Shown here: positions 1 through 64,000 of the stretch, piece by piece | How the letters are laid out: each line of letters starts with the position of its first letter | How positions within the stretch are numbered: position 1 is the first letter of the stretch | Origin: Romanomermis culicivorax | Lineage: Eukaryota > Nematoda > Enoplea > Mermithida > Mermithidae | Assembly (NCBI GenBank): GCA_963922205.1 | Contig: CAWUHX010000069.1 | Location: 434,001-498,000 of the forward strand | Reading direction: 5' to 3' | DNA length: 64,000 nt | Program-made: the position numbers and the translations under genes | Notes under the pieces: generated by a model | What the model was told of the DNA's origin: nothing | The model's database searches: none | The model's input: the letters and a program-made list of their open reading frames with translations, nothing else

Positions 1-1
1 T

Positions 2-2053
2 TGCGCTCGGCTCAGCGAGCCGCTGACCAAGCTCTTACGGAAGGAAGTTACCTTCCAGTGGTCAAAACCTCAGCAGTCGGCGTTCGACGAACTCCGAAGG
101 CTGTTGTTGAACCCTCCTGTCCTGCGCCATCCGGACTTTACGAAATCCTTTATACTTCAAACTGATGCAAGTATTTCGGGGATAGGAGCAGTTTTAAGCC
201 AGTTGGACGAGAATGGATACGACCATCCTGTTGCGTACGCCAGTCGAGGGTTAACAGCAGCTGAGAAAAACTACACTATTACGGAGTTGGAGACTCTCGC
301 TGTTGTCCATTTCGTCAAGCACTTTCGGCCATACCTCTTTCAACATGAGGTGGTCGTTCAGACCGACCACACTGCTGTTAAGGCTGTGTTGGAAAAACCG
401 AACCCTTCGTCCCGGATAGCTCGGTGGGGCCTCGCGTTAGCTGAATTCAAACTGACTATTCGGCCGCGGAAAGGTCGGTCTAATGGTAATGCCGACGCAT
501 TATCACGCCTTCCTGATCCTAATTCCCTTGCCGGGGAGAGTATTGACGATATTCCCCTATACAGACCCGAGGGAGAAGTTATGATGATCTCCGATGGTGC
601 GCAGCGCCAGGCGAACTCATCCCAAAAGACCACCAATGGTGCGCAGCACCTGGCCAGGTCTGAGTCTTATGCAGAGATATCACAGGATGCGCAGCACCAT
701 GACTTTCTCGCAACTCAATTTGAGGATCCGGAATTAGCCTCCATTCTCAGGTCACTAAAACCCTACAGTGATCAGAATGATGTTAATGGCTACCACCTGT
801 TGGATAACATCCTTCAGAAGTGGACAGGCGAGTCCAACAAGATTGTTGTCCCTCGTTCAATGGTTACTACCATTATTGAGGCTCATCACAACGACATTCT
901 TGCTGGACACTTTGGTGCGAAACGTACCGCGAGGCTTATAGCCCGCAGGTACCACTGGCCTTCCCTCAGTGCAGACGTCAAGTCCTTTTGTCAGCAGTGT
1001 GATCTTTGCCAACGGAATAAGCCTGCGAGACAAAAGACACGTGCAACTCTGAAACCAATCTCCATTATGGGACCGTTTCATCGAGTCGGTGTCGACTGTA
1101 TGGGACCAATGACCACTAGTGAAAACGGAAACCGATTTATTGTAGTTTTTATAGACTACTTTACTAAATGGGTCGAAGCTTTCGCTACTCCGGACATTAC
1201 TGCGCAAACTATAGCTCGACTTTTTGTTACTCAAATTGTCTGCAGACATGGGGCACCGCAGATTCTTCAGTCTGATCGTGGTACTGATTTCACGTCCAAA
1301 CTGATGACTGAAATCACTGCCATTTGTTCAACTAAGAAAATCCACTCCACCGCTTATCATCCCATGACAAACGGAGAAGTGGAAAGAGCTAACCAAACGC
1401 TAGCCACACGGTTACGTATGTATGTCCACCAAGGTCATACTGATTGGGATGAACACCTGCCGTACTCTGTGTTCGCTGTCAACATTAGCATGAATGAGTC
1501 CACAGGGTATTCACCCTTTGAACTCATGTATGGCCGTACTCCCATGCTACCTGTTGATGCAGCGCTCTCATTCAACCCTCCGGCCCATATCATAGATGTT
1601 TTTACTTATGATATGGAGGTCAAACGGCATTTTACAAATGCCTTGACCTTGATCCAGAGCAGAATTGAGAGATCACAAGCGGCTTATGCCAGGTCTTACG
1701 ACCGCATGGCACGAGATGTCTCATACAAGGTTGGGGATCAAGTGCTCAAACTGCGCACTACTGGAAAACGTGGTCTAACGCCCAAATTTTTGCCCATTTA
1801 TGATGGCCCCTACCTTGTCACGAATGTGGCTTATCCTAATGTCACCATTCGACTTGAGACTGATCAAGAAGATACTGTGCATGTCAATCAGCTTAGACGC
1901 TACGTGTCACCAGCTCAGCCTACAGAAGAAGAGGAGATACCTTCCACTTCCCAGGTCATCGAGACGGCACCTTTGTTGATCCCGTCAACAAATAGAGATT
2001 TTACACAAGATCTCATTGACCCACATCTTGATGCGAAGGTCGCCGACCCGTAA
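2..2053 (+). CDS. pol: Pol polyprotein C-terminal part (RNase H, integrase), partial
   Basis: Open from the window edge, so the 5' end is missing; the visible part is about 683 codons. It starts at the end of the RT palm/connection region. RNase H follows, with the motif [14 protein letters not shown]. Integrase then shows the HHCC zinc-binding segment (two His, then CxxC before QRNK), the DDE core (Asp in GVDCMGPM, Asp in QSDRGTDF, Glu in GEVERANQ) and a GPY/F-type C-terminal module (DGPYLV). Its product would copy the element RNA to DNA and insert it. No frameshift or stop interrupts the visible part, so the copy looks young. It ends at TAA 2051-2053 with a short acidic tail. Confidence 0.93.
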   Translation, partial: CARLSEPLTKLLRKEVTFQWSKPQQSAFDELRRLLLNPPVLRHPDFTKSFILQTDASISGIGAVLSQLDENGYDHPVAYASRGLTAAEKNYTITELETLAVVHFVKHFRPYLFQHEVVVQTDHTAVKAVLEKPNPSSRIARWGLALAEFKLTIRPRKGRSNGNADALSRLPDPNSLAGESIDDIPLYRPEGEVMMISDGAQRQANSSQKTTNGAQHLARSESYAEISQDAQHHDFLATQFEDPELASILRSLKPYSDQNDVNGYHLLDNILQKWTGESNKIVVPRSMVTTIIEAHHNDILAGHFGAKRTARLIARRYHWPSLSADVKSFCQQCDLCQRNKPARQKTRATLKPISIMGPFHRVGVDCMGPMTTSENGNRFIVVFIDYFTKWVEAFATPDITAQTIARLFVTQIVCRHGAPQILQSDRGTDFTSKLMTEITAICSTKKIHSTAYHPMTNGEVERANQTLATRLRMYVHQGHTDWDEHLPYSVFAVNISMNESTGYSPFELMYGRTPMLPVDAALSFNPPAHIIDVFTYDMEVKRHFTNALTLIQSRIERSQAAYARSYDRMARDVSYKVGDQVLKLRTTGKRGLTPKFLPIYDGPYLVTNVAYPNVTIRLETDQEDTVHVNQLRRYVSPAQPTEEEEIPSTSQVIETAPLLIPSTNRDFTQDLIDPHLDAKVADP

Positions 2054-2513
2054 TCAAGTAGCTCTTCTCTTCTTTACTTACGGACGGGGTCGTCCTTTTT
2101 CGAAGGACCGCCATGCCCCTCACAAATTACCCACTTCTGTTCCAAGCTGGAATAGTAGTGTAAAGAAGAGAATGAGCAGCGATCAATGCATCTAAACTAG
2201 GGTATTGCTTCACATTGCAGGCGCATCCATGCGATAGCCTATATCTCGCCTCTAAAATTTTTCTTTTAGTCTCGTTTCAGATTTCACAAATCAACCGACA
2301 ATTGGCAACTTCACCGAAGGGATCAAATGACGTCAGCAACTTCACGCATCTCCAATGGACGTCAGCAACTCCACGCAACATTGACACAATTTCACAAACC
2401 AGAACATACCGAAAAACCACTGAACCAGCAACCGCTCGCCGCCACCCGCACCTGAACGTTTGACCGTCGCAGCCGGCACAAGGACGAGGACGCCCTTTTT
2501 CGAAGGACCGCCG

Positions 2514-3949
2514 TGTCACGTGCCGACGGATGTCGTCGAACGTCACGTGATTCACATCACAATTTTTCATTATGTTTTTCGTTATGTTTTGTGTTATAGT
2601 AATTTACATCAATTTTGCGTTTCGTTTTTATACTTTTTACATGCAATTTATGTGTGTACTTTTTATGTTTATTTCTGTTGCTTTTGCGCACATTTATTTC
2701 CGTCTCGATTTATTATTTTCAATCGCACACGTAGACTACGGTATGTGCCCGCTAGTCAAGAATTTCCGTTAAAGATAAGCTCTCCGAGCTCATCGCTGTA
2801 ATTAGAGCACAACGTGCACTTCTTATCAGTAAAAACTAGCGACGTTTCACAACGTGAAACGACTAGTTGAAATTCTTCACTAGTGACGTTCCTATGTTAA
2901 GCATGGAGAGTGAAAACTCGCCCCAATGCTTAACGTTGTGAACAGAAAATGTCTATGTGATCATAGGCATCTTCTGCAACGATTTCCGCTGCAGAAGTTA
3001 GCTTGGGGGAGTGTTAACTCCGCCCAAGGCATACTGTAGTCTATGGAGCCCTTTAAAAGGGCATGTTTTGTGTGTTTTTGGCACTCTCTTTGAGCCTAAC
3101 TGGTTTTTCGTCGTTTAGCTTCACGTCGCGTCCGCCGTCGATATTTTTTATATATTTTATTGTTGTCAACTGCGCCTTGCCGTACGTCGAATAAATTACC
3201 ATATTTTCGTCCCCGACCTACACACCTACACTTACACACGTCGCCTACAGTAACCCGACCGTAGGAACCCGTCACCGTCGCCGTTAGTGTAGAGACCCGT
3301 CGCCCCTCGCCGAGGAAACGTTAATTGTCGCCGCCTGCCATTTAGCAGCCGCCGAATCCCCACGCCGAATCGCTCGGAGTTCGTTCCCACATCGCCGTCC
3401 GTAGGACCCCGCGTTTGACCCCGAACCCGTCGCCCAGCGCCGAGTAACTTGAGAAGGAGTATCGTGAGTCCTCTCAGGGGTTATTGTTATTGAGGGTATA
3501 TTTGTGGGAGTCTCCCCTAAGCTAGTTTTCCCTCGGAAGGACCCTCAGTTAAGAAAGCCCTCAGACCCTTAAGGTCAGGGCCAATAAAGGGGATTTAGGT
3601 TAACAATCGGGTCCCCTACAGTAAGCCATTCTCCGAATGGCACCGTCCCCCATTCCGTAGAATGAGGATTAGGGATTGACACCCCCGACCCGGCCGCGTT
3701 GTCCATTATTCTACAGCATTAACCCCAGGACAAGGCCGAGGTACACCATAGGTTTACCTGTGGTAGTACCAGCTGGGTTGGGTTCCCGAAACAGAGAACA
3801 TTACTGGAGCCACCCCACGGGGTCACAGCATGTCACCTACCGTGTCATGGCCATGTTTCCTATGGGATATGGTACGGGTTTGCCCGTCAATGTGACTGAT
3901 CACCAATTTCAGTTAATGTGACATGGCTCCACCTCTGTTTAATGTGACA
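2514..3949 (+). repeat. LTR of the left copy (3' LTR)
   Basis: A 1436-bp LTR beginning TGTCACGTGCC and ending AATGTGACA, so the termini form the inverted pair TGTCAC/GTGACA with the usual TG..CA ends. It matches the LTRs at 16419-17855 and 31276-32712, with more differences than those two show to each other. It carries a CCCTTTAAAAGGG box (3049-3061) and an AATAAA polyadenylation signal (3190-3195). Several palindromes lie in its U3 part. Confidence 0.93.
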
Positions 3950-4144
3950 AAACACAACGGAAATGAAAACACAAAATGAAACAGAAACGAAACACAAAAA
4001 TGCACACAAGAATCCATATAAAATATAAAGAACAAAACGCAAAAATAAGAGTGAGTGACTGTTAAACAAAAAGTGGCGAAAAACATAAAGTATTGGCATG
4101 ATGTGAATCACGTGACGTTGGGCAAAATTGATCGTCACGTGGCA
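3950..4144 (-). repeat. Diverged inverted LTR fragment of a related element
   Basis: Read on the minus strand, this begins TGCCACGTGACG and continues AACGTCACGTGATTCACATC, which closely matches the first bases of the LTRs here. A T-rich run with the same spacing follows (TTTATGTTTTTCG, TGTGTTTCG and similar). It abuts the end of the left-copy LTR exactly. It is therefore the start of an older, related LTR in the opposite orientation, into or beside which the left copy inserted. About 195 bases are recognisable. Confidence 0.7.
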
Positions 4145-6398
4145 TACTGAAGAATGATAAATTCACATTGGCAAAAAGACCTTGCAAAATCTCATATTTC
4201 ATGAGAAAATTCAGGTTATGCAGATAAGAGAATGGCCACAAAAAGGTCAAAGCTGTAAAATGCTACCAGTACAATATCCGTGAAGGAATACAAAACATGA
4301 TGGAAAAAAGATGTGACATTATAATGTGCAAAATTCCAATAAACGGCGCACCAAAAAAACCTGAAAAAACCGAACGTCGCTTCATTCATTGGAAAAAATT
4401 ACGGTCCATAATGACGGTGTAATATTATTCTGGGTCGATTCGGCTCGATGAGCAAGTTTTTACTATTATGATGTAGTCACCAAACCTTTACTGTAGTACA
4501 GAATATTGCGTCGAGTGAGTTTTTTTGTTGTTTTGGATCAGTGTTTTTTTTATGCCAAAACATGGTTTTTGGCACAAAAAAAATTTGGAATGGCACATTT
4601 TTTTTTTTCGTTTGTGCCAATTGGCACAAAATTTTTGGCTGATCAAACATTAAATTTCCTTGATTTTTAGACGTTTCAAGGACTGAAAATGCAAAAAATT
4701 TTCGGCGCTCCGCGCCGAACAGCGTTTTTTTTTGTGCACGGACATTTGTGCCAATCGGCACAAGAAGCCAAAAAAATTTGTGCCAATGGCACAAAAAATT
4801 TTTTCTATTAGAAATATTCTGAAAACTGCGGAAAAGTTTTAGGCCTAAAATTTTGATGGAAAGTTAACGTTTTACACATTACTTTTTTGTAAAAATCGTG
4901 CCCTACCTATTTTTCAGCTAACCATGTCAGTTAGATAAGAAAAAACTGTGCGGGAAAATAGTTCACAACGACTGAAAAAGGAATGGATGCTGAGAAAATT
5001 TAAATAACTCTAGAATTGTTCAGGAAATTCAAACATTACTAACGATATCGATTTTTCTGTTATTCTATTTGAATCAATCAAACACAAAAAGTGAGAATTT
5101 CAGTTTTAAATCCATATTTGACTGAATGAACAGAGAATATTCAGAATTTCTTTTCATCCATCATTCCATTCGTGTTGACATTGACAGCCTATAGAGTTTG
5201 CTCCTCGAAGAGGAATCGTCCGCGTTCGGGTCAAATATACAAATAGAAAATATTATATTCGTTGACTCGGCACTAAGCGCCGAAAATTTTTCACATTTTC
5301 AGCCCCTAAGACGTCTAAAAATCAAGGAAATTTAATGTTTGACCAGCCAAAAATTAATTGGCACAAACGCTCAAAATTTTTTGTGCCATTCCAAATTTTT
5401 TTGTGCCAAAAACCATGTTTTGGCACGAAAAAAAACACTGGCGCCGAATCAATGAATATCATAATATTTCCTACTCGTAATATTTGACCCGAACGCGAAC
5501 GATTTCTCCTCGAACAGTGTACCAGTATTGTTGCAGCAAACTTCATACGCTGTCAATGACTGATGAACGAAAAGAAATTCTGAATATTCTCTGTTCATTC
5601 AGTCAGATTCAGATTTAAAACTGAAATTCTTACTTTCTGTGTTTGATTAATTCAAACAGAAAAATCGATATAATTGGTGGAATGTTCGGACCGAAAATCG
5701 ACTACGAATATCTTATTAACAATGTAAATACTAGAGGAAATAACGGGTACTACTGTGCGAGGTGCACACCCACCTTATAGCGTTATAATGATAAGTGTAT
5801 ATACAGTATATCTGTCAGAGTATAGATTTTTGTAGCAAGAAGACCAACTTGCTCATCAAACTCCAGAATAGCCAAAAAAAGCTAAAAACGTGTCAAACGG
5901 CATCGACACCACCTTGGGAAGCTTGGACACGACCACACGACCCGTGGGAGGTCAAGGGGTAAGGCGCCGCACATATTCTCGCAAATTGCGCTGTTTCTTG
6001 GAATCTTTTCAACAATTTGATTAAAATATTGACTACTAAAATGAGCATTAACTGCGACACATTGTGAGGGGCCAGGCCACATGCTCCGCGGGAGGTCAAG
6101 GCGCTTCATTTTTACTTATTTTAGTTTTTTTTCTTCTTTTTATCTGTTTTTTCTCCAGTTTTTTATCGAATATTTAGTTATTTTTTGTTTATTTTGTTTC
6201 TGTGGTTTATTTCACGTCAAAAAATGTTTTTTTCGTAATTTTTCAATCTGTTTTTTCGCTTTTTTGTAGTTTATTTCTACGTTTTTTAGTTTTCTGAAAT
6301 TTTTTTCCGGAAAAATTTTGGATGGTTGTGAATTTTATGGGTTTATGTGCTGCACTTGCTTTTTGTTTTTATTTTTTTCTGTTTTTCTTTTCTTGAAT
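4145..6398. repeat. Non-genic region with a large fold-back repeat
   Basis: No gene is seen. Bases about 5045-5285 and 5285-5680 are inverted copies of each other. Shared blocks include GAATATTCAGAATTTCTTTT and CGCGTTCGGGTCAAATAT. The right arm also carries a block rich in GTGCCAAAAACCATG and TTTGTGCCAATT that reappears at about 4530-4700, so part of the arm is duplicated outside the main palindrome. A GC-rich hairpin CGGCGCTCCGCGCCG lies at 4703-4717. The stretch 6110-6398 is T-rich without further structure. A foldback DNA transposon is the simplest reading. Confidence 0.6.
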
Positions 6399-6498
6399 NN
6401 NNNNNNNNNNNNNNNNNNNNNNNNNNNNNNNNNNNNNNNNNNNNNNNNNNNNNNNNNNNNNNNNNNNNNNNNNNNNNNNNNNNNNNNNNNNNNNNNNN
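6399..6498. other. Assembly gap of exactly 100 N
   Basis: A run of 100 N, the same length as the gap at 60023-60122. This is the fixed size used for joins of unknown length. The right-hand contig starts with a cDNA adapter (see the next entry). Confidence 0.99.
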
Positions 6499-6523
6499 AA
6501 GCAGTGGTATCAACGCAGAGTAC
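6499..6523 (+). other. SMART cDNA-synthesis adapter contamination
   Basis: The 25 bases directly after the gap begin AAGCAGTGGTATCAACGC and end AGAGTAC. They match the adapter used in SMART template-switching cDNA libraries. This is not genomic sequence. It shows that a cDNA read or transcript contig forms the edge of the right-hand contig. The following bases (6524-6794) contain an open frame of about 70 codons to 6745 that I do not recognise; they may be transcript-derived. Confidence 0.93.
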
Positions 6524-6794
6524 TCTTCAATACAAAGTAGAAAAAACGTCACAGAATCAATCGATATTCTATGTATCCGTCATGCAAGCAAAAATTTAGT
6601 ATATGAGTCGAACTTGCCATTAGTTATCTCACAGACAGGTTTGAAAAGCAAAAATTGGAACACATTTAAGATGTTTATGTGTGATTTTCAACTGAAGTTT
6701 ATATACAATATCAATTTAACTCTTATCAAAAGAGGTATACTTTAAAGTTGTCTGTCATTCCAGCATTTCTGTGAATACAAAAATGATCCATTGA

Positions 6795-7502
6795 CAGGCT
6801 TTTTTTCATTTTTGACCCTTGAGCCAATTGGCTCCTAAGGCACTTTTTTTTGGGAGCCAATCGCAATTTTTCCAGGCCAAAGCTAAAAAATGATGATTTT
6901 ATGTATATACATGTTTTTATACTGAAAACGTCAACATAATAAAGCTTTATTCCTTTTTAAACATATTTTATCTCACATTATACGATTTATCACTTGCTAG
7001 TGCGCCTTTTGGCAAGATCACCCAATTTATAACTTTAACATCATACGGATGCATTTTCTCGCGTTGATAAAGTTCATTCAAGGTATTCAAATGGTACAAC
7101 ACAAGGTCATCATTTAAAGAACTATGAGCTTCTTCTACATCAACAATTGGTGGCGTACAAGGTTGGCTTGAAATATTATGCTCTGCTTGGTTCCCTTGCT
7201 CTACTGCTGCTTTTTGTTGTTTTTCAAAAAAATATTTTAAAGAATGAGAAGCCATTCTGAAAAATTTAGAAAATCATCAATAGGGTGAATTACTTGATGT
7301 TAAAAGTAATATAAAAATAGAAGGAAAGTCCTATCAATAGCAAAACACATAAATTTCGAATTTTTATTGGTAAGCATTACAGTAACTTGTCACTTAGCAG
7401 CAAATTTTTTACAAGCCAGAATGGCTTGCATGCCCAATTTTTTACAAGCCAAAATGAATTTCAAGGAGCCATGGCTCCAAATTGGCCCCAAAAAAAAGCC
7501 TG
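6795..7502. mobile_element. hAT-like non-autonomous DNA transposon
   Basis: The ends are inverted: CAGGCTTTTTTT at the left and AAAAAAAGCCTG at the right. They are flanked by an 8-bp near-perfect duplication, TCCATTGA (6787-6794) and TGCATTGA (7503-7510). The 8-bp duplication and CAGG-type ends are typical of the hAT superfamily. Subterminal GAGCCAATTGGCTCC and GGAGCCATGGCTCC palindromes strengthen the case. Inside, a minus-strand ORF of 95 codons (7255-6968, starting MASHSLKYFFEKQQ) is followed on that strand by an AATAAA near 6945-6952. I do not recognise the ORF, and no DDE transposase is visible. Confidence 0.7.
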
Positions 7503-8415
7503 TGCATTGATACAATTTTGTGATTGATTTCTTATGAGTTTTGATTACGCCCTTCATTTTGATTTTTCTTTTTTCTTAAATTTCTTCTTTGCATATCACA
7601 TGCTCTGCTCCCATTTTACTTCTCTTATTTTCTTCATTCATCATTCCTTTCTTATGTGCCTACCGTTACTGTAGTTCTGTTGTTATAATAGGGATTTCCT
7701 ATAGGACAAGATGATTACGCTTCGATAAGATTAATACTTCTAGCTGTTATTCTTAGACTCCCAAACTAAGTTTAAGATGATAGAAGGAGCTTCCAGCAGT
7801 TTTTACTGTTATTTTGATGTACCGAACATTCTAAAGAATTAAACCAGAAAAAACACTAAAAGCCGTAGAAAAACAAAAAAAAACATTAAGCAAAAAAAAC
7901 AAAAAGTCGATATTTCAAAACTTTGGTTGTCGCCAAACCTGCTCAGGTAGGAGAGTTGACTCTTGACTTGTGCATGTATGACTCAGGTACATTAGCATTT
8001 TAGGTCAAAACCTCAAAATGTTTCGGTGCTTCCGCGTCGGTAATAATTATTTTGATCATCGCTTGCTATAATCCAACTGAGACGCCACTGTAAGCATGTC
8101 TACTTTATTTACCAGTTAGCATTCAAAAAAAGCACTGACGGGATCATACCCAAATTTTCTTCCACGTCTTTGAAGCGTATATTGCGAGTAGATCCTTTAT
8201 TTATGCAGTTTTAGAACTTGCTTAAACATTTTGATGTACAAGTATAGTCAATAATACGTAAAAACAGTGGTAGAAACCGCTTTTCCGTCGTTCAGGATTG
8301 TGGAAAAAATTGGTGTGAATTACGGTAAAGTATTTTGAGAGTTCGAGATCAGGCATTGTGAAGGTCGAAATCGTCGTTCTTTATATCGAGAACTTTCTTT
8401 TTTAAGCATACGAAA
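7503..8415. other. Region upstream of the TFIIS gene, no gene seen
   Basis: AT-rich sequence with pyrimidine tracts (7550-7660) and no supported gene. Just before the TFIIS start codon there is a polypyrimidine run ending in AAG (about 8394-8406). It could be a splice acceptor for an upstream non-coding exon or for trans-splicing, but this is only a motif-level suggestion. Confidence 0.4.
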
Positions 8416-11400
8416 ATGTCTACCGACGAACTGAATATCATAAAGTATAAACGCGAAATGGAACAAATGATTGTCAAGAATATACTCAATTTAAAACGCT
8501 TGAGCGAAATTTTATCGCATCTAAATTCCGTCAACGTCGATTTGGCTTGCCTGCAACGCACGAAAATCGGCGTCTGCGTCAATAACGTACGGAAGACGTT
8601 CAAAAATAACGCGCAAATTTTCCAATCGACGGCCGATTTGATCAAAAAGTGGAAAAAAGTCGCAAAAGAACAATTCGACCACCGTAAAAATTCGAGCAGC
8701 GCCGAAAATGGTCAAGAAGAGGATCATTTCAACGAAACTGAAGATCAACGAGCGAAAGATGAAGACGTTCAAGAATCGACTTCGGCGAAAAACGACGATT
8801 CGTCGAATAGCGGAAGCGCTTCTGAAACATCGTCGTCGATTTTGGGCAGTCGCAACGATAGTTTCGATCGTTCAATCGACAAAAGCAGAAAGAGGAAGTC
8901 CGAAAACAGTGATGTTCTGCATGATAAGGAAAGCTATGCTAAGCGCGAGAAGAAATGTAAGTCTTGACTAAACCTGTGGTCTAAAGGGACTGAAACATGG
9001 TTTTAGTTTTTGGTTTTTTTCCGTACCGGTTGATCCGTACCGTACGGAAATCTAGTGAAAAATTTTCCTACCCATTTCCGTGCAATTATTATTTTCCACT
9101 TGCTTCATATCTTGTAGATAGTTCAAAGTATACACATACGTCGTAAAAGTAGGAACATGCTAGCTCACTCTAAAATTAATAAATTCACTTCACTTTTATC
9201 CGAAAAACGATTGAAGGCTTATTTTCTTGAACTTCATTCAAATCGCGTCAGTTCTAAAGTTTGGCTACAGGATTTCATGAGCTTTGGAGAATAATGAAAA
9301 TGCTGGGAAGACTATCGATAAATTTTCATTTCAAGGCCTCTAAAATGTCGGAAAATTTTTCAGCTTATTCTTCTGCAGCCACATAGGTCACCGATCGAAA
9401 AGAACGGTTGTAAAAAATTTCGGAAGCAGCATTTATTTATTAGAAAAATTAGGCACGCACCCGATAGTTTGGATTCCTCAAACAGAAAAAAACATCTGTC
9501 ATTTTTCTGCGCTGATGATGTTTGAATCGTGTTTCAAATGGGACGTTTAAGTTAACAAAACAGTAAAACATTCAAACACTGCAAAAGGATTGAGAAAAAT
9601 CCTGATTTTTTTCAATTATGTCAAGAAGCAATACAAGATCGGACATTTTTCAAACGTGAATTTGAAATAAAATGCAAAATTATAGATCATTTAAATCCGG
9701 CGAAAAGCGCCGAAAAATTTTTAGGATTTTTAGGCATGAAATGCATGGAAATGAATTTCCAGACAGGAAACCCTATAAATTAATAAAAAAAATCGCCAGG
9801 CTCTAGGTCGCACTGTGCATCAAAAATCCGTACCGTACAGAAAACTCGGCAAAAGTTTTCCATACCAGGCCAAAAAAAATCCGTCTGATACGGAAAAAAC
9901 CCTGTACTGAACAGGGTTCATACACAACCTGGAAAACCTGGAAAACACAGGGAATTTTTTTTCAGGTCTGGAAAACCTGGAAAACCTGGAAAACACAGGG
10001 AATTTTAAGGAAAAATAAATATATTGTGTTGAAAATTACAGGAAAATCGTCAAATTTTTTCGCCGCGCTGCGGCGAGTTTTCTTATTCGACTATGCACAT
10101 TGAAAGTGAAATTGCTTAAAATCATCGAGTATTTGAGATCGTTTTTTTTACTTTTCCAACTTCAACTTTCAATGTAGCCTTTAAATTATTATGTCAAAGT
10201 CAATGTTTCAATTGGATTGTAAGGGTAATATTCGAGAAAACATTCAAACTCCTCATTTATGCCAGAAAATTGGAGACTAATCAACAAAATGTTTTCCGCT
10301 ATATAGAGCATTCATATTTGCGAGCAAAAAAAAATCTAGTCTGGTCAGGGTTTTTTTAGGTCAATTAGGAACCATGGCTTCTAAAAATTCTGATTGACTC
10401 CTAAAAATTTAGGGGCACAAGCCAACATGGCTTATAAAAATTAGAGCCTAACGACCCTTTTGATTGGGTGAGTTTCCTGTCCGGAGATGTATTCTTATGC
10501 GTTTTTAAGAAAAAATATTAGAAAATTGTCTGGCGCTTCGCGCCGGATTTCAAATCACTTATGATTCTTGTTATCATTTCTATTATGCGGTTGGAAAATG
10601 GCGGCCTAGCTTACGCTGGCTTATAGCTTTTAAACATCAGCATGTTATGGATGAATGTTTGACCTTGTATTTTTTTTCACATATTTGACTAAAACCTAGA
10701 TTTTTCTACATTATTTCCACAAAATCATTTTGTGGTTCTTTAGAATTTTCGACTTTCGTGAAGATAACTTTGTGCATTTGGAAAATGATTAAGCGCGGGA
10801 CAATAGCAGAGGTTTGTCTGTCTGAAAAAGTCTTTCAATTCATTGCTGCTTGCCTAATTTCTGAATTGTAGTTTGGCTGAGTGAAAACATGTTGAATTCA
10901 CTGAAAAATAGACTTTTCAGGCAGGAAATAGATATTAAAAATAGTCATTTTCCAACGATATAGAATATCAAAATCTTAATTTTTTCCGATGCTCTGCACC
11001 GCATTAATTACCGATATCCGAGTCCGAAGTAAAATATCTATCACACTTTTTTATGGTTTATACGTTGGTTTATATATATCATGAATAATTATGATTGGTA
11101 AATTACTGGCTCTTGATATACGAAAACTTTAGAAAAATTTTTTAACGCTTCCACCAATCAAATGGTGAAAATATTACGATTGATCATCGGTAGCTGCATA
11201 AGAGTGTGCTGAAAAATTAATTTTCTGACGTTTTAGAGGCCTCGGAACCAAAATTTTTCGGTACTAGGTTGCGCAATAATTTTAAATAAATTTTTTGATT
11301 CAGAACTCTATTTTTGATGATACTTTAGCTCACACATGTTTCTATTATTCAGTATTTTTCTTCAGTATAGTATATTTCATCATTATAAAAACCTGAAAAA

Positions 11401-14400
11401 TTTCATTTGTCAACGTGGAAAACCTGGAAAACACAGGGAATTTTTTTTCTCCAACTTTGTATGAACCCTGACTGAAATCCGTATAATTGGCGCAACAGAC
11501 TTTTATGCGTTAAGAAAACGGTGAATTAGGAAATAATCAAATTATCTAAAGCTAACGTCTGATATTTGTTAAAATTGTCTGAGTATGCTGAATTTTAAAA
11601 AAGGAAGACTGAAGAAACCATGCTTTTTTATGCACAATGTTTTTTGGCCGTACAGAAAATTATCTGGTCATATTCCGCATTGAGCAGAAATTTTTGATCC
11701 TGAAGTTTTCAATTTTTTGGTGTTTCTTCTGAACAACTAGGAAAAATGCATTTTCTGACTTTTTAGCAAGTTACAACAACCCCAAAATTTTCATGATTAT
11801 AATAATTTGTCTTTTCTCTCACTATCTTGGCTTTTAAGCTCACTTGTCTCATTGTGGCGTTATTGAATGCAAACACAGTAGTCGACATACTTCTTGCTTT
11901 CCAATCTTGTTCATTTTTACGTTTTTTGGAATAACTCAGGATACTTGAAAGACTTGATTGAGTTCACTATGGTTTATTATACTGTTTTAAAATGAGCGAA
12001 GTAGCCATTACACGAAAATAATTTCAACACGAAAAATTAGTAAAGCTTTTTGCTGTAATGAATGAAAATTTATCGTCCGTGAGTGGTGAACAAAGAAAGT
12101 CAAAATTTTCTCCCATCACCTCTTCAAGTGGACAAAATTTCCCGAGCACTATTTACGTGACAAGCGCAATTCTATCGAATCAAAGAGAAAAATTTATCGT
12201 TTTTCTACAGTATAAAGTTTTCCACTACATGAAAATTGTGTATCAAATTGAACCTACTTCTTTGGTTGTCGCGACATCTGTCATTTTTCTACACAGTGCA
12301 GACTTTTTAGGCTTCGTGCAGAATTTTTTTTGTGACTTCTGCACTGGTGCAGAATTTTTTGAGTCATGGGTTTGATCATATCGGATACAGAAAAGATGCA
12401 TTTTGGTGCATTTTAGAAGGTCATAATCACAAAAATTTTCCGGCGTTTCGCGCCGGTTGTAACGTTAATAATCATTATATTTTATTTCCTAGCTCAGGCG
12501 CGGCTTCTAACATGTCTACCTTCACTTATCATTTAATCAGACTGCCTCATAGGGAGGGGTATGAGGGGGTATTACCCCTGCCTGATGTCCTTAGAATTGA
12601 TCACTGTTTGCCTAATTTTGAGACAAAATGACGTGTTTAGAGCTTCACTACCCTCGCGAATTATCAACTACCTAAGAAATCTGACCTTGGGGACCTCTGC
12701 ATTTAATGGTTAATAGTTTTCATCATCTTAAACTTATTATCTCATGGTTTAATTAGTAATCTTCAATATTTTATCTTGGTATTTAATGAAGATTCGCATT
12801 TTGTCTTGTACATTTTTTGAGAAAGATCAATACGTCAAGTCTCCAAACTTTTTGAAGCGATTATTCCCTTCTTAACGTAAAATCAATCCAAAAGCTTCAT
12901 GCAGGTAGTTTTCGGAAATTTCTACTCTTCTTACTCATATCTTTTCGGCAAGGTTCATGAGAGTTTGCGAATAAATTACTGGTTTTAAAATTTTTCGAAT
13001 ATAAAATTTTAGAAATTACGATTTGTGAACTCAAAATTCGAATCTAATTCTTGAAATAAATGTTCGGAAAATTGATTTTCTAACGTCGCAGAATGTCAAT
13101 ACCCAAAAAATTTTCCGGAAAGATTAATATCTTTTTTGGGCTCTCACTTGTCGTCATAGAGGACTTGACCGTCGAATTCTTATGTAATTCAAAGTCATTA
13201 TGCTCTTGGATAGTTCGCTGAAAAATTTGTTCCACAATGCTTGTAAATTAGACTTCGATCAAACTCAAAAATTTCAAATGTTTCCCCAATTTTAATGAAT
13301 TAACGGCTCTATAACACAGCAGAAGGTTTGAAGAAGCTCAACATTACATGAATAAAGCGTCTATGAGCATTTCTAAGCGAAACACGACCTCGGGAAAATG
13401 GGCGAACAAGTTTTTTCGGCTTTTCTGCACTATGCAGAAAGCCGGGTGCAGAAAAAAACACTGGTTTGAAAGTCAAACTAAACGTACTATAGAGAAGAAA
13501 TGGTGTTTTGCTCAATAATTCCAAGATAATGTTCCTACGGCAGCATCCGATAAATGTCTACTGATTTGTTGTTAACAGCTTCAGCAGTGTCCAAGCAGAG
13601 GTGTATCACTTCACTGCATATGAAAAAAGGCTTTGAAAAATATCCACTGTAATTGTTGTCATTTTATGTAGAAAAATTTTCTTCAGTGCAGAAATTTTTC
13701 TGGTCATTTTTTCACAGTGCAGATAGTCTGGATGAAAGTATTAATTATTATAGCAATGAAATTGATTGAATTTAAATTGAATCCAAATCGGAAAGCTGGA
13801 TTTTCTTACCATATTCGATGTTCCATTTTTTAGGAATTGATTTTGATTCTGGGTTTGAGCGAGACCTTGTGTAATATTTGCATTTTTTAAGTTTTAAAAG
13901 CAGAAGCTGTGTATGTAAATCTTAAAATATATCTTTTTTAGCCCCCAAATGCGATAGTCCGAGCGATATTCGTCAAAAATCCGTGCAGTTACTTTTCGAG
14001 GCGATAAAATTTGAAAAGATTGACCACAAAGCTCGATTGATTGCTGAAAAAATCGAAGAAATCATTTTTATGGACAATAATCAAGATGTAAACAATAAAA
14101 ATTATAAAGCCAAAATAAGGAGCCGCGTGATGAACTTGCGCGACAAAAATAATCCGGATTTGTTAAAAAATGTGATAATAGGTTAGTTAAAAACAAATTG
14201 TATCAAGAATTTTATATATTCGAAACAATTCAACGTTTTGAAATCAATGTTTCATGCATAATCGAGTCACAAATTTTTTCTATCCGTTTCAGGCCGTATA
14301 ACAGCCGAAAAATTCGCCCGTATGTCCGTCGAGGAGATGGCCAGTGATCGAATGAAAAATCTGCGCAAATCCATCGAAGAGGAATCAATACAAGAACGTC

Positions 14401-14579
14401 AATCGAAAGATCCGTCGTCGGTTGGTTTGGCCAAATCGGACGCTTTTCCATGCCCGGAATGTAACGAACGAGACGCGTGTTACCGTCTTTGCGAAGATCG
14501 TATGGACGGCGAATATGATTTAGTTTCGGTGACGTCGTTATTTTGCAACAAATGCGGCCATTCGTGGAAAAACTATTGA
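8416..14579 (+). CDS. TCEA: Transcription elongation factor S-II (TFIIS), divergent
   Basis: TFIIS binds arrested RNA polymerase II in the nucleus and stimulates RNA cleavage so that transcription resumes. Three exons fit in phase: 8416-8956, 13942-14181 and 14293-14579, giving 355 residues, close to the family's usual 300-350. The donors are GTAAGT and GTTAGT; the acceptors are TTTTTTAG and CCGTTTCAG. Exon 1 encodes the N-terminal helical domain (LQRTKIGVCVNNVRK, then KKWKKVAKEQF) and a Ser/Glu/Lys-rich linker. Exon 2 encodes the central polymerase-binding domain (RSRVMNLRDKNNPDLLKNV). Exon 3 encodes EEMASDRMKNLR and a C-terminal zinc ribbon (CPEC ... CNKCGHSWKNY). Oddity: the spacing between the two CxxC pairs is 27 residues rather than 24. 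The acidic hairpin reads RMDGEYD where the family has RSADEP, so the Asp-Glu pair is split by Gly. Intron 1 (8957-13941) holds transposon remnants. Confidence 0.93.
8995..9905. mobile_element. DNA-transposon remnant flanked by ACTGAA
   Basis: Left end ACATGGTTTTAGTTTTTGG and right end CGGAAAAAACCCTGT are imperfect inverted repeats. Subterminal CCGTACCGTACGG-like palindromes lie at both sides (about 9035 and 9825). Copies of ACTGAA flank it at 8989-8994 and 9906-9911. No transposase ORF is visible. It lies in TFIIS intron 1, directly next to the element at 9912-11470. Confidence 0.5.
9912..11470. mobile_element. DNA transposon with CAGGGTTCATACA inverted ends
   Basis: Perfect 13-base inverted ends, CAGGGTTCATACA at the left and TGTATGAACCCTG at the right, are flanked on both sides by ACTGAA (9906-9911, 11471-11476). 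Both ends carry AACCTGGAAAACACAGGG blocks just inside. CAGGG termini are common in hAT elements, although the exact duplication here is 6 bp rather than 8. The 1.56-kb interior has no long ORF, so it is non-autonomous or decayed. It lies within TFIIS intron 1. Confidence 0.65.
11477..13941. other. Remainder of TFIIS intron 1
   Basis: Intronic AT-rich DNA ending at the acceptor TTTTTTAG (13941). It holds scattered repeats of TGCAGAATTTTT / AAAAATTCTGCAC type (12290-12365, 13430-13460, 13675-13730) and a GC-rich hairpin CCGGCGTTTCGCGCCGG near 12440-12456. Short ORFs here have no recognisable product. Confidence 0.5.
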
Positions 14580-16414
14580 TCGAAATTTTTGTCAAAGTTG
14601 AAAATGATAAATGTTTACGGTTTTGCATATAATGTAAAGGGAAAAACTGGTAAGACTTATACGGACTGATTTTTTTACGACGTAAAAAATCGATTTTTTG
14701 GTCCACGCATAGTTTTCCTTTTCTTTTCTGAAAACAATCATGAGCTGAGATTTGTCTAAGAAACAATACCCTACTTTCCCATCCAAATATGAATTTTGGC
14801 ATTAGCAAGAGAATGAATTATATCGAAAATGTTTTCGGATAGATCAAATTGAAGTTTTGAACAAATGTTATATAATCCTAGATGATTATAATCTGGTATC
14901 TTATCGACATATTTTGTTTGTCGACAATTGGGAAATCGAGGAGTAAAATTTCAAAAACTCATCCGGGAAGTTCTGAAATGTATTTCAAATTATTACTAAA
15001 CCAAGCAGCTGATTTTTGACGTCATTATTGAAGTTTTTCCCCTCATTATATGCGCATTGTGTTGTGTAATATAATTTCTTACTTTGATGCGTTTATTATT
15101 TTCTATGTCCGCTCACGTGTATGTTATTTTTACTTTTTTTTGTTTCCGTCACCAGCGCGGTTTTCCGTGTAATTTTTTTTGGCTGACGAATTTTATCTTT
15201 TTTCCGATCTTTCATCGTGGCGGCCCCTATTGGCGCGTCCAAAGGTTGAACAAAAACAATAAAAAAATTGTTGACCTTTGATCGGCGGCCTAAATTTGAG
15301 TAGGGCTTCGGGTTTGATTAGATGGGCCATATGGTCGGAAAGTTAGTCAGTAGGACGTGTAGCGTGTTCCAAATTTTAGTATATAAGAACTATCTTCTTT
15401 CGCTCAGATTTCTTGTGTTGCGGTGTAAGGATTTTCTCGCAACTTTACCGTAAGTCGTAGTCCGTTATTCTGTATAAATGTACGTACAAGTCTTTTGTTT
15501 ATGAATTGAGTAAACGTGGTGTCTTAGACGTCGTTACCCAATGCTTTTACAAAAACAATGTTCCATAATCCCGGCAGTTTCGAAAACTCAAGGTAAAAAG
15601 TTATTCAAAACCGCCTATAGTTTTTTTTATAAAATGCTTGTCAACGAAAAGATCTCAAGAGCGAATCCCCAAGAGATGCAATTTTTAGAGAAAAAGAATA
15701 GACAGAAGATAAATTGTAGATAACAAGAAGAAAAATGAATGAGAAAAGAAAAAGAATGAAGCAAATAGACTATGGAATAAGTATGGAAAACAACAACAAA
15801 AAATATCGAAAAATATACGAACACTCGTGTGAAACAACCAGCTCAAACAAAAATTACGGAGCTATGTTTACAAATTAACGAGTATCATGAACGGACATGA
15901 AAAGTGAATATACACCATAATCAATTCGAGTGACAAAGTAAAATCAGTTTGATATCAGAGTATCAAAAACTGATTTTTGATATTCGGGAGTTTAATGATA
16001 TTGATATTTTATATCATACTTATTTTTGACATCGATATTTTGATACTAAAACAACTAAACCACTTTCAATGGATATCATTATTACTAATCACTACACTAT
16101 TCCTACATAATTTGGTTTGTATGTGGATTTTCTGACATGCGCAGCAAACCGCATCCAAAATACATGCATCGTCGAAGTTGTCTAATGTTTTCTTTTTTGG
16201 GCAACCTGTACACCTTTAATTAAATTTATTGATGTAAAATCACTTTTTTGGGGCATCACTCTTTTGAGAATCACTGTGGGCGTTCGCTCTTTTGAGCTCC
16301 GGTCTATGAGTTTTGGTCTTATGGGGATGCCCCAACGGAAAAAGGACAAAAATAATTACCACTCTGGTTACACAAAACTTTTACTAAGATCTTCTGCTCA
16401 AATAATTCTAAAGG
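14580..16414. other. Intergenic region downstream of TFIIS
   Basis: No gene is supported. At 15300-15540 a GC-richer stretch contains a TATA-like TAGTATATAAGAAC (about 15378) with a CTCAGATTT initiator-like site some 28 bases on. This looks like a promoter or a solo-LTR remnant, but I could not find matching ends. Bases 15940-16040 hold AT-rich repeats of TGATATCA type. The stretch ends at the target site GTCA (16415-16418) of the retrotransposon. Confidence 0.35.
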
Positions 16415-16952
16415 GTCATGTCACGTGCCGACGGATTTCGTCGAACGTCACGTGATTCACATCACAATTTTCCATTATGTTTTTCGTTATGTTTTGTGTT
16501 ACAGTAATTTACACCAATTTTGCGTTTCGCTTTTATACTTTTACATGCAATTTATGTGTGTACTTTTTATGTTTATTTCTGTTGCTTTTGCGCACATTTA
16601 TTTCCGTTTCGATTTATTATTTTCAATCGCACACGTAGACTACGGTATGTGCCCGCTAGTCAAGAATTTCCGTTAAAGATAAGCTCTCCGAGCTCATCGC
16701 TGTAATTAGAGCGCAACGTGCACTTCTTATCAGTAAAAACTAGCGACGTTTCACAACGTGAAACGACTAGTTGAAATTCTTCACTAGTGACGTTCCTATG
16801 TTAAGCATGGAGAGTGAAAACTCGCCCCAATGCTTAACGTTGTGAACTGAAAATGTCTATGTGATCATAGGCATCTTCTGCAACGATTTCCGCTGCAAAA
16901 GTTAGCTTGGGGGAGTGTTAACTCCGCCCAAGGCATACTGTAGTCTATGGAG

Positions 16953-16965
16953 CCCTTTAAAAGGG
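16953..16965 (+). promoter_or_regulatory. TATA-like box of the 5' LTR
   Basis: CCCTTTAAAAGGG is a perfect palindrome apart from its centre, with a TTTAAA core. It sits about 140 bases upstream of the AATAAA signal, as expected for a U3 promoter near the U3/R border. The same box is conserved in the other two LTRs (3049-3061, 31810-31822). The start site has not been mapped. Confidence 0.55.
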
Positions 16966-17095
16966 CATGTTTTGTGTGTTTTTGGCACTCTCTTTGAGCC
17001 TAACTGGTTTTTCGTCGTTTAGCTTCACGTCGCGTCCGCTGTCGATATTTTTATTATATTTTTATTGTTGTCAACTGCGTTGCCGTCACACGTCG

Positions 17096-17101
17096 AATAA
17101 A
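17096..17101 (+). terminator. AATAAA polyadenylation signal in the 5' LTR
   Basis: AATAAA within CGAATAAATTACC, conserved in all three LTRs (3190-3195, 31953-31958). In the 3' LTR it would specify the RNA end. A second AATAAA (GCCAATAAAGG, about 17490) lies far downstream and is less likely to be used. Confidence 0.55.
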
Positions 17102-17855
17102 TTACCATATTTTCGTCCCCGACCTACACACCTACACTTACACACGTCGCCTACAGTAACCCGACCGTAGGAACCCGTCGCCGTCGCCGTTAGTGTAGAG
17201 ACCCGTCGCCCCCTCGCCGAGGAAACGTTAGTGTCGCCGCCTGCCAATTAGCAGCCGCCGAATCCCCACGCCGAATCGCTCGGAGTTCGTTCCCACATCG
17301 CCGTCCGTAGGACCCCGCGTTTGACCCCGAACCCGTCGCCCAGCGCCGAGTAACTTGAGAAGGAGTATCGTGAGTCCTCTCAGGGGTTATTGTTATTGAG
17401 GGTATATTTGTGGGAGTCTCCCCTAAGCTAGTTTTCCCTCGGAAGGACCCTCAGTTAAGAAAGCCCTTAGACCCTTAAGGTCAGGGCCAATAAAGGGGAT
17501 TCAGGTTAATAATCGGGTCCCCTACAGTAAGCCATTCCTCGAATGGCACCGTCCCCCATTCCGTAGAATGAGGATTAGGGATTGACACCCCCGACCCGGC
17601 CGCGTTGTCCATTATTCTACAGCATTAACCCCAGGACAAGGCCGAGATACACCATAGGTTTACCTGTGGTAGTATCAGCTGGGTTGGGTTCCCGAAACAG
17701 AATACATTACTGGAGCCACCCCACGGGGTCACAGCATGTCACCTACCGTGTCATGGCCATGTTTCCTATGGGATGTGGTACGGGTTTGCCCGTCAATGTG
17801 ACTGATCACCACCTCTGTTTAATGTGACATGGCTCCACTTCTGTTTAATGTGACA

Positions 17856-17873
17856 TGGCGAGGCTGGAAAATC
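17856..17873 (+). promoter_or_regulatory. Primer-binding site for reverse transcription
   Basis: TGGCGAGGCTGGAAAATC follows the 5' LTR without a spacer. The leading TGG would pair with a tRNA 3' CCA. The implied tRNA end is AGCCTCG-CCA; I cannot assign the tRNA species from the sequence alone. Confidence 0.65.
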
Positions 17874-19248
17874 GACCTTTAAGTCTGACTCCACAGTCCT
17901 TGGGAACGAACCTTTTAACCTTTTGAGTGAGATACCTCTTTCAATTAGGTAAATTTTCCGATTTGAGTAGGGGAAACCTCCGTCAGATCATGGAATCGCC
18001 ACTTGAGTGGGGAAACCTCTCTCAGGTCTGCTGATTCGCTTCCAAAGTGGGACACTGACCCTTGGGATGAAATTTTGCCCTCATGTAAGTGGATACGCCC
18101 GTAAGAAGGTACACTGCCCCTTAGGTCGGAATAGGCCCTTATATTCGAGTTTAACGCCAACTCAGATAGCACCGCATTTGAGTAAAACTTAATTACTGTA
18201 GGTCGGGATTTGCCCCATGCATGATTAAATTAATGATTCTTGCGCGTAATTAACCCCTTATGAGTATAGTATCTCCCGTAAGCTTTGGTTAATCCTCTGG
18301 TATCGATTTTCCCCCAGTTTTGATCCCCAAGAGTCACAAAATTCCCAGAGTTGAGTAAATCGAGTATTCTGCCGTAATTCTCCTCTGAGCTTTTATTTTT
18401 CCTTCTGCTTTCTTTTTTTTTTCTCTTCTAATTTGGGCCTCCATCTACTGCGTGTGCTCTGACAGGTTACTGTAGCGCCTTAGGCCTTTTGGTTACAGTA
18501 TGACTGCGCGTTGCACATACTCTAACTACAGTATACCTGGGTACGGGTACTTGAGTATCACAGCCCATGAGGTTTTCACAGCCCCTGAGGGTTTCGGGAT
18601 CTCCGATCACGAGGTACAGTAACCCTTCCACTCTTGATTCTGGACGTCAAGTGTGGTTGTGAGTTGTTATCTGTGTCCGGTATGTGTGTCAACACACTTT
18701 TTTTTTTTTCAAAACTTTTCTTATCTTCACTGAGCACTAGCCAAGTTGCTCATTTTTCCGGCCAAACAAGCCAAAATTTTACTGTTGACACATATAACAC
18801 CGTACTTAGCAGATCACATCGCTTATCTCTAGGGCCTCAAATTTTAATTTTATTTACTTTCCTTTTATTTCTCGGTCTTCTATGCGTCGTGTGTGACCCA
18901 ATTAAAATAAATTTTTCACCTAATAAATTTTCTTATCTCCAAAATCAACTCAATAAAACTTATAACCCCATTTCCTTTTCTTTCCACTTTCTAAACAAAC
19001 AAATTAAAATTTATCCTTTTTCCTACCAAAAAAAAAACCCCAAACAAACAAAACATTCTCTTTTCACTTCTATTCAAATTTTCACCACCAAAACTTTTTC
19101 TTCACTGGTCACACATACGTCATAGTTGGCAAACCTTCAGTAGGTCATTCTTATTGTTTTTTTCCACTACTGTACGGTCGTCTTTCTTCTTTTATTTTTT
19201 ATTTCTGGGTGGTTGCAAGTGGTGAGGATGTTACCAATCAGGACCACT
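17874..19248 (+). other. Structured 5' leader of the retrotransposon, first part
   Basis: No convincing gene. From 17920 to about 18370 a series of short degenerate repeats can fold into small hairpins. Examples are GATTTGA...TCAGATC and ACTTGAG...CTCAGGT, each enclosing GGGGAAACCTC with a GAAA loop, and TTCCAAAG...CCTTGGGA. Paired positions differ between repeats but remain complementary, so RNA structure seems conserved rather than sequence. From 18400 to 19130 the DNA is pyrimidine- and A-rich. A 163-codon ORF there (18634-19125) has low-complexity composition and no recognisable product. Confidence 0.5.
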
Positions 19249-20070
19249 GGCGTCAGCAACAACTACATATTTGGGTTGTTGTTATGAGGTGTTGTGTCTT
19301 GTGCGACCCCACCTCTGACGTCCGCAACTACCTCACATGCTGCTGTTGCACTGAGGCTTGACTAGCGGGGTCATGCTCCTGACGTCAGCAATGGCCGCAT
19401 ATCAGGTGGTCATTAAGGGGTTGATGGTTCATCGTGTCCTCCCCCTGCGTCTGCAACAGCTGCATCCCTTGCTGTTGCTTTAAGGGGTGGGTGGCCCTCC
19501 GGCTCTACCTCTGACGTCAGCAATGGCAACGTAACAGGTTGTTATTGCAGGATGGTGACCGTATGGCACTGTCTTCCTGACATCTGCAACAGCAGAGGCT
19601 CGTGTTGTTGCACTAGGATTGGTCGATTATTTCGACTTCAGTCCTTGACGTCAGCAACAACAATGCACCGTATTGTTGTTCGTAGATGTGAGGCCTTACA
19701 AACCGCACATCTGGCGTCTGCAACAACTGCATCTCATATCATTGTCGTAGGATAACTGAGACTCAGCTATTACCTTTTGACGTCAGCAACGGCGATGCTC
19801 CGTGTTGTCGTAGCAAGGTTGCTGGCCTAGGGCCCTATCTACTGATGTCCACAATGATAAATCTCTATTCCAGTATCGGAATTAAGACTATACAGTCTTA
19901 TTCTGGCGTCAGCAACGGCGATGCCCCGTATTGCCGTAAAGAGTTTGTAGCCGTAGGCTCTTACTTTTGGCGTACGTACTGCAATATGAGATTATGGCAC
20001 TTACATCCCAGTTACCTGAGGTCAGCACCGAGTGTGGTGGTGTATATCACATCTTTTGACGTCAGCACCG
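19249..20070 (+). repeat. Tandem hairpin array, about 66-bp units, in the retrotransposon leader
   Basis: About 13-14 degenerate units, each opened by a variant of TGACGTCAGCAA, at about 19249, 19317, 19381, 19447, 19513, 19579, 19647, 19713, 19779, 19844, 19905, 19969, 20018 and 20058. Units alternate between GTCAGCAA and GTCTGCAA/GTCCGCAA versions, giving a dimer period of about 132 bp. After each opener is a stem-loop: ACGGCGAT...ATTGCCGT, CAACAAT...ATTGTTG, GCAACAGC...GCTGTTGC, CAAC...GTTG. Stem sequences change in a compensating way between units. TGACGTCA is also the CRE palindrome. The role is unknown; packaging, translation or transcription control are possible. Confidence 0.75.
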
Positions 20071-21920
20071 GGTTACTGTGGGTTCCCAAGATGCCACTTG
20101 AGTTCTAGGTGATGATTGTAGTATTATTTTCTCACCTACGGCTCTCGTTTAGGGTTGTGTCTGTGTGCTACCGGTGCCTGGGACACATCAGTAGACATGC
20201 TCACGCAACCTGAGATGCACTCGGTCCGTGGCACTGATCAAGTTGTCCGCAAGGGTAGCGGCACTGATGGATCAGCACGTGACTACTCTTCTAAGCTTTA
20301 ACTGTAGGTTCGAACGAGTTTACACTCGGCCTCAGCTGGGTTGGTTGTTCGACATACGCAACCGTTAGGCATTTGCAGTCAGTACTGCCTGTGTCTAACA
20401 ACTGCAAGGGTTGTCAATCTTCCTGTAAATTTCTTATCTAAATTCTCGCATTTCTTCTTCATATATGATCTTCTTTAGTGTTCCCACCAGAATTATTCCT
20501 CAGGAATTACGGCACAGCCACTGGTTGGGCCTAAGGTGTAAAAGACCCCCCTGTATTCCTTTCTTTACACTCAAACGCCTTCGTTAGCTGGCCTAATAAT
20601 GTCCGCACTAGAGTCGCCCTTAATCCTGAGTCCGCCTCCGTTGGTTTGTCCCTTAGCATAATATTACCGCTAGTCCGCCTAAGCGAAGGTGTTCGAGTCC
20701 GCCTAAACACGTTACAACTAAGTCCGCCTTAGCTCCTCACTTTACACTCATTTATTCGAGACAGACTGTACCCCTGATCTCAAGATGCGTTGAGCCTAGC
20801 CTCGATTCATAGGAGGAAGCCTGCATTTCCCCACCTCCACCACTGGCACAGCTGGGCCAAGGACCCCCATGCCCTTTTACTGACTGAGTGTGTCAGAATA
20901 GCACCTTGGTACCTGGTGCTCTTATATCTCAACTGGTGACCTGCGATCCTCACTTCATCTCAGTGAATGGAAACCCGGCCCCCAGCTGTATATAATACTC
21001 CTGGAGAGTTCCCGTTCAGTTCGAAACGCGCATTCTTGTTTTTGGGCACGGTTGTAGCATACATGCGAATGACGTCCTCCCGGGATCCTCCTGTCTAGTC
21101 ATCACACTTTTCAGAGTTCGCAATTGCTCCTAGTGAGTGAGGCCGATTGCGTAATAGTGCGATTCCCTTTGCGTAGTCTGGTTTGTAAACTAATTTTGTC
21201 CCTATCTATTAGCACCCACTAAGTTTACTTTAAGTTGTCCACCTTTTACTTATTAATTCTTAAGCTACTCCATGCGCTACTCCTGGTGAGTAGGACTTTG
21301 TCGGTTACGAGCCCTCCCATATCCCAAAGTTTGTAAACTAGTACAACGGACTTAACCTCCAGATAAAATTCCCTTTTGAGCGGGTTTATCCGTACGCCCT
21401 CACGTCGGTTCCTTAATTTTATGGTTTGGAATTCCACCACTTTCTTTCAAATGTATTATACTTTTGGTTCAAATAACCGGGTCTTGCCCCATTCATCTCT
21501 AAAGTTTGGGTATACTCCTCCCTCTCTTTACACTCGGGTTATCCCCTCTTTACCTTCATAGGTGACCAGATAAATTCCCTTCTGAGTCAACCTATTTCTC
21601 AGTCTGGCTGTTCTGAGAGCTAAAACCTTGTCCTTTTCTAGCCCCATCGCTGAGTGGCCGCTAGATATTGGAAAGAACAAGCGTTACAGCCTCAACACGC
21701 CGTCGCGCAAACGATCTCGTACTTCCCGCGCTTCCTCGCCACGTGACTACAAAAGTAACTCTTACTTTACTCCTACAAAATAGAGACACCTAGACGTTCC
21801 TGTCGACTTAGTACTAAGTTTGAACGGACAAGTGAACCACTCTCTATTCAGTTTGATCGAATAACTTCACAGGCACGATCATCAGTCTTAGATACCTTAC
21901 AGGAAGACGAATTCTCATCT
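20071..21920 (+). other. Retrotransposon leader, second part
   Basis: No supported gene. At 20590-20760 the phrase AGTCCGCCT recurs four to five times. From 21240 to 21620 short degenerate repeats of AAATTCCCTTYTGAG type resemble the hairpin units near 17950. The frame of gag is closed by TAA at 21756-21758, and no in-frame ATG lies between it and 21921. Confidence 0.45.
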
Positions 21921-22694
21921 ATGAAGTCAGAAATTGATTTACCTTCACAGATTGAGAATAAGGTCCAAGCTGCATTTGAAAATGCCCTTGGACCACTCAA
22001 CCAAAAGCTAGAGGCTATGAATGGCAGAAGGCACCCTCCTGTGTCCAGCTTCATGGCCCCTCCTGCCTTTTCAGGTGCTTTTGGTGAGTCCATAACGGAT
22101 TTTATATCCCACTTGACCGGCTTCTTTACACTTCAAGGGGTAACGGAAGCGGATCATGCATATAAAATTGCGTTTTTGGAGTCTTGCCTCACAGGTCCTG
22201 CTCTGGCATCCTACCGGGACTTTAGCAGTGGTACTCCGCAGCCTACCCGCTACGAAGAGTTCACAGCTTTTCCTAGGAGAGACTTTCCAGTAGGGCGTGA
22301 TTCAGATCTGCATCAGCAGTTGATCCAGGATCGCCTGCAGAAGCCGACTGAATCCGCGATAGTCTACCTTGAGCACCTTAAGAGACTGTCCAGGGTGGCT
22401 TATCCGGATCTCGCGACTGACGTTAGGGATTCTATTATTAAACCTATCTTTCTAAGAGGGTTGAGACCAGTCCTTAGAGATAGTATTAAGTTCAGGGAGT
22501 TCACAACTCTTGAAGAGACTCTCAAAGCAGCCTGCTACGCGGAATCACAGATTTTTCGGGATGAGATTAGGTATACTGCCCCATCTAATGCTGTTTTCTC
22601 TTCAGAACAAAGGACCGCCGACAACGTCAGGTCAATGTCGAATCAAAGGAGCACCGCTCAACGTCCGTCGGCCACGCCGTCCGACGAGGTTTGA
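21921..22694 (+). CDS. gag: Gag, matrix/capsid part (257 residues), ends at TGA
   Basis: Gag builds the virus-like particle that packages element RNA in the cytoplasm. The ORF starts at the first ATG after an in-frame stop at 21756 and encodes a typical retrotransposon Gag: a short coiled N-terminus (IENKVQAAFENAL), then FSGAFGESITDFISHLTGFF, then CLTGPALASYRDF and YLEHLKRLSRVAYPDL. The last two correspond to the conserved capsid helices of Ty3/gypsy Gag. No zinc knuckle is present before TGA at 22692-22694. The knuckles lie just downstream in the same frame (22710 ORF), so the stop separates capsid from nucleocapsid. The stop context is TGA-C, a leaky type. Either readthrough or a nonsense mutation explains it. 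Confidence 0.85.
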   Translation: MKSEIDLPSQIENKVQAAFENALGPLNQKLEAMNGRRHPPVSSFMAPPAFSGAFGESITDFISHLTGFFTLQGVTEADHAYKIAFLESCLTGPALASYRDFSSGTPQPTRYEEFTAFPRRDFPVGRDSDLHQQLIQDRLQKPTESAIVYLEHLKRLSRVAYPDLATDVRDSIIKPIFLRGLRPVLRDSIKFREFTTLEETLKAACYAESQIFRDEIRYTAPSNAVFSSEQRTADNVRSMSNQRSTAQRPSATPSDEV

Positions 22695-22709
22695 CGTTTA
22701 CAATCGGAG

Positions 22710-25700
22710 ATGGCCCGGCTCACGGCTCATGTTGCACGACTTACGGCTCAGCAATCGGCGCCACCTTCGAGAAATTCGACGCCGTCATCGACGCCGTCGA
22801 CGCGTGTCCAGGCCGCCGGCGATCGCCCGTCAGGGGCACATCTACAGATGTGCTCCTACCATGGACGCTGCACCCACAACGACGCTACTTGCCGGGCACA
22901 AAATCCCGATAGCGCCGGCCCTAGCACCGCCTCCGCCACCGGCGCCAGCCGTTGCTATTTTTGTCGAACGAGGGCGCACCCGACTGACCGATGCGACAGA
23001 CCCTGCCCGCATTGCCGAAAATTACGAGTGCACCGGGCAACAGCTTGCCCCAATCGAAATTCGACACTGCCTGGTGAGACTAATTTTGGTAACTCTGGTT
23101 ATTCTCCTCAGGGGGCAAGTGGAAATTTTCGGAGGTATGCTAATCCAACTCCTCACGGGATAGGGAACCAATATCGGTCACCTCCACGGCAGAATAATGC
23201 TGTAGGGGTTACCGACGGTCTTCTTCACCCAGATTTATTTGATCTGGATGATGAAGTTTTGGCTGAACACCTGGCGGATCGCTCACAACTGTGTTATCCT
23301 GTCTGTGTAATCAGTATTGGTTTTTCAGCTACGGCAGCAGTTTCGGCGACCCCATTGTCGAATTTTCCGCTGCCACCACCGAAATACGCGACGCCGGTCA
23401 ATGTAAACCCGTCAGCGACACCGAAGACGACTGGCGACGTCAGCGTAATCGCGTCGTATCGACCGACGGAAGGTACAACGGCGCCACCGGCACGTGTTAT
23501 CAACCAGGGACCGCCGCCCGGAATTCCCACGGACTCCGCGTTGGAGGTCGTCGGTCAACTGGAATCGATGAATCTGATAGGTAAACTGCCTTCTTTTTCT
23601 GAAGTTTCAAGTTCACAAAGTAGATATCTTTACAAGTCTCCGGCTTTACTGATTTCTTGCTTACAGATTCCTCATCCGTCACCGACGCGATGCGGGCTGT
23701 TTGGTCAACCGACTTGGCCAAAAAGTATCCGCACCTCCCCTGGGCGCTACTCAACGAGCCGTTCGAGGTTGAGGCGCTTACGGCCGCCGACGTCATGCTA
23801 TCGGCACCGGCGGTGTTGCGGATTTTGGGACCCGACGTCGCTCGACGGGCGCTCGAGTTTATCGCCGACGGAACTATTCGCGCCACCCCGGTGGACAAGA
23901 TCCTGTTGGACGGTGAACCGTCGTCGCCGGCAGTGGACGCCGTCCGCCGCGCTGTGGAGAGGGCCAGTCGCAACGTGCGGCCCACAGCGGTTGTTGCCAC
24001 GTCACCGACAACAACGACGACGGGAGCCCAAACTTTGGCGGCGATTGCGCCCCAGCAACCGGTCGCCAACGCCTTTGGAGAACCGTTGCCCGCCGTTCAC
24101 AACGCCGTCAACGTCACCGAGGCGTCGCCATTCCCGACGGCTACCGTCCCGCGGTCCCCGAAGATTGGCGTTCTTCCAGAAGTCCACCCCGGAGGAGGCT
24201 TGGTCATCGACTTCCCCGGAGAGGAGCCCGCGTCGTCCGACGACGACGACGTCGAAGAATGAAGCCGCCCGACGGGTGAAAAATGTAAATTTTGGTGTAA
24301 ATTTGCAGACGCCATTTGTAAATATTTTGTTTGTATTAAATTGGGCCTTCGTGACACTACTGTTCTTAGGAATGAGCTCTGCAACACATGCTACTCAATA
24401 CCAATTTTGTGGTCTTTCAAGAAGCGGTCATCCACTTGAGCTACCTCAAAAAGTTGAATGCAAACCACCAAAATCTTCGTGGAGTCCACGACGCATGAAC
24501 GTTACAGTATATGTACCTATTTCTGATCCAATCACGACTAAAGCATGGAAATGTACCCTACGGAATCGGAAGGTATGCACAAACACTGGTTTTTTTGGAT
24601 CTAGGGGCATTACTGCGGACGTCATTACTACTCAGCACCTCGCGCCTGCGGCGTGTACACTAGCACATCGCACAAAGGTGTTTGGTTTACAAAAGCTCGT
24701 GGAAATACGTCCTGGCTTTTATAGCACTAACCAAACACTGGAGGTGATGTACTCATGGTGCTGCAATGACGTCTGCAAGACAGTGACTAACCTTTTCATC
24801 GAGGAGGGACAGGTCGCTTCGTGGGATGGCACTACAGCTCTAAGTACCTTAGGAGATGTAGGTGGATGCAGTCCCACTGCAGGTCAATGCACTACTCTAG
24901 ACGGGGTAATTGTTTGGCCTGCCACAAACTTTACAGCACAGTGCCATTATCGGCCACAGGGTAATTACACTGCGTCTGTATCAGGGAACCACATCATCAT
25001 CGATGATTTGCAGGTTGCCCTGAAGATCCCGGGAAACTCTCGTGTGTTTCGACTGTGTCCTGACCTCCGGTTGAATACAGTACGAACGGATCAGGGTCTT
25101 CTTCTACGCATCCACGGAAGATTTAATCTGACCCAAAGGTTATTCGGATTGGCAAAGGACTCCGTCCCTGACCCCGTCAATGCCAAACTGAATTACCTGG
25201 CTCAGCAGATCAAAGAGTCGGAAATTAACAATTTTCGATTCATGTGGCTAGAGTTGTGTTCTCACGCTCAACGCTACCTTGATCTGACTTGGCAGTTGCT
25301 TCGTTTTGACCCTACACTAGGAGCCCGGGCATTCCTTCAGCGGAATGACCTGATGGCGGAATTTACGGGTGAAGCACTGACAATATGGCCGTGTCAAAAG
25401 GTCAACGCCACTTATGTCTATCATTCGTACCGAGTGGGAGACACCTGTTACAAGTATCTACCCGTACAGGTTGGCGGTACCATTTATTTTGCCACCCCCG
25501 GCGGCCCAGATCTCACTAAATTCAGTCCAAGGGTGCCGTGTGACCACCACTTCACAGGGATTTTCCGAAATCACTCTGGCTGGTTTACTGAATCTGGCAC
25601 GGTCCATGTGAGCCACATTCCGCTTGAGCTGTTCTGGAAGCAGCGCTTCAACGTCACTCACTTTGACGCTCCGGCGCTCTTTCATGATCAGTTGGCGATG

Positions 25701-28700
25701 ACCCCTTCAAGTTTTGCTTTCTTTAAACAGTACGTTTACAAGACTGAGCAAATTGAAGCAGTCTTGAACCGGTTGGTAAACTATACAGCTGGTTTATCCC
25801 TACAACCAGATACTCTGTACCAGGCGGTTGCAGGGGTAGGGACTGACATCAGAGCCTCACTGGAAGGTGTTGGTCTGGCAGCAAACCATGTGATTACTGG
25901 TCAGCAGCACAACCTCATGCAAGGCTTACAGTCTCTCTTGAGCGGACCAGTGCAGCTAATCTTTAACACACTTATTGCCCTGGCAGTACTGGCCAGTACA
26001 GGATTTCTCATCTACGTTGGGATCTCCTATTACCTCAGCTACCGCCTGCGGAAAAGACAGGTTCGGTTTGTTAGCCAATACTCTCCGTTGAACCTCCTCC
26101 GGAAAGTTCAGCGTTGGGTAGGTTTTCATTACGTACAGAACGATGTGCCAACTCAGTTAGACAGGATCACTCCGTGTTTTGTTGTACTGGTTGACCACAA
26201 GGAAACTCCAGCTTTCCTTGATACTGGTTGTCCACGGACTATTATTAGTCAACACCTTCACAAAGCGCTGATCAAAGAAAGTCCGAAGGCGGCAATGGCT
26301 TTCCAGCAACATCACGACTTTAATCCATTGATGAGTATCAATGGTAAAGCCGTACATACTCTCCTTTCAGGACCGTATGAGATAATGTTGCCTGGGACCC
26401 GTCAGCCACACACACGAGTGGATATACATCTCCATGTGTGTAAGACTACGTCTCCTTTCTGGGCACCGGTCGATCTGATTCTTGGATTGGACTTTTTAGA
26501 ACAATTCCAGAATATTACGTTTGACTACCAACAACATGTCTGTCGATTGAATGCAGTAGAACTACCACTTCTGTTGACAGCAGCTGAGATTGATCAGATC
26601 GAACCCTGGTGGGAGAACACACGTTCACTATCAAGGGCCTCCCACAGGTCCGGGTCTCAATCAAGGTCCAGGACTTCGTCCCTTTCTCGGCCACACTCGC
26701 GAGCTTCCTCCATTGCCTCATCCCGTGGGTCAACCAGAGGAAGTAGGACCTCTTCTAGGCGGACTAGTGGTCATTCCATGGCCAGGCCAGGGTCAAACTG
26801 TCCTCGACCACCGCCTGGAAATTCTCCAATTACACTGGAGAAAGGCCGTTTTCGCGAGCCTAGTGATTCTGATGCACCTGCATCCCCTGTACTAGAGGTG
26901 CCACCACTCTCTGATGTTGAGGTTGAATCACTAGGAGCTACTCAGAGCTCAGGAGAAAGGTCAGATCATGTACTCAGTGTTCAGGTCCATCCGACTCCTG
27001 AGGCCAATCCGGAAACATCGGTTGGCTATGCTCTGGTAGGTTTGCTCCGACGCACTGGTTTACCTATACCTAGGCGAACCAATGCGCCAGAGTCGAGCTT
27101 TGATGACTCTGTACCTGACCCAGGTCATGTAGTATCAGCTTTCTACCCCACTGAGATGAGGACCCCTCATATCAAGGTTCTACTGAACAATTGGGTAGAG
27201 GCCAAAGCTCTAATTGATACTGGAGCAGTTTTCTCGCTCCTAGATCACAAGTTGGCGGTCCAGTTACCCGACTTGGTACTCACAGAGACTAGGGCTCGCC
27301 CCATAGCAGCCAATGGGTCCCCGATTCTACTGCTAGGCTCTGCCTATGTCACGGTGACAGTGGCTGATGTCTCTGAACGGATTCAAGTCCAGGTTCAAGA
27401 GAATTGTTCAGCGGAACTAGTCTTGGGGACGAACTTCCTCGGACGTTTCAATTGCGTCAGTTTGAGCTGGGAGAAATCCTTTCTCCAGTTCAAGGAACTT
27501 CGAGTTCCGTGTGAAGGCCTCATCCACAATCCACCTTCTGCTCGTGGGGCGCTACCCTTGCAGGAGTTGATTGTCCTTGAGCCTCGCTCGCTAACACAAT
27601 TCACTGCACCCGTACCTTCAATATATGCAACTGTACCCGAAGTAGCTTTCTTCCCTAAGCCTCTTTTGGGTCAGCAACGCCATGTATACTTTGCTGGTAC
27701 TGTGAGTACTGTGACCAATGGTCGCATACCCCTACAGGTAGTTAACCCAAGCACACACGCAGTGGTTCTCTACCCACACACGACCATCGGTCATGTGCAG
27801 ATGCACACTGATTCCTCACAGGGATCGGCGGTCAAGGCTGATACCATTCTTGACCGTAAGTGGGTTGAAGCCAATGCTGTGATATCTTCAGATATCTCCT
27901 CACAGGATAAAACAGCGTTGCTCGATCTGCTGGTCGCATTTACTGACCTCTACGCGGTTGATGAAAAGGACACAGGTTCCACTGACCTCGTGCACCATGA
28001 GATCAGCACGGGTGACGCTCGCCCAGTCCGCCGTTTCCCTTACCACACCGCGCCCAAGGAAAAGGATCTCATCATACAAGAGGTCAAAGCGCTCCAAGAG
28101 AAAGGTATTATTCGGCCTAGCACTTCTCCCTGGGCTACTAACACCGTTTTGGTTCGCAAGAAAAATGGGTCACACTGGATGTGTGTTGATTTTCGTGGTC
28201 TCAACGAGGTCACGAAAAAGGATGTCTACCCTCTCCCACGGATTGATGACATCCTGGACACACTCAAGGGTATGAAATACTTCACTACCCTTGACCAGGC
28301 TAACGCCTACTGGTCCATACCTATTGCCGAGGCAGACAAGGAAAAAACGGCGTTTAATACACCTATTGGACTCTACGAGTTCAACTATCTGCCTTTTGGT
28401 CTCTGCAATGCCCCTGGGACGTTTCAACGCCTCATGGATCTGCTTCTTACAGGACTGCAGTGGCGCACTGCACTGACCTATCTCGATGACATCTTGGTGT
28501 TCGGGAACTCTCACACCCAGATGCTTGAGCGCCTGACGGATGTGTTTACGCGTCTCCGTCAGGGTGGAATGAAGCTCAGACTGAGCAAGTGCAAATTTTC
28601 GCACTCTGAGGTAGAATATCTCGGGTACCGCATCTCACAGAAAGGTCTCGAACCAGACAAAGTCAAATTGGCTGCCGTCCAGGATCTACCCATTCCACAA

Positions 28701-30815
28701 AACGCTAAGGACATCAAGTCTTTTCTTGGTCTTGTGTCTTATTACAGGCGTTTCATCCCTGGTTGCGCTCGGCTCAGCGAGCCGCTGACCAAGCTCTTAC
28801 GGAAGGAAGTTACCTTCCAGTGGTCAAAACCTCAGCAATCGGCGTTCGACGAACTCCGAAGGCTGTTGTTGAACCCTCCTGTCCTGCGCCATCCGGACTT
28901 TACGAAATCCTTTATACTTCAAACGGATGCAAGTATTTCGGGGATAGGAGCAGTTCTAAGCCAGTTGGACGAGAATGGATACGACCATCCTGTTGCGTAC
29001 GCCAGTCGAGGGTTAACAGCAGCTGAGAAAAACTACACTATTACCGAGTTGGAGACTCTCGCTGTTGTCCATTTTGTCAAGCACTTTCGGCCATACCTTT
29101 TTCAACATGAGGTGGTCGTTCAGACCGACCACACTGCTGTTAAGGCAGTGTTGGAAAAACCGAACCCTTCGTCCCGGATAGCTCGGTGGGGCCTCGCGTT
29201 AGCTGAATTCAAACTGACTATTCAGCCGCGGAAAGGTCGGTCTAATGGTAATGCCGACGCATTATCACGCCTTCCTGATCCTAATTCCCTTGCCGGGGAG
29301 AGTATTGACGATATTCCCCTATACAGACCCGAGGGAGAAGTTATGATGATTTCCGATGGTGCTCAGCGCCTGGCGAACTCATCCCAAAGGACCACCAATG
29401 GTGCGCAGCACCTGGCCAGGTCTGAGTCTTATGCAGAGATATCACAGGATGCGCAGCACCATGACCTTCTCGCAACTCAATTCAAGGATCCGGACTTAGC
29501 CTCCATTCTCAGGTCACTAAACCCCTACGGTGATCAGAATGATGTTAATGGCTACCACCTGTTGGATAACATCCTTCAGAAGTGGACAGGCGAGTCCAAC
29601 AAGATTGTTGTCCCTCGTTCAATGGTTACTACCATTATTGAGGCTCATCACAATGACATTCTTGCTGGACACTTTGGTGCGAAACGTACCGCGAGGCTTA
29701 TAGCCCGCAGGTACCACTGGCATTCCCTCAGTGCGGACGTCAAGTCCTTTTGTCAGCAGTGTGATCTTTGCCAAGGGAATAAACCTGCGAGACAGAAGAC
29801 CCGTGCAACTCTGAAACCGATCTCCATTATGGGTCCGTTTCATCGAGTCGGTGTCGACTGTATGGGACCAATGACCACTAGTGAAAACGGAAACCGATTC
29901 ATTGTAGTTTTCATCGACTACTTTACTAAATGGGTTGAAGCTTTCGCTACTCCGGACATTACTGCGCAAACCATAGCTCGACTTTTTGTTACTCAAATTG
30001 TCTGCAGACATGGGGCACCGCAGATTCTTCAGTCTGATCGTGGTACTGATTTCACGTCCAAACTGATGACTGAAATCACTGCCATTTGTTCAACGAAGAA
30101 AATCCACTCCACCGCTTATCATCCCATGACAAACGGAGAGGTGGAAAGAGCTAACCAAACGCTAGCCACACGGTTACGTATGTATGTCCACCAAGGTCAT
30201 ACTGATTGGGATGAACACCTGCCGTACTCTGTGTTCGCTGTCAACATTAGCATGAATGAGTCCACAGGGTATTCACCCTTTGAACTCATGTATGGTCGTA
30301 CTCCCATGCTACCTGTTGATGCAGCACTCTCATTCAACCCTCCGGCCCATATCATAGATGTTTCCACTTATGATATGGAGGTCAAACGGCATTTTACAAA
30401 TGCCTTGACCTTGATCCAGAGCAGAATTGAGAGATCACAGGCGGCTTATGCTAGGTCCTACGACCGCATGGCACGAGATGTCTCATACAAGGTTGGGGAT
30501 CAAGTGCTCAAACTGCGCACTACTGGAAAACGTGGTCTGACGCCCAAATTATTGCCCATTTATGATGGCCCCTACCTTGTCACGAATGTGGCTTATCCTA
30601 ATGTCACTATTCGACTTGAGACTGATCAAGAAGATACTGTGCATGTCAATCAGCTCAGACGCTACGTGTCACCAGCTCAGCCTGCAGAAGAAGAGGAGAT
30701 ACCTTCCACTTCCCAGGTCATCGAGACGGCACCTTTGTTGATCCCGTCAACAAATAGAGATTTTACACAAGATCTCATTGACCCACATCTTGATGCGGAG
30801 GTCGCCGACCCGTAA
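22710..30815 (+). CDS. pol: Polyprotein: nucleocapsid, Env-like, two proteases, RT, RNase H, integrase
   Basis: A 2701-codon ORF in the same frame as gag; the sense codons after the TGA begin at 22695. Rough residue positions: three tandem zinc knuckles about 50-125 (CX2HX4HX4C, CX2CX4HX4C, CX2CX5HX4C); a Pro/Thr-rich stretch; an Arg/Ser/Pro-rich segment about 310-520 that is the off-frame reading of a better coding frame; an Env-like glycoprotein about 534-1140; retropepsin 1 with DTGC (1171) and ILGLDFL (about 1257); an SR-rich linker about 1300-1355; retropepsin 2 with DTGA (1503) and LVLGTNFL (about 1571); RT about 1763-2000 with YLDD (1924-1927); RNase H from about 2065; integrase with HHCC (from about 2312), DDE core (about 2382, 2443, 2477) and GPY/F module (about 2610). 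No frameshift interrupts RT to integrase, so activity is plausible. Expression as one 2701-residue chain is unlikely; readthrough, splicing and proteolysis are inferred. Confidence 0.9.
23667..24262 (+). CDS. Second-frame exon reached by a predicted 86-nt intron in the retrotransposon
   Basis: Within the long ORF, 23581-23666 is a textbook intron: donor GATAG/GTAAAC and acceptor TTTCTTGCTTACAG. Exon 1 ends in phase 1. Joining to 23667 enters the +2 frame, which stays open to TGA at 24260-24262 and encodes about 198 residues after the junction. This frame looks protein-like ([30 protein letters not shown], acidic C-terminus DDDDVEE) and its third positions are GC-rich. The unspliced frame over the same bases gives an implausible Arg/Ser/Pro/Trp-rich string. 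Spliced RNA would make a Gag-like protein with zinc knuckles plus this C-terminal domain. The product has no recognised family. The same frame also has an ORF start at 23657, inside the intron. Confidence 0.65.
24309..26130 (+). other. env: Env-like membrane glycoprotein region of the polyprotein
   Basis: Begins with a hydrophobic, signal-peptide-like run ([17 protein letters not shown]) after a splice-acceptor-like TTTGCAG at 24302-24308. That acceptor is in phase 0, so a spliced env mRNA could supply a start codon. The ectodomain of about 530 residues has many cysteines and at least nine N-glycosylation sequons (for example near 24502, 24935, 24964 and 25122). A transmembrane segment ([18 protein letters not shown]) lies at about 25970-26025, followed by a basic RLRKRQ stop-transfer. 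A GFFGS segment between cysteines and a CYKYLPV motif remind me of chuvirus-type glycoproteins captured by other LTR elements; this is a tentative family guess. It is fused in frame upstream of protease. Confidence 0.75.
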
Positions 30816-31275
30816 TCAAGTAGCCCTTCTCTTCTTTACTTACGGACGGGGTCGTCCTTTTTCGAAGGACCGCCGTGCCCCTCACAAAATACTCACTTCT
30901 GTTCCAAGCCGGAGTAGCAGTGTAAAGAAGAGATTGAGCAGCGATCAATGCATCTAAACTAGGGTATTGCTTCACATTGCAGGCGCATCCATGCGATAGC
31001 CTATATCTCGCCTCTAAAATTTTTCTTCTAGTCTCGTTTCAGATTCCACAAATCAACCGACAATTGGCAACTTCACCGAAGGGATCAAATGACGTCAGCA
31101 ACTTCACGCATCTCCAATGGACGTCAGCAACTCCACGCAACATTGACACAATTCCACAAACCAGAACATACCGAAAAACCACTGAACCAGCAACCGCTCG
31201 CCGTCACCCTCACCTGAACGTTTGACCGTCGCAGCCGGCACAAGGACGAGGACGCCCTTTTTCGAAGGACCGCCG
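30816..31275 (+). other. 3' untranslated region of the retrotransposon
   Basis: No gene. Two copies of the leader motif GACGTCAGCAACT reappear about 32 bases apart (31091-31103 and 31121-31133), as they do in the left copy near 2329-2371. A purine-rich run AAGGACGAGGACG lies about 25 bases before the 3' LTR and is the only polypurine-tract candidate I see. It is weak and not adjacent to the LTR. Confidence 0.55.
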
Positions 31276-32712
31276 TGTCACGTGCCGACGGATTTCGTCG
31301 AACGTCACGTGATTCACATCACAATTTTCCATTATGTTTTTCGTTATGTTTTGTGTTACAGTAATTTACACCAATTTTGCGTTTCGCTTTTATACTTTTA
31401 CATGCAATTTATGTGTGTACTTTTTATGTTTATTTCTGTTGCTTTTGCGCACATTTATTTCCGTTTCGATTTATTATTTTCAATCGCACACGTAGACTAC
31501 GGTATGTGCCCGCTAGTCAAGAATTTCCGTTAAAGATAAGCTCTCCGAGCTCATCGCTGTAATTAGAGCGCAACGTGCACTTCTTATCAGTAAAAACTAG
31601 CGACGTTTCACAACGTGAAACGACTAGTTGAAATTCTTCACTAGTGATGTTCCTATGTTAAGCATGGAGAGTGAAAACTCGCCCCAATGCTTAACGTTGT
31701 GAACTGAAAATGTCTATGTGATCATAGGCATCTTCTGCAACGATTTCCGCTGCAAAAGTTAGCTTGGGGGAGTGTTAACTCCGCCCAAGGCATACTGTAG
31801 TCTATGGAGCCCTTTAAAAGGGCATGTTTTGTGTGTTTTTGGCACTCTCTTTGAGCCTAACTGGTTTTTCGTCGTTTAGCTTCACGTCGCGTCCGCCGTC
31901 GATATTTTTATTATATTTTTATTGTTGTCAACTGCGTTGCCGTCACACGTCGAATAAATTACCATATTTTCGTCCCCGACCTACACACCTACACTTACAC
32001 ACGTCGCCTACAGTAACCCGACCGTAGGAACCCGTCGCCGTCGCGGTTAGTGTAGAGACCCGTCGCCCCCTCGCCGAGGAAACGTTAGTGTCGCCGCCTG
32101 CCAATTAGCAGCCGCCGAATCCCCACGCCGAATCGCTCGGAGTTCGTTCCCACATCGCCGTCCGTAGGACCCCGCGTTTGACCCCGAACCCGTCGCCCAG
32201 CGCCGAGTAACTTGAGAAGGAGTATCGTGAGTCCTCTCAGGGGTTATTGTTATTGAGGGTATATTTGTGGGAGTCTCCCCTAAGCTAGTTTTCCCTCGGA
32301 AGGACCCTCAGTTAAGAAAGCCCTTAGACCCTTAAGGTCAGGGCCAATAAAGGGGATTCAGGTTAACAATCGGGTCCCCTACAGTAAGCCATTCCTCGAA
32401 TGGCACCGTCCCCCATTCCGTAGAATGAGGATTAGGGATTGACACCCCCGACCCGGCCGCGTTGTCCATTATTCTACAGCATTAACCCCAGGACAAGGCC
32501 GAGATACACCATAGGTTTACCTGTGGTAGTATCAGCTGGGTTGGGTTCCCGAAACAGAATACATTACTGGAGCCACCCCACGGGGTCACAGCATGTCACC
32601 TACCGTGTCATGGCCATGTTTCCTATGGGATGTGGTACGGGTTTGCCCGTCAATGTGACTGATCACCACCTCTGTTTAATGTGACATGGCTCCACTTCTG
32701 TTTAATGTGACA
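31276..32712 (+). repeat. 3' LTR of the complete retrotransposon
   Basis: 1437 bp, same ends as the 5' LTR (TGTCACGTG...AATGTGACA). About four substitutions relative to it are visible (for example GTGATGTTCC versus GTGACGTTCC and TAACAATC versus TAATAATC). It carries the TATA-like box (31810-31822) and AATAAA (31953-31958). The flank begins GTCA, matching the target duplication. Confidence 0.95.
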
Positions 32713-32716
32713 GTCA

Positions 32717-34626
32717 TTTATACTTGCTTTTTCCGACGGAACGGAAGGTTACGGAAACGTTGCCGAACGAATGGAAAATTTTCGTTCCCTTGGGTTCGGT
32801 TGGAGGTTACCGTCGGTCATTTTTTAGAAAACATGGCAATTATCCTTTCCGATCGAAAGGGCATTTTCAGGCTGAACGTTTCAAGCTGTTGGCCATCCGT
32901 TCCGTTCCGTCGAAAAATGACCTTTAACGGTTAATATAGTAGGCTCACAAATTTCAGTTTTACGCGACATATGGCCTGGCCAGGAAATGGCAAATATATG
33001 CAGTTGTAGTTAATTGCGCCACGCATTAATTCACAATCATTTCAGGAAAAACAGACTGTAGATCTATTATTCTAACGTGAAATCACTTCAGAGAATCAGC
33101 AGCCACAGCTTTACTTGATGCTGACTTCAAACGTACTAGATCCAGGTCTTTATGTGCCACACAAACTACTTCTGGTACATTTGAGATTCCATAACAATAT
33201 TGCGGGGTGTTAACGTATATACATAGATAATGAAGCATGAATAAGACAGCATGTATGGGTCACAAAATTCACTGTACAATGTGGATGATCTTTTCACTTG
33301 CTATTCTATGCGGGGCATACATAACTTGAGTATTTTTTGTGATCTTCATCTCGGGATGGCTCAACATCAAACATCAAGGACATGCATGAAGTGGTGCTTA
33401 TTTTGCTGTATCTAAGACAAGTATGTAGTCAGGAGGACGGAATGTCAAGGTATGTCGTCTTCATATGTTGGGTCTGGTATGAATTAGCAAAGCTATCTTT
33501 CATCGAAAATAATGCATTATTTTAATTATTCATGTTCTTGATTAGATTATGCACATCGTACACTTATAGTCTGTTTTTCTTGAAATGCTTCTAAATAATG
33601 AAAGTGGAAAGCAAGTAGTATTTCATATTTTCACGCTTTGCTGATAAACAGTATATCATATTGGACTGGAAATTTGTGAATATAATGACCTAACTCTTAG
33701 GGACTTCTAGAGCAAAAAAATTGCTGTAAGAGCTCTATGTAAACGATTTGGACGACAATACTGATTTGTGTCACTTTTCTATTTTGAAGCATATTTCGAA
33801 GACTTCGTAATCTTATTTCCATTGTCCATTCCTTTCTATACAAAATTAATTATTGCATGGATGACGAGCTTACTGTCTGTTGAACCCTGAAATATTTTTT
33901 GAAAGTGACTACCCAGTAAAGATAATTTGAAAACAATAATTTCGCATAGAATTGCAACTGGAACTCTCGCTGCACAGTAGAAATGGCGGGCAGCGTGCTG
34001 ATTCGCAAGTATATATCCTATCTGATGAACAAAATTCGAAAATTTCCTAAAAATGAAGTAATTTTTTTTCTACTAAATCGCACTTGATGTGAACATTTTC
34101 AATTTTGATAACAAAATTTCTCAGTAAAGAAAGACTACCAAAATTTAAAAATGTTCTGAATTTACAAACGTTTTCTGTTCATAACTTTCATTGAACGTCG
34201 ACTTTTTTTTAAACGAAACTTCAGGTTCTATCAAAATTTTGTACCATTGGCTTACTTTTTTTCAGTAAGATTCATCACCATGATGCTGAATGACCACTAA
34301 AGGAATATATTCTCATGAGCAAAAAAATTTCATTGACCAACCGATAAAGTCTCCACTAGCATTAAGTTGTTTCATATAATTAACATAGTCTGTTGCTCGA
34401 AATTATTTTACATGAAGAATTTTGACAGAAACAAAGACAGCGTAACGTGGTTTATGACCATAAATATATAATGACCTGAGTTCTTTGAAATTGTAACCAT
34501 GTAGACGCAAGTCTCATTTATTATGTACAATATTCTAATGTTTTTCGATACAAAAAAGTTTCAGAGTTGTCACAGACATTTTGGACGTTCTGTATTTACA
34601 ATGCAGTAAAAAAATTAACGAGTTCA
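32717..34626. other. Non-genic region after the retrotransposon
   Basis: No gene seen. Bases 32735-32920 have inverted ends (TTCCGACGGAACGGAA versus TCCGTTCCGTCGAAAAA), consistent with a small inverted-repeat element. A MITE copy lies at 33565-33793. The remainder is AT-rich without clear structure. Confidence 0.5.
33565..33793 (+). mobile_element. MITE copy (TATAGTCTG family), 3' truncated
   Basis: Begins TATAGTCTGTTTTTCTTG, then AATGAAAGTGGAAAGCAAGT, and is near-identical to the complete copy at 54675-54925. It lacks the final inverted end. Confidence 0.75.
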
Positions 34627-34632
34627 TTTATT
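34627..34632 (-). terminator. AATAAA signal for the minus-strand membrane-protein gene
   Basis: TTTATT on the plus strand reads AATAAA on the minus strand, about 95 bases after the stop codon of the gene at 36721-34727. Spacing is plausible for a short 3' untranslated region. Confidence 0.45.
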
Positions 34633-34726
34633 TCGGAAAAAATACTATGCTGAAAGAGCTATACTCGTAGCTTTATCAGTTCAGACCTTGTACGGAAAAT
34701 GAATTCCTACGGTAAAATAGGGTACG

Positions 34727-36721
34727 TCAAACGAAATGTTCTTCATAAGTTTCCTCAGCTTTCAATTTTTCTACATTCAAGATTACGACGTCACCCATTC
34801 GACTTTTTTCAAAATCCTTGCAAATTTGACCATTTTGGCTCACGTTGCCATATCTTTTTGACCACGAATCTTCCAATCCACTTTCGATTTCCGAGTCCAT
34901 CGATGGCCGTCGTTTGCTCCAAATATGATCGTCGTTTTCGGCTTCCAGGTTTCGATTTTTTTCGATGATTTGAGTAGGAGTTTGATCACTGGCATTGTCG
35001 AAATCAAATTGCTCCGAATCAAGCCGAGCCGAGCAACTTTTCGCCAGCTGCTTATCGTCGACCGTCATCGATTCGACGATGGAAGAGATTTTTCTATCGC
35101 CCAAAAGATCGAAGCACGATGAAGGGACGCTCCTCCTATTTTTGATTTTGTTGATGGAGGCTGTGGATTGACGGCGTTTTTTACTGACGTCGAAAAACGT
35201 TGATTGTTTACGGCTACTGTCGCCCATTAAAGCTGACTGTTTGCGAGTCTTTTCCACGAATTTGGCAGCCAAATCTACAACCATAGATTCTCCTATTTTA
35301 TGTTCGTTTTTCTTTTCTTTTCTTTTCTTTTCTTTTCTTTTCTTTTCTTTTCTTTTCTTTTCTTTTCTTTTCTTTTCTTTTCTTTTCTTTTCTTTTCTTT
35401 TCTTTTCTTTTCTTTTCTTTTCTTTTCTTTTCTTTTCTTTTCTTTTCTTTTCTTTTCTTTTCTTTTCTTTTCTTTTCTTTTCTTTTCTTTTCTTTTCTTT
35501 TCTTTTCTTTTCTTTTCTTTTCTTTTCTTTTCTTTTCTTTTCTTTTCTTTTCTTTTCTTTTCTTTTCTTTTCTTTTCTTTTCTTTTCTTTTCTTTTCTTT
35601 TCTTTTCTTTTCTTTTCTTTTCTTTTCTTTTCTTTTCTTTTCTTTTCTTTTCTTTTCTTTTCTTTTCTTTTCTTTTCTTTTCTTTTCTTTTCTTTTCTTT
35701 TCTTTTCTTTTCATTTTTCAATCAACAAAAACAGAGTACCTTGCAAAGTACTGATCGAATTTTTCTTCCGACGCGTGGGCGTTTGTTTTGCCAAAGAATT
35801 CAATAAATTGGAACTTGTCGCGGTTTTGAACAAATTTATTCGACTTGAAAATTTTCGTCGATCATTCGTTTGATCGGTCGATAACTTTTTTTCGTCGTTT
35901 ATATGCTGACTAACAGCTTGAATATGGCTCAAATAGTTAATCATTCTTTTTTTGACCTTCAAGATGAGAAAAAGTATCAACACGGTAACACTTTGAGTAT
36001 TTATATTCACAGTTTCCTGTCGCAGGATAAGTTATGAAACAGTACATTCGTGACAATTTGTTACTGTTGAAGGTCATTCCCTTCGCTACTGAAATAGAAA
36101 ATTGCCGCCGATTGTCGGCGGCAAAAATCCTGCCTTTTTTCACTTTTGGATTGATAAAATCGGGAACAGGCCTATGAAATTCTCACGGAATCGGCGACAG
36201 TCGACGAAAATCGGAGACTGTCGGCGACAAAAATCCCAGGATTTTTTCACTTCTGAGTTGGACTTGTGTGCCATGTCACAATTTACTGATTCTCTGAAGA
36301 AATTATATTGCTTAATTTTCGAGCATAGAGCTGCAAAACTTTTTCACAAACAATGATCGAGCCACTGGGAAATCGTTGCAAATAGAAACCTCTACAAACT
36401 GCTCACCTCTTTCCTGGATTCGATCTCGAAATCCATATTGTTGTCTTTCAATCTGGCTCGGAATTGTTTCACGGTCTGCAAATCTAAATTAGACCTAGGT
36501 CCGTCCCTGTCGTCTTCGTCGCCCCGTCGCATGCAGATCATTTTCACCATGAATATTGCGGTCAAAAATAAATAGAATAGCAACATGAAACACGTGTATG
36601 CAAAACCGCCCATTTGGTGTTCGTGCGAATAAACGTCTACAATTTGGCAATTTAGGCATTTAGAAGTGACGTTATTATTTTGGTTGTTGATATTTTGGGC
36701 ACAAAATTGATTGGAAGCCAT
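34727..36721 (-). CDS. Unrecognised single-pass membrane protein, three exons
   Basis: I do not recognise the family. Three minus-strand exons join in phase: 36721-36407, 35956-35740 and 35292-34727, giving 365 residues. Donors are GTGAGC and GTACTC; acceptors are CTTGAAG and AAATAG. The N-terminus (MASNQFCAQN, an Asn-rich stretch and CLNC) precedes one hydrophobic segment (FAYTCFMLLFYLFLTAIFMVKMIC, about residues 41-64). A basic and acidic cytoplasmic-type tail with no further membrane segment follows. The tail has repeated basic phosphosite-like motifs (RRKFSS, RKQS, RRQS, NRRS, KRRPS), suggesting kinase regulation if they are used. The layout resembles small ion-channel accessory subunits, but no sequence match supports that. 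An ATG at 36721 is chosen; upstream in-frame codons lack ATG. Intron 2 contains a large microsatellite. Confidence 0.65.
35307..35712. repeat. Perfect (TTTTC)n microsatellite, about 81 copies
   Basis: About 406 bases of uninterrupted TTTTC (AAAAG on the minus strand). It lies in intron 2 of the minus-strand membrane-protein gene, close to the acceptor side. In that gene's sense it is a purine-rich GAAAA tract, so it is not the polypyrimidine tract. ORFs translated from it (Phe/Ser/Leu or Lys/Arg/Glu repeats) are artefacts. Confidence 0.97.
36105..36250. repeat. Dispersed repeat with GTCGGCGACAAAAATCC
   Basis: Contains GTCGGCGACAAAAATCC and GGAATCGGCGACAGTCG. Related copies are at 62100-62275 (same orientation) and about 37865-37960 (inverted). 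Function and class are unknown. Confidence 0.6.
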
Positions 36722-37176
36722 TCTTCTCGATGCCGATTCTGCCGAAATTTCTGTGAACAACTTTTGATCACAGTATTTTTATCAAATGAAAATATTTTTG
36801 TGCCGTGAAAAACGTAACATGTTTACTGCTTAGGTCAGATAAGGACAGTCCAAGTCTGTTCGAAGAATAAGTACCGAAATTCGAACACAGTTAGAGAATT
36901 GAACAATATTTTTTGCCGAAACTTGGTAATTTCTTTGAAAGGTCATGTTCGTTGAAATGTTCTTATAACTCATTTTGATGATTCTCCTCTGCATCAAACC
37001 GTCATTTGAGTGCCCACTGGTGTCTAGAACAATCGAAGCACTTTCAAATCTTTCAACGTCAACACAAAGTACTTGGCTGTTTATTTTAATAATTCATAAT
37101 CAAAAGGTCATTTGAGTGATCAGAGGTCAGTCGGATCAAAAGAATCGCTTCTTCTACTTTATGAAACATTAATCGT

Positions 37177-37422
37177 CTATAGTCTGTTTTTTATAAAATG
37201 CTACCAAATTGATAAATGACAAAAATTAGTACTCTCAATAAAATCGTTTACCTAAGACTTTTATAGAAAGCTTTTTTACTCAAAATTGCTAAAGCTTAGT
37301 TGAATACACTCACAAATGTACAGTTCGATGTGACGTACGGTTCAGAAGAAAATCTTAAAGATATGCAAAAGTACTTGCTTTCCATTTTTATTATGTATAA
37401 GCATTTCAGGAAAAAGAGTATA
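37177..37422 (-). mobile_element. MITE copy (TATAGTCTG family), inverted
   Basis: Starts CTATAGTCTGTTTTTTATAAAATG, the 3' end of the family read backwards. It ends GCATTTCAGGAAAAAGAGTATA. Diverged from the copy at 54675-54925. Confidence 0.65.
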
Positions 37423-37523
37423 AATGCCCACTAGAATGATCCTGGAATGGTACCAGCCTTGCAGTATCCGATGCTGCAAGTATGTATGACCGAAAAACCA
37501 CAGACTATTTTTGTCTAGGCTGT

Positions 37524-38982
37524 GGGCTGATTTTATGAAGTTTCCGAAGTTGAGTTCAGAGGCCAGTTTTATGCAAGTTCTGAAATTTCAGCCCTGAGAA
37601 TTCAGCGACGCTCAAATTTGGGTTTTATGAGGCTACTGAAGTTCAGCTGAATTTTCAACTTCAGCCGTCAAGTTATTATTATTGCCTTATAGAAATCAAT
37701 TGTGCTCTTACCACGACCATTCCGTTTCCCCAGCCATCTTTTTTCCCCGACTAATGTTATGAATAAAGTAAGAAAAATTTATGCCTTATTACAAAAACTT
37801 ATCTGCAAGAAAATTTAAACTGAGCTACGCCTTATTTTTCCACCGATGTTTTCCTACGGTGCTTTAAGCCTTCAGAGGTGAAAAAATCCTAGGAGTTTTG
37901 TCGCCAACAATCGGTGACAGTCGGCGACTGCACTTCCGAATTGGGCTTGACGAAACTTCAAGCCCAAAGCAGGTATATATAACAGGGAATGTCTGATTAG
38001 TTTAGTCTTAGTTCTTTAATTTCTTGCCAAAAATAGAAGATCGTCGACATTTATTCTTACCGACCATCGAAAATCGAATTTATTAAAATGGGAGAGATTG
38101 GCTAACTCGAATCCTTTTTATCTTTTTCAAAAGTTAGACTGGCGGATGACTCAATCACGTATTGTTTTGAAGGCCGAAATTCAGTCAAATAACTCATTTT
38201 GGAACGACTTTAGCTATGTGCCCTGCTACGGAAAATACAATTCCACATTTTTTAAATATTTCTTCTGGTGGCTCAGATAAATTGAAAAAATTGAAAAAAG
38301 AACAAAAATTATAATTTGCGCCACAAGAAAACAGGGGTCTTGATTAAACAAACGTTTGGCCAATAAAAACGACGGTTGCACGGCAAGCATTCCGAAATTT
38401 GCTTGAGGTCACAGCAGAGCCTGCCGTTTTATTGTTGTAAATGCAGTTCTGGGCAATACAAAAACAACTGTCCGACTTTGATGATGGAATGATTGATGAT
38501 AACTGTGATTTAAAGGAAGAAGCTGATACTGTTCCAGGATCACAATTTTATGATAATTTTGTTCAAGGGAATTTTAAGTGCAACATTACTATAACGGATC
38601 CTATAAAAAATTATTTATATTAATATCCTTCTTATTTTTGTAGTTTCAGGAGCTTCATAAAACGCTACTGGCTCAAACCTCAGTGCTGAAGTTGGCTGAA
38701 GTTTCAGCTTCAGTACTGGGGCCGATTTTACGAAGCTTCTGAAGTTGATTTTTTTGTGGCGCGAATTATAAGTGTTTTGGCAGCATCTAATTGGATTTGT
38801 GCAAGGCGTCAATAATAACTTGACGGCTGAAGTTGAAACTTCGGCTGCTGGCACTTCAGCTGAAATTCATTAGCTTCATAAAACCTAAATTCAAGCATCG
38901 CTGAACTCTCAGAGACGAAGTTGACTGAAGTTTCAAAACTTCAGCACTGAAATTTCAGAACTTAAATGAAACCAGCCTCTGA
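37524..38982. mobile_element. Fold-back element with inverted arms about 160 bp long
   Basis: The left arm (37524-37683) and right arm (38811-38982) are diverged inverted copies. The left ends TTCAGCCGTCAAGTTATTATT; the right begins AATAATAACTTGACGGCTGAAG. Another partial copy of the arm occurs at 38650-38750. The arms are dense in CTGAAGTT/AACTTCAG. The interior has a TATA-like box and short ORFs but no recognised protein. Confidence 0.55.
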
Positions 38983-40672
38983 GTCAGAGTATTTTCCGTA
39001 GGATTTGGTTCAGGCTTCGGCATGATTTTTCACAACAAAGAGAATATAGTTATCACAAAACAGCTTTTGTTTTGTCCGAGTCTTCCATTTCTATTAGTGG
39101 CGCAGCTGCAGTCGTCTAAGAATCGAAAATCACTTCTGCAGTCGAAGCGGCTTTTCTTGATTGATAGACGTTCGATCAAGTGATCATCGAATGTCATCTG
39201 AATATCCTCACCCTATTTTCTCATTCACTGCATAAGATGTCGGATGCGCGAGAAAATCTCATATGAACAGACAACATAACAGTTCCAAGTCCGATGCTTG
39301 AAGAAGAAAAAATGGAAAACTTATCCTCCTTTTCCGAATGCTCACACAAATCGGTCATATGGGATGCTTTCTTTTCCTAATCTCAATACACGTCTACGTC
39401 GATGATGAGATACTTAAAATACGGATTCATTTGCATAAAGAAGGTTTGTTGGGCGAGCCCTCGACGACTATCATAAATTGCTGAACGAACGAATAGTAAC
39501 TCTCATTCCGGAAAAAAATTATTATTTCCATTATATGCATTTTTTCCATTATATGGAATCAAATCTTCGGCGGCGGATGATCGATATCGAATTAACTTTT
39601 TTCTTGAGGTCTGAAATGACCATTGCAGATGCTTTAATAAATCACAATGATTATGGCCATTTTTGAGCTACAAGGATTCACATTATCGCATATTATAGTG
39701 GTGCCAAAAAACCTTACTCCTCCTGGTCGAGTATATCGTGATACTGAAGATCTTGAATTTTCGGTTTTCCAAACATTGTGTCCAAAAAATGAAAAAAAAT
39801 TAGTAAAATCGTCAAAAGTGCTCAGAAAAAAAAACTTGCCACATCCCAGATGCATTCAGAGAGAAAACATGGCATAAAATGCAACTTACCGATTCTAGTG
39901 AGTTACTGAAAATAATCATTCAAACAAAACCATTATTTTTCGAAGATACAACAAAAATGAGCAGTGATTTTAAAGAACGGGGATGCATAATCATCAGCTC
40001 CAAAGCTCTCTGTCTACAAAGTATCAATCGCATTTGCATTTAATTGAAGGAGCTGTGTTTACATGCAGGGCACTACTGTTCATGCTACCAAATCTGTTCT
40101 TAGCGAGAGGCTGGCGTGACTAAATGCGTAAAATACAGATAATTCAGTGGAATAGTACGGTCAGAAACACCCGTATTCTACTAATCCATTTATTCCTAAT
40201 GGTCACTCAACAGGATGTCCCAAAAGATTTGCTAGAAATTTTGTCTTGCAATGAGCAATTAAAATAACAGAACAAGCAGTTCAATCTTAAAATTTTCGGG
40301 GGAGGGTTGTCATCGTGAACATTAAATATTTACATGTCATAGTGATCTTGATATCCTAAAAGTATAAGAATGATTTTAATCTAATGTTTTTTGTCTATGG
40401 GCCTTATTTAAACTAGAATTTGCATAAATGTGATCTTTAGTAGTAAGTTCGCCCATATCCGATCGCATAAAGAAGATGCTGAGACATGAATTAGACAGCT
40501 TTTTGCGAGCAATACAATAATATATATATTAGAAGAAGTGTTCGTCCTCAATATCCTATAAAATACAGTTTTGGATTTGGATGAAGTTAACTATGTTTCT
40601 ATCTGTGAAAAATTTCTCTTGCGTCATAATGTGAATTTTCATTTGTCCTTTATTAGTGTTAATTCCTGAGAT

Positions 40673-40916
40673 TATAGTCTGTTTTTCCTGAAATGCTTCT
40701 AAATTATAAAAATTGAAAGCAAGCACCCTTTCATTATTTCTACGATTTCTGGCTAAAACCTGAGTAAGACAGAACTTAAAACTTTTACTTAACTAATCTT
40801 CAGCAATTTTTTGAATGAAAAATCTTTCAGGAAAAGCTTTCTGTAAACAATTTTGACAACTGTAATGATTTTGGTCATTACTGAATTTAGAAGCATTTTA
40901 TAAAAAACAAACTATA
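40673..40916 (+). mobile_element. MITE copy (TATAGTCTG family), full length, diverged
   Basis: Left end TATAGTCTGTTTTTCCTG, right end TTTATAAAAAACAAACTATA. Internal blocks match the 54675-54925 copy with many substitutions. Confidence 0.7.
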
Positions 40917-42689
40917 GGAATAAGTAAACTTTCGAATTTCTTGCACATTTATACGAATTACAGTATAAAGGAGGCCTATGGGCTACGGTGGTAAGCGTAA
41001 AAGTGTTCAGGTTTCAAAATTAATATTCAAATGTCACGCCTCGTAAAAATCAAGATAAAGGTCCATCCTATGCTAGACTGCGAAAATTTACCGAATATAT
41101 TGGATGTATCCTGTTTTGCGCCAAGTGTAAAGAAAGCCGATGGACAAATATGGTCAATGTAATCGAATCCTCTATAGCACGAACGATTTCAGAATTTACA
41201 TTTGGAGATCTGCCTGGTAAGTTGAAAAACGGAATAAATCTACTATCGACAATTTTATACAAAAAACTTATTGTAAATTCTTTATTTAAAAAATTTCTGC
41301 TGGCTGGTTGAGTATCCTAACAAATTATCGATCCTTTCTGACACATGATTTAGTAGTAGATACTAAAACAGTAAAATATTACATGATCTCCGGTTTTATG
41401 TAAGCATTTTAAGAAAAACAAACCATATACGGAGAATCGTTCAAGTTTTCATAATTGAAGAATGCCGAAACAATGGTGAACTGTCTTGTGTTTTCACAAA
41501 TCGCATGAGCAAAACAGTCAATTTCTGAAAAAATCAAGTTAACCTACTGCAGTCAGTCTTTTCTTGCGTTCAGTATATTAAATGAAATTAACTTTTTGGA
41601 GTCTGTCCACATAACATTGGAAAAACTTCGCTATTGATAGAATTCGACTCAATATAAGGTATCCAAACACCACGCTTGTTATTGTTACACCACTCTCTTT
41701 TCAGACGAACCATTTATTTGACCCCTCAACATAAGTTCTTTGGATTTAAGCAACGAATTTTGAATATGTCTGAAAATTCAAAGAACAATCACATGTCTTT
41801 TATTAGACCACAACGAATTTCAACATCACCAAACTTATATGGCTTCTGTATAAGGCGGGTTTTCTATGAGTTATGCGTAACAAAATTTCACTGTTAAACT
41901 CCTAACACTGTGCACTTCCATTTATGTACAATATTGCTCGATTCCCTAAAGCATGGCTATTTTAGTATTACCGTTTGTACGATTCTTGAAGTCTGATAAT
42001 TTTCAGGGCAGTGGGATATCATCCTCTAGAATTTTAAAGCCTCTCAGTAATCTATATCTGCTGTTATTTAATCAACAAAAGCATGATAATAGGCAGAGAC
42101 AAGCAATGGTTCAAATGAGTTAATCTTCCATTACAGTGATTTTCTCTGGGCTCCCTGATCAATTCTCCAAATTTCGAAGAAGTTTAACTTTACAAGAAAG
42201 CACATCTATAGAACTGCATTAGCGGAGCAATACGATATTGAGCCAAGCTTGAAGTTTCCTGCGGTTCAGCATATGGGTTTTTTTTAAATTGGACTTCGCT
42301 TAATAATGCTGCGAAAATGGGCAAATTTTATGCACTTTCTGCACAATGGCACGTTAGATTTACTGGCTTCATTTCCTTAGAGGAGATGCTGTCAGTGGCT
42401 GATGTTGAACCATAAGCAATCTTCAATTATTTCACTCTGTTACTTTTTTATAATTTATGAATGTTAGGAAAGATTTCGCGTACTTTGATTCAGGAGTGGG
42501 GTGACTCAAAAGGGATTTGAATTTAGGAAAAATGGACTAATTTTTCGGAGCATACAAATCCACATAACAAAATTGGAGAGTGACTGGCAGAATAACGAAA
42601 TTACAATCAGCGAGCAGCCTGATATTGTGATCCGTTACCTCGAAGGTCTCATAACCGCGAATAATGCATAAGATTCCCGTTGCCACGAA

Positions 42690-43020
42690 CAATGTTATTT
42701 TTGTTCAAAAAGATTTTTGTGCTACACATCTCGTTACCTCGATTGTACAGCTAAGCCTAAGTCTGGGACTGAGCCTAATCCTTAACCTATAAGCCTAGGA
42801 GAAAAAAAAAGATGACAATGAACCTGCGGAATTGCACAGAATTTTGAAATTCGGCTTTGATCATTTGATGTAACGTGATATTGCTGATGACGGAGTCTAC
42901 AAATCTACAATGTCTGAAAGTCTACAAATCATTATTCGATGTAAAGGGATGTTTCAGGTGGTTTGAGGTAATGGGACATTCGAGGTAATGGAATACAACC
43001 GATCTTGATCCTGTTTATAT
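42690..43020 (+). repeat. Dispersed repeat carrying TTAGGC-like units (copy 1)
   Basis: Matches 46955-47245 in the same orientation. Shared blocks include TTGTTCAAAAAGATTTTTGTG, TTACCTCGATTG and ACAACCGATCTTGATCCTGT. Between them CCTAAG and GCCTAA units recur in degenerate form, the complement of TTAGGC. Confidence 0.65.
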
Positions 43021-43448
43021 AAAGTTGCAAAGTTGGATGTCAGCGAACATGTTTCAACAGGATAAAGTTACCGGAAATTTGCGTTAATTGAGGGTTTCTA
43101 CGATTCTTTTGTGGATTTCTGATTATCGATTTCTCCAACAAACCCTACGCTGCAAAAAAGTAATGCGTTTTACGCACCCTAGAAACTTGTTTACCCTTCG
43201 CAATTCACAAGGTGTTGTTCTACGGGCGCAGAATTTCCAATGTTTGTTTACGGCCCGGCGGCGTTAAACCACGATAAATGTCGTCATCAATAAAATTTCG
43301 ACCGAAATCAAAATCCTATTATTATAATTCGTTATTTTCTCCTTTGTTTATTGTTTTCGTTCATATTTTGGGATTTTATTCGAAAAGTAATTTTTGCCTG
43401 GCGACAGCGATTACGAAAAATTCGGCCAAATTTGGTTTAGTGACGGTC

Positions 43449-46400
43449 ATGGACGCTAGTAAAAAAATGGACGCTAAAATCGAGTTGTTGACGCCAAGTT
43501 TGGAAGAATTGGCCGAAAGTATGTAGAATCATAAGGTTGATTATAAATTGTAATTACGCCGAAATGGACACATGACCTGGGACCGGTTTAATCAAAGAGA
43601 CTTGAGCTCCAGCTGAGCTGCAGCTTAAGCTGTAGCATAACTCTGTTATACAATTGCCGTTAAGCTGTAGCTCAGCTGTAGCTTAACTCATGCACACAAA
43701 ATATATCGAGAGAGTTAAGCTGCAGCTGAGCCGTAGCTTAACTCTGTATGTTATAACATTGCCGTTAACGTGCAGCTCAGCTGCAGCTTAACTTTACCGA
43801 TATGTTTTGTGTGTATGAGTTAAGCTACAGCTTAAGCTGCAGCTCAGCACTTAAGTCTCTTTGATGAAACCGGCCCCAGGAGTTTTGCTTTTTGATGCCG
43901 TACGCCAAGATGCACGGATTGATTTCCGCATTAATTCCCTACGTAATGTGAAAAATCCCTAGCACTATCTCTTGAACCATGGGACTTGGGAATCAACGGT
44001 TTACATTGTTTTTAGAACAGTTTCATTTAACAGCCTTGAAACAAAAACTGCGGGAAAATTTCGCCAATGTGAACGTTACAATAGTCGATTGCCCGGATTT
44101 GACCCAATCGCCTTTCGGACTCAAGGCCAGAGGTATAAATTTGGACATGGATTTAAAGTGAGATGTAACAAATCCAGATAAACACTTGAATTCGATATAA
44201 CTCATTGATAAAGAATTTTCTCATATGATGAAACTGTGAGATGACTTTATATCATCGTTTTGTATTTTCTCAAAGTTCGCGATAGCTCAACTCTAGAAAA
44301 ATTATGCGTGGCCGCAGGTTTTAATCCTTAAGCCTGCAGTTTCCATGCTCAGGCTTTGACGAAGCGAGTCAAAAAACACTAAAAGGAACGGAATTACTCC
44401 ATCGTAAAGTCTGTGGTTAGTTTGGTTGCCTTGATTGTTGTATGACCCAATCCAGATGGTCGGCCCGTCAGAAAAACCACTGTCGGTGTGTGGCTCGAAC
44501 TCTCGACCTCCTGCAATGTTGAGCAAACCGAGCCAAGCGGGTGGTTCGAAAATTGTGATTGTAGCGATAGTGGAAAATGAGTAATTTCTTTATATTTTCC
44601 TTCTTTACCTTATTTTTTTCTTTGTCGGTATTTCTTTTTTATTTCGTTTTCTGTATGTATTGCTTGTGTTTTTGTTTATGCATGTTTTACGTTTTCATCT
44701 TTTGTCTCCACTTTTTCTTTCATTTTTTTTCTTGTCATATACTTTTTTACTCATGAAACAATACATTGAAAGAAATAAAATATGAGGGAAAGTTACGATA
44801 AAGAAAAAGGAACATAGAGAAAGCAGCAAGAAAGAAAGAAAAAAATAATGGGGAAAAAGAACGAAAAAAGGAAAAGAGAAGAAGAACAGAAAAGAGAAAG
44901 ATAAAGAAATAAATCAAAAAATAAGATGAATATTGAGTAAGAATGAAGAATCACAAAGGAGAAAATTACGGGAGACTATGGTTATTCAAAATGACAACTT
45001 AGTTTCATGAGCAAAAAAGAAGACGTTGATGATAACAAAAAAGGAAATGAAAGAAAGCAGAGGCAAAAGATAAAAACGTAAAAATGTACTAAACAAAAAT
45101 ATAGGCAACGCAGCCAGAAAACAGAAAAAAACATAAGATACAGAAGCAAAATGTGAAAAAAGTTTTCTTACATTCTCGATACTTCATTTGATAATCGCCA
45201 AATCGAGAATCACTCAATCTAGAATTCGTTCGCTTGAGAATCGTTAACACGAAATTTCGCTTAAATATATTGAACTAGTTTATTAGAAAATGCCCGTATG
45301 AGGCAGAAAAAAGAATATACTTGGTTGGATAGTTGCCAAGCTAGAAAAAGAAGTGAACTATATTTTTGAGAACTCGGGTTAAAGTTGGAAAAAATTCACT
45401 TTTTTTCTGCCCCATAGGGGAATTTTCTAACAAACTAGTCCACTTCTTTTTAGTGGGCCTCAGCCATGTATGGAAACTTTCGTAGAAGCACATTGAAGTT
45501 TTAAATTTGGTCATCTTCACATCAAAAAAAATATAGAACAATCCTAAAGCTACGAATTCTCACTTTCGGTAAAAGTGGAAGATGTTTAAATCGCACAGAA
45601 CTTAAAATACGTTGTAAACATAGTGTAAAGTGACCATTTCCATTCAATTTCTCAAGATCGAGAACCCCTCAATCCAAAAAACCGCAGAAATACTTTTGTT
45701 TACACACTAAACAATTTTGTGTGTGAAGTGACTGTGTCCATTAAATTCCCGTGGTCAAAAACCCCTTCCTAAAAGAATCACAAAAATACGCCTGTTTATA
45801 CCCGAAATAATTTTTTTGTGTCAACTGGCCGCATCCATCGAATTCCCAATGATCGAAAACCCCTTCCTCCTAAAAGTCACGGGAGTACCTTCATTTACAT
45901 TAGTAATTTTTTTTTGTGTAAAGTGACCGCATTCATTAAATTCCTCCTGGTCGAAAACCCGTTCCACCAAAAAATCACGAAAATATGCTTGTTTACACCT
46001 GAGATAATTTTTTTTTGTGCTAAATGACGAATCCATTGAATTGCCCACAGTCGAAAACCCCTTCCACAAAAAATACGGAAATACGCTTGTTTACACCCGG
46101 GATGTTTTTTGTGTAAAGTGACCGCATCCATTAAATTTCCCGTAGTCCAAAACCCCTTGCCCCAAATAATCAAGAAAATGCGCTTGTTTACACCCGGGAT
46201 AATTTTTTGTGTAAAGTGACCACGTCTGTTGAATTCTTCATGATCGAAAACCTTAGCTCCTCATAAATCTCAATAAGGCTACCGGTTCAATTGAAACTGC
46301 GAAAAATTCAGACATCGTAGTGCACTATGCTGCAAAAAAAATTTTTTTTCGAAGCCGTAAGTTTATATAACAAAATTGCCAAATTTCGCGGTTTCGGGGA

Positions 46401-49400
46401 CTTTGGACAACCATATAATTGAATGGAGGCCATATTTCAAAAAAATAAAAAATCACATTTGAGACTGCATCCCCAAGATGCTTAGGCCAAAGTATGGAGC
46501 TTTTATATGCCACACCCATTGCTGGGCATGGTGGAACTGGGGGGGGCCTTAAAAAGTGCGTTTTTAGCATGTTTTTGGGGCCCCACCGAGCATCACTTGC
46601 AGATGGAGGCGAAATGACAAAAGGCACCCTATAGCTTACCCCTATGCCCGAAATTAAGAAAAAAACCCGAAGGTTCTAGCTCTTACCGTTTTTGTTCTAG
46701 AGGACATGAAATTTGGGGGCCAAGTATATTGTAGATTGAGCTATCGCGCCACCCTATGATGACGGAAAAACAAAAAAATGATCATTTGTTAAGCGGCTGG
46801 AATGAAAATTCAAAAGTTGGATTTATTTGACTCGTTGTTCACTATGTAATCAACGTCAGTTGCCTAATTTGTTAATCATTCGCGTCTTAAAGTCTGTCCG
46901 ATGCAGGAGTGTGTTGACTCAATAGGTTTAGGATTTTGGAAAAGCGGACTTTTGTTCAAAAAGATTTTTGTGCAACGCATCCCCTTACCTCGATTGCACA
47001 GCTAAACCTAAGTTTCGGACTGAGCCTAACCCTAAGCCTAAGCCCGCATCAAAGAAAGGTGACAATGAAATTCTGATGTAACAGAGAATTTAAATATTCG
47101 TAACGGGATATTGCTAGTGTCGGAGTCTACAAATCAAGAAATCTACTAAAGTCTACAAATCATTATTCGAGTTAACGGGATATTTGAGGTATTTCGAAGT
47201 AATGAGACGTTCGAGGTAAGGGTACACAACCGATCTTGATCCTGTCGACCAGGGAGGCAGCAGTACGATAACAAATTTTAATCATGGTAGTGTAAAAATG
47301 TGCACTACTGAAATTTAAGGGTCATAGTTTTCATACGGGTTTAGAACTATTTTAGGTTACCCAATGTATACTTTAAATTTTGAGTACGGACAAAACACCA
47401 CAATCGTACTATAGACAATATTGCGTTGTTACCTCGACCACAACCTAGGTTGGCCATACCTCGACTGCATAAAGAGGTCCCTAAAAATTTGAAGTGATCC
47501 ATGAGCCTTCTAAGTCTGAGACTAAGTCTAAGCCCGAATCTGATTCTAAGTGCACACCAAAGCCTAAGCCTACACCCAAGCCTAAGCCTGAGCCTATTTG
47601 TATTGAGTTTGCATGCCAATTTTGTTCTCTCAATTTTGTACCCTCAAATTGTATCTATGATAGTGTAATTTATTAAAAGTGCAATGTCATTCCTTACAAC
47701 ACTATTTGGTATATAAAAAGTAGAGGTGAAGGTATAGTAATAAAAGAGGAGTTTTTTAAAATAAACACGATCGAGGTGACGAGAATGTAAAATATTAGTC
47801 GAGGTGAAGAGACACAACGCTATTGATGGTGCGTTCAAGTTCTGGAAGTTTTTATGAACTAAACCAGTATGAACTATCTGTGTTGCGATTTACAAAAACA
47901 TGTCTTCAGTTTTTTGACTCTCTCATGTTTCGAAAGTCCTTTTATGAACAGTTTGGTGACCTCTTTATCATCAACAAATGCCAAAAACAAAGTAAGAACG
48001 AATCTTTAATAAAATAATACAACTAATATTTTTCTTATTTCCACTTAGATCAGATATTATTTATTCTTTAGGAATTTGCGGTTCACAAAGGATCGTAGAT
48101 GTCGGCGGACCGGGCAATCTATTCCCCGTTATCAAAAAAACGGTGAGTGCACCGGCTAGATTGTTTTGACATTTTAATCTTATATTAGACTACCATTCTA
48201 GACGTATAAACTCGACGAAATATGCAAAACAGCGGAACTGGAATCATGTTTGGCAATTGGACCTGGTGCTGGACCTGTTCATTTGTTGGGCTACAATACA
48301 GAGGCGAGCTTATCATTGTTTTCAGACTGGAATATTCACCACTGAAAATAGTGGGTCGATCTCTAGTGGTGGATTACTCATCATTAGATACTGATTTGTT
48401 AAAAGTTTCCTGACATGCTTTATGGTGTGTGATGATAATCATCATTAGATACTGACTTCTCCGGATCAATGTTCAAGCTAACCCTGGTCTGTAACATAAT
48501 ATTGCACAAGAATAATTTGTTTTGTCCTTTTTTGGTCGTTCATAATGTTTACGCGAGTCCAAATCGGTCCCAATATGGTTCGTACCTCATTTTCAATATC
48601 CAACCGACCCACGATTACCCGAAACCCTACGCCGTACGACATTTATCCAATGCAACAGCCAACGAATTTGCTTTAATGTCTAATTTACTGCTGTCCGAAG
48701 GAAAAAGCGGCAAAGTGAGTTGACGTACAGAGAAATTATAATTTCCAAGTGCGAAAGTATAAAAGCTCGTTTTTCAGCACAAACTATGGTACATCTTGAA
48801 GTTGGTCAATCAAATTGAGTTACTATGGGAAAGATATCATTCGTTGCTTTTTGGGAGCATTGATGAGTTTTTGGAAATTTTATTTTTTCGAGCATTCGCT
48901 TGTGAAAACTTTGTTGAAATTGCGTCTGTGAGAGAAAATAGAAAATCTGATACTGTCGACTAATTTTTCAGTATGAAAATTTTTCATCTAAATCGATTTC
49001 CTTCCATCAACAGTATAGTCGCATGGATAAGAAAAACAAGATCGCGGAATATGTTTTGAGGTACATGGGGACTCAACGGATTTTTTCAGTCTTAGAGCCC
49101 AGGCCGGGCGTGTACCGTGAAGATTTTCTTGCGGCTCCTGTATGCCCTGATTTAAAACTTGCTGGTGTCGAATCTGTACCAAATGCAAAATTAGCATGCT
49201 TTTCAAGGTTCTGAAAGTGGAAGCGTCGAAAAGAACGGGTAACGAAAATTTTGTCACTCAAATGAGAAAAGGATTGGAGGCCAAATACGGTCACGAAAAA
49301 ACGCCGGTCGGTTTAGGAGGCGTTTTCTTGTGCAAAAACGGAGAAATCAAGATGCACGTTATGGTAAGCACACTGAAACCTTTCCGATGATTTTGTGTCA

Positions 49401-52147
49401 AGGAGGGTTCCGAAACCTCCCACACTTTTGGTTACCGTATAGTTGTAGCTTTAGCTACCGAAATTTATCAGTCCGTTTTTCGAAATGTTAAATTAAAATA
49501 AGTGAAGCAATTACTACTTCATATTTTCAATTTTTGCGACTAAATGTTGCACATAACTGGAACTTTGTCAGCCTCCTCATCTGATCATTACAATTTTTGA
49601 ATACAAATTATATAGTAAAAGATTTTTTCATAAGAATTTTGGATGATACCTATTTTTTGTCATTTTTCGATTTTCAAGCTTTTTATGAAGAGAGATTATA
49701 GATTGTTGAACCCACAGGGCTTCGGTAAGAATTTATACTTGATTGCTTTTGGGAATTCTTTATAAAAATTTTGAGAATTAGAATTTCACTTTCAACTATT
49801 TATTGTAAGTCTAACACGGAAAGAAGTGGCGTGGAATTTGGCTCGAGACATAAATATAAGGATGGTCCAAAAAACGGCAGGTCTAAAATAACTTGTATTT
49901 CCTGTTAACTTAAGTTATAATATTCGGGTTCCGTCCCTCAAGTAGCATATGGATCTAATTTCTCATCTCTTTCATTGTCTATGTCTGCAATATGCCATGA
50001 GTTGCATTTTTGTTTCATTTCTCAAAAGATATCCAGAAGTATTCGAAAGCAACGTAAGCTTACTTTGAAACGCTTTACCAGTTATGAATTTAACAGGTTC
50101 ATTTGCAGTTTTCGAAAACTTTCAATGTTTCTTCAATTGGGAGCTGTAGAGGGATCCGAGATTCGTTTTAAGCTAATTGGAATCGAATTTTGGTAGGCAA
50201 TGGTCCCAAGTCAAAATTTCTCATTCACGTCAATGTTCTAGAGCACTATTTTTCCCCATAATTTTTTATTTTTGTGGAATCTGTCGAAAAAGAGTCTTTG
50301 AAAAATCACTAAAGTGAGTGGTTTTGCATAAAGCCTCACCTATCAGCCTATGAAATTCGGACATGTAGGAACTTTTGACTCGTCATACTAAAGTAATTTT
50401 CCTTCCGAACGCAAAGGATCGAAAATGGTAACTGTAAGGTGGAATTTCTAGGCGGTTAGTTTTTCTGGATCACCCTGTACGAATTTACTGCGTTCGACGA
50501 TATGAGAAATTGACTAGGACACGTAATTCGTTGATTTAGTGACTTGAATGATCAACTGAGTACTAGTCATTGAAAATTGAAATACTTTTTTCGAATCAAT
50601 ACAGAATAGTTTCAAAATGCGAATAAAAACCTACATGCTTGTCATTCGGCAGTTTTGGATATTTATTGAATCAAAGCACTCAGCACAATCCCGCGAATCA
50701 AGTTTTTCTAAACGGCATACAACTCAGCGATCAATCTTATCTAGTCAAAATTGTTCTGTGTATACCGATCATCGAACTTTCAGATGCAAAATTTGATCGT
50801 TTTGTATCATACGGAATGAATAGCACATCACTATCTGGACGCTTTATTAACTTAAGAGATACAGTAATCAGATTAATTCGTTTGAACACGGCTAATCGAA
50901 GTCAATTGTGTTAGTCTTGTAGATTCTACGGCGTCAGGTTCACCCTGACAGTACAATTGAACTATGTTGGCTGTGCCAAATCTTATCTTACTCGCATCAC
51001 TGCAGTCGGTTTTTCTTGAAATGCTCGTAAATAATAACAGTGGAAAGTAAGTACTGTTTCATATTTTCACGATTTTCTGCTGAACCAGAATGTCATACAG
51101 AATTTAAAATTTCTGGGTATGTTCAACTAACCTTTGATATCCAAATACAGTGCTAACTTTTGTCATTTTCCTCTACAAGTATTTTAGTGAAATTCTTCAT
51201 TCTGTCAATGAATTATGCTTTTATCACTAAAATCTCACAAGTTCATTCGAATTAAAGTTTGTGTTTTTGGAAATCTATCAACTGACATCAACTTTGTGCG
51301 TTTTGAATTGATGAGGACTTTCGCCAACTTCTCTTTGTCGCCCATAATCACAATTCTAGTCGTATTTGTCATTTTCGATCAATATTTCCGACAATATCAC
51401 ACTTCTTTGCCATATATTTTTTTCAGTCGGAGTTGCCTCGAGAAGCTTTTCCGGACAAGGACTACATAGAGAAGGTGTGGCTCAAATATTACAACATGAA
51501 CGGCCCTATGACGTCGGCCAGTATATTTTTATCACATGATCCGGTAAGAGTATTGATGTTTCTGACCGTGAAATGATAATTGTAAGTTTTGACTTGAAAA
51601 TGGATTTTTCGAGATACATAGAAAGAATTGCATCGGGTGTGGTTCAATGCATTAGGCTTCTAATGGTCTGTTTTTCTTGAAATGCTGTGTTGAAACCGAA
51701 GGAAAAAATTTATTCCATATTTTTCTTATTTTCTGTTCAACCATTGGTCATATTAGACGAAAAATTGTGTCTGCTAAGTACTCGGTACCCTCAGTTTCCA
51801 GAAACATGACAAACTAACGTGTCATGTTATACCGAGAAAATTAACAGAAGTAAAATTTCTGCCTCACTTAGAACTGAAGGCTGGATTTACAAAAAATTCT
51901 GTCTTCTCACTTCTTTTCACTTTTGTATTAACGGCTATCTCGAGACGAAAATATGCACATCGCTGCACTTGGGTTCATAAACATTCTTTTTTAGGGTTTG
52001 GACTTGCGAGTGGAACATTCACATAGCTACAGTAATCATGGCGATGGCGGCCATTACCATTACGATTTAAGCCCTGATGACATACAGTACGAGGGCTACT
52101 TTACGCCGGCTGAATTCCTTTATCGTATCGACAGGGTGCCTTATTGA
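43449..52147 (+). CDS. C11orf54: C11orf54/PTD012-family ester hydrolase (DUF1907), eight exons
   Basis: The family is a zinc-dependent ester hydrolase known from the human protein. Exons: 43449-43518, 44034-44132, 48072-48142, 48202 to about 48317, about 48558-48714, 49208-49363, 51427-51543 and 51995-52147; total about 312 residues, the family length being about 315. Recognisable stretches in order: [90 protein letters not shown], then [18 protein letters not shown] and HYHYD with the zinc-ligand histidines, and [13 protein letters not shown]. All junctions keep phase. The exon 4/5 border is uncertain because its donor (GTTTTC) and acceptor (ACGCGAG) are weak. An in-frame ATG at 43278 would add 57 hydrophobic-rich residues. 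GGTTTAG at 43432-43438 could be an acceptor just upstream of the chosen start, which gives the family length. Confidence 0.92.
43578..43877. mobile_element. Palindromic MITE rich in AGCTGCAGCT (intron 1 of C11orf54 homologue)
   Basis: Inverted ends GGACCGGTTTAATCAAAGAG and CTCTTTGATGAAACCGGCCC enclose repeated TTAAGCTGCAGCTGAGC / GCTCAGCTGCAGCTTAA units with an internal near-palindrome. A shorter relative lies at about 62320-62445. No coding capacity. Confidence 0.7.
44330..44545 (-). repeat. tRNA-derived SINE-like element (intron 2)
   Basis: On the minus strand, TGGCTCGGTTTG (A-box-like) is followed about 30 bases on by GAGTTCGAGCC, a good match to the polymerase III B box. An unrelated tail to about 44330 follows. 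The arrangement is that of a tRNA-derived SINE. No intact cloverleaf is claimed. Confidence 0.45.
44575..45160. repeat. Pyrimidine/purine-rich dispersed repeat (copy 1)
   Basis: A T/C-rich half followed by an A/G-rich half. Blocks such as GTATATGACAAGAAAAAA, CCATAGTCT and TTATTCAAAATGAC recur in inverted orientation at 63300-63780. No gene. Confidence 0.5.
45619..46255 (+). repeat. Tandem satellite, about 98-bp unit, 6.4 copies (intron 2)
   Basis: Units start near 45619, 45728, 45827, 45927, 46024, 46120 and 46216. Each holds TGACCGCATCCATTAAATTC, GTCGAAAACCCCTTCC, CGCTTGTTTACACCCGGGAT and a T-run followed by GTGTAAAG. Divergence is moderate, so it is not freshly expanded. It lies in intron 2 of the C11orf54 homologue. 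Confidence 0.88.
46955..47245 (+). repeat. Dispersed repeat carrying TTAGGC-like units (copy 2)
   Basis: Direct repeat of 42690-43020, inside intron 2 of the C11orf54 homologue. Contains CCTAACCCTAAGCCTAAGCC. Confidence 0.65.
47500..47610. repeat. Degenerate interstitial (TTAGGC)n-like tract
   Basis: CCTAAG units recur (AAGCCTAAGCCTACACCC, AAGCCTAAGCCTGAGCC). On the minus strand they read TTAGGC, the nematode telomere unit. A similar plus-strand tract is at 58725-58795. Confidence 0.6.
51005..51200 (+). mobile_element. MITE copy (TATAGTCTG family), partial (intron 6)
   Basis: Starts GCAGTCGGTTTTTCTTGAAATG and continues through AGTGGAAAGTAAGTACTG. The right end is lost. Weaker fragments of the family start at about 49470, 51660 and 52815. 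Confidence 0.6.
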
Positions 52148-53794
52148 TACTTTTTGAAATTTAATTGTGTAGTAATAACGATGTATTCTGATTTAATGAA
52201 TCATGCTTCAATTTAAGATTTCCTCTTTCTGCAAGTGGTTTAATTTTATAATCCTGCGGGTGTTACATGGGCAACTAAACAGAACACTCCGAACTGTAGC
52301 AATTTTTTTTCTAGAAAGTTCCAACTTGTCGAGGGTCCACGAATTCTCAAATTGTACAAAATGTTGACCTAAAAATTTTTTGTAGTCGAAGTGATCGACA
52401 AATGTGAAATTAGAATCAATGATTTACAAAATACTACTCATGTCAAAGATTTTTCACCAGCCATGTCAAGACCATAGATTACTGGGAAAGATAAGTTCGA
52501 AAAATTATCCGAAATGAATAATTTGGTCTCCATAAGCTCTGCACCATTCGGGAAATTTGTTCTCATCGAACTTACATTCTAGGATCGACGTGAACTTCGT
52601 GTCGTCATCCAGGTATCCTTGACGGCGCGGTGCACATCGTCTGAAAGTCCGAAAAACCTTTACATTAGTGCTTCCGATGAGCGAATGAGCTACCACAATA
52701 TATCAGCCATCTAATGCCCGTAGTTATACAAGTGCAAATCCTTATGGTCAGTTACAGTTTCTGATTATTGATGTGCCAATGATCCTTGTATTTCTCCAAC
52801 GGGGCACGTTTTCTACAGTCTGCTTTTCGTGAAATGCTTATAAATGAACTGTCCATATTTCATTTTAGAAAAAGCGATCTGTCTTACAGCAACCTGATGA
52901 AATAGTTTGAAAGCTTTTTTCTAATTTTGTTCAGATTTTTGGTATGCATTGTCACTTTTAACTCATCCAAGCCTCCCCTGCTTTTCCCCGTAGGATGATT
53001 AAAATTTAATTGGAAAAAAACCTGTTTTTCACCATTAAATTCAACATCTTTGGAGATTTTTATGTTCGAAATTTTTCAGCAATATGAATGAATAAAGGCG
53101 GTTTGCATTTCGTAAAACACGATTTCATGTTCAAAATTAATCATATCTCAAAGTGGGATATTTTGGGTAGTTTTGTGCGCTGAATTTCATGGTTCATAAC
53201 TTTTGGTTATAAATGAAAAGTCACGCCGCTACATTACGCCAAAGTTTGAACTTTGATGATTTTTTGACATTTTTCAATGGTCTTGCTAACCAAGCGGCAT
53301 TTCGGGATTAGAGTGATCTAATTCGATAGATGAATAATCATTTTTTTAGAATATAATTTGTTTTGGTGTCATATTTACAGTAAATCATGGCACATTACAC
53401 CTTTTAAAAAAGTTTAAAATGTCGAAAATTAGCTGACAAAATTGAAAAAATTTTGTTCATGAGCACTCCGAGAACCTTCCCATCGAATGCCGCAGAATTT
53501 TATCTTCTTATTTTATAGCTCATGCATTCTTACCATATTCGTAAAATTTTTATCAAGATTTTGGTACCCTTTGGGGAGTAGATGTGAAAGTAACATCATC
53601 GTTGTCGTGCACCGTTTTGAGAGCTATAGAGATATGCACATACTGCACGTCATTCAAATATGTTTTTGAATCTGGATAGACGCCCAACAAATAAAGTTCC
53701 AGGAATTCAGGATGCGTCTTTAACTAATACATTATAAGAAAAAATGTGGCTCGATTTCGATTGATCTAAGTTTGATGGATGTCGAACGAAGGAT

Positions 53795-53855
53795 TGGGTA
53801 GCAGATCCGCTACCTAGTGCACATCCGCTACCATAGTCAGATCCGCTACTAGACA
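53795..53855 (-). repeat. Short tandem GTAGCGGATCTG repeat, inverted copy
   Basis: About 2.5 units, read on the minus strand as GTAGCGGATCTG then GTAGCGGATGTGCACTAG. The same phrase on the plus strand is at 54968-55045, some 1.15 kb away. Confidence 0.6.
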
Positions 53856-54674
53856 GCAAAAAATGTGAAAAAAGTTTTGCTATTGTTCTCATAAGGGTTT
53901 TCCGAAGACAAAAGAATAAAAGGAAATGGAATACGGTAGGCGTTCTGCGTGGTAAAAAATATTTTGTTTGCCACTTTTATGGAACCGCAAGAATGGTTAA
54001 AAAACGTAATACTACAGGGAGTCTACCAAAAGATAAGTCACTAATGAGTAAAGATACGTAATAAAATCATAAAAATAGCCACGCAACCACATTCTAATGC
54101 CTGAAAAATTCATATTTACATAACAAAGTGACCACACAAGCACCTCGAGTGACAGAACAATCAGCCTAGGCGAACGTTTTTCATTCTTTACCTGTACCAA
54201 TCCGGGTGATGAAAATATCGTTTTTGTTTTGTTTTTTAATTTTTTTCAAATACTTTTTTAAATTATTTTCAAATATTTTATCATTTTGAGTTCAAAATAA
54301 AAAAAACTTTTGTTGAATATACCTCCCGAGTAGACCAAAGACTGAATATTTTCAGCAAACTTGGATCCATGGCAATTATCCCATTTCTATCGAAAATTAT
54401 TGGGATAACCCTGGGTTTAGAACAACAAACCACTGCATCTCACCGGGGTTCGTGGCACGCATTTGGCAGAACACAATTTCTTGCATTTACTTCTGAAAAT
54501 ACGGGGCAAATTGAAAATTTTGAGTCGCATCGGTTGCAACCGCATATTTCCCAATTTTTAACGAATGAAATTTTAAATTTTCACGATACATGCGCCATCT
54601 ATTTGGTAAAAAAATTAAATGATCCTAGTAATTTGTAAATGTATACTATACATTCTTCCATAATGAAATCCTAC

Positions 54675-54925
54675 CTATAGTCTGTTTTTCTTGAAATGCT
54701 TCCAAATAATGAAAGTGGAAAGCAAGTAGTATTTCAGATTTTTGCGATTTTCTGACGAACAAAATACCATGTAGGACTGGAAATTTGTGAGCATACTGAC
54801 CTAACCTTTAGCAATTGTTCGAGTGAAAAATTTTACAAAAAGAATTTTATGTAAACGATTTTGACGACAGTACTGATTTGTGTCACTTTTCTATTTGGGA
54901 GCATTTTATAAAAAACAGACTATAG
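54675..54925 (+). mobile_element. MITE, complete copy of the TATAGTCTG family (251 bp)
   Basis: Both ends read CTATAGTCTG... and ...CAGACTATAG with TTTTT/AAAAA next to them. The inverted repeat extends weakly to GAAATGCTTCCAAATA versus TATTTGGGAGCATTTTA. A TA target duplication, as used by Tc1/mariner elements, would fit (TA inside CTATAG). No coding capacity. At least seven other copies or fragments lie between 33.5 and 52.9 kb. Confidence 0.8.
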
Positions 54926-54967
54926 GTCGTTCAACGCAAAAAGTAAACGTAACGTGTACCTCAGCAG

Positions 54968-55045
54968 AAAGTAGCGGATGTGCACTAGGTAGCGGATCTG
55001 ACTATGGTAGCGTATGTGCACTGGGTAGCGGATCTGGCACCGACC
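54968..55045 (+). repeat. Short tandem GTAGCGGATCTG repeat
   Basis: Three to four units of GTAGCGGAT/CTGACTATG or TGCACTGG type. Inverted relative to 53795-53855. Confidence 0.6.
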
Positions 55046-58000
55046 CGAACGAAGTGCCTCAAATAAAAAAACGAAAACCGAAAATTTTCATTAAAGCTCA
55101 GAAATCCAGTGATTGTTTGAAATTCATTTTCAGAAAAACAGCAAGAGTTATTCGGGTGCACTTTGCAGTGTTGAAATGGCACTGCAATCTACTATCATTT
55201 TCTTTGTTTTCGCCTGGCTAACATTACTAGGTGTGAAACAGGGTGCTTCCAACTATAGAACACTTTCGCACAGCCTATAACATGCCGGAGCAAGGCAGCC
55301 GGCAATTATTTTGTAACATTAAACTCGCAGCTTTTTTCGATTTTTTTTCAAATTACTGCAGAGGAATCTATGTTGCGTCTCTTCTCAGACGCCCTTTTAC
55401 ACAACCATTGTAAATGGGTCAATGAAAGTCCACTAGTGATTCGACTCACATCTTTTCTTTATATTCGTCTAACCTGAACTTTTTAATTTTTTCCCGCATC
55501 TCGTTGATGGCATATTTAGTGGGTTTAATTAGCATTCTTGTGTCAACTTACAGAATGTGCAGTCACCTACAGCTCCCAAAACCTTACTCAAATCTGATCG
55601 AAATTTCAACACAAATTATTGGACACTAGTGGCTACAGAAATCAAGAAAATAAATCTGCGACACCCAATTGGAAGGTGCCCAAAAAAACTCCAAATGAAC
55701 TTTTCGGTTTATTTCGACTTCCTTTTTGTCATTTTAAAATAGCATGTGTAAATTAAGAGATTGAATTTTTTTTCGTACCTGAATATAGAGCATGATCTTT
55801 TGCACGTAATGAACATTCGGCTTTAGAGTAACGTTCTTTCTGAGCTGTGATATTTCGAAACATGTATACAGACAGAAAAATTCAAAAATGTAAACGTTCC
55901 AAAATTTTGGGTACTGTAGGTAAGCGAATTGTGACTTTCGTGCGGAATGCACGCTGTCACAATGCTCAGCTTCTGTGAAACTACTCATAATATCTCATTT
56001 TCAGATATTATTAATTTTCAATTTATCATAGGTCAATGCAGCAGAAGGTCTCAGAAATTGTGTCAATTTTCTGTTAATTTAAGCTTAGTAAATTGATTTT
56101 TACTCAGGTTTGTAACATGATTATCTTTATTCTCATCGGATAAAATTATCCTCAACTTTGTAATATGTGTATTTAGGTTTCTGGAAATTGAGCGGAACGC
56201 TTGAGAAAAACAAAATGAGAAAAATTTCCACCACAAGTTGTTATTCGAACCTGAATTTTTGAAATTGAAATGATCTACCATTTTTAAAGTGAGAAAAGCA
56301 ATAATTTTGTGACAATATGTCGGATTTATATCGTTCAACAAGTGATGGTAAGTAGCTTTACACATGTACACTCACAACTGTCTGTTACCACGTTTGTGTA
56401 TTTTTTGTAATAAAATCAGATTTGAACTCATGCTTACTTTGATATTCATATTAACAATATCAATATTGGAGACGTAGTTTCCATCTTTGCTCTCTGTACG
56501 TGTAGTTCGGGCCCATGAGGACCCTCTCAAAAATTTCGGATTAGGTTACACCACGCCTCAATTGAGGGTAGGCTGGGCCAATCCGAACATGAAAAACCAG
56601 TTTTGATTTTAAATGTTTTGATTTGATGATTTATAATTTAACTGAGCAAGATTTTAATATGGTACAGTAATAGCCCGAAACATTTTTCTTACGGGTTGAA
56701 AAACTACTTTAACGGTTTGTTCACTTCATGCAAGCTCACCACGAAACTACATGCTTTATAATTTGAAGCTATGTTTTTTCCTGTGGAAAATGTTGTATGA
56801 TTCAGCTAGCCTACTTTCAGTGATTTAAATTTCGCGTGCATTTTGCGACAGAATATTATTCATTATTATGGAGTTTTTACATTGTTCTGATAAACATGTT
56901 GAAGAGTTCTGACGGAAGAGTGACTGTATGAAAAGCACAGAAGACATTTTTTGAGGAAAATGCTTGCTGTGCTATCAAGGCTTTGCAGACTTACCTAAGG
57001 CGATTTATTCATAAACGTCTACTATCCGTTTTTTTCATTTGATATTTTTCTTGCCTTTTATTTTATTCCGTTTGTTATATTGTTTTCCTTCTTTATTCTT
57101 TCTTCTTTTTTCGTCCTGTTTCTTCCTCATCTCTCTTCTCGCTAATCTCTTCTCTTGAGAATTTTTTTCAGTAATCTGTTCAAATGTATACATCCCTAGG
57201 TGTCTACGCAGTTACATATATCCAAATCAAAAGTAGATAAGCATAATGTTTTCACTTTGATTCTGGCGTCCCTTTTGACATGAAAGAATTCACTTTCTTT
57301 TACAGTATCAATCTTTTCGCATCGTAAAAATCGCGCGCCAAATTGAACCTACTTCTCTCGTTGTCACTTCTGTCGTTTCAAAGTATGAGCCACAGCGGTT
57401 CGAATGGTTTATTCTTTGTTTGATTACATAACGGATAGTTTTGTTTGTGGTGTTATACTTAACGAAATACCTTCACTAACTCAGTTTTCGAAATAGGAAT
57501 CATTTTTATGATCACACCGATGTGGAGGCCACAAGTCGAAGATCAATAATTATTTTGAACAAGATCTTTTATACTCACTTCAAAACTCTTTACGGCATCT
57601 AAGATGGTGATATGTGAAATATTTCGTTATAGTGGCTCATAATGAAGTGTTTTCTGAGGAGACTATTGGTTGGTCTATTTCAAAAATATTCACATACGTT
57701 TGAAGAATCGTTACAAGACAATATAAATGATTACTGTAGCCTGAAGAACTTCCAATTTTCGAATCTCATTGAGCGTCATTCCATTCTATCGGTATTCGGC
57801 ATCTGTCTGCTTTCTTAGGTTGTTGTTCTGCTCCGTCAGAAAAAAAGCATTGTAATTCCAAATTCGGAGGTAGTATATTTTTCGAGCGACGGCGTTTGGC
57901 GGTCTATAAATATTGAATTCGACGATAATAATTTGCGACGTAGCAACTCTTTTAAACTAAAATGGTAAAGTAATTTATCAAAAATTTGATTGGTTTGCCG

Positions 58001-58724
58001 TCTGCGCGATGTTTTACATTCTGAAGCACTCAAGGATGAATCTTTAAGCTAGTCTCAATAAAATTCAATGCCAAAAACACAATTGTGACATGAAAAAAAC
58101 CCTGATGAAACCCAGAAAAACCCAAACCCACAAAACCCATATAAAACTCTTAAAAAACCCAAATTTGAAATTTATAAAATGGGTTTTTCCCAACCCTGGT
58201 TGTGTTGTAACGTAAGTCATTCAGTTTTAAAGATTTTTTGATTTTTTTGGTGTCATTTCTCCACAATATTTTTGAAAAGTTGTGTACCCGCCACGACTTT
58301 TGGGTACAACCATATTTGTAATCGGGGAGTTGGGGGAGGTCAGGTCCTCGCCATCCATACCTGTAAGACCTTCGACGTGTTGGGTGGGAGGGTAAACCTA
58401 AAATTTTGGGTAGGGGTCCCAACATTTCCAAAATTTTGGGGAGGGGGGTCGAAAAACTTTCAAAAAAGTCGAAAAAATTTGGAAAATTTTCCCGAAAAAG
58501 ACCAAAAACAGCCACTTTATCCCTAATTTTTCCTTATTTTTTCAAGTTTTGGGGGGGGTGGGGGTGTGGGTATAGAGTTGACCAAGTTGCGGGTGAGGGT
58601 TCCGACATTTCGGTGTAGGGTTCGACCAAGTTGGAGGTGAGGGAGAAAGCATTACGCAGCGAGGTCTGTCATCAATTTGATTGGTTGAAAAAATTTATTG
58701 ATTTTTTTAGTTCTGGCAAATTTT

Positions 58725-58795
58725 CTTGCTTAGGCTTAGACTTATTCTTAGGCTCAAGTCTACGCTTAGGCTTAGGCTTGGACTCACGGTTAAGA
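58725..58795. repeat. Degenerate interstitial (TTAGGC)n tract
   Basis: GCTTAGGCTTAGACTTATTC and CGCTTAGGCTTAGGCTTGG show several TTAGGC units with decay. Confidence 0.65.
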
Positions 58796-59553
58796 AGGAG
58801 TAGACTACAATTTTCGACCAATTAAATTGAAGGTATAAAATTTTTCGACCAATCAAATTGATGACAGATCTCGCTCCGCAATGCTTTGTGGTGTGGGGGT
58901 CCTCCCCCCCCTATTACAGGTCTGGTCCTCGCAACGCGGGGAAATGAGCCAGAAAGCATCTTTTGAAAAATGTACCCTCTCAACCGACCTGAGGTCCTAC
59001 AGGTATGTCTGTAAGAGTTCCCATCATATGGATGGGAGTGAAACCAGATTTTATGAAAGGAGATCTTGAGGGAAAAACTTCGAAATATCTATCTGGTGCA
59101 ATCATTAGCATGTATACTTCGATTCATCAATTTCTCTTCAAACTCATAAGTTACTACAACGGATTTTTAATATGGTTCTCATGTTGAAAAAATCTTCGAG
59201 GGAAACACGGAAGGAGTGATGGAAGTCATAGTTTATGCACGAAAATAAAATTATTCTATTGATTTTGAACTCCAAAGCGTAGCATTATCTTTGGCCAGAT
59301 CCCTTGATCAAGCTGCTAATTTTCTCAAGGAGCTCCTTCTCTTTCCTTTGTCTCCAGCTATAGGTGCGTTTTCTGTAACACCATAGGCTTCCTTATCGTG
59401 AAGCACTCTATTAGTGAACCAGGTTGCCTAATGAATTTCAGTTCTGATGAAGTGACTGAAATCTTGGTAGGAAGTTGACAAAAATTATTTACACCGTTTG
59501 CTTCAAAATTTTCGCCCCATTTCTAATAAACCATTCAATCGGTTTTCTTAAAG

Positions 59554-60022
59554 CGTGAAGTCATCAGCGTCCATATCGGTCAAGCCGGTGTTCAAATGGG
59601 CAACGCCTGTTGGGAGTTGTACTGTTTGGAGCACGGTATCACTCCCGACGGTAAAATGCCATCGGATAAAACGGCGACCAACGACGATTCGTTCAACACG
59701 TTCTTCAGCGAAACGGGTAACGGTGGTCACGTGCCGCGCGCAATATTCGTTGACTTGGAACCGACTGTGATTGGTAAATGAGCTTTTCTGAAACTGATGT
59801 ACTTTTTTTGGTGAAATCTAGTTCTCCGTCCGTATTATTTAGACGAAGTCCGCACCGGCACCTACAAACAATTGTTCCATCCTGAACAAATGATCACCGG
59901 CAAAGAAGACGCGGCTAACAACTACGCTCGCGGTCATTATACGATTGGCAAAGAAATTATCGATTTGGTTCTGGATCGTATTCGTCGTTTGTCCGACAAT
60001 TGTACCGGTTTGCAAGGATTTC
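59554..60022 (+). CDS. Alpha-tubulin, N-terminal part, cut by a gap
   Basis: Alpha-tubulin pairs with beta-tubulin to build microtubules. Two exons are visible, 59554-59773 and 59843-60022, joined in phase (GTG ATT G / AC GAA). The first starts at an acceptor (TTCTTAAAG) with [20 protein letters not shown], so the initiating Met is alone or nearly alone on an upstream exon, as in many tubulin genes. Alpha-specific features include [14 protein letters not shown], the loop [34 protein letters not shown] and [16 protein letters not shown]. About 130 of roughly 450 residues are present. The gene stops at GLQGF where the N run starts and does not resume after it. Confidence 0.95.
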
Positions 60023-60122
60023 NNNNNNNNNNNNNNNNNNNNNNNNNNNNNNNNNNNNNNNNNNNNNNNNNNNNNNNNNNNNNNNNNNNNNNNNNNNNNN
60101 NNNNNNNNNNNNNNNNNNNNNN
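60023..60122. other. Assembly gap of exactly 100 N
   Basis: Fixed-size gap in the middle of a tubulin exon. The sequence after it is unrelated to tubulin, so the join or the gap size cannot be trusted. Confidence 0.99.
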
Positions 60123-60123
60123 A

Positions 60124-60948
60124 GTGCGAATGTCCAAAAACAGTACTGTCGTTGAATTAATGGCCCCCATACATGCTGATCTATTTATGCAAGAACGCTT
60201 TCTACTGAATCAGTGTACCTTGAAATTGATTTATACAGACATAGAGATGATTTTTGTTTGCAGAAATTTATATCTACTGACACAGAGGCATACAAAATCG
60301 AAGTTAAAAGCATGTCTTTATTTATTAAAAAAGTAGAAGTTGCAGATAATATCAATCTAGCTATTGAATCCATGTTACAAAATACAGCTGCGAAATACCC
60401 TATTCATCGATGTCATGTTACAAGTCTATACATAACAGCTAGTCATCAATCGGCACCTCTGAACTGGTTGTTCACAGGAGCATTGCCTTGTCGACTTGTT
60501 GTGGCACTCGTTGATGGTGCTGACCGCTAGGGGTGATTATTATCAGAGCCCCTTTAATTTTAAACATTTGGATTAAATGAGATTAAAAATAACTAGTGGT
60601 ACTACAACTTTACCTACTACTCCTTATATGCTAGATTTTAAAGAAAACAAATATTTGCGTACTTTCATACAATTATTTGAAGGCGCAGGGATTGGTACAG
60701 ATAATAAAGGCAATGTAATTACTCGAAATGATATTATGACTCATAGTGCAATTTTTGTTTTTGATTTGACTCCTTGCGGTATGGATGGTAATTTTTGGGA
60801 ACTTATACACAAAGGAACAACCAGTTTGCAAATGAACTTTGGAGAAGATATACCTGATAGTGGAATAGAAGCAATTATATACGCAGAATTTGACTCTCTC
60901 GTAATGATTGACAAAAATCGTGAAACTTTTACCGATTATAGTATTTAA
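60124..60948 (+). pseudogene. Virus-capsid-like gene of the F54H12.2 family, broken
   Basis: Segments in different frames align to successive parts of one protein family, which I know as uncharacterised F54H12.2-like proteins of nematodes and cnidarians. That family is thought to derive from Polinton/adintovirus-type capsids. Recognisable short pieces are HADLFMQERFLLN (frame of 60124), RDDFCLQKF and AKYPIHRCHV (frame of 60213), SPFNF (60532 frame), then FDLTPCGMDGNFWELI and AIIYAEFDSLVMIDKNRETF. Breaks: a frameshift between about 60190 and 60213, a TAG with frameshift at 60528-60532, and TAA at 60574-60576. The 5' end is lost in the gap. Decayed endogenous-virus or Polinton-derived copy; sequencing errors could explain one break but hardly all three. 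Confidence 0.7.
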
Positions 60949-63900
60949 CTGAGCTATATATTTATATATCATGTACATTCTCATTTTTTTATAATAAAAG
61001 CATTTACAGCTTTATTTGTTGCTGGCACTATCGTTTTTCAGATTACTCATTATTTTTGATACTGGCCAGTACATGTTCTCCATGAAATGACAATAATTTT
61101 ATGGGCGTCTTTTTATTTTGTCTACTACATATGCTCCTTTTTTCTTTGTCCACTACATGTTCTCTTTAGATCGATTTTTGTTTTTCATACATTACCTTCT
61201 TAGGTCTTTTTCTTTTTTCTAGACAGCTTACAGTAGTCCCGGGTCATGGGTTAGATAAGATTATTTTGTAATATAAGCAAACAACACATTAGATTTTTGA
61301 AAAGTCATTTAGTAGCGTTTTTCTTTTATCAAGCACAGGTGCTTTCTTCACTGCTGTCTAATGTTCCCTTCTTAGATCAATAACATTTTTTCCTGTAGGT
61401 CTTCTCTTTATTTCCACTAGGCATGCTCTTTTTCCTTTGTCCACTACACCATCTCTTTCAGATCTATGTATAATCTTTTCTGCATGTTCTTTCTCTATGC
61501 CCTCTAGGTGTACTCTTTTCCCTTGTTCACTTTTTCCAAATTGATTTTGGTTTGTTACTTTACCTTTTTTCCTTTGTACACTATATGCACCGTACGTCCA
61601 CTTTTTCCAGATCCATTTTTGGTGTTTTTTACCTTACCTTTCTCACCTTTGTGCTCTACACGGGCACTGTATTTCCAGTTTTTTCCAGATCGATTTTTTG
61701 CCTTACTTTTTGTGCTGTACTTGTATACTGTATGTCCAATTTTTGTTCCACATATATTTCCGTTTTCCATTTTCTGTTCATCATCGATTTTCCTTTTTCA
61801 TCTACAGTTGCACACCTATTACCCTAACTCCACTATTACCATAATCAAAAATTACCATAATTCCACTATTACGGTAACTCTAGAACCTGTATCCTTAACC
61901 GTACGACCTATAAATGGACAAAGAAATTGACCATATATGTTTACTGTAGGACCTATAAATCGGCCAAAAGTCGACCGTATATGTTTACTGTACGACCTAT
62001 AAATCGACAAAAAATGACAAATTATACGTCGTACACAAAAGATAGGTGTATCCTTAACCATACGACCTATACGGGCCGGCCTTACTACTCCTGATTCCTG
62101 GGTTTAAAATCGAGGACAGTCGGCGACAAAAATCCTAGTTTTTCACTTTGAATTAATAAAATTGGGAACATTCACCAATGAAATTCCCACAGATTCGGCG
62201 ACAATGGGCGACTGATGACGACAAAACGACAAATATCCTAAGGCCTTTCTTCTGAATTGGGCTTTTAGGTGAAGATGGAGGACATCGTAAAGGCAATGTT
62301 ATAAGATACAGAGTAGAGCTAAAGCTCTCCGCAGCTCAAATCTCTCGATATATTTTGTGTGTATGAGTCAAGCTGTAGCTGAGCTGCACCCCACAACAGC
62401 TGCAGCTCGGCTAGAGCTTAAATATCTTTGGTGTAACCAACCTGGACCTGTGGGAAAAAATCATTAAAGAAATTTAAATCAACAATAAAAACTGTAACGA
62501 ATACTGCTTGAATTTTTGCCTTTTTTGAGTGGAATTTTGTAGTGTATGCCATGCATTTAGACTCAACGTCACGCACTCAAGCATGGCTGACATACCAATC
62601 AGGTAAGAGTAAATGTGATGCTTGACAAGTCAAATTCGACACTGATTTTAAACAGTGCAGTCTGGTTACGTCTATGCGTGCACATGGAGGACTTAGGGGC
62701 CTGACCCCAGCAGATTTTTGGCAGACTCACTCCGAATTTAATCTCCACAAGATTTTGGATGACGAGCTAAATTTACACAACTAAAACTATTAAAAGAACA
62801 AAAGAAGTCACGAATTTATGGGGAGAAATTTAGCAGGAAAAAATTTTAGATGAGCATCCATTACTGCCTGAACCTCGGAGGTATGCCAAGGTCCGCCTTG
62901 GTTGTGACCGTGACATATAGTATAAACGGAGGTCTTTTGTTGATGATACAGTCCCGTACAGATAACTACGACGATCACCCTGAGCCATAGCAAATAGGGA
63001 GAAGATAATCGACGAAATCAAAAAAGTTGAGAACTTTCTGAAATTATAGTATTTTGACTTTTTTGACGCTTTTCTATAAAATCTGATAAAGTTTTTGCTT
63101 TCTTTTTCTGCTATCTAAGAAAAAGAATGGAACTCGACTTTGCCGAAGTTCTGTATCAGTGCAAGACTGCACTTGATTTTTTAAAATTAGATTTGGAACA
63201 GGAAACGCTCATCATACAGAAAATGATTGACTGTAGCAATAAAAGCATACAGTCTGAAAAAAGAAAATGTTGACATCTTTAAACACTTTCTTCATATTTC
63301 GCTTCATTATCTTATATTTCCTTTGTATATATTTGCTATTTTACATTTCCTGGATGTGATGTTATTTCTCTTGTCTCTGCTTTCTTTCTTTTCTTTTTTC
63401 CCATGAAATAATACATTGCAAGGTGTCATTTTGAATAACCATAGTCTATCGTATGTTTCTTGTATATACAGATAGGCAGGCTCTATTTCCTATTTAATTT
63501 TCTCCTTTGTTCTATATTTTTACTTACTTTTCATGTTAGTTTTTTGGTTTTATTTTTTCATCTTTCTCTTTTTCTACTCTCCTGCTCCTTTCTTTTTGTC
63601 GTTTTTTCCTATATTATTTTTTCTTTCTTTCTTTTTGCTGCTTTGTCTACATCGTTTTTTCTTATCACCTTTCTGCATGCTCTATTTTTTTGATGTACTG
63701 TTTCATGAACAAAAGAGTATATGACAAGAAAAAAGATAATTAGAGAACAAAAAATGAAAACGTTAAAACATATATTAAAAAAATCAGCGAGTCTAATTTT
63801 AAAAATTAGGACACCAACTCATGTCATTCTTCATGTGCGATTGGCTGTCTGGAAAAGAGTTGTATTTCATTTCTGTAAAAAACCTGTGGTATAAGTAAAT

Positions 63901-64000
63901 CAAGAGTTCAAATTATCTTAAAAATTTCACCATGATTCTGTCATTTTAAGCTCAATGAATACCCAGGTTCTATAAAATCTTCATTAACGCTGAACACATC
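60949..64000. other. Repeat-rich region at the right edge
   Basis: No gene is supported. An AATAAA at 60993-60998 lies 45 bases past the capsid-like gene. Bases 61080-61830 are pyrimidine-rich with degenerate repeats of TTTCCAGATCGATTTTT and CTTTGTCCACTAC. Bases 61860-62075 hold three to four repeats of TGTACGACCTATAAATCG. A dispersed repeat (62100-62275), an AGCTGCAGCT relative (62320-62445) and a purine/pyrimidine repeat (63300-63780) follow. Minus-strand ORFs at 62808-63021 in two frames start hydrophobic and could be a first exon, but I do not recognise them. Confidence 0.45.

What the first reader, a model, noticed from the sequence alone, without database searches (positions are those of the whole stretch)
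22710..30815. Env-like glycoprotein fused inside the polyprotein, upstream of protease and RT
In known Env-bearing LTR elements and retroviruses, env lies 3' of pol. Here a region with signal peptide, glycosylation sequons, many cysteines and one transmembrane helix sits between the zinc knuckles and the proteases, in one uninterrupted frame with RT and integrase. No env ORF follows pol (only 460 bases remain before the LTR). The order gag-NC-env-PR-PR-RT-RH-IN would imply a different way of making glycoprotein and polymerase.
Basis: partly seen in the sequence, partly recalled or inferred. Interest (0 to 1): 0.9.

Follow-up and report, generated by a model that had tools for sequence, protein, structure and literature searches.

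The report
Retroelement with envelope before polymerase
A virus-like jumping gene carries its cell-entry protein in the middle of its main protein instead of at the end, and distant relatives share this layout, which points to an uncommon but stable way of building a retrovirus-like element.

Summary
Window 16419-32712 is a 16.3 kb Ty3/gypsy-type LTR element (LTRs 99.7% identical, 4-bp target duplication). [quoted passage not shown] only 460 bases then remain before the LTR, in both window copies. The glycoprotein matches Pfam Monjiviricetes_fusion (E 3.8e-17) and its model resembles class III fusogens (herpesvirus gB, mononegavirus and chuvirus G). Eight public polyproteins, 35-37% identical in Env, all place Env upstream of RT in one ORF, and Env and pol trees largely agree. 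So the order is an old, stable architecture, not one odd copy. It is not unprecedented: planarian Burro elements were reported in 2019 with env in frame between gag and pol (PMC6431247). Caveats: the gag capsid is a separate ORF ending at a stop; about 200 codons before Env score as coding in another frame; how Env is made (membrane-threaded polyprotein or spliced mRNA) is inferred; the host genome search did not complete. Verdict: new variant of a known kind.

The parts
16415..16418 (.). target site duplication GTCA (other copy at 32713-32716)
   Evidence: read
16419..17855 (+). 5' LTR, 1437 bp
17856..21920 (+). long leader without a recognised gene; carries repeated TGACGTCAGCAA motifs
21921..22694 (+). 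ORF1, gag capsid (257 aa), ends at TGA
   Evidence: Ty3_capsid E 1e-6, 28.8 bits against cut-off 29.1; BLASTP to 7 of 8 relatives
22710..30815 (+). ORF2, 2701 aa, NC-Env-PR-PR-RT-RH-IN
22851..23048 (+). three zinc-knuckle-like motifs
   Evidence: motif patterns
23657..24262 (+). overlapping ORF in another frame (201 aa, acidic C-terminus), possible accessory product
   Evidence: no Pfam hit and no match in relatives
24315..24392 (+). internal signal-peptide-like segment
   Evidence: hydrophobicity; end point placed by the recalled -3,-1 rule
24393..25949 (+). Env ectodomain, class III fusogen-like; Pfam PF24664 match at 25176-25622
25956..26012 (+). transmembrane helix, positive side towards Pol
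26169..26549 (+). first protease-like domain (PR1, DTG at residue 1171)
   Evidence: weak; limits approximate
27177..27446 (+). second protease (PR2)
   Evidence: gag-asp_proteas E 1e-10
28155..28634 (+). reverse transcriptase
   Evidence: RVT_1 E 2.9e-33
28896..29210 (+). RNase H
   Evidence: RT_RNaseH E 3.3e-36
29610..30125 (+). integrase (zinc-binding domain and core)
   Evidence: Integrase_H2C2 E 3.6e-19, rve E 1.3e-8
31276..32712 (+). 3' LTR
1..3949 (+). second, partial copy: 3' half of pol (ORF 104-2053) and LTR 2514-3949
   Evidence: 97.5% identity; dN/dS 0.14 over 649 codons

Best explanation
A recently inserted, provirus-like Ty3/gypsy element from an old lineage in which a class III fusion glycoprotein, related to those of mononegaviruses and chuviruses, sits between nucleocapsid and protease. 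Most likely working: the RNA is translated into a chain that threads the ER membrane twice. The internal signal peptide sends the Env part into the lumen and the TM helix stops transfer, so Gag and PR-RT-RH-IN both stay on the cytosolic side. Host signal peptidase would free Gag from Env; the element's own protease, placed after the TM, would free Pol from Env's tail in budding particles. Pol would thus reach particles as the cytoplasmic tail of Env, with no separate env gene. Shown by sequence: order, domains, fold class, topology signals, conservation. Inferred: translation as one chain, the cleavages, budding and infectivity. In this copy the gag capsid is a separate ORF, so readthrough, reinitiation or splicing would be needed as well, unless this copy is damaged there.
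For: LTRs 99.7% identical with target duplication; pol under purifying selection between the two window copies, dN/dS 0.14. Env is a fusogen homologue by Pfam and by fold. Same order in 8 of 8 polyproteins (Pfam), with gag in the same ORF in 7 of 8. A hydrophobic segment stands before Env in nine of nine (seven by scan, P0007, P0010 by eye) and a TM behind it in nine of nine, more positive after it than before in nine of nine. Env and pol trees share 4 of 6 splits, P=0.0012 by label permutation; 5 of 5 without P0008. In the window element the nearest Met upstream of the signal segment is 249 residues away, so Env has no evident start codon of its own.
Against: No RNA or protein data. A stop separates gag capsid from ORF2 here. 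Part of the linker scores as coding in another frame. AU tests reject exact identity of the env and pol trees (p=0.007 and 0.038). In P0009, P0007 and P0011 a Met lies 4, 17 and 22 residues before the hydrophobic segment, so internal initiation is possible there. P0004 is an Env-only protein of 536 aa. The model is of moderate quality (pLDDT 65.6, pTM 0.36).
Confidence: 0.55

Rival explanations
1. The order is the same, but Env is made from a spliced subgenomic mRNA: a 5' exon supplies the start codon and joins at an acceptor just before the signal peptide. The overlapping ORF 23657-24262 would be another spliced product, and the long ORF is in part an open overlap.
For: Acceptor-like sequences, by eye, end near 24308 and near 23668; GTRAG-type donor-like sites exist in the leader and gag (11 matches from 17856 to 24400); the linker scores as coding in another frame; known env genes of retroviruses are spliced (PMC10309623, passage).
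Against: In 8 of 8 relatives the frame is open from upstream domains through Env into Pol, which separate spliced products would not need. Splice motifs of this kind are common by chance, and no test was made.
Confidence: 0.35
2. The fusion is a dead end: Env became fused to Pol in a degrading copy and is not used.
For: A stop between gag capsid and ORF2; only one copy in the window covers Env.
Against: Eight other polyproteins have the order; 2701 open codons; LTRs 99.7% identical.
Confidence: 0.06
3. Assembly artefact or chance rearrangement in this copy.
For: The host assembly could not be searched.
Against: The same order in eight proteins from other contigs and several sources; intact LTRs and target duplication.
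Confidence: 0.02

Closest known systems
Burro giant gypsy-like LTR elements of planarians (PMC6431247, section 7 read in full)
   Same: Gypsy-type pol; gag with zinc knuckles at the N-terminus; env in frame between gag and pol; env region with hits to mononegavirus fusion glycoproteins.
   Different: Burro exceeds 30 kb and carries extra domains (such as BCL2, BIR and MATH) and a dUTPase between PR and RT; the window element is 16.3 kb, shows none of these by Pfam and has a second protease-like domain. No Burro sequence was at hand to compare.
Anakin: BEL/Pao elements of mosquitoes with a chuvirus-type glycoprotein (PMC7642597, passages)
   Same: An LTR element that took a glycoprotein of the same virus group.
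   Different: BEL/Pao, not gypsy. The passages seen do not state where the glycoprotein lies in Anakin.
Errantiviruses and other envelope-carrying gypsy elements (PMC13172572, passages)
   Same: Gypsy elements with an envelope; that paper says some gypsy elements of mosquitoes have type III fusion glycoproteins.
   Different: Env is a separate ORF in other gypsy-like elements according to PMC6431247.
Class III fusion glycoproteins (herpesvirus gB, mononegavirus and chuvirus G)
   Same: Pfam PF24664 and predicted fold.
   Different: 12-17% identity to gB in the listed VIA alignments; carried inside a retroelement polyprotein.

Membership tests
Ty3/gypsy (Metaviridae) | LTRs, and pol in the order PR-RT-RH-IN with a gypsy-type RT, RNase H and integrase | tested here: met
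   LTRs; Pfam RVT_1, RT_RNaseH, Integrase_H2C2, rve in order; Ty3_capsid on ORF1 just below cut-off. A profile of alignment A2, whose pol columns come from the relatives, has Ty3-G Gag-Pol as its best PDB match.
Burro elements | env in frame between gag and pol | tested here: met
   note that the gag capsid is cut off by a stop, with the NC motifs in ORF2
Burro elements | giant size with apoptosis and ubiquitin-type extra domains | tested here: not met
   16.3 kb; no such domain above cut-off by Pfam; one BH4 hit within the RT piece, E 0.0047, below cut-off
Burro elements | sequence kinship with Burro | not tested
   no Burro sequence at hand
Anakin (BEL/Pao) | BEL/Pao-type pol | tested here: not met
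   Pfam gives gypsy-type families
Errantivirus | env as a separate ORF 3' of pol | tested here: not met
   460 bases, longest ATG-started ORF 42 aa, in 2 of 2 copies
Class III fusion glycoprotein | sequence homology to a class III family | tested here: met
   PF24664 E 3.8e-17, above cut-off
Class III fusion glycoprotein | class III fold | tested here: met
Class III fusion glycoprotein | fuses membranes | not testable with these tools
   needs an assay

The most novel reading that the evidence does not exclude
A deep, so far unnamed lineage of retrovirus-like elements makes Gag, Env and Pol as one chain threaded twice through the ER membrane, with Pol carried as the cytoplasmic tail of a class III Env and cut free by a protease next to the membrane. 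In the window element a second protease-like domain and an overlapping reading frame are part of that scheme. This would be another way, beside frameshift or readthrough Gag-Pol and a separate Pol message, of getting polymerase into particles.
Probability: 0.4. Interest if true: 0.8.

Novelty: new variant of a known kind. Interest (0 to 1): 0.6.

Why it matters
Retroviruses keep env as a separate, spliced gene and ration Pol by frameshift, readthrough or a separate message (general knowledge). A stable Gag-Env-Pol fusion in diverged elements would show that neither separation is obligatory and would give a testable route for packaging Pol through Env's tail. It also extends an arrangement reported for planarian Burro to a wider and apparently old group, and ties its Env to the class III fusogens.

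Tried and rejected
Host genome: the genome search 'own' did not answer in any of 15 calls, so other copies, the gag stop and the overlapping frame could not be compared; this is the largest gap. IMG/VR was scanned with the Env alone, with alignment A1 and with the window RT-IN piece, and GTDB genomes with A2: no relative confirmed. PDB by sequence with the Env alone: no hit. The first structure model, with 3 sequences, was too poor (pLDDT 48.5) and was not used. Rfam on the window at gathering thresholds: nothing.

Considered and rejected: single-copy accident (eight relatives); env 3' of pol (460 bases, 2 of 2 copies); BEL/Pao membership; filing it as Burro (size and extra domains not met, sequence not compared); Troyka (its LTRs end CG..CG and it has no envelope, PMC12440569 abstract and section 12; here TG..CA). 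A frame-1 ORF over the NC region (22510-23163) was looked at. It scores better than ORF2's frame over 22821-23120, but ORF2's frame carries the zinc-knuckle motifs, so I take frame 1 as chance; this is a judgement, not a test.

Results against the reading: AU tests reject exact identity of the env and pol trees. P0008 shows no gag match, carries a helicase upstream of Env, and its place differs between the trees. P0007 shows no Pfam protease at E 0.01, only a DTG motif and a BLASTP match (1.7e-5). The protease hits of P0010 and P0011 are below Pfam's cut-offs. In P0009, P0007 and P0011 a Met stands 4 to 22 residues before the hydrophobic segment. The searches used a region holding Env and PR and a length window, so they favour fused polyproteins and cannot say how common other orders are. 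P0004 (536 aa, Env only) was left out of the trees.

Literature: nine searches. Burro was found in PMC6431247 (passages, then section 7 in full). Chary and Hayashi 2025 (eLife 108449), seen only as a citation in PMC13172572, is not held and may describe the same order; novelty is judged without it. Passages only were seen of PMC7642597, PMC10309623, PMC10084718, PMC13172572 and PMC5408684; of PMC12440569 the abstract, one section and passages.

Full report
What is there. The window holds a 16,294-bp LTR element at 16419-32712. Its LTRs are 1437 bp and 99.72% identical, start TGTCAC, end GTGACA, and are flanked by GTCA on both sides. A second copy, cut by the window edge, covers the 3' half of pol and an LTR at 1-3949 with 97.5% identity. 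Over 649 shared codons the two differ by 31.5 synonymous and 14.5 non-synonymous changes, dN/dS 0.14, so the family has been copying with pol under constraint.

Coding layout. ORF1 (21921-22694) is a Ty3-type capsid (Ty3_capsid E 1e-6, just below its cut-off) and matches the N-terminal part of 7 of 8 relatives. It stops at TGA; 15 bases on, in the same frame, ORF2 (22710-30815) begins. [quoted passage not shown] After integrase 460 bases remain before the LTR in both copies; the longest ATG-started ORF there is 42 aa.

Conservation of the order. A search with the Env-PR part of ORF2 gave one protein, P0005, among 4688 candidates; a search with the same part of P0005 gave eight among 5256, P0005 included. 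In 8 of 8 the Env lies upstream of RT, RNase H and IN in one ORF. A protease lies between them by Pfam at E 0.01 in 7 of 8 (two of them below cut-off), and by motif and BLASTP in P0007. Gag is in the same ORF in 7 of 8. P0008 instead has a superfamily 1 helicase upstream of Env, and P0007 has a dUTPase there. The searches favour fused polyproteins by design: they show that the order recurs, not how common other orders are. Identity to the window element is 35-37% in Env and 35-48% in RT-IN. Env and pol trees of the nine share 4 of 6 splits (P=0.0012 by permuting labels). AU tests reject full identity both ways (p=0.007 and 0.038); without P0008 the topologies are the same, 5 of 5 splits. Env and pol have therefore mostly travelled together.

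How it may work. In all nine, Env has a hydrophobic segment in front and one TM behind, with more positive charge after the TM than before it (P0010's front segment was seen by eye). This puts Gag and Pol on the same, cytosolic side and Env outside, as a threaded polyprotein requires. In the window element the nearest Met upstream of the signal segment is 249 residues away; in three relatives it is 4 to 22 away, so internal starts are possible there. A host cut at the signal peptide and an element cut after the TM would give Gag, Env and Pol. This is inference; a spliced env message is the main rival.

A complication. Between NC and Env, frame 2 (ORF 23657-24262) has the better codon scores and ORF2's frame scores negative over 23721-24170 (the codon model was trained on the rest of ORF2). 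Synonymous shuffling of the frame-2 ORF leaves ORF2's frame open in 0.16-0.18% of 20,000 trials, against 4.5% the other way round. Either both frames are used or one is open by composition. Several such tests were made, and only copies from the host genome can decide. The genome tool did not complete.

Known or new. PMC10084718 (2023) says its survey found no clear capture of such glycoproteins by Gypsy elements (passage). The window element shares Burro's order but not its size or extra domains, and no sequence comparison was possible. I rate it a new variant of a known kind: a smaller form with two protease-like domains, set within a diverged nine-member group. A 2025 eLife paper on envelope-carrying elements across animals was not available and could lower the novelty further.

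Noticed in passing
window 19248-20068, 31090-31130, 2328-2368: The bZIP/CRE-like 12-mer TGACGTCAGCAA (up to 1 mismatch) occurs 13 times against 0.37 expected; 8 in the non-coding leader, 2 before the 3' LTR, 2 at the same place of copy 2, 1 inside Env. It may be an enhancer array.
   Followed up: partly
window 30856-30877 and 31256-31277 (2094 and 2494 in copy 2): A 22-base motif occurs twice 400 bases apart in each copy (one of four with 1 mismatch), the second straddling the start of the 3' LTR; no ordinary polypurine tract is seen there.
   Followed up: partly
P0008 residues 583-1002; P0007 residues 622-742: Related polyproteins carry a superfamily 1 helicase (P0008) and a dUTPase (P0007) upstream of Env: a variable cargo slot between gag and env.
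   Followed up: no
window 26169-27446; P0008 about residues 1848-2080: Two protease-like domains in the window element and two protease stretches in P0008, which lie apart in both trees, so perhaps doubled twice; those of P0008 read DCG instead of DTG.
   Followed up: partly
window 8416-8967 and 59872-60336: Host-gene fragments: a Med26/TFIIS-N domain and a tubulin fragment.
   Followed up: no
window 35308-35716: A nearly perfect (TTTTC)n array of 82 units.
   Followed up: no
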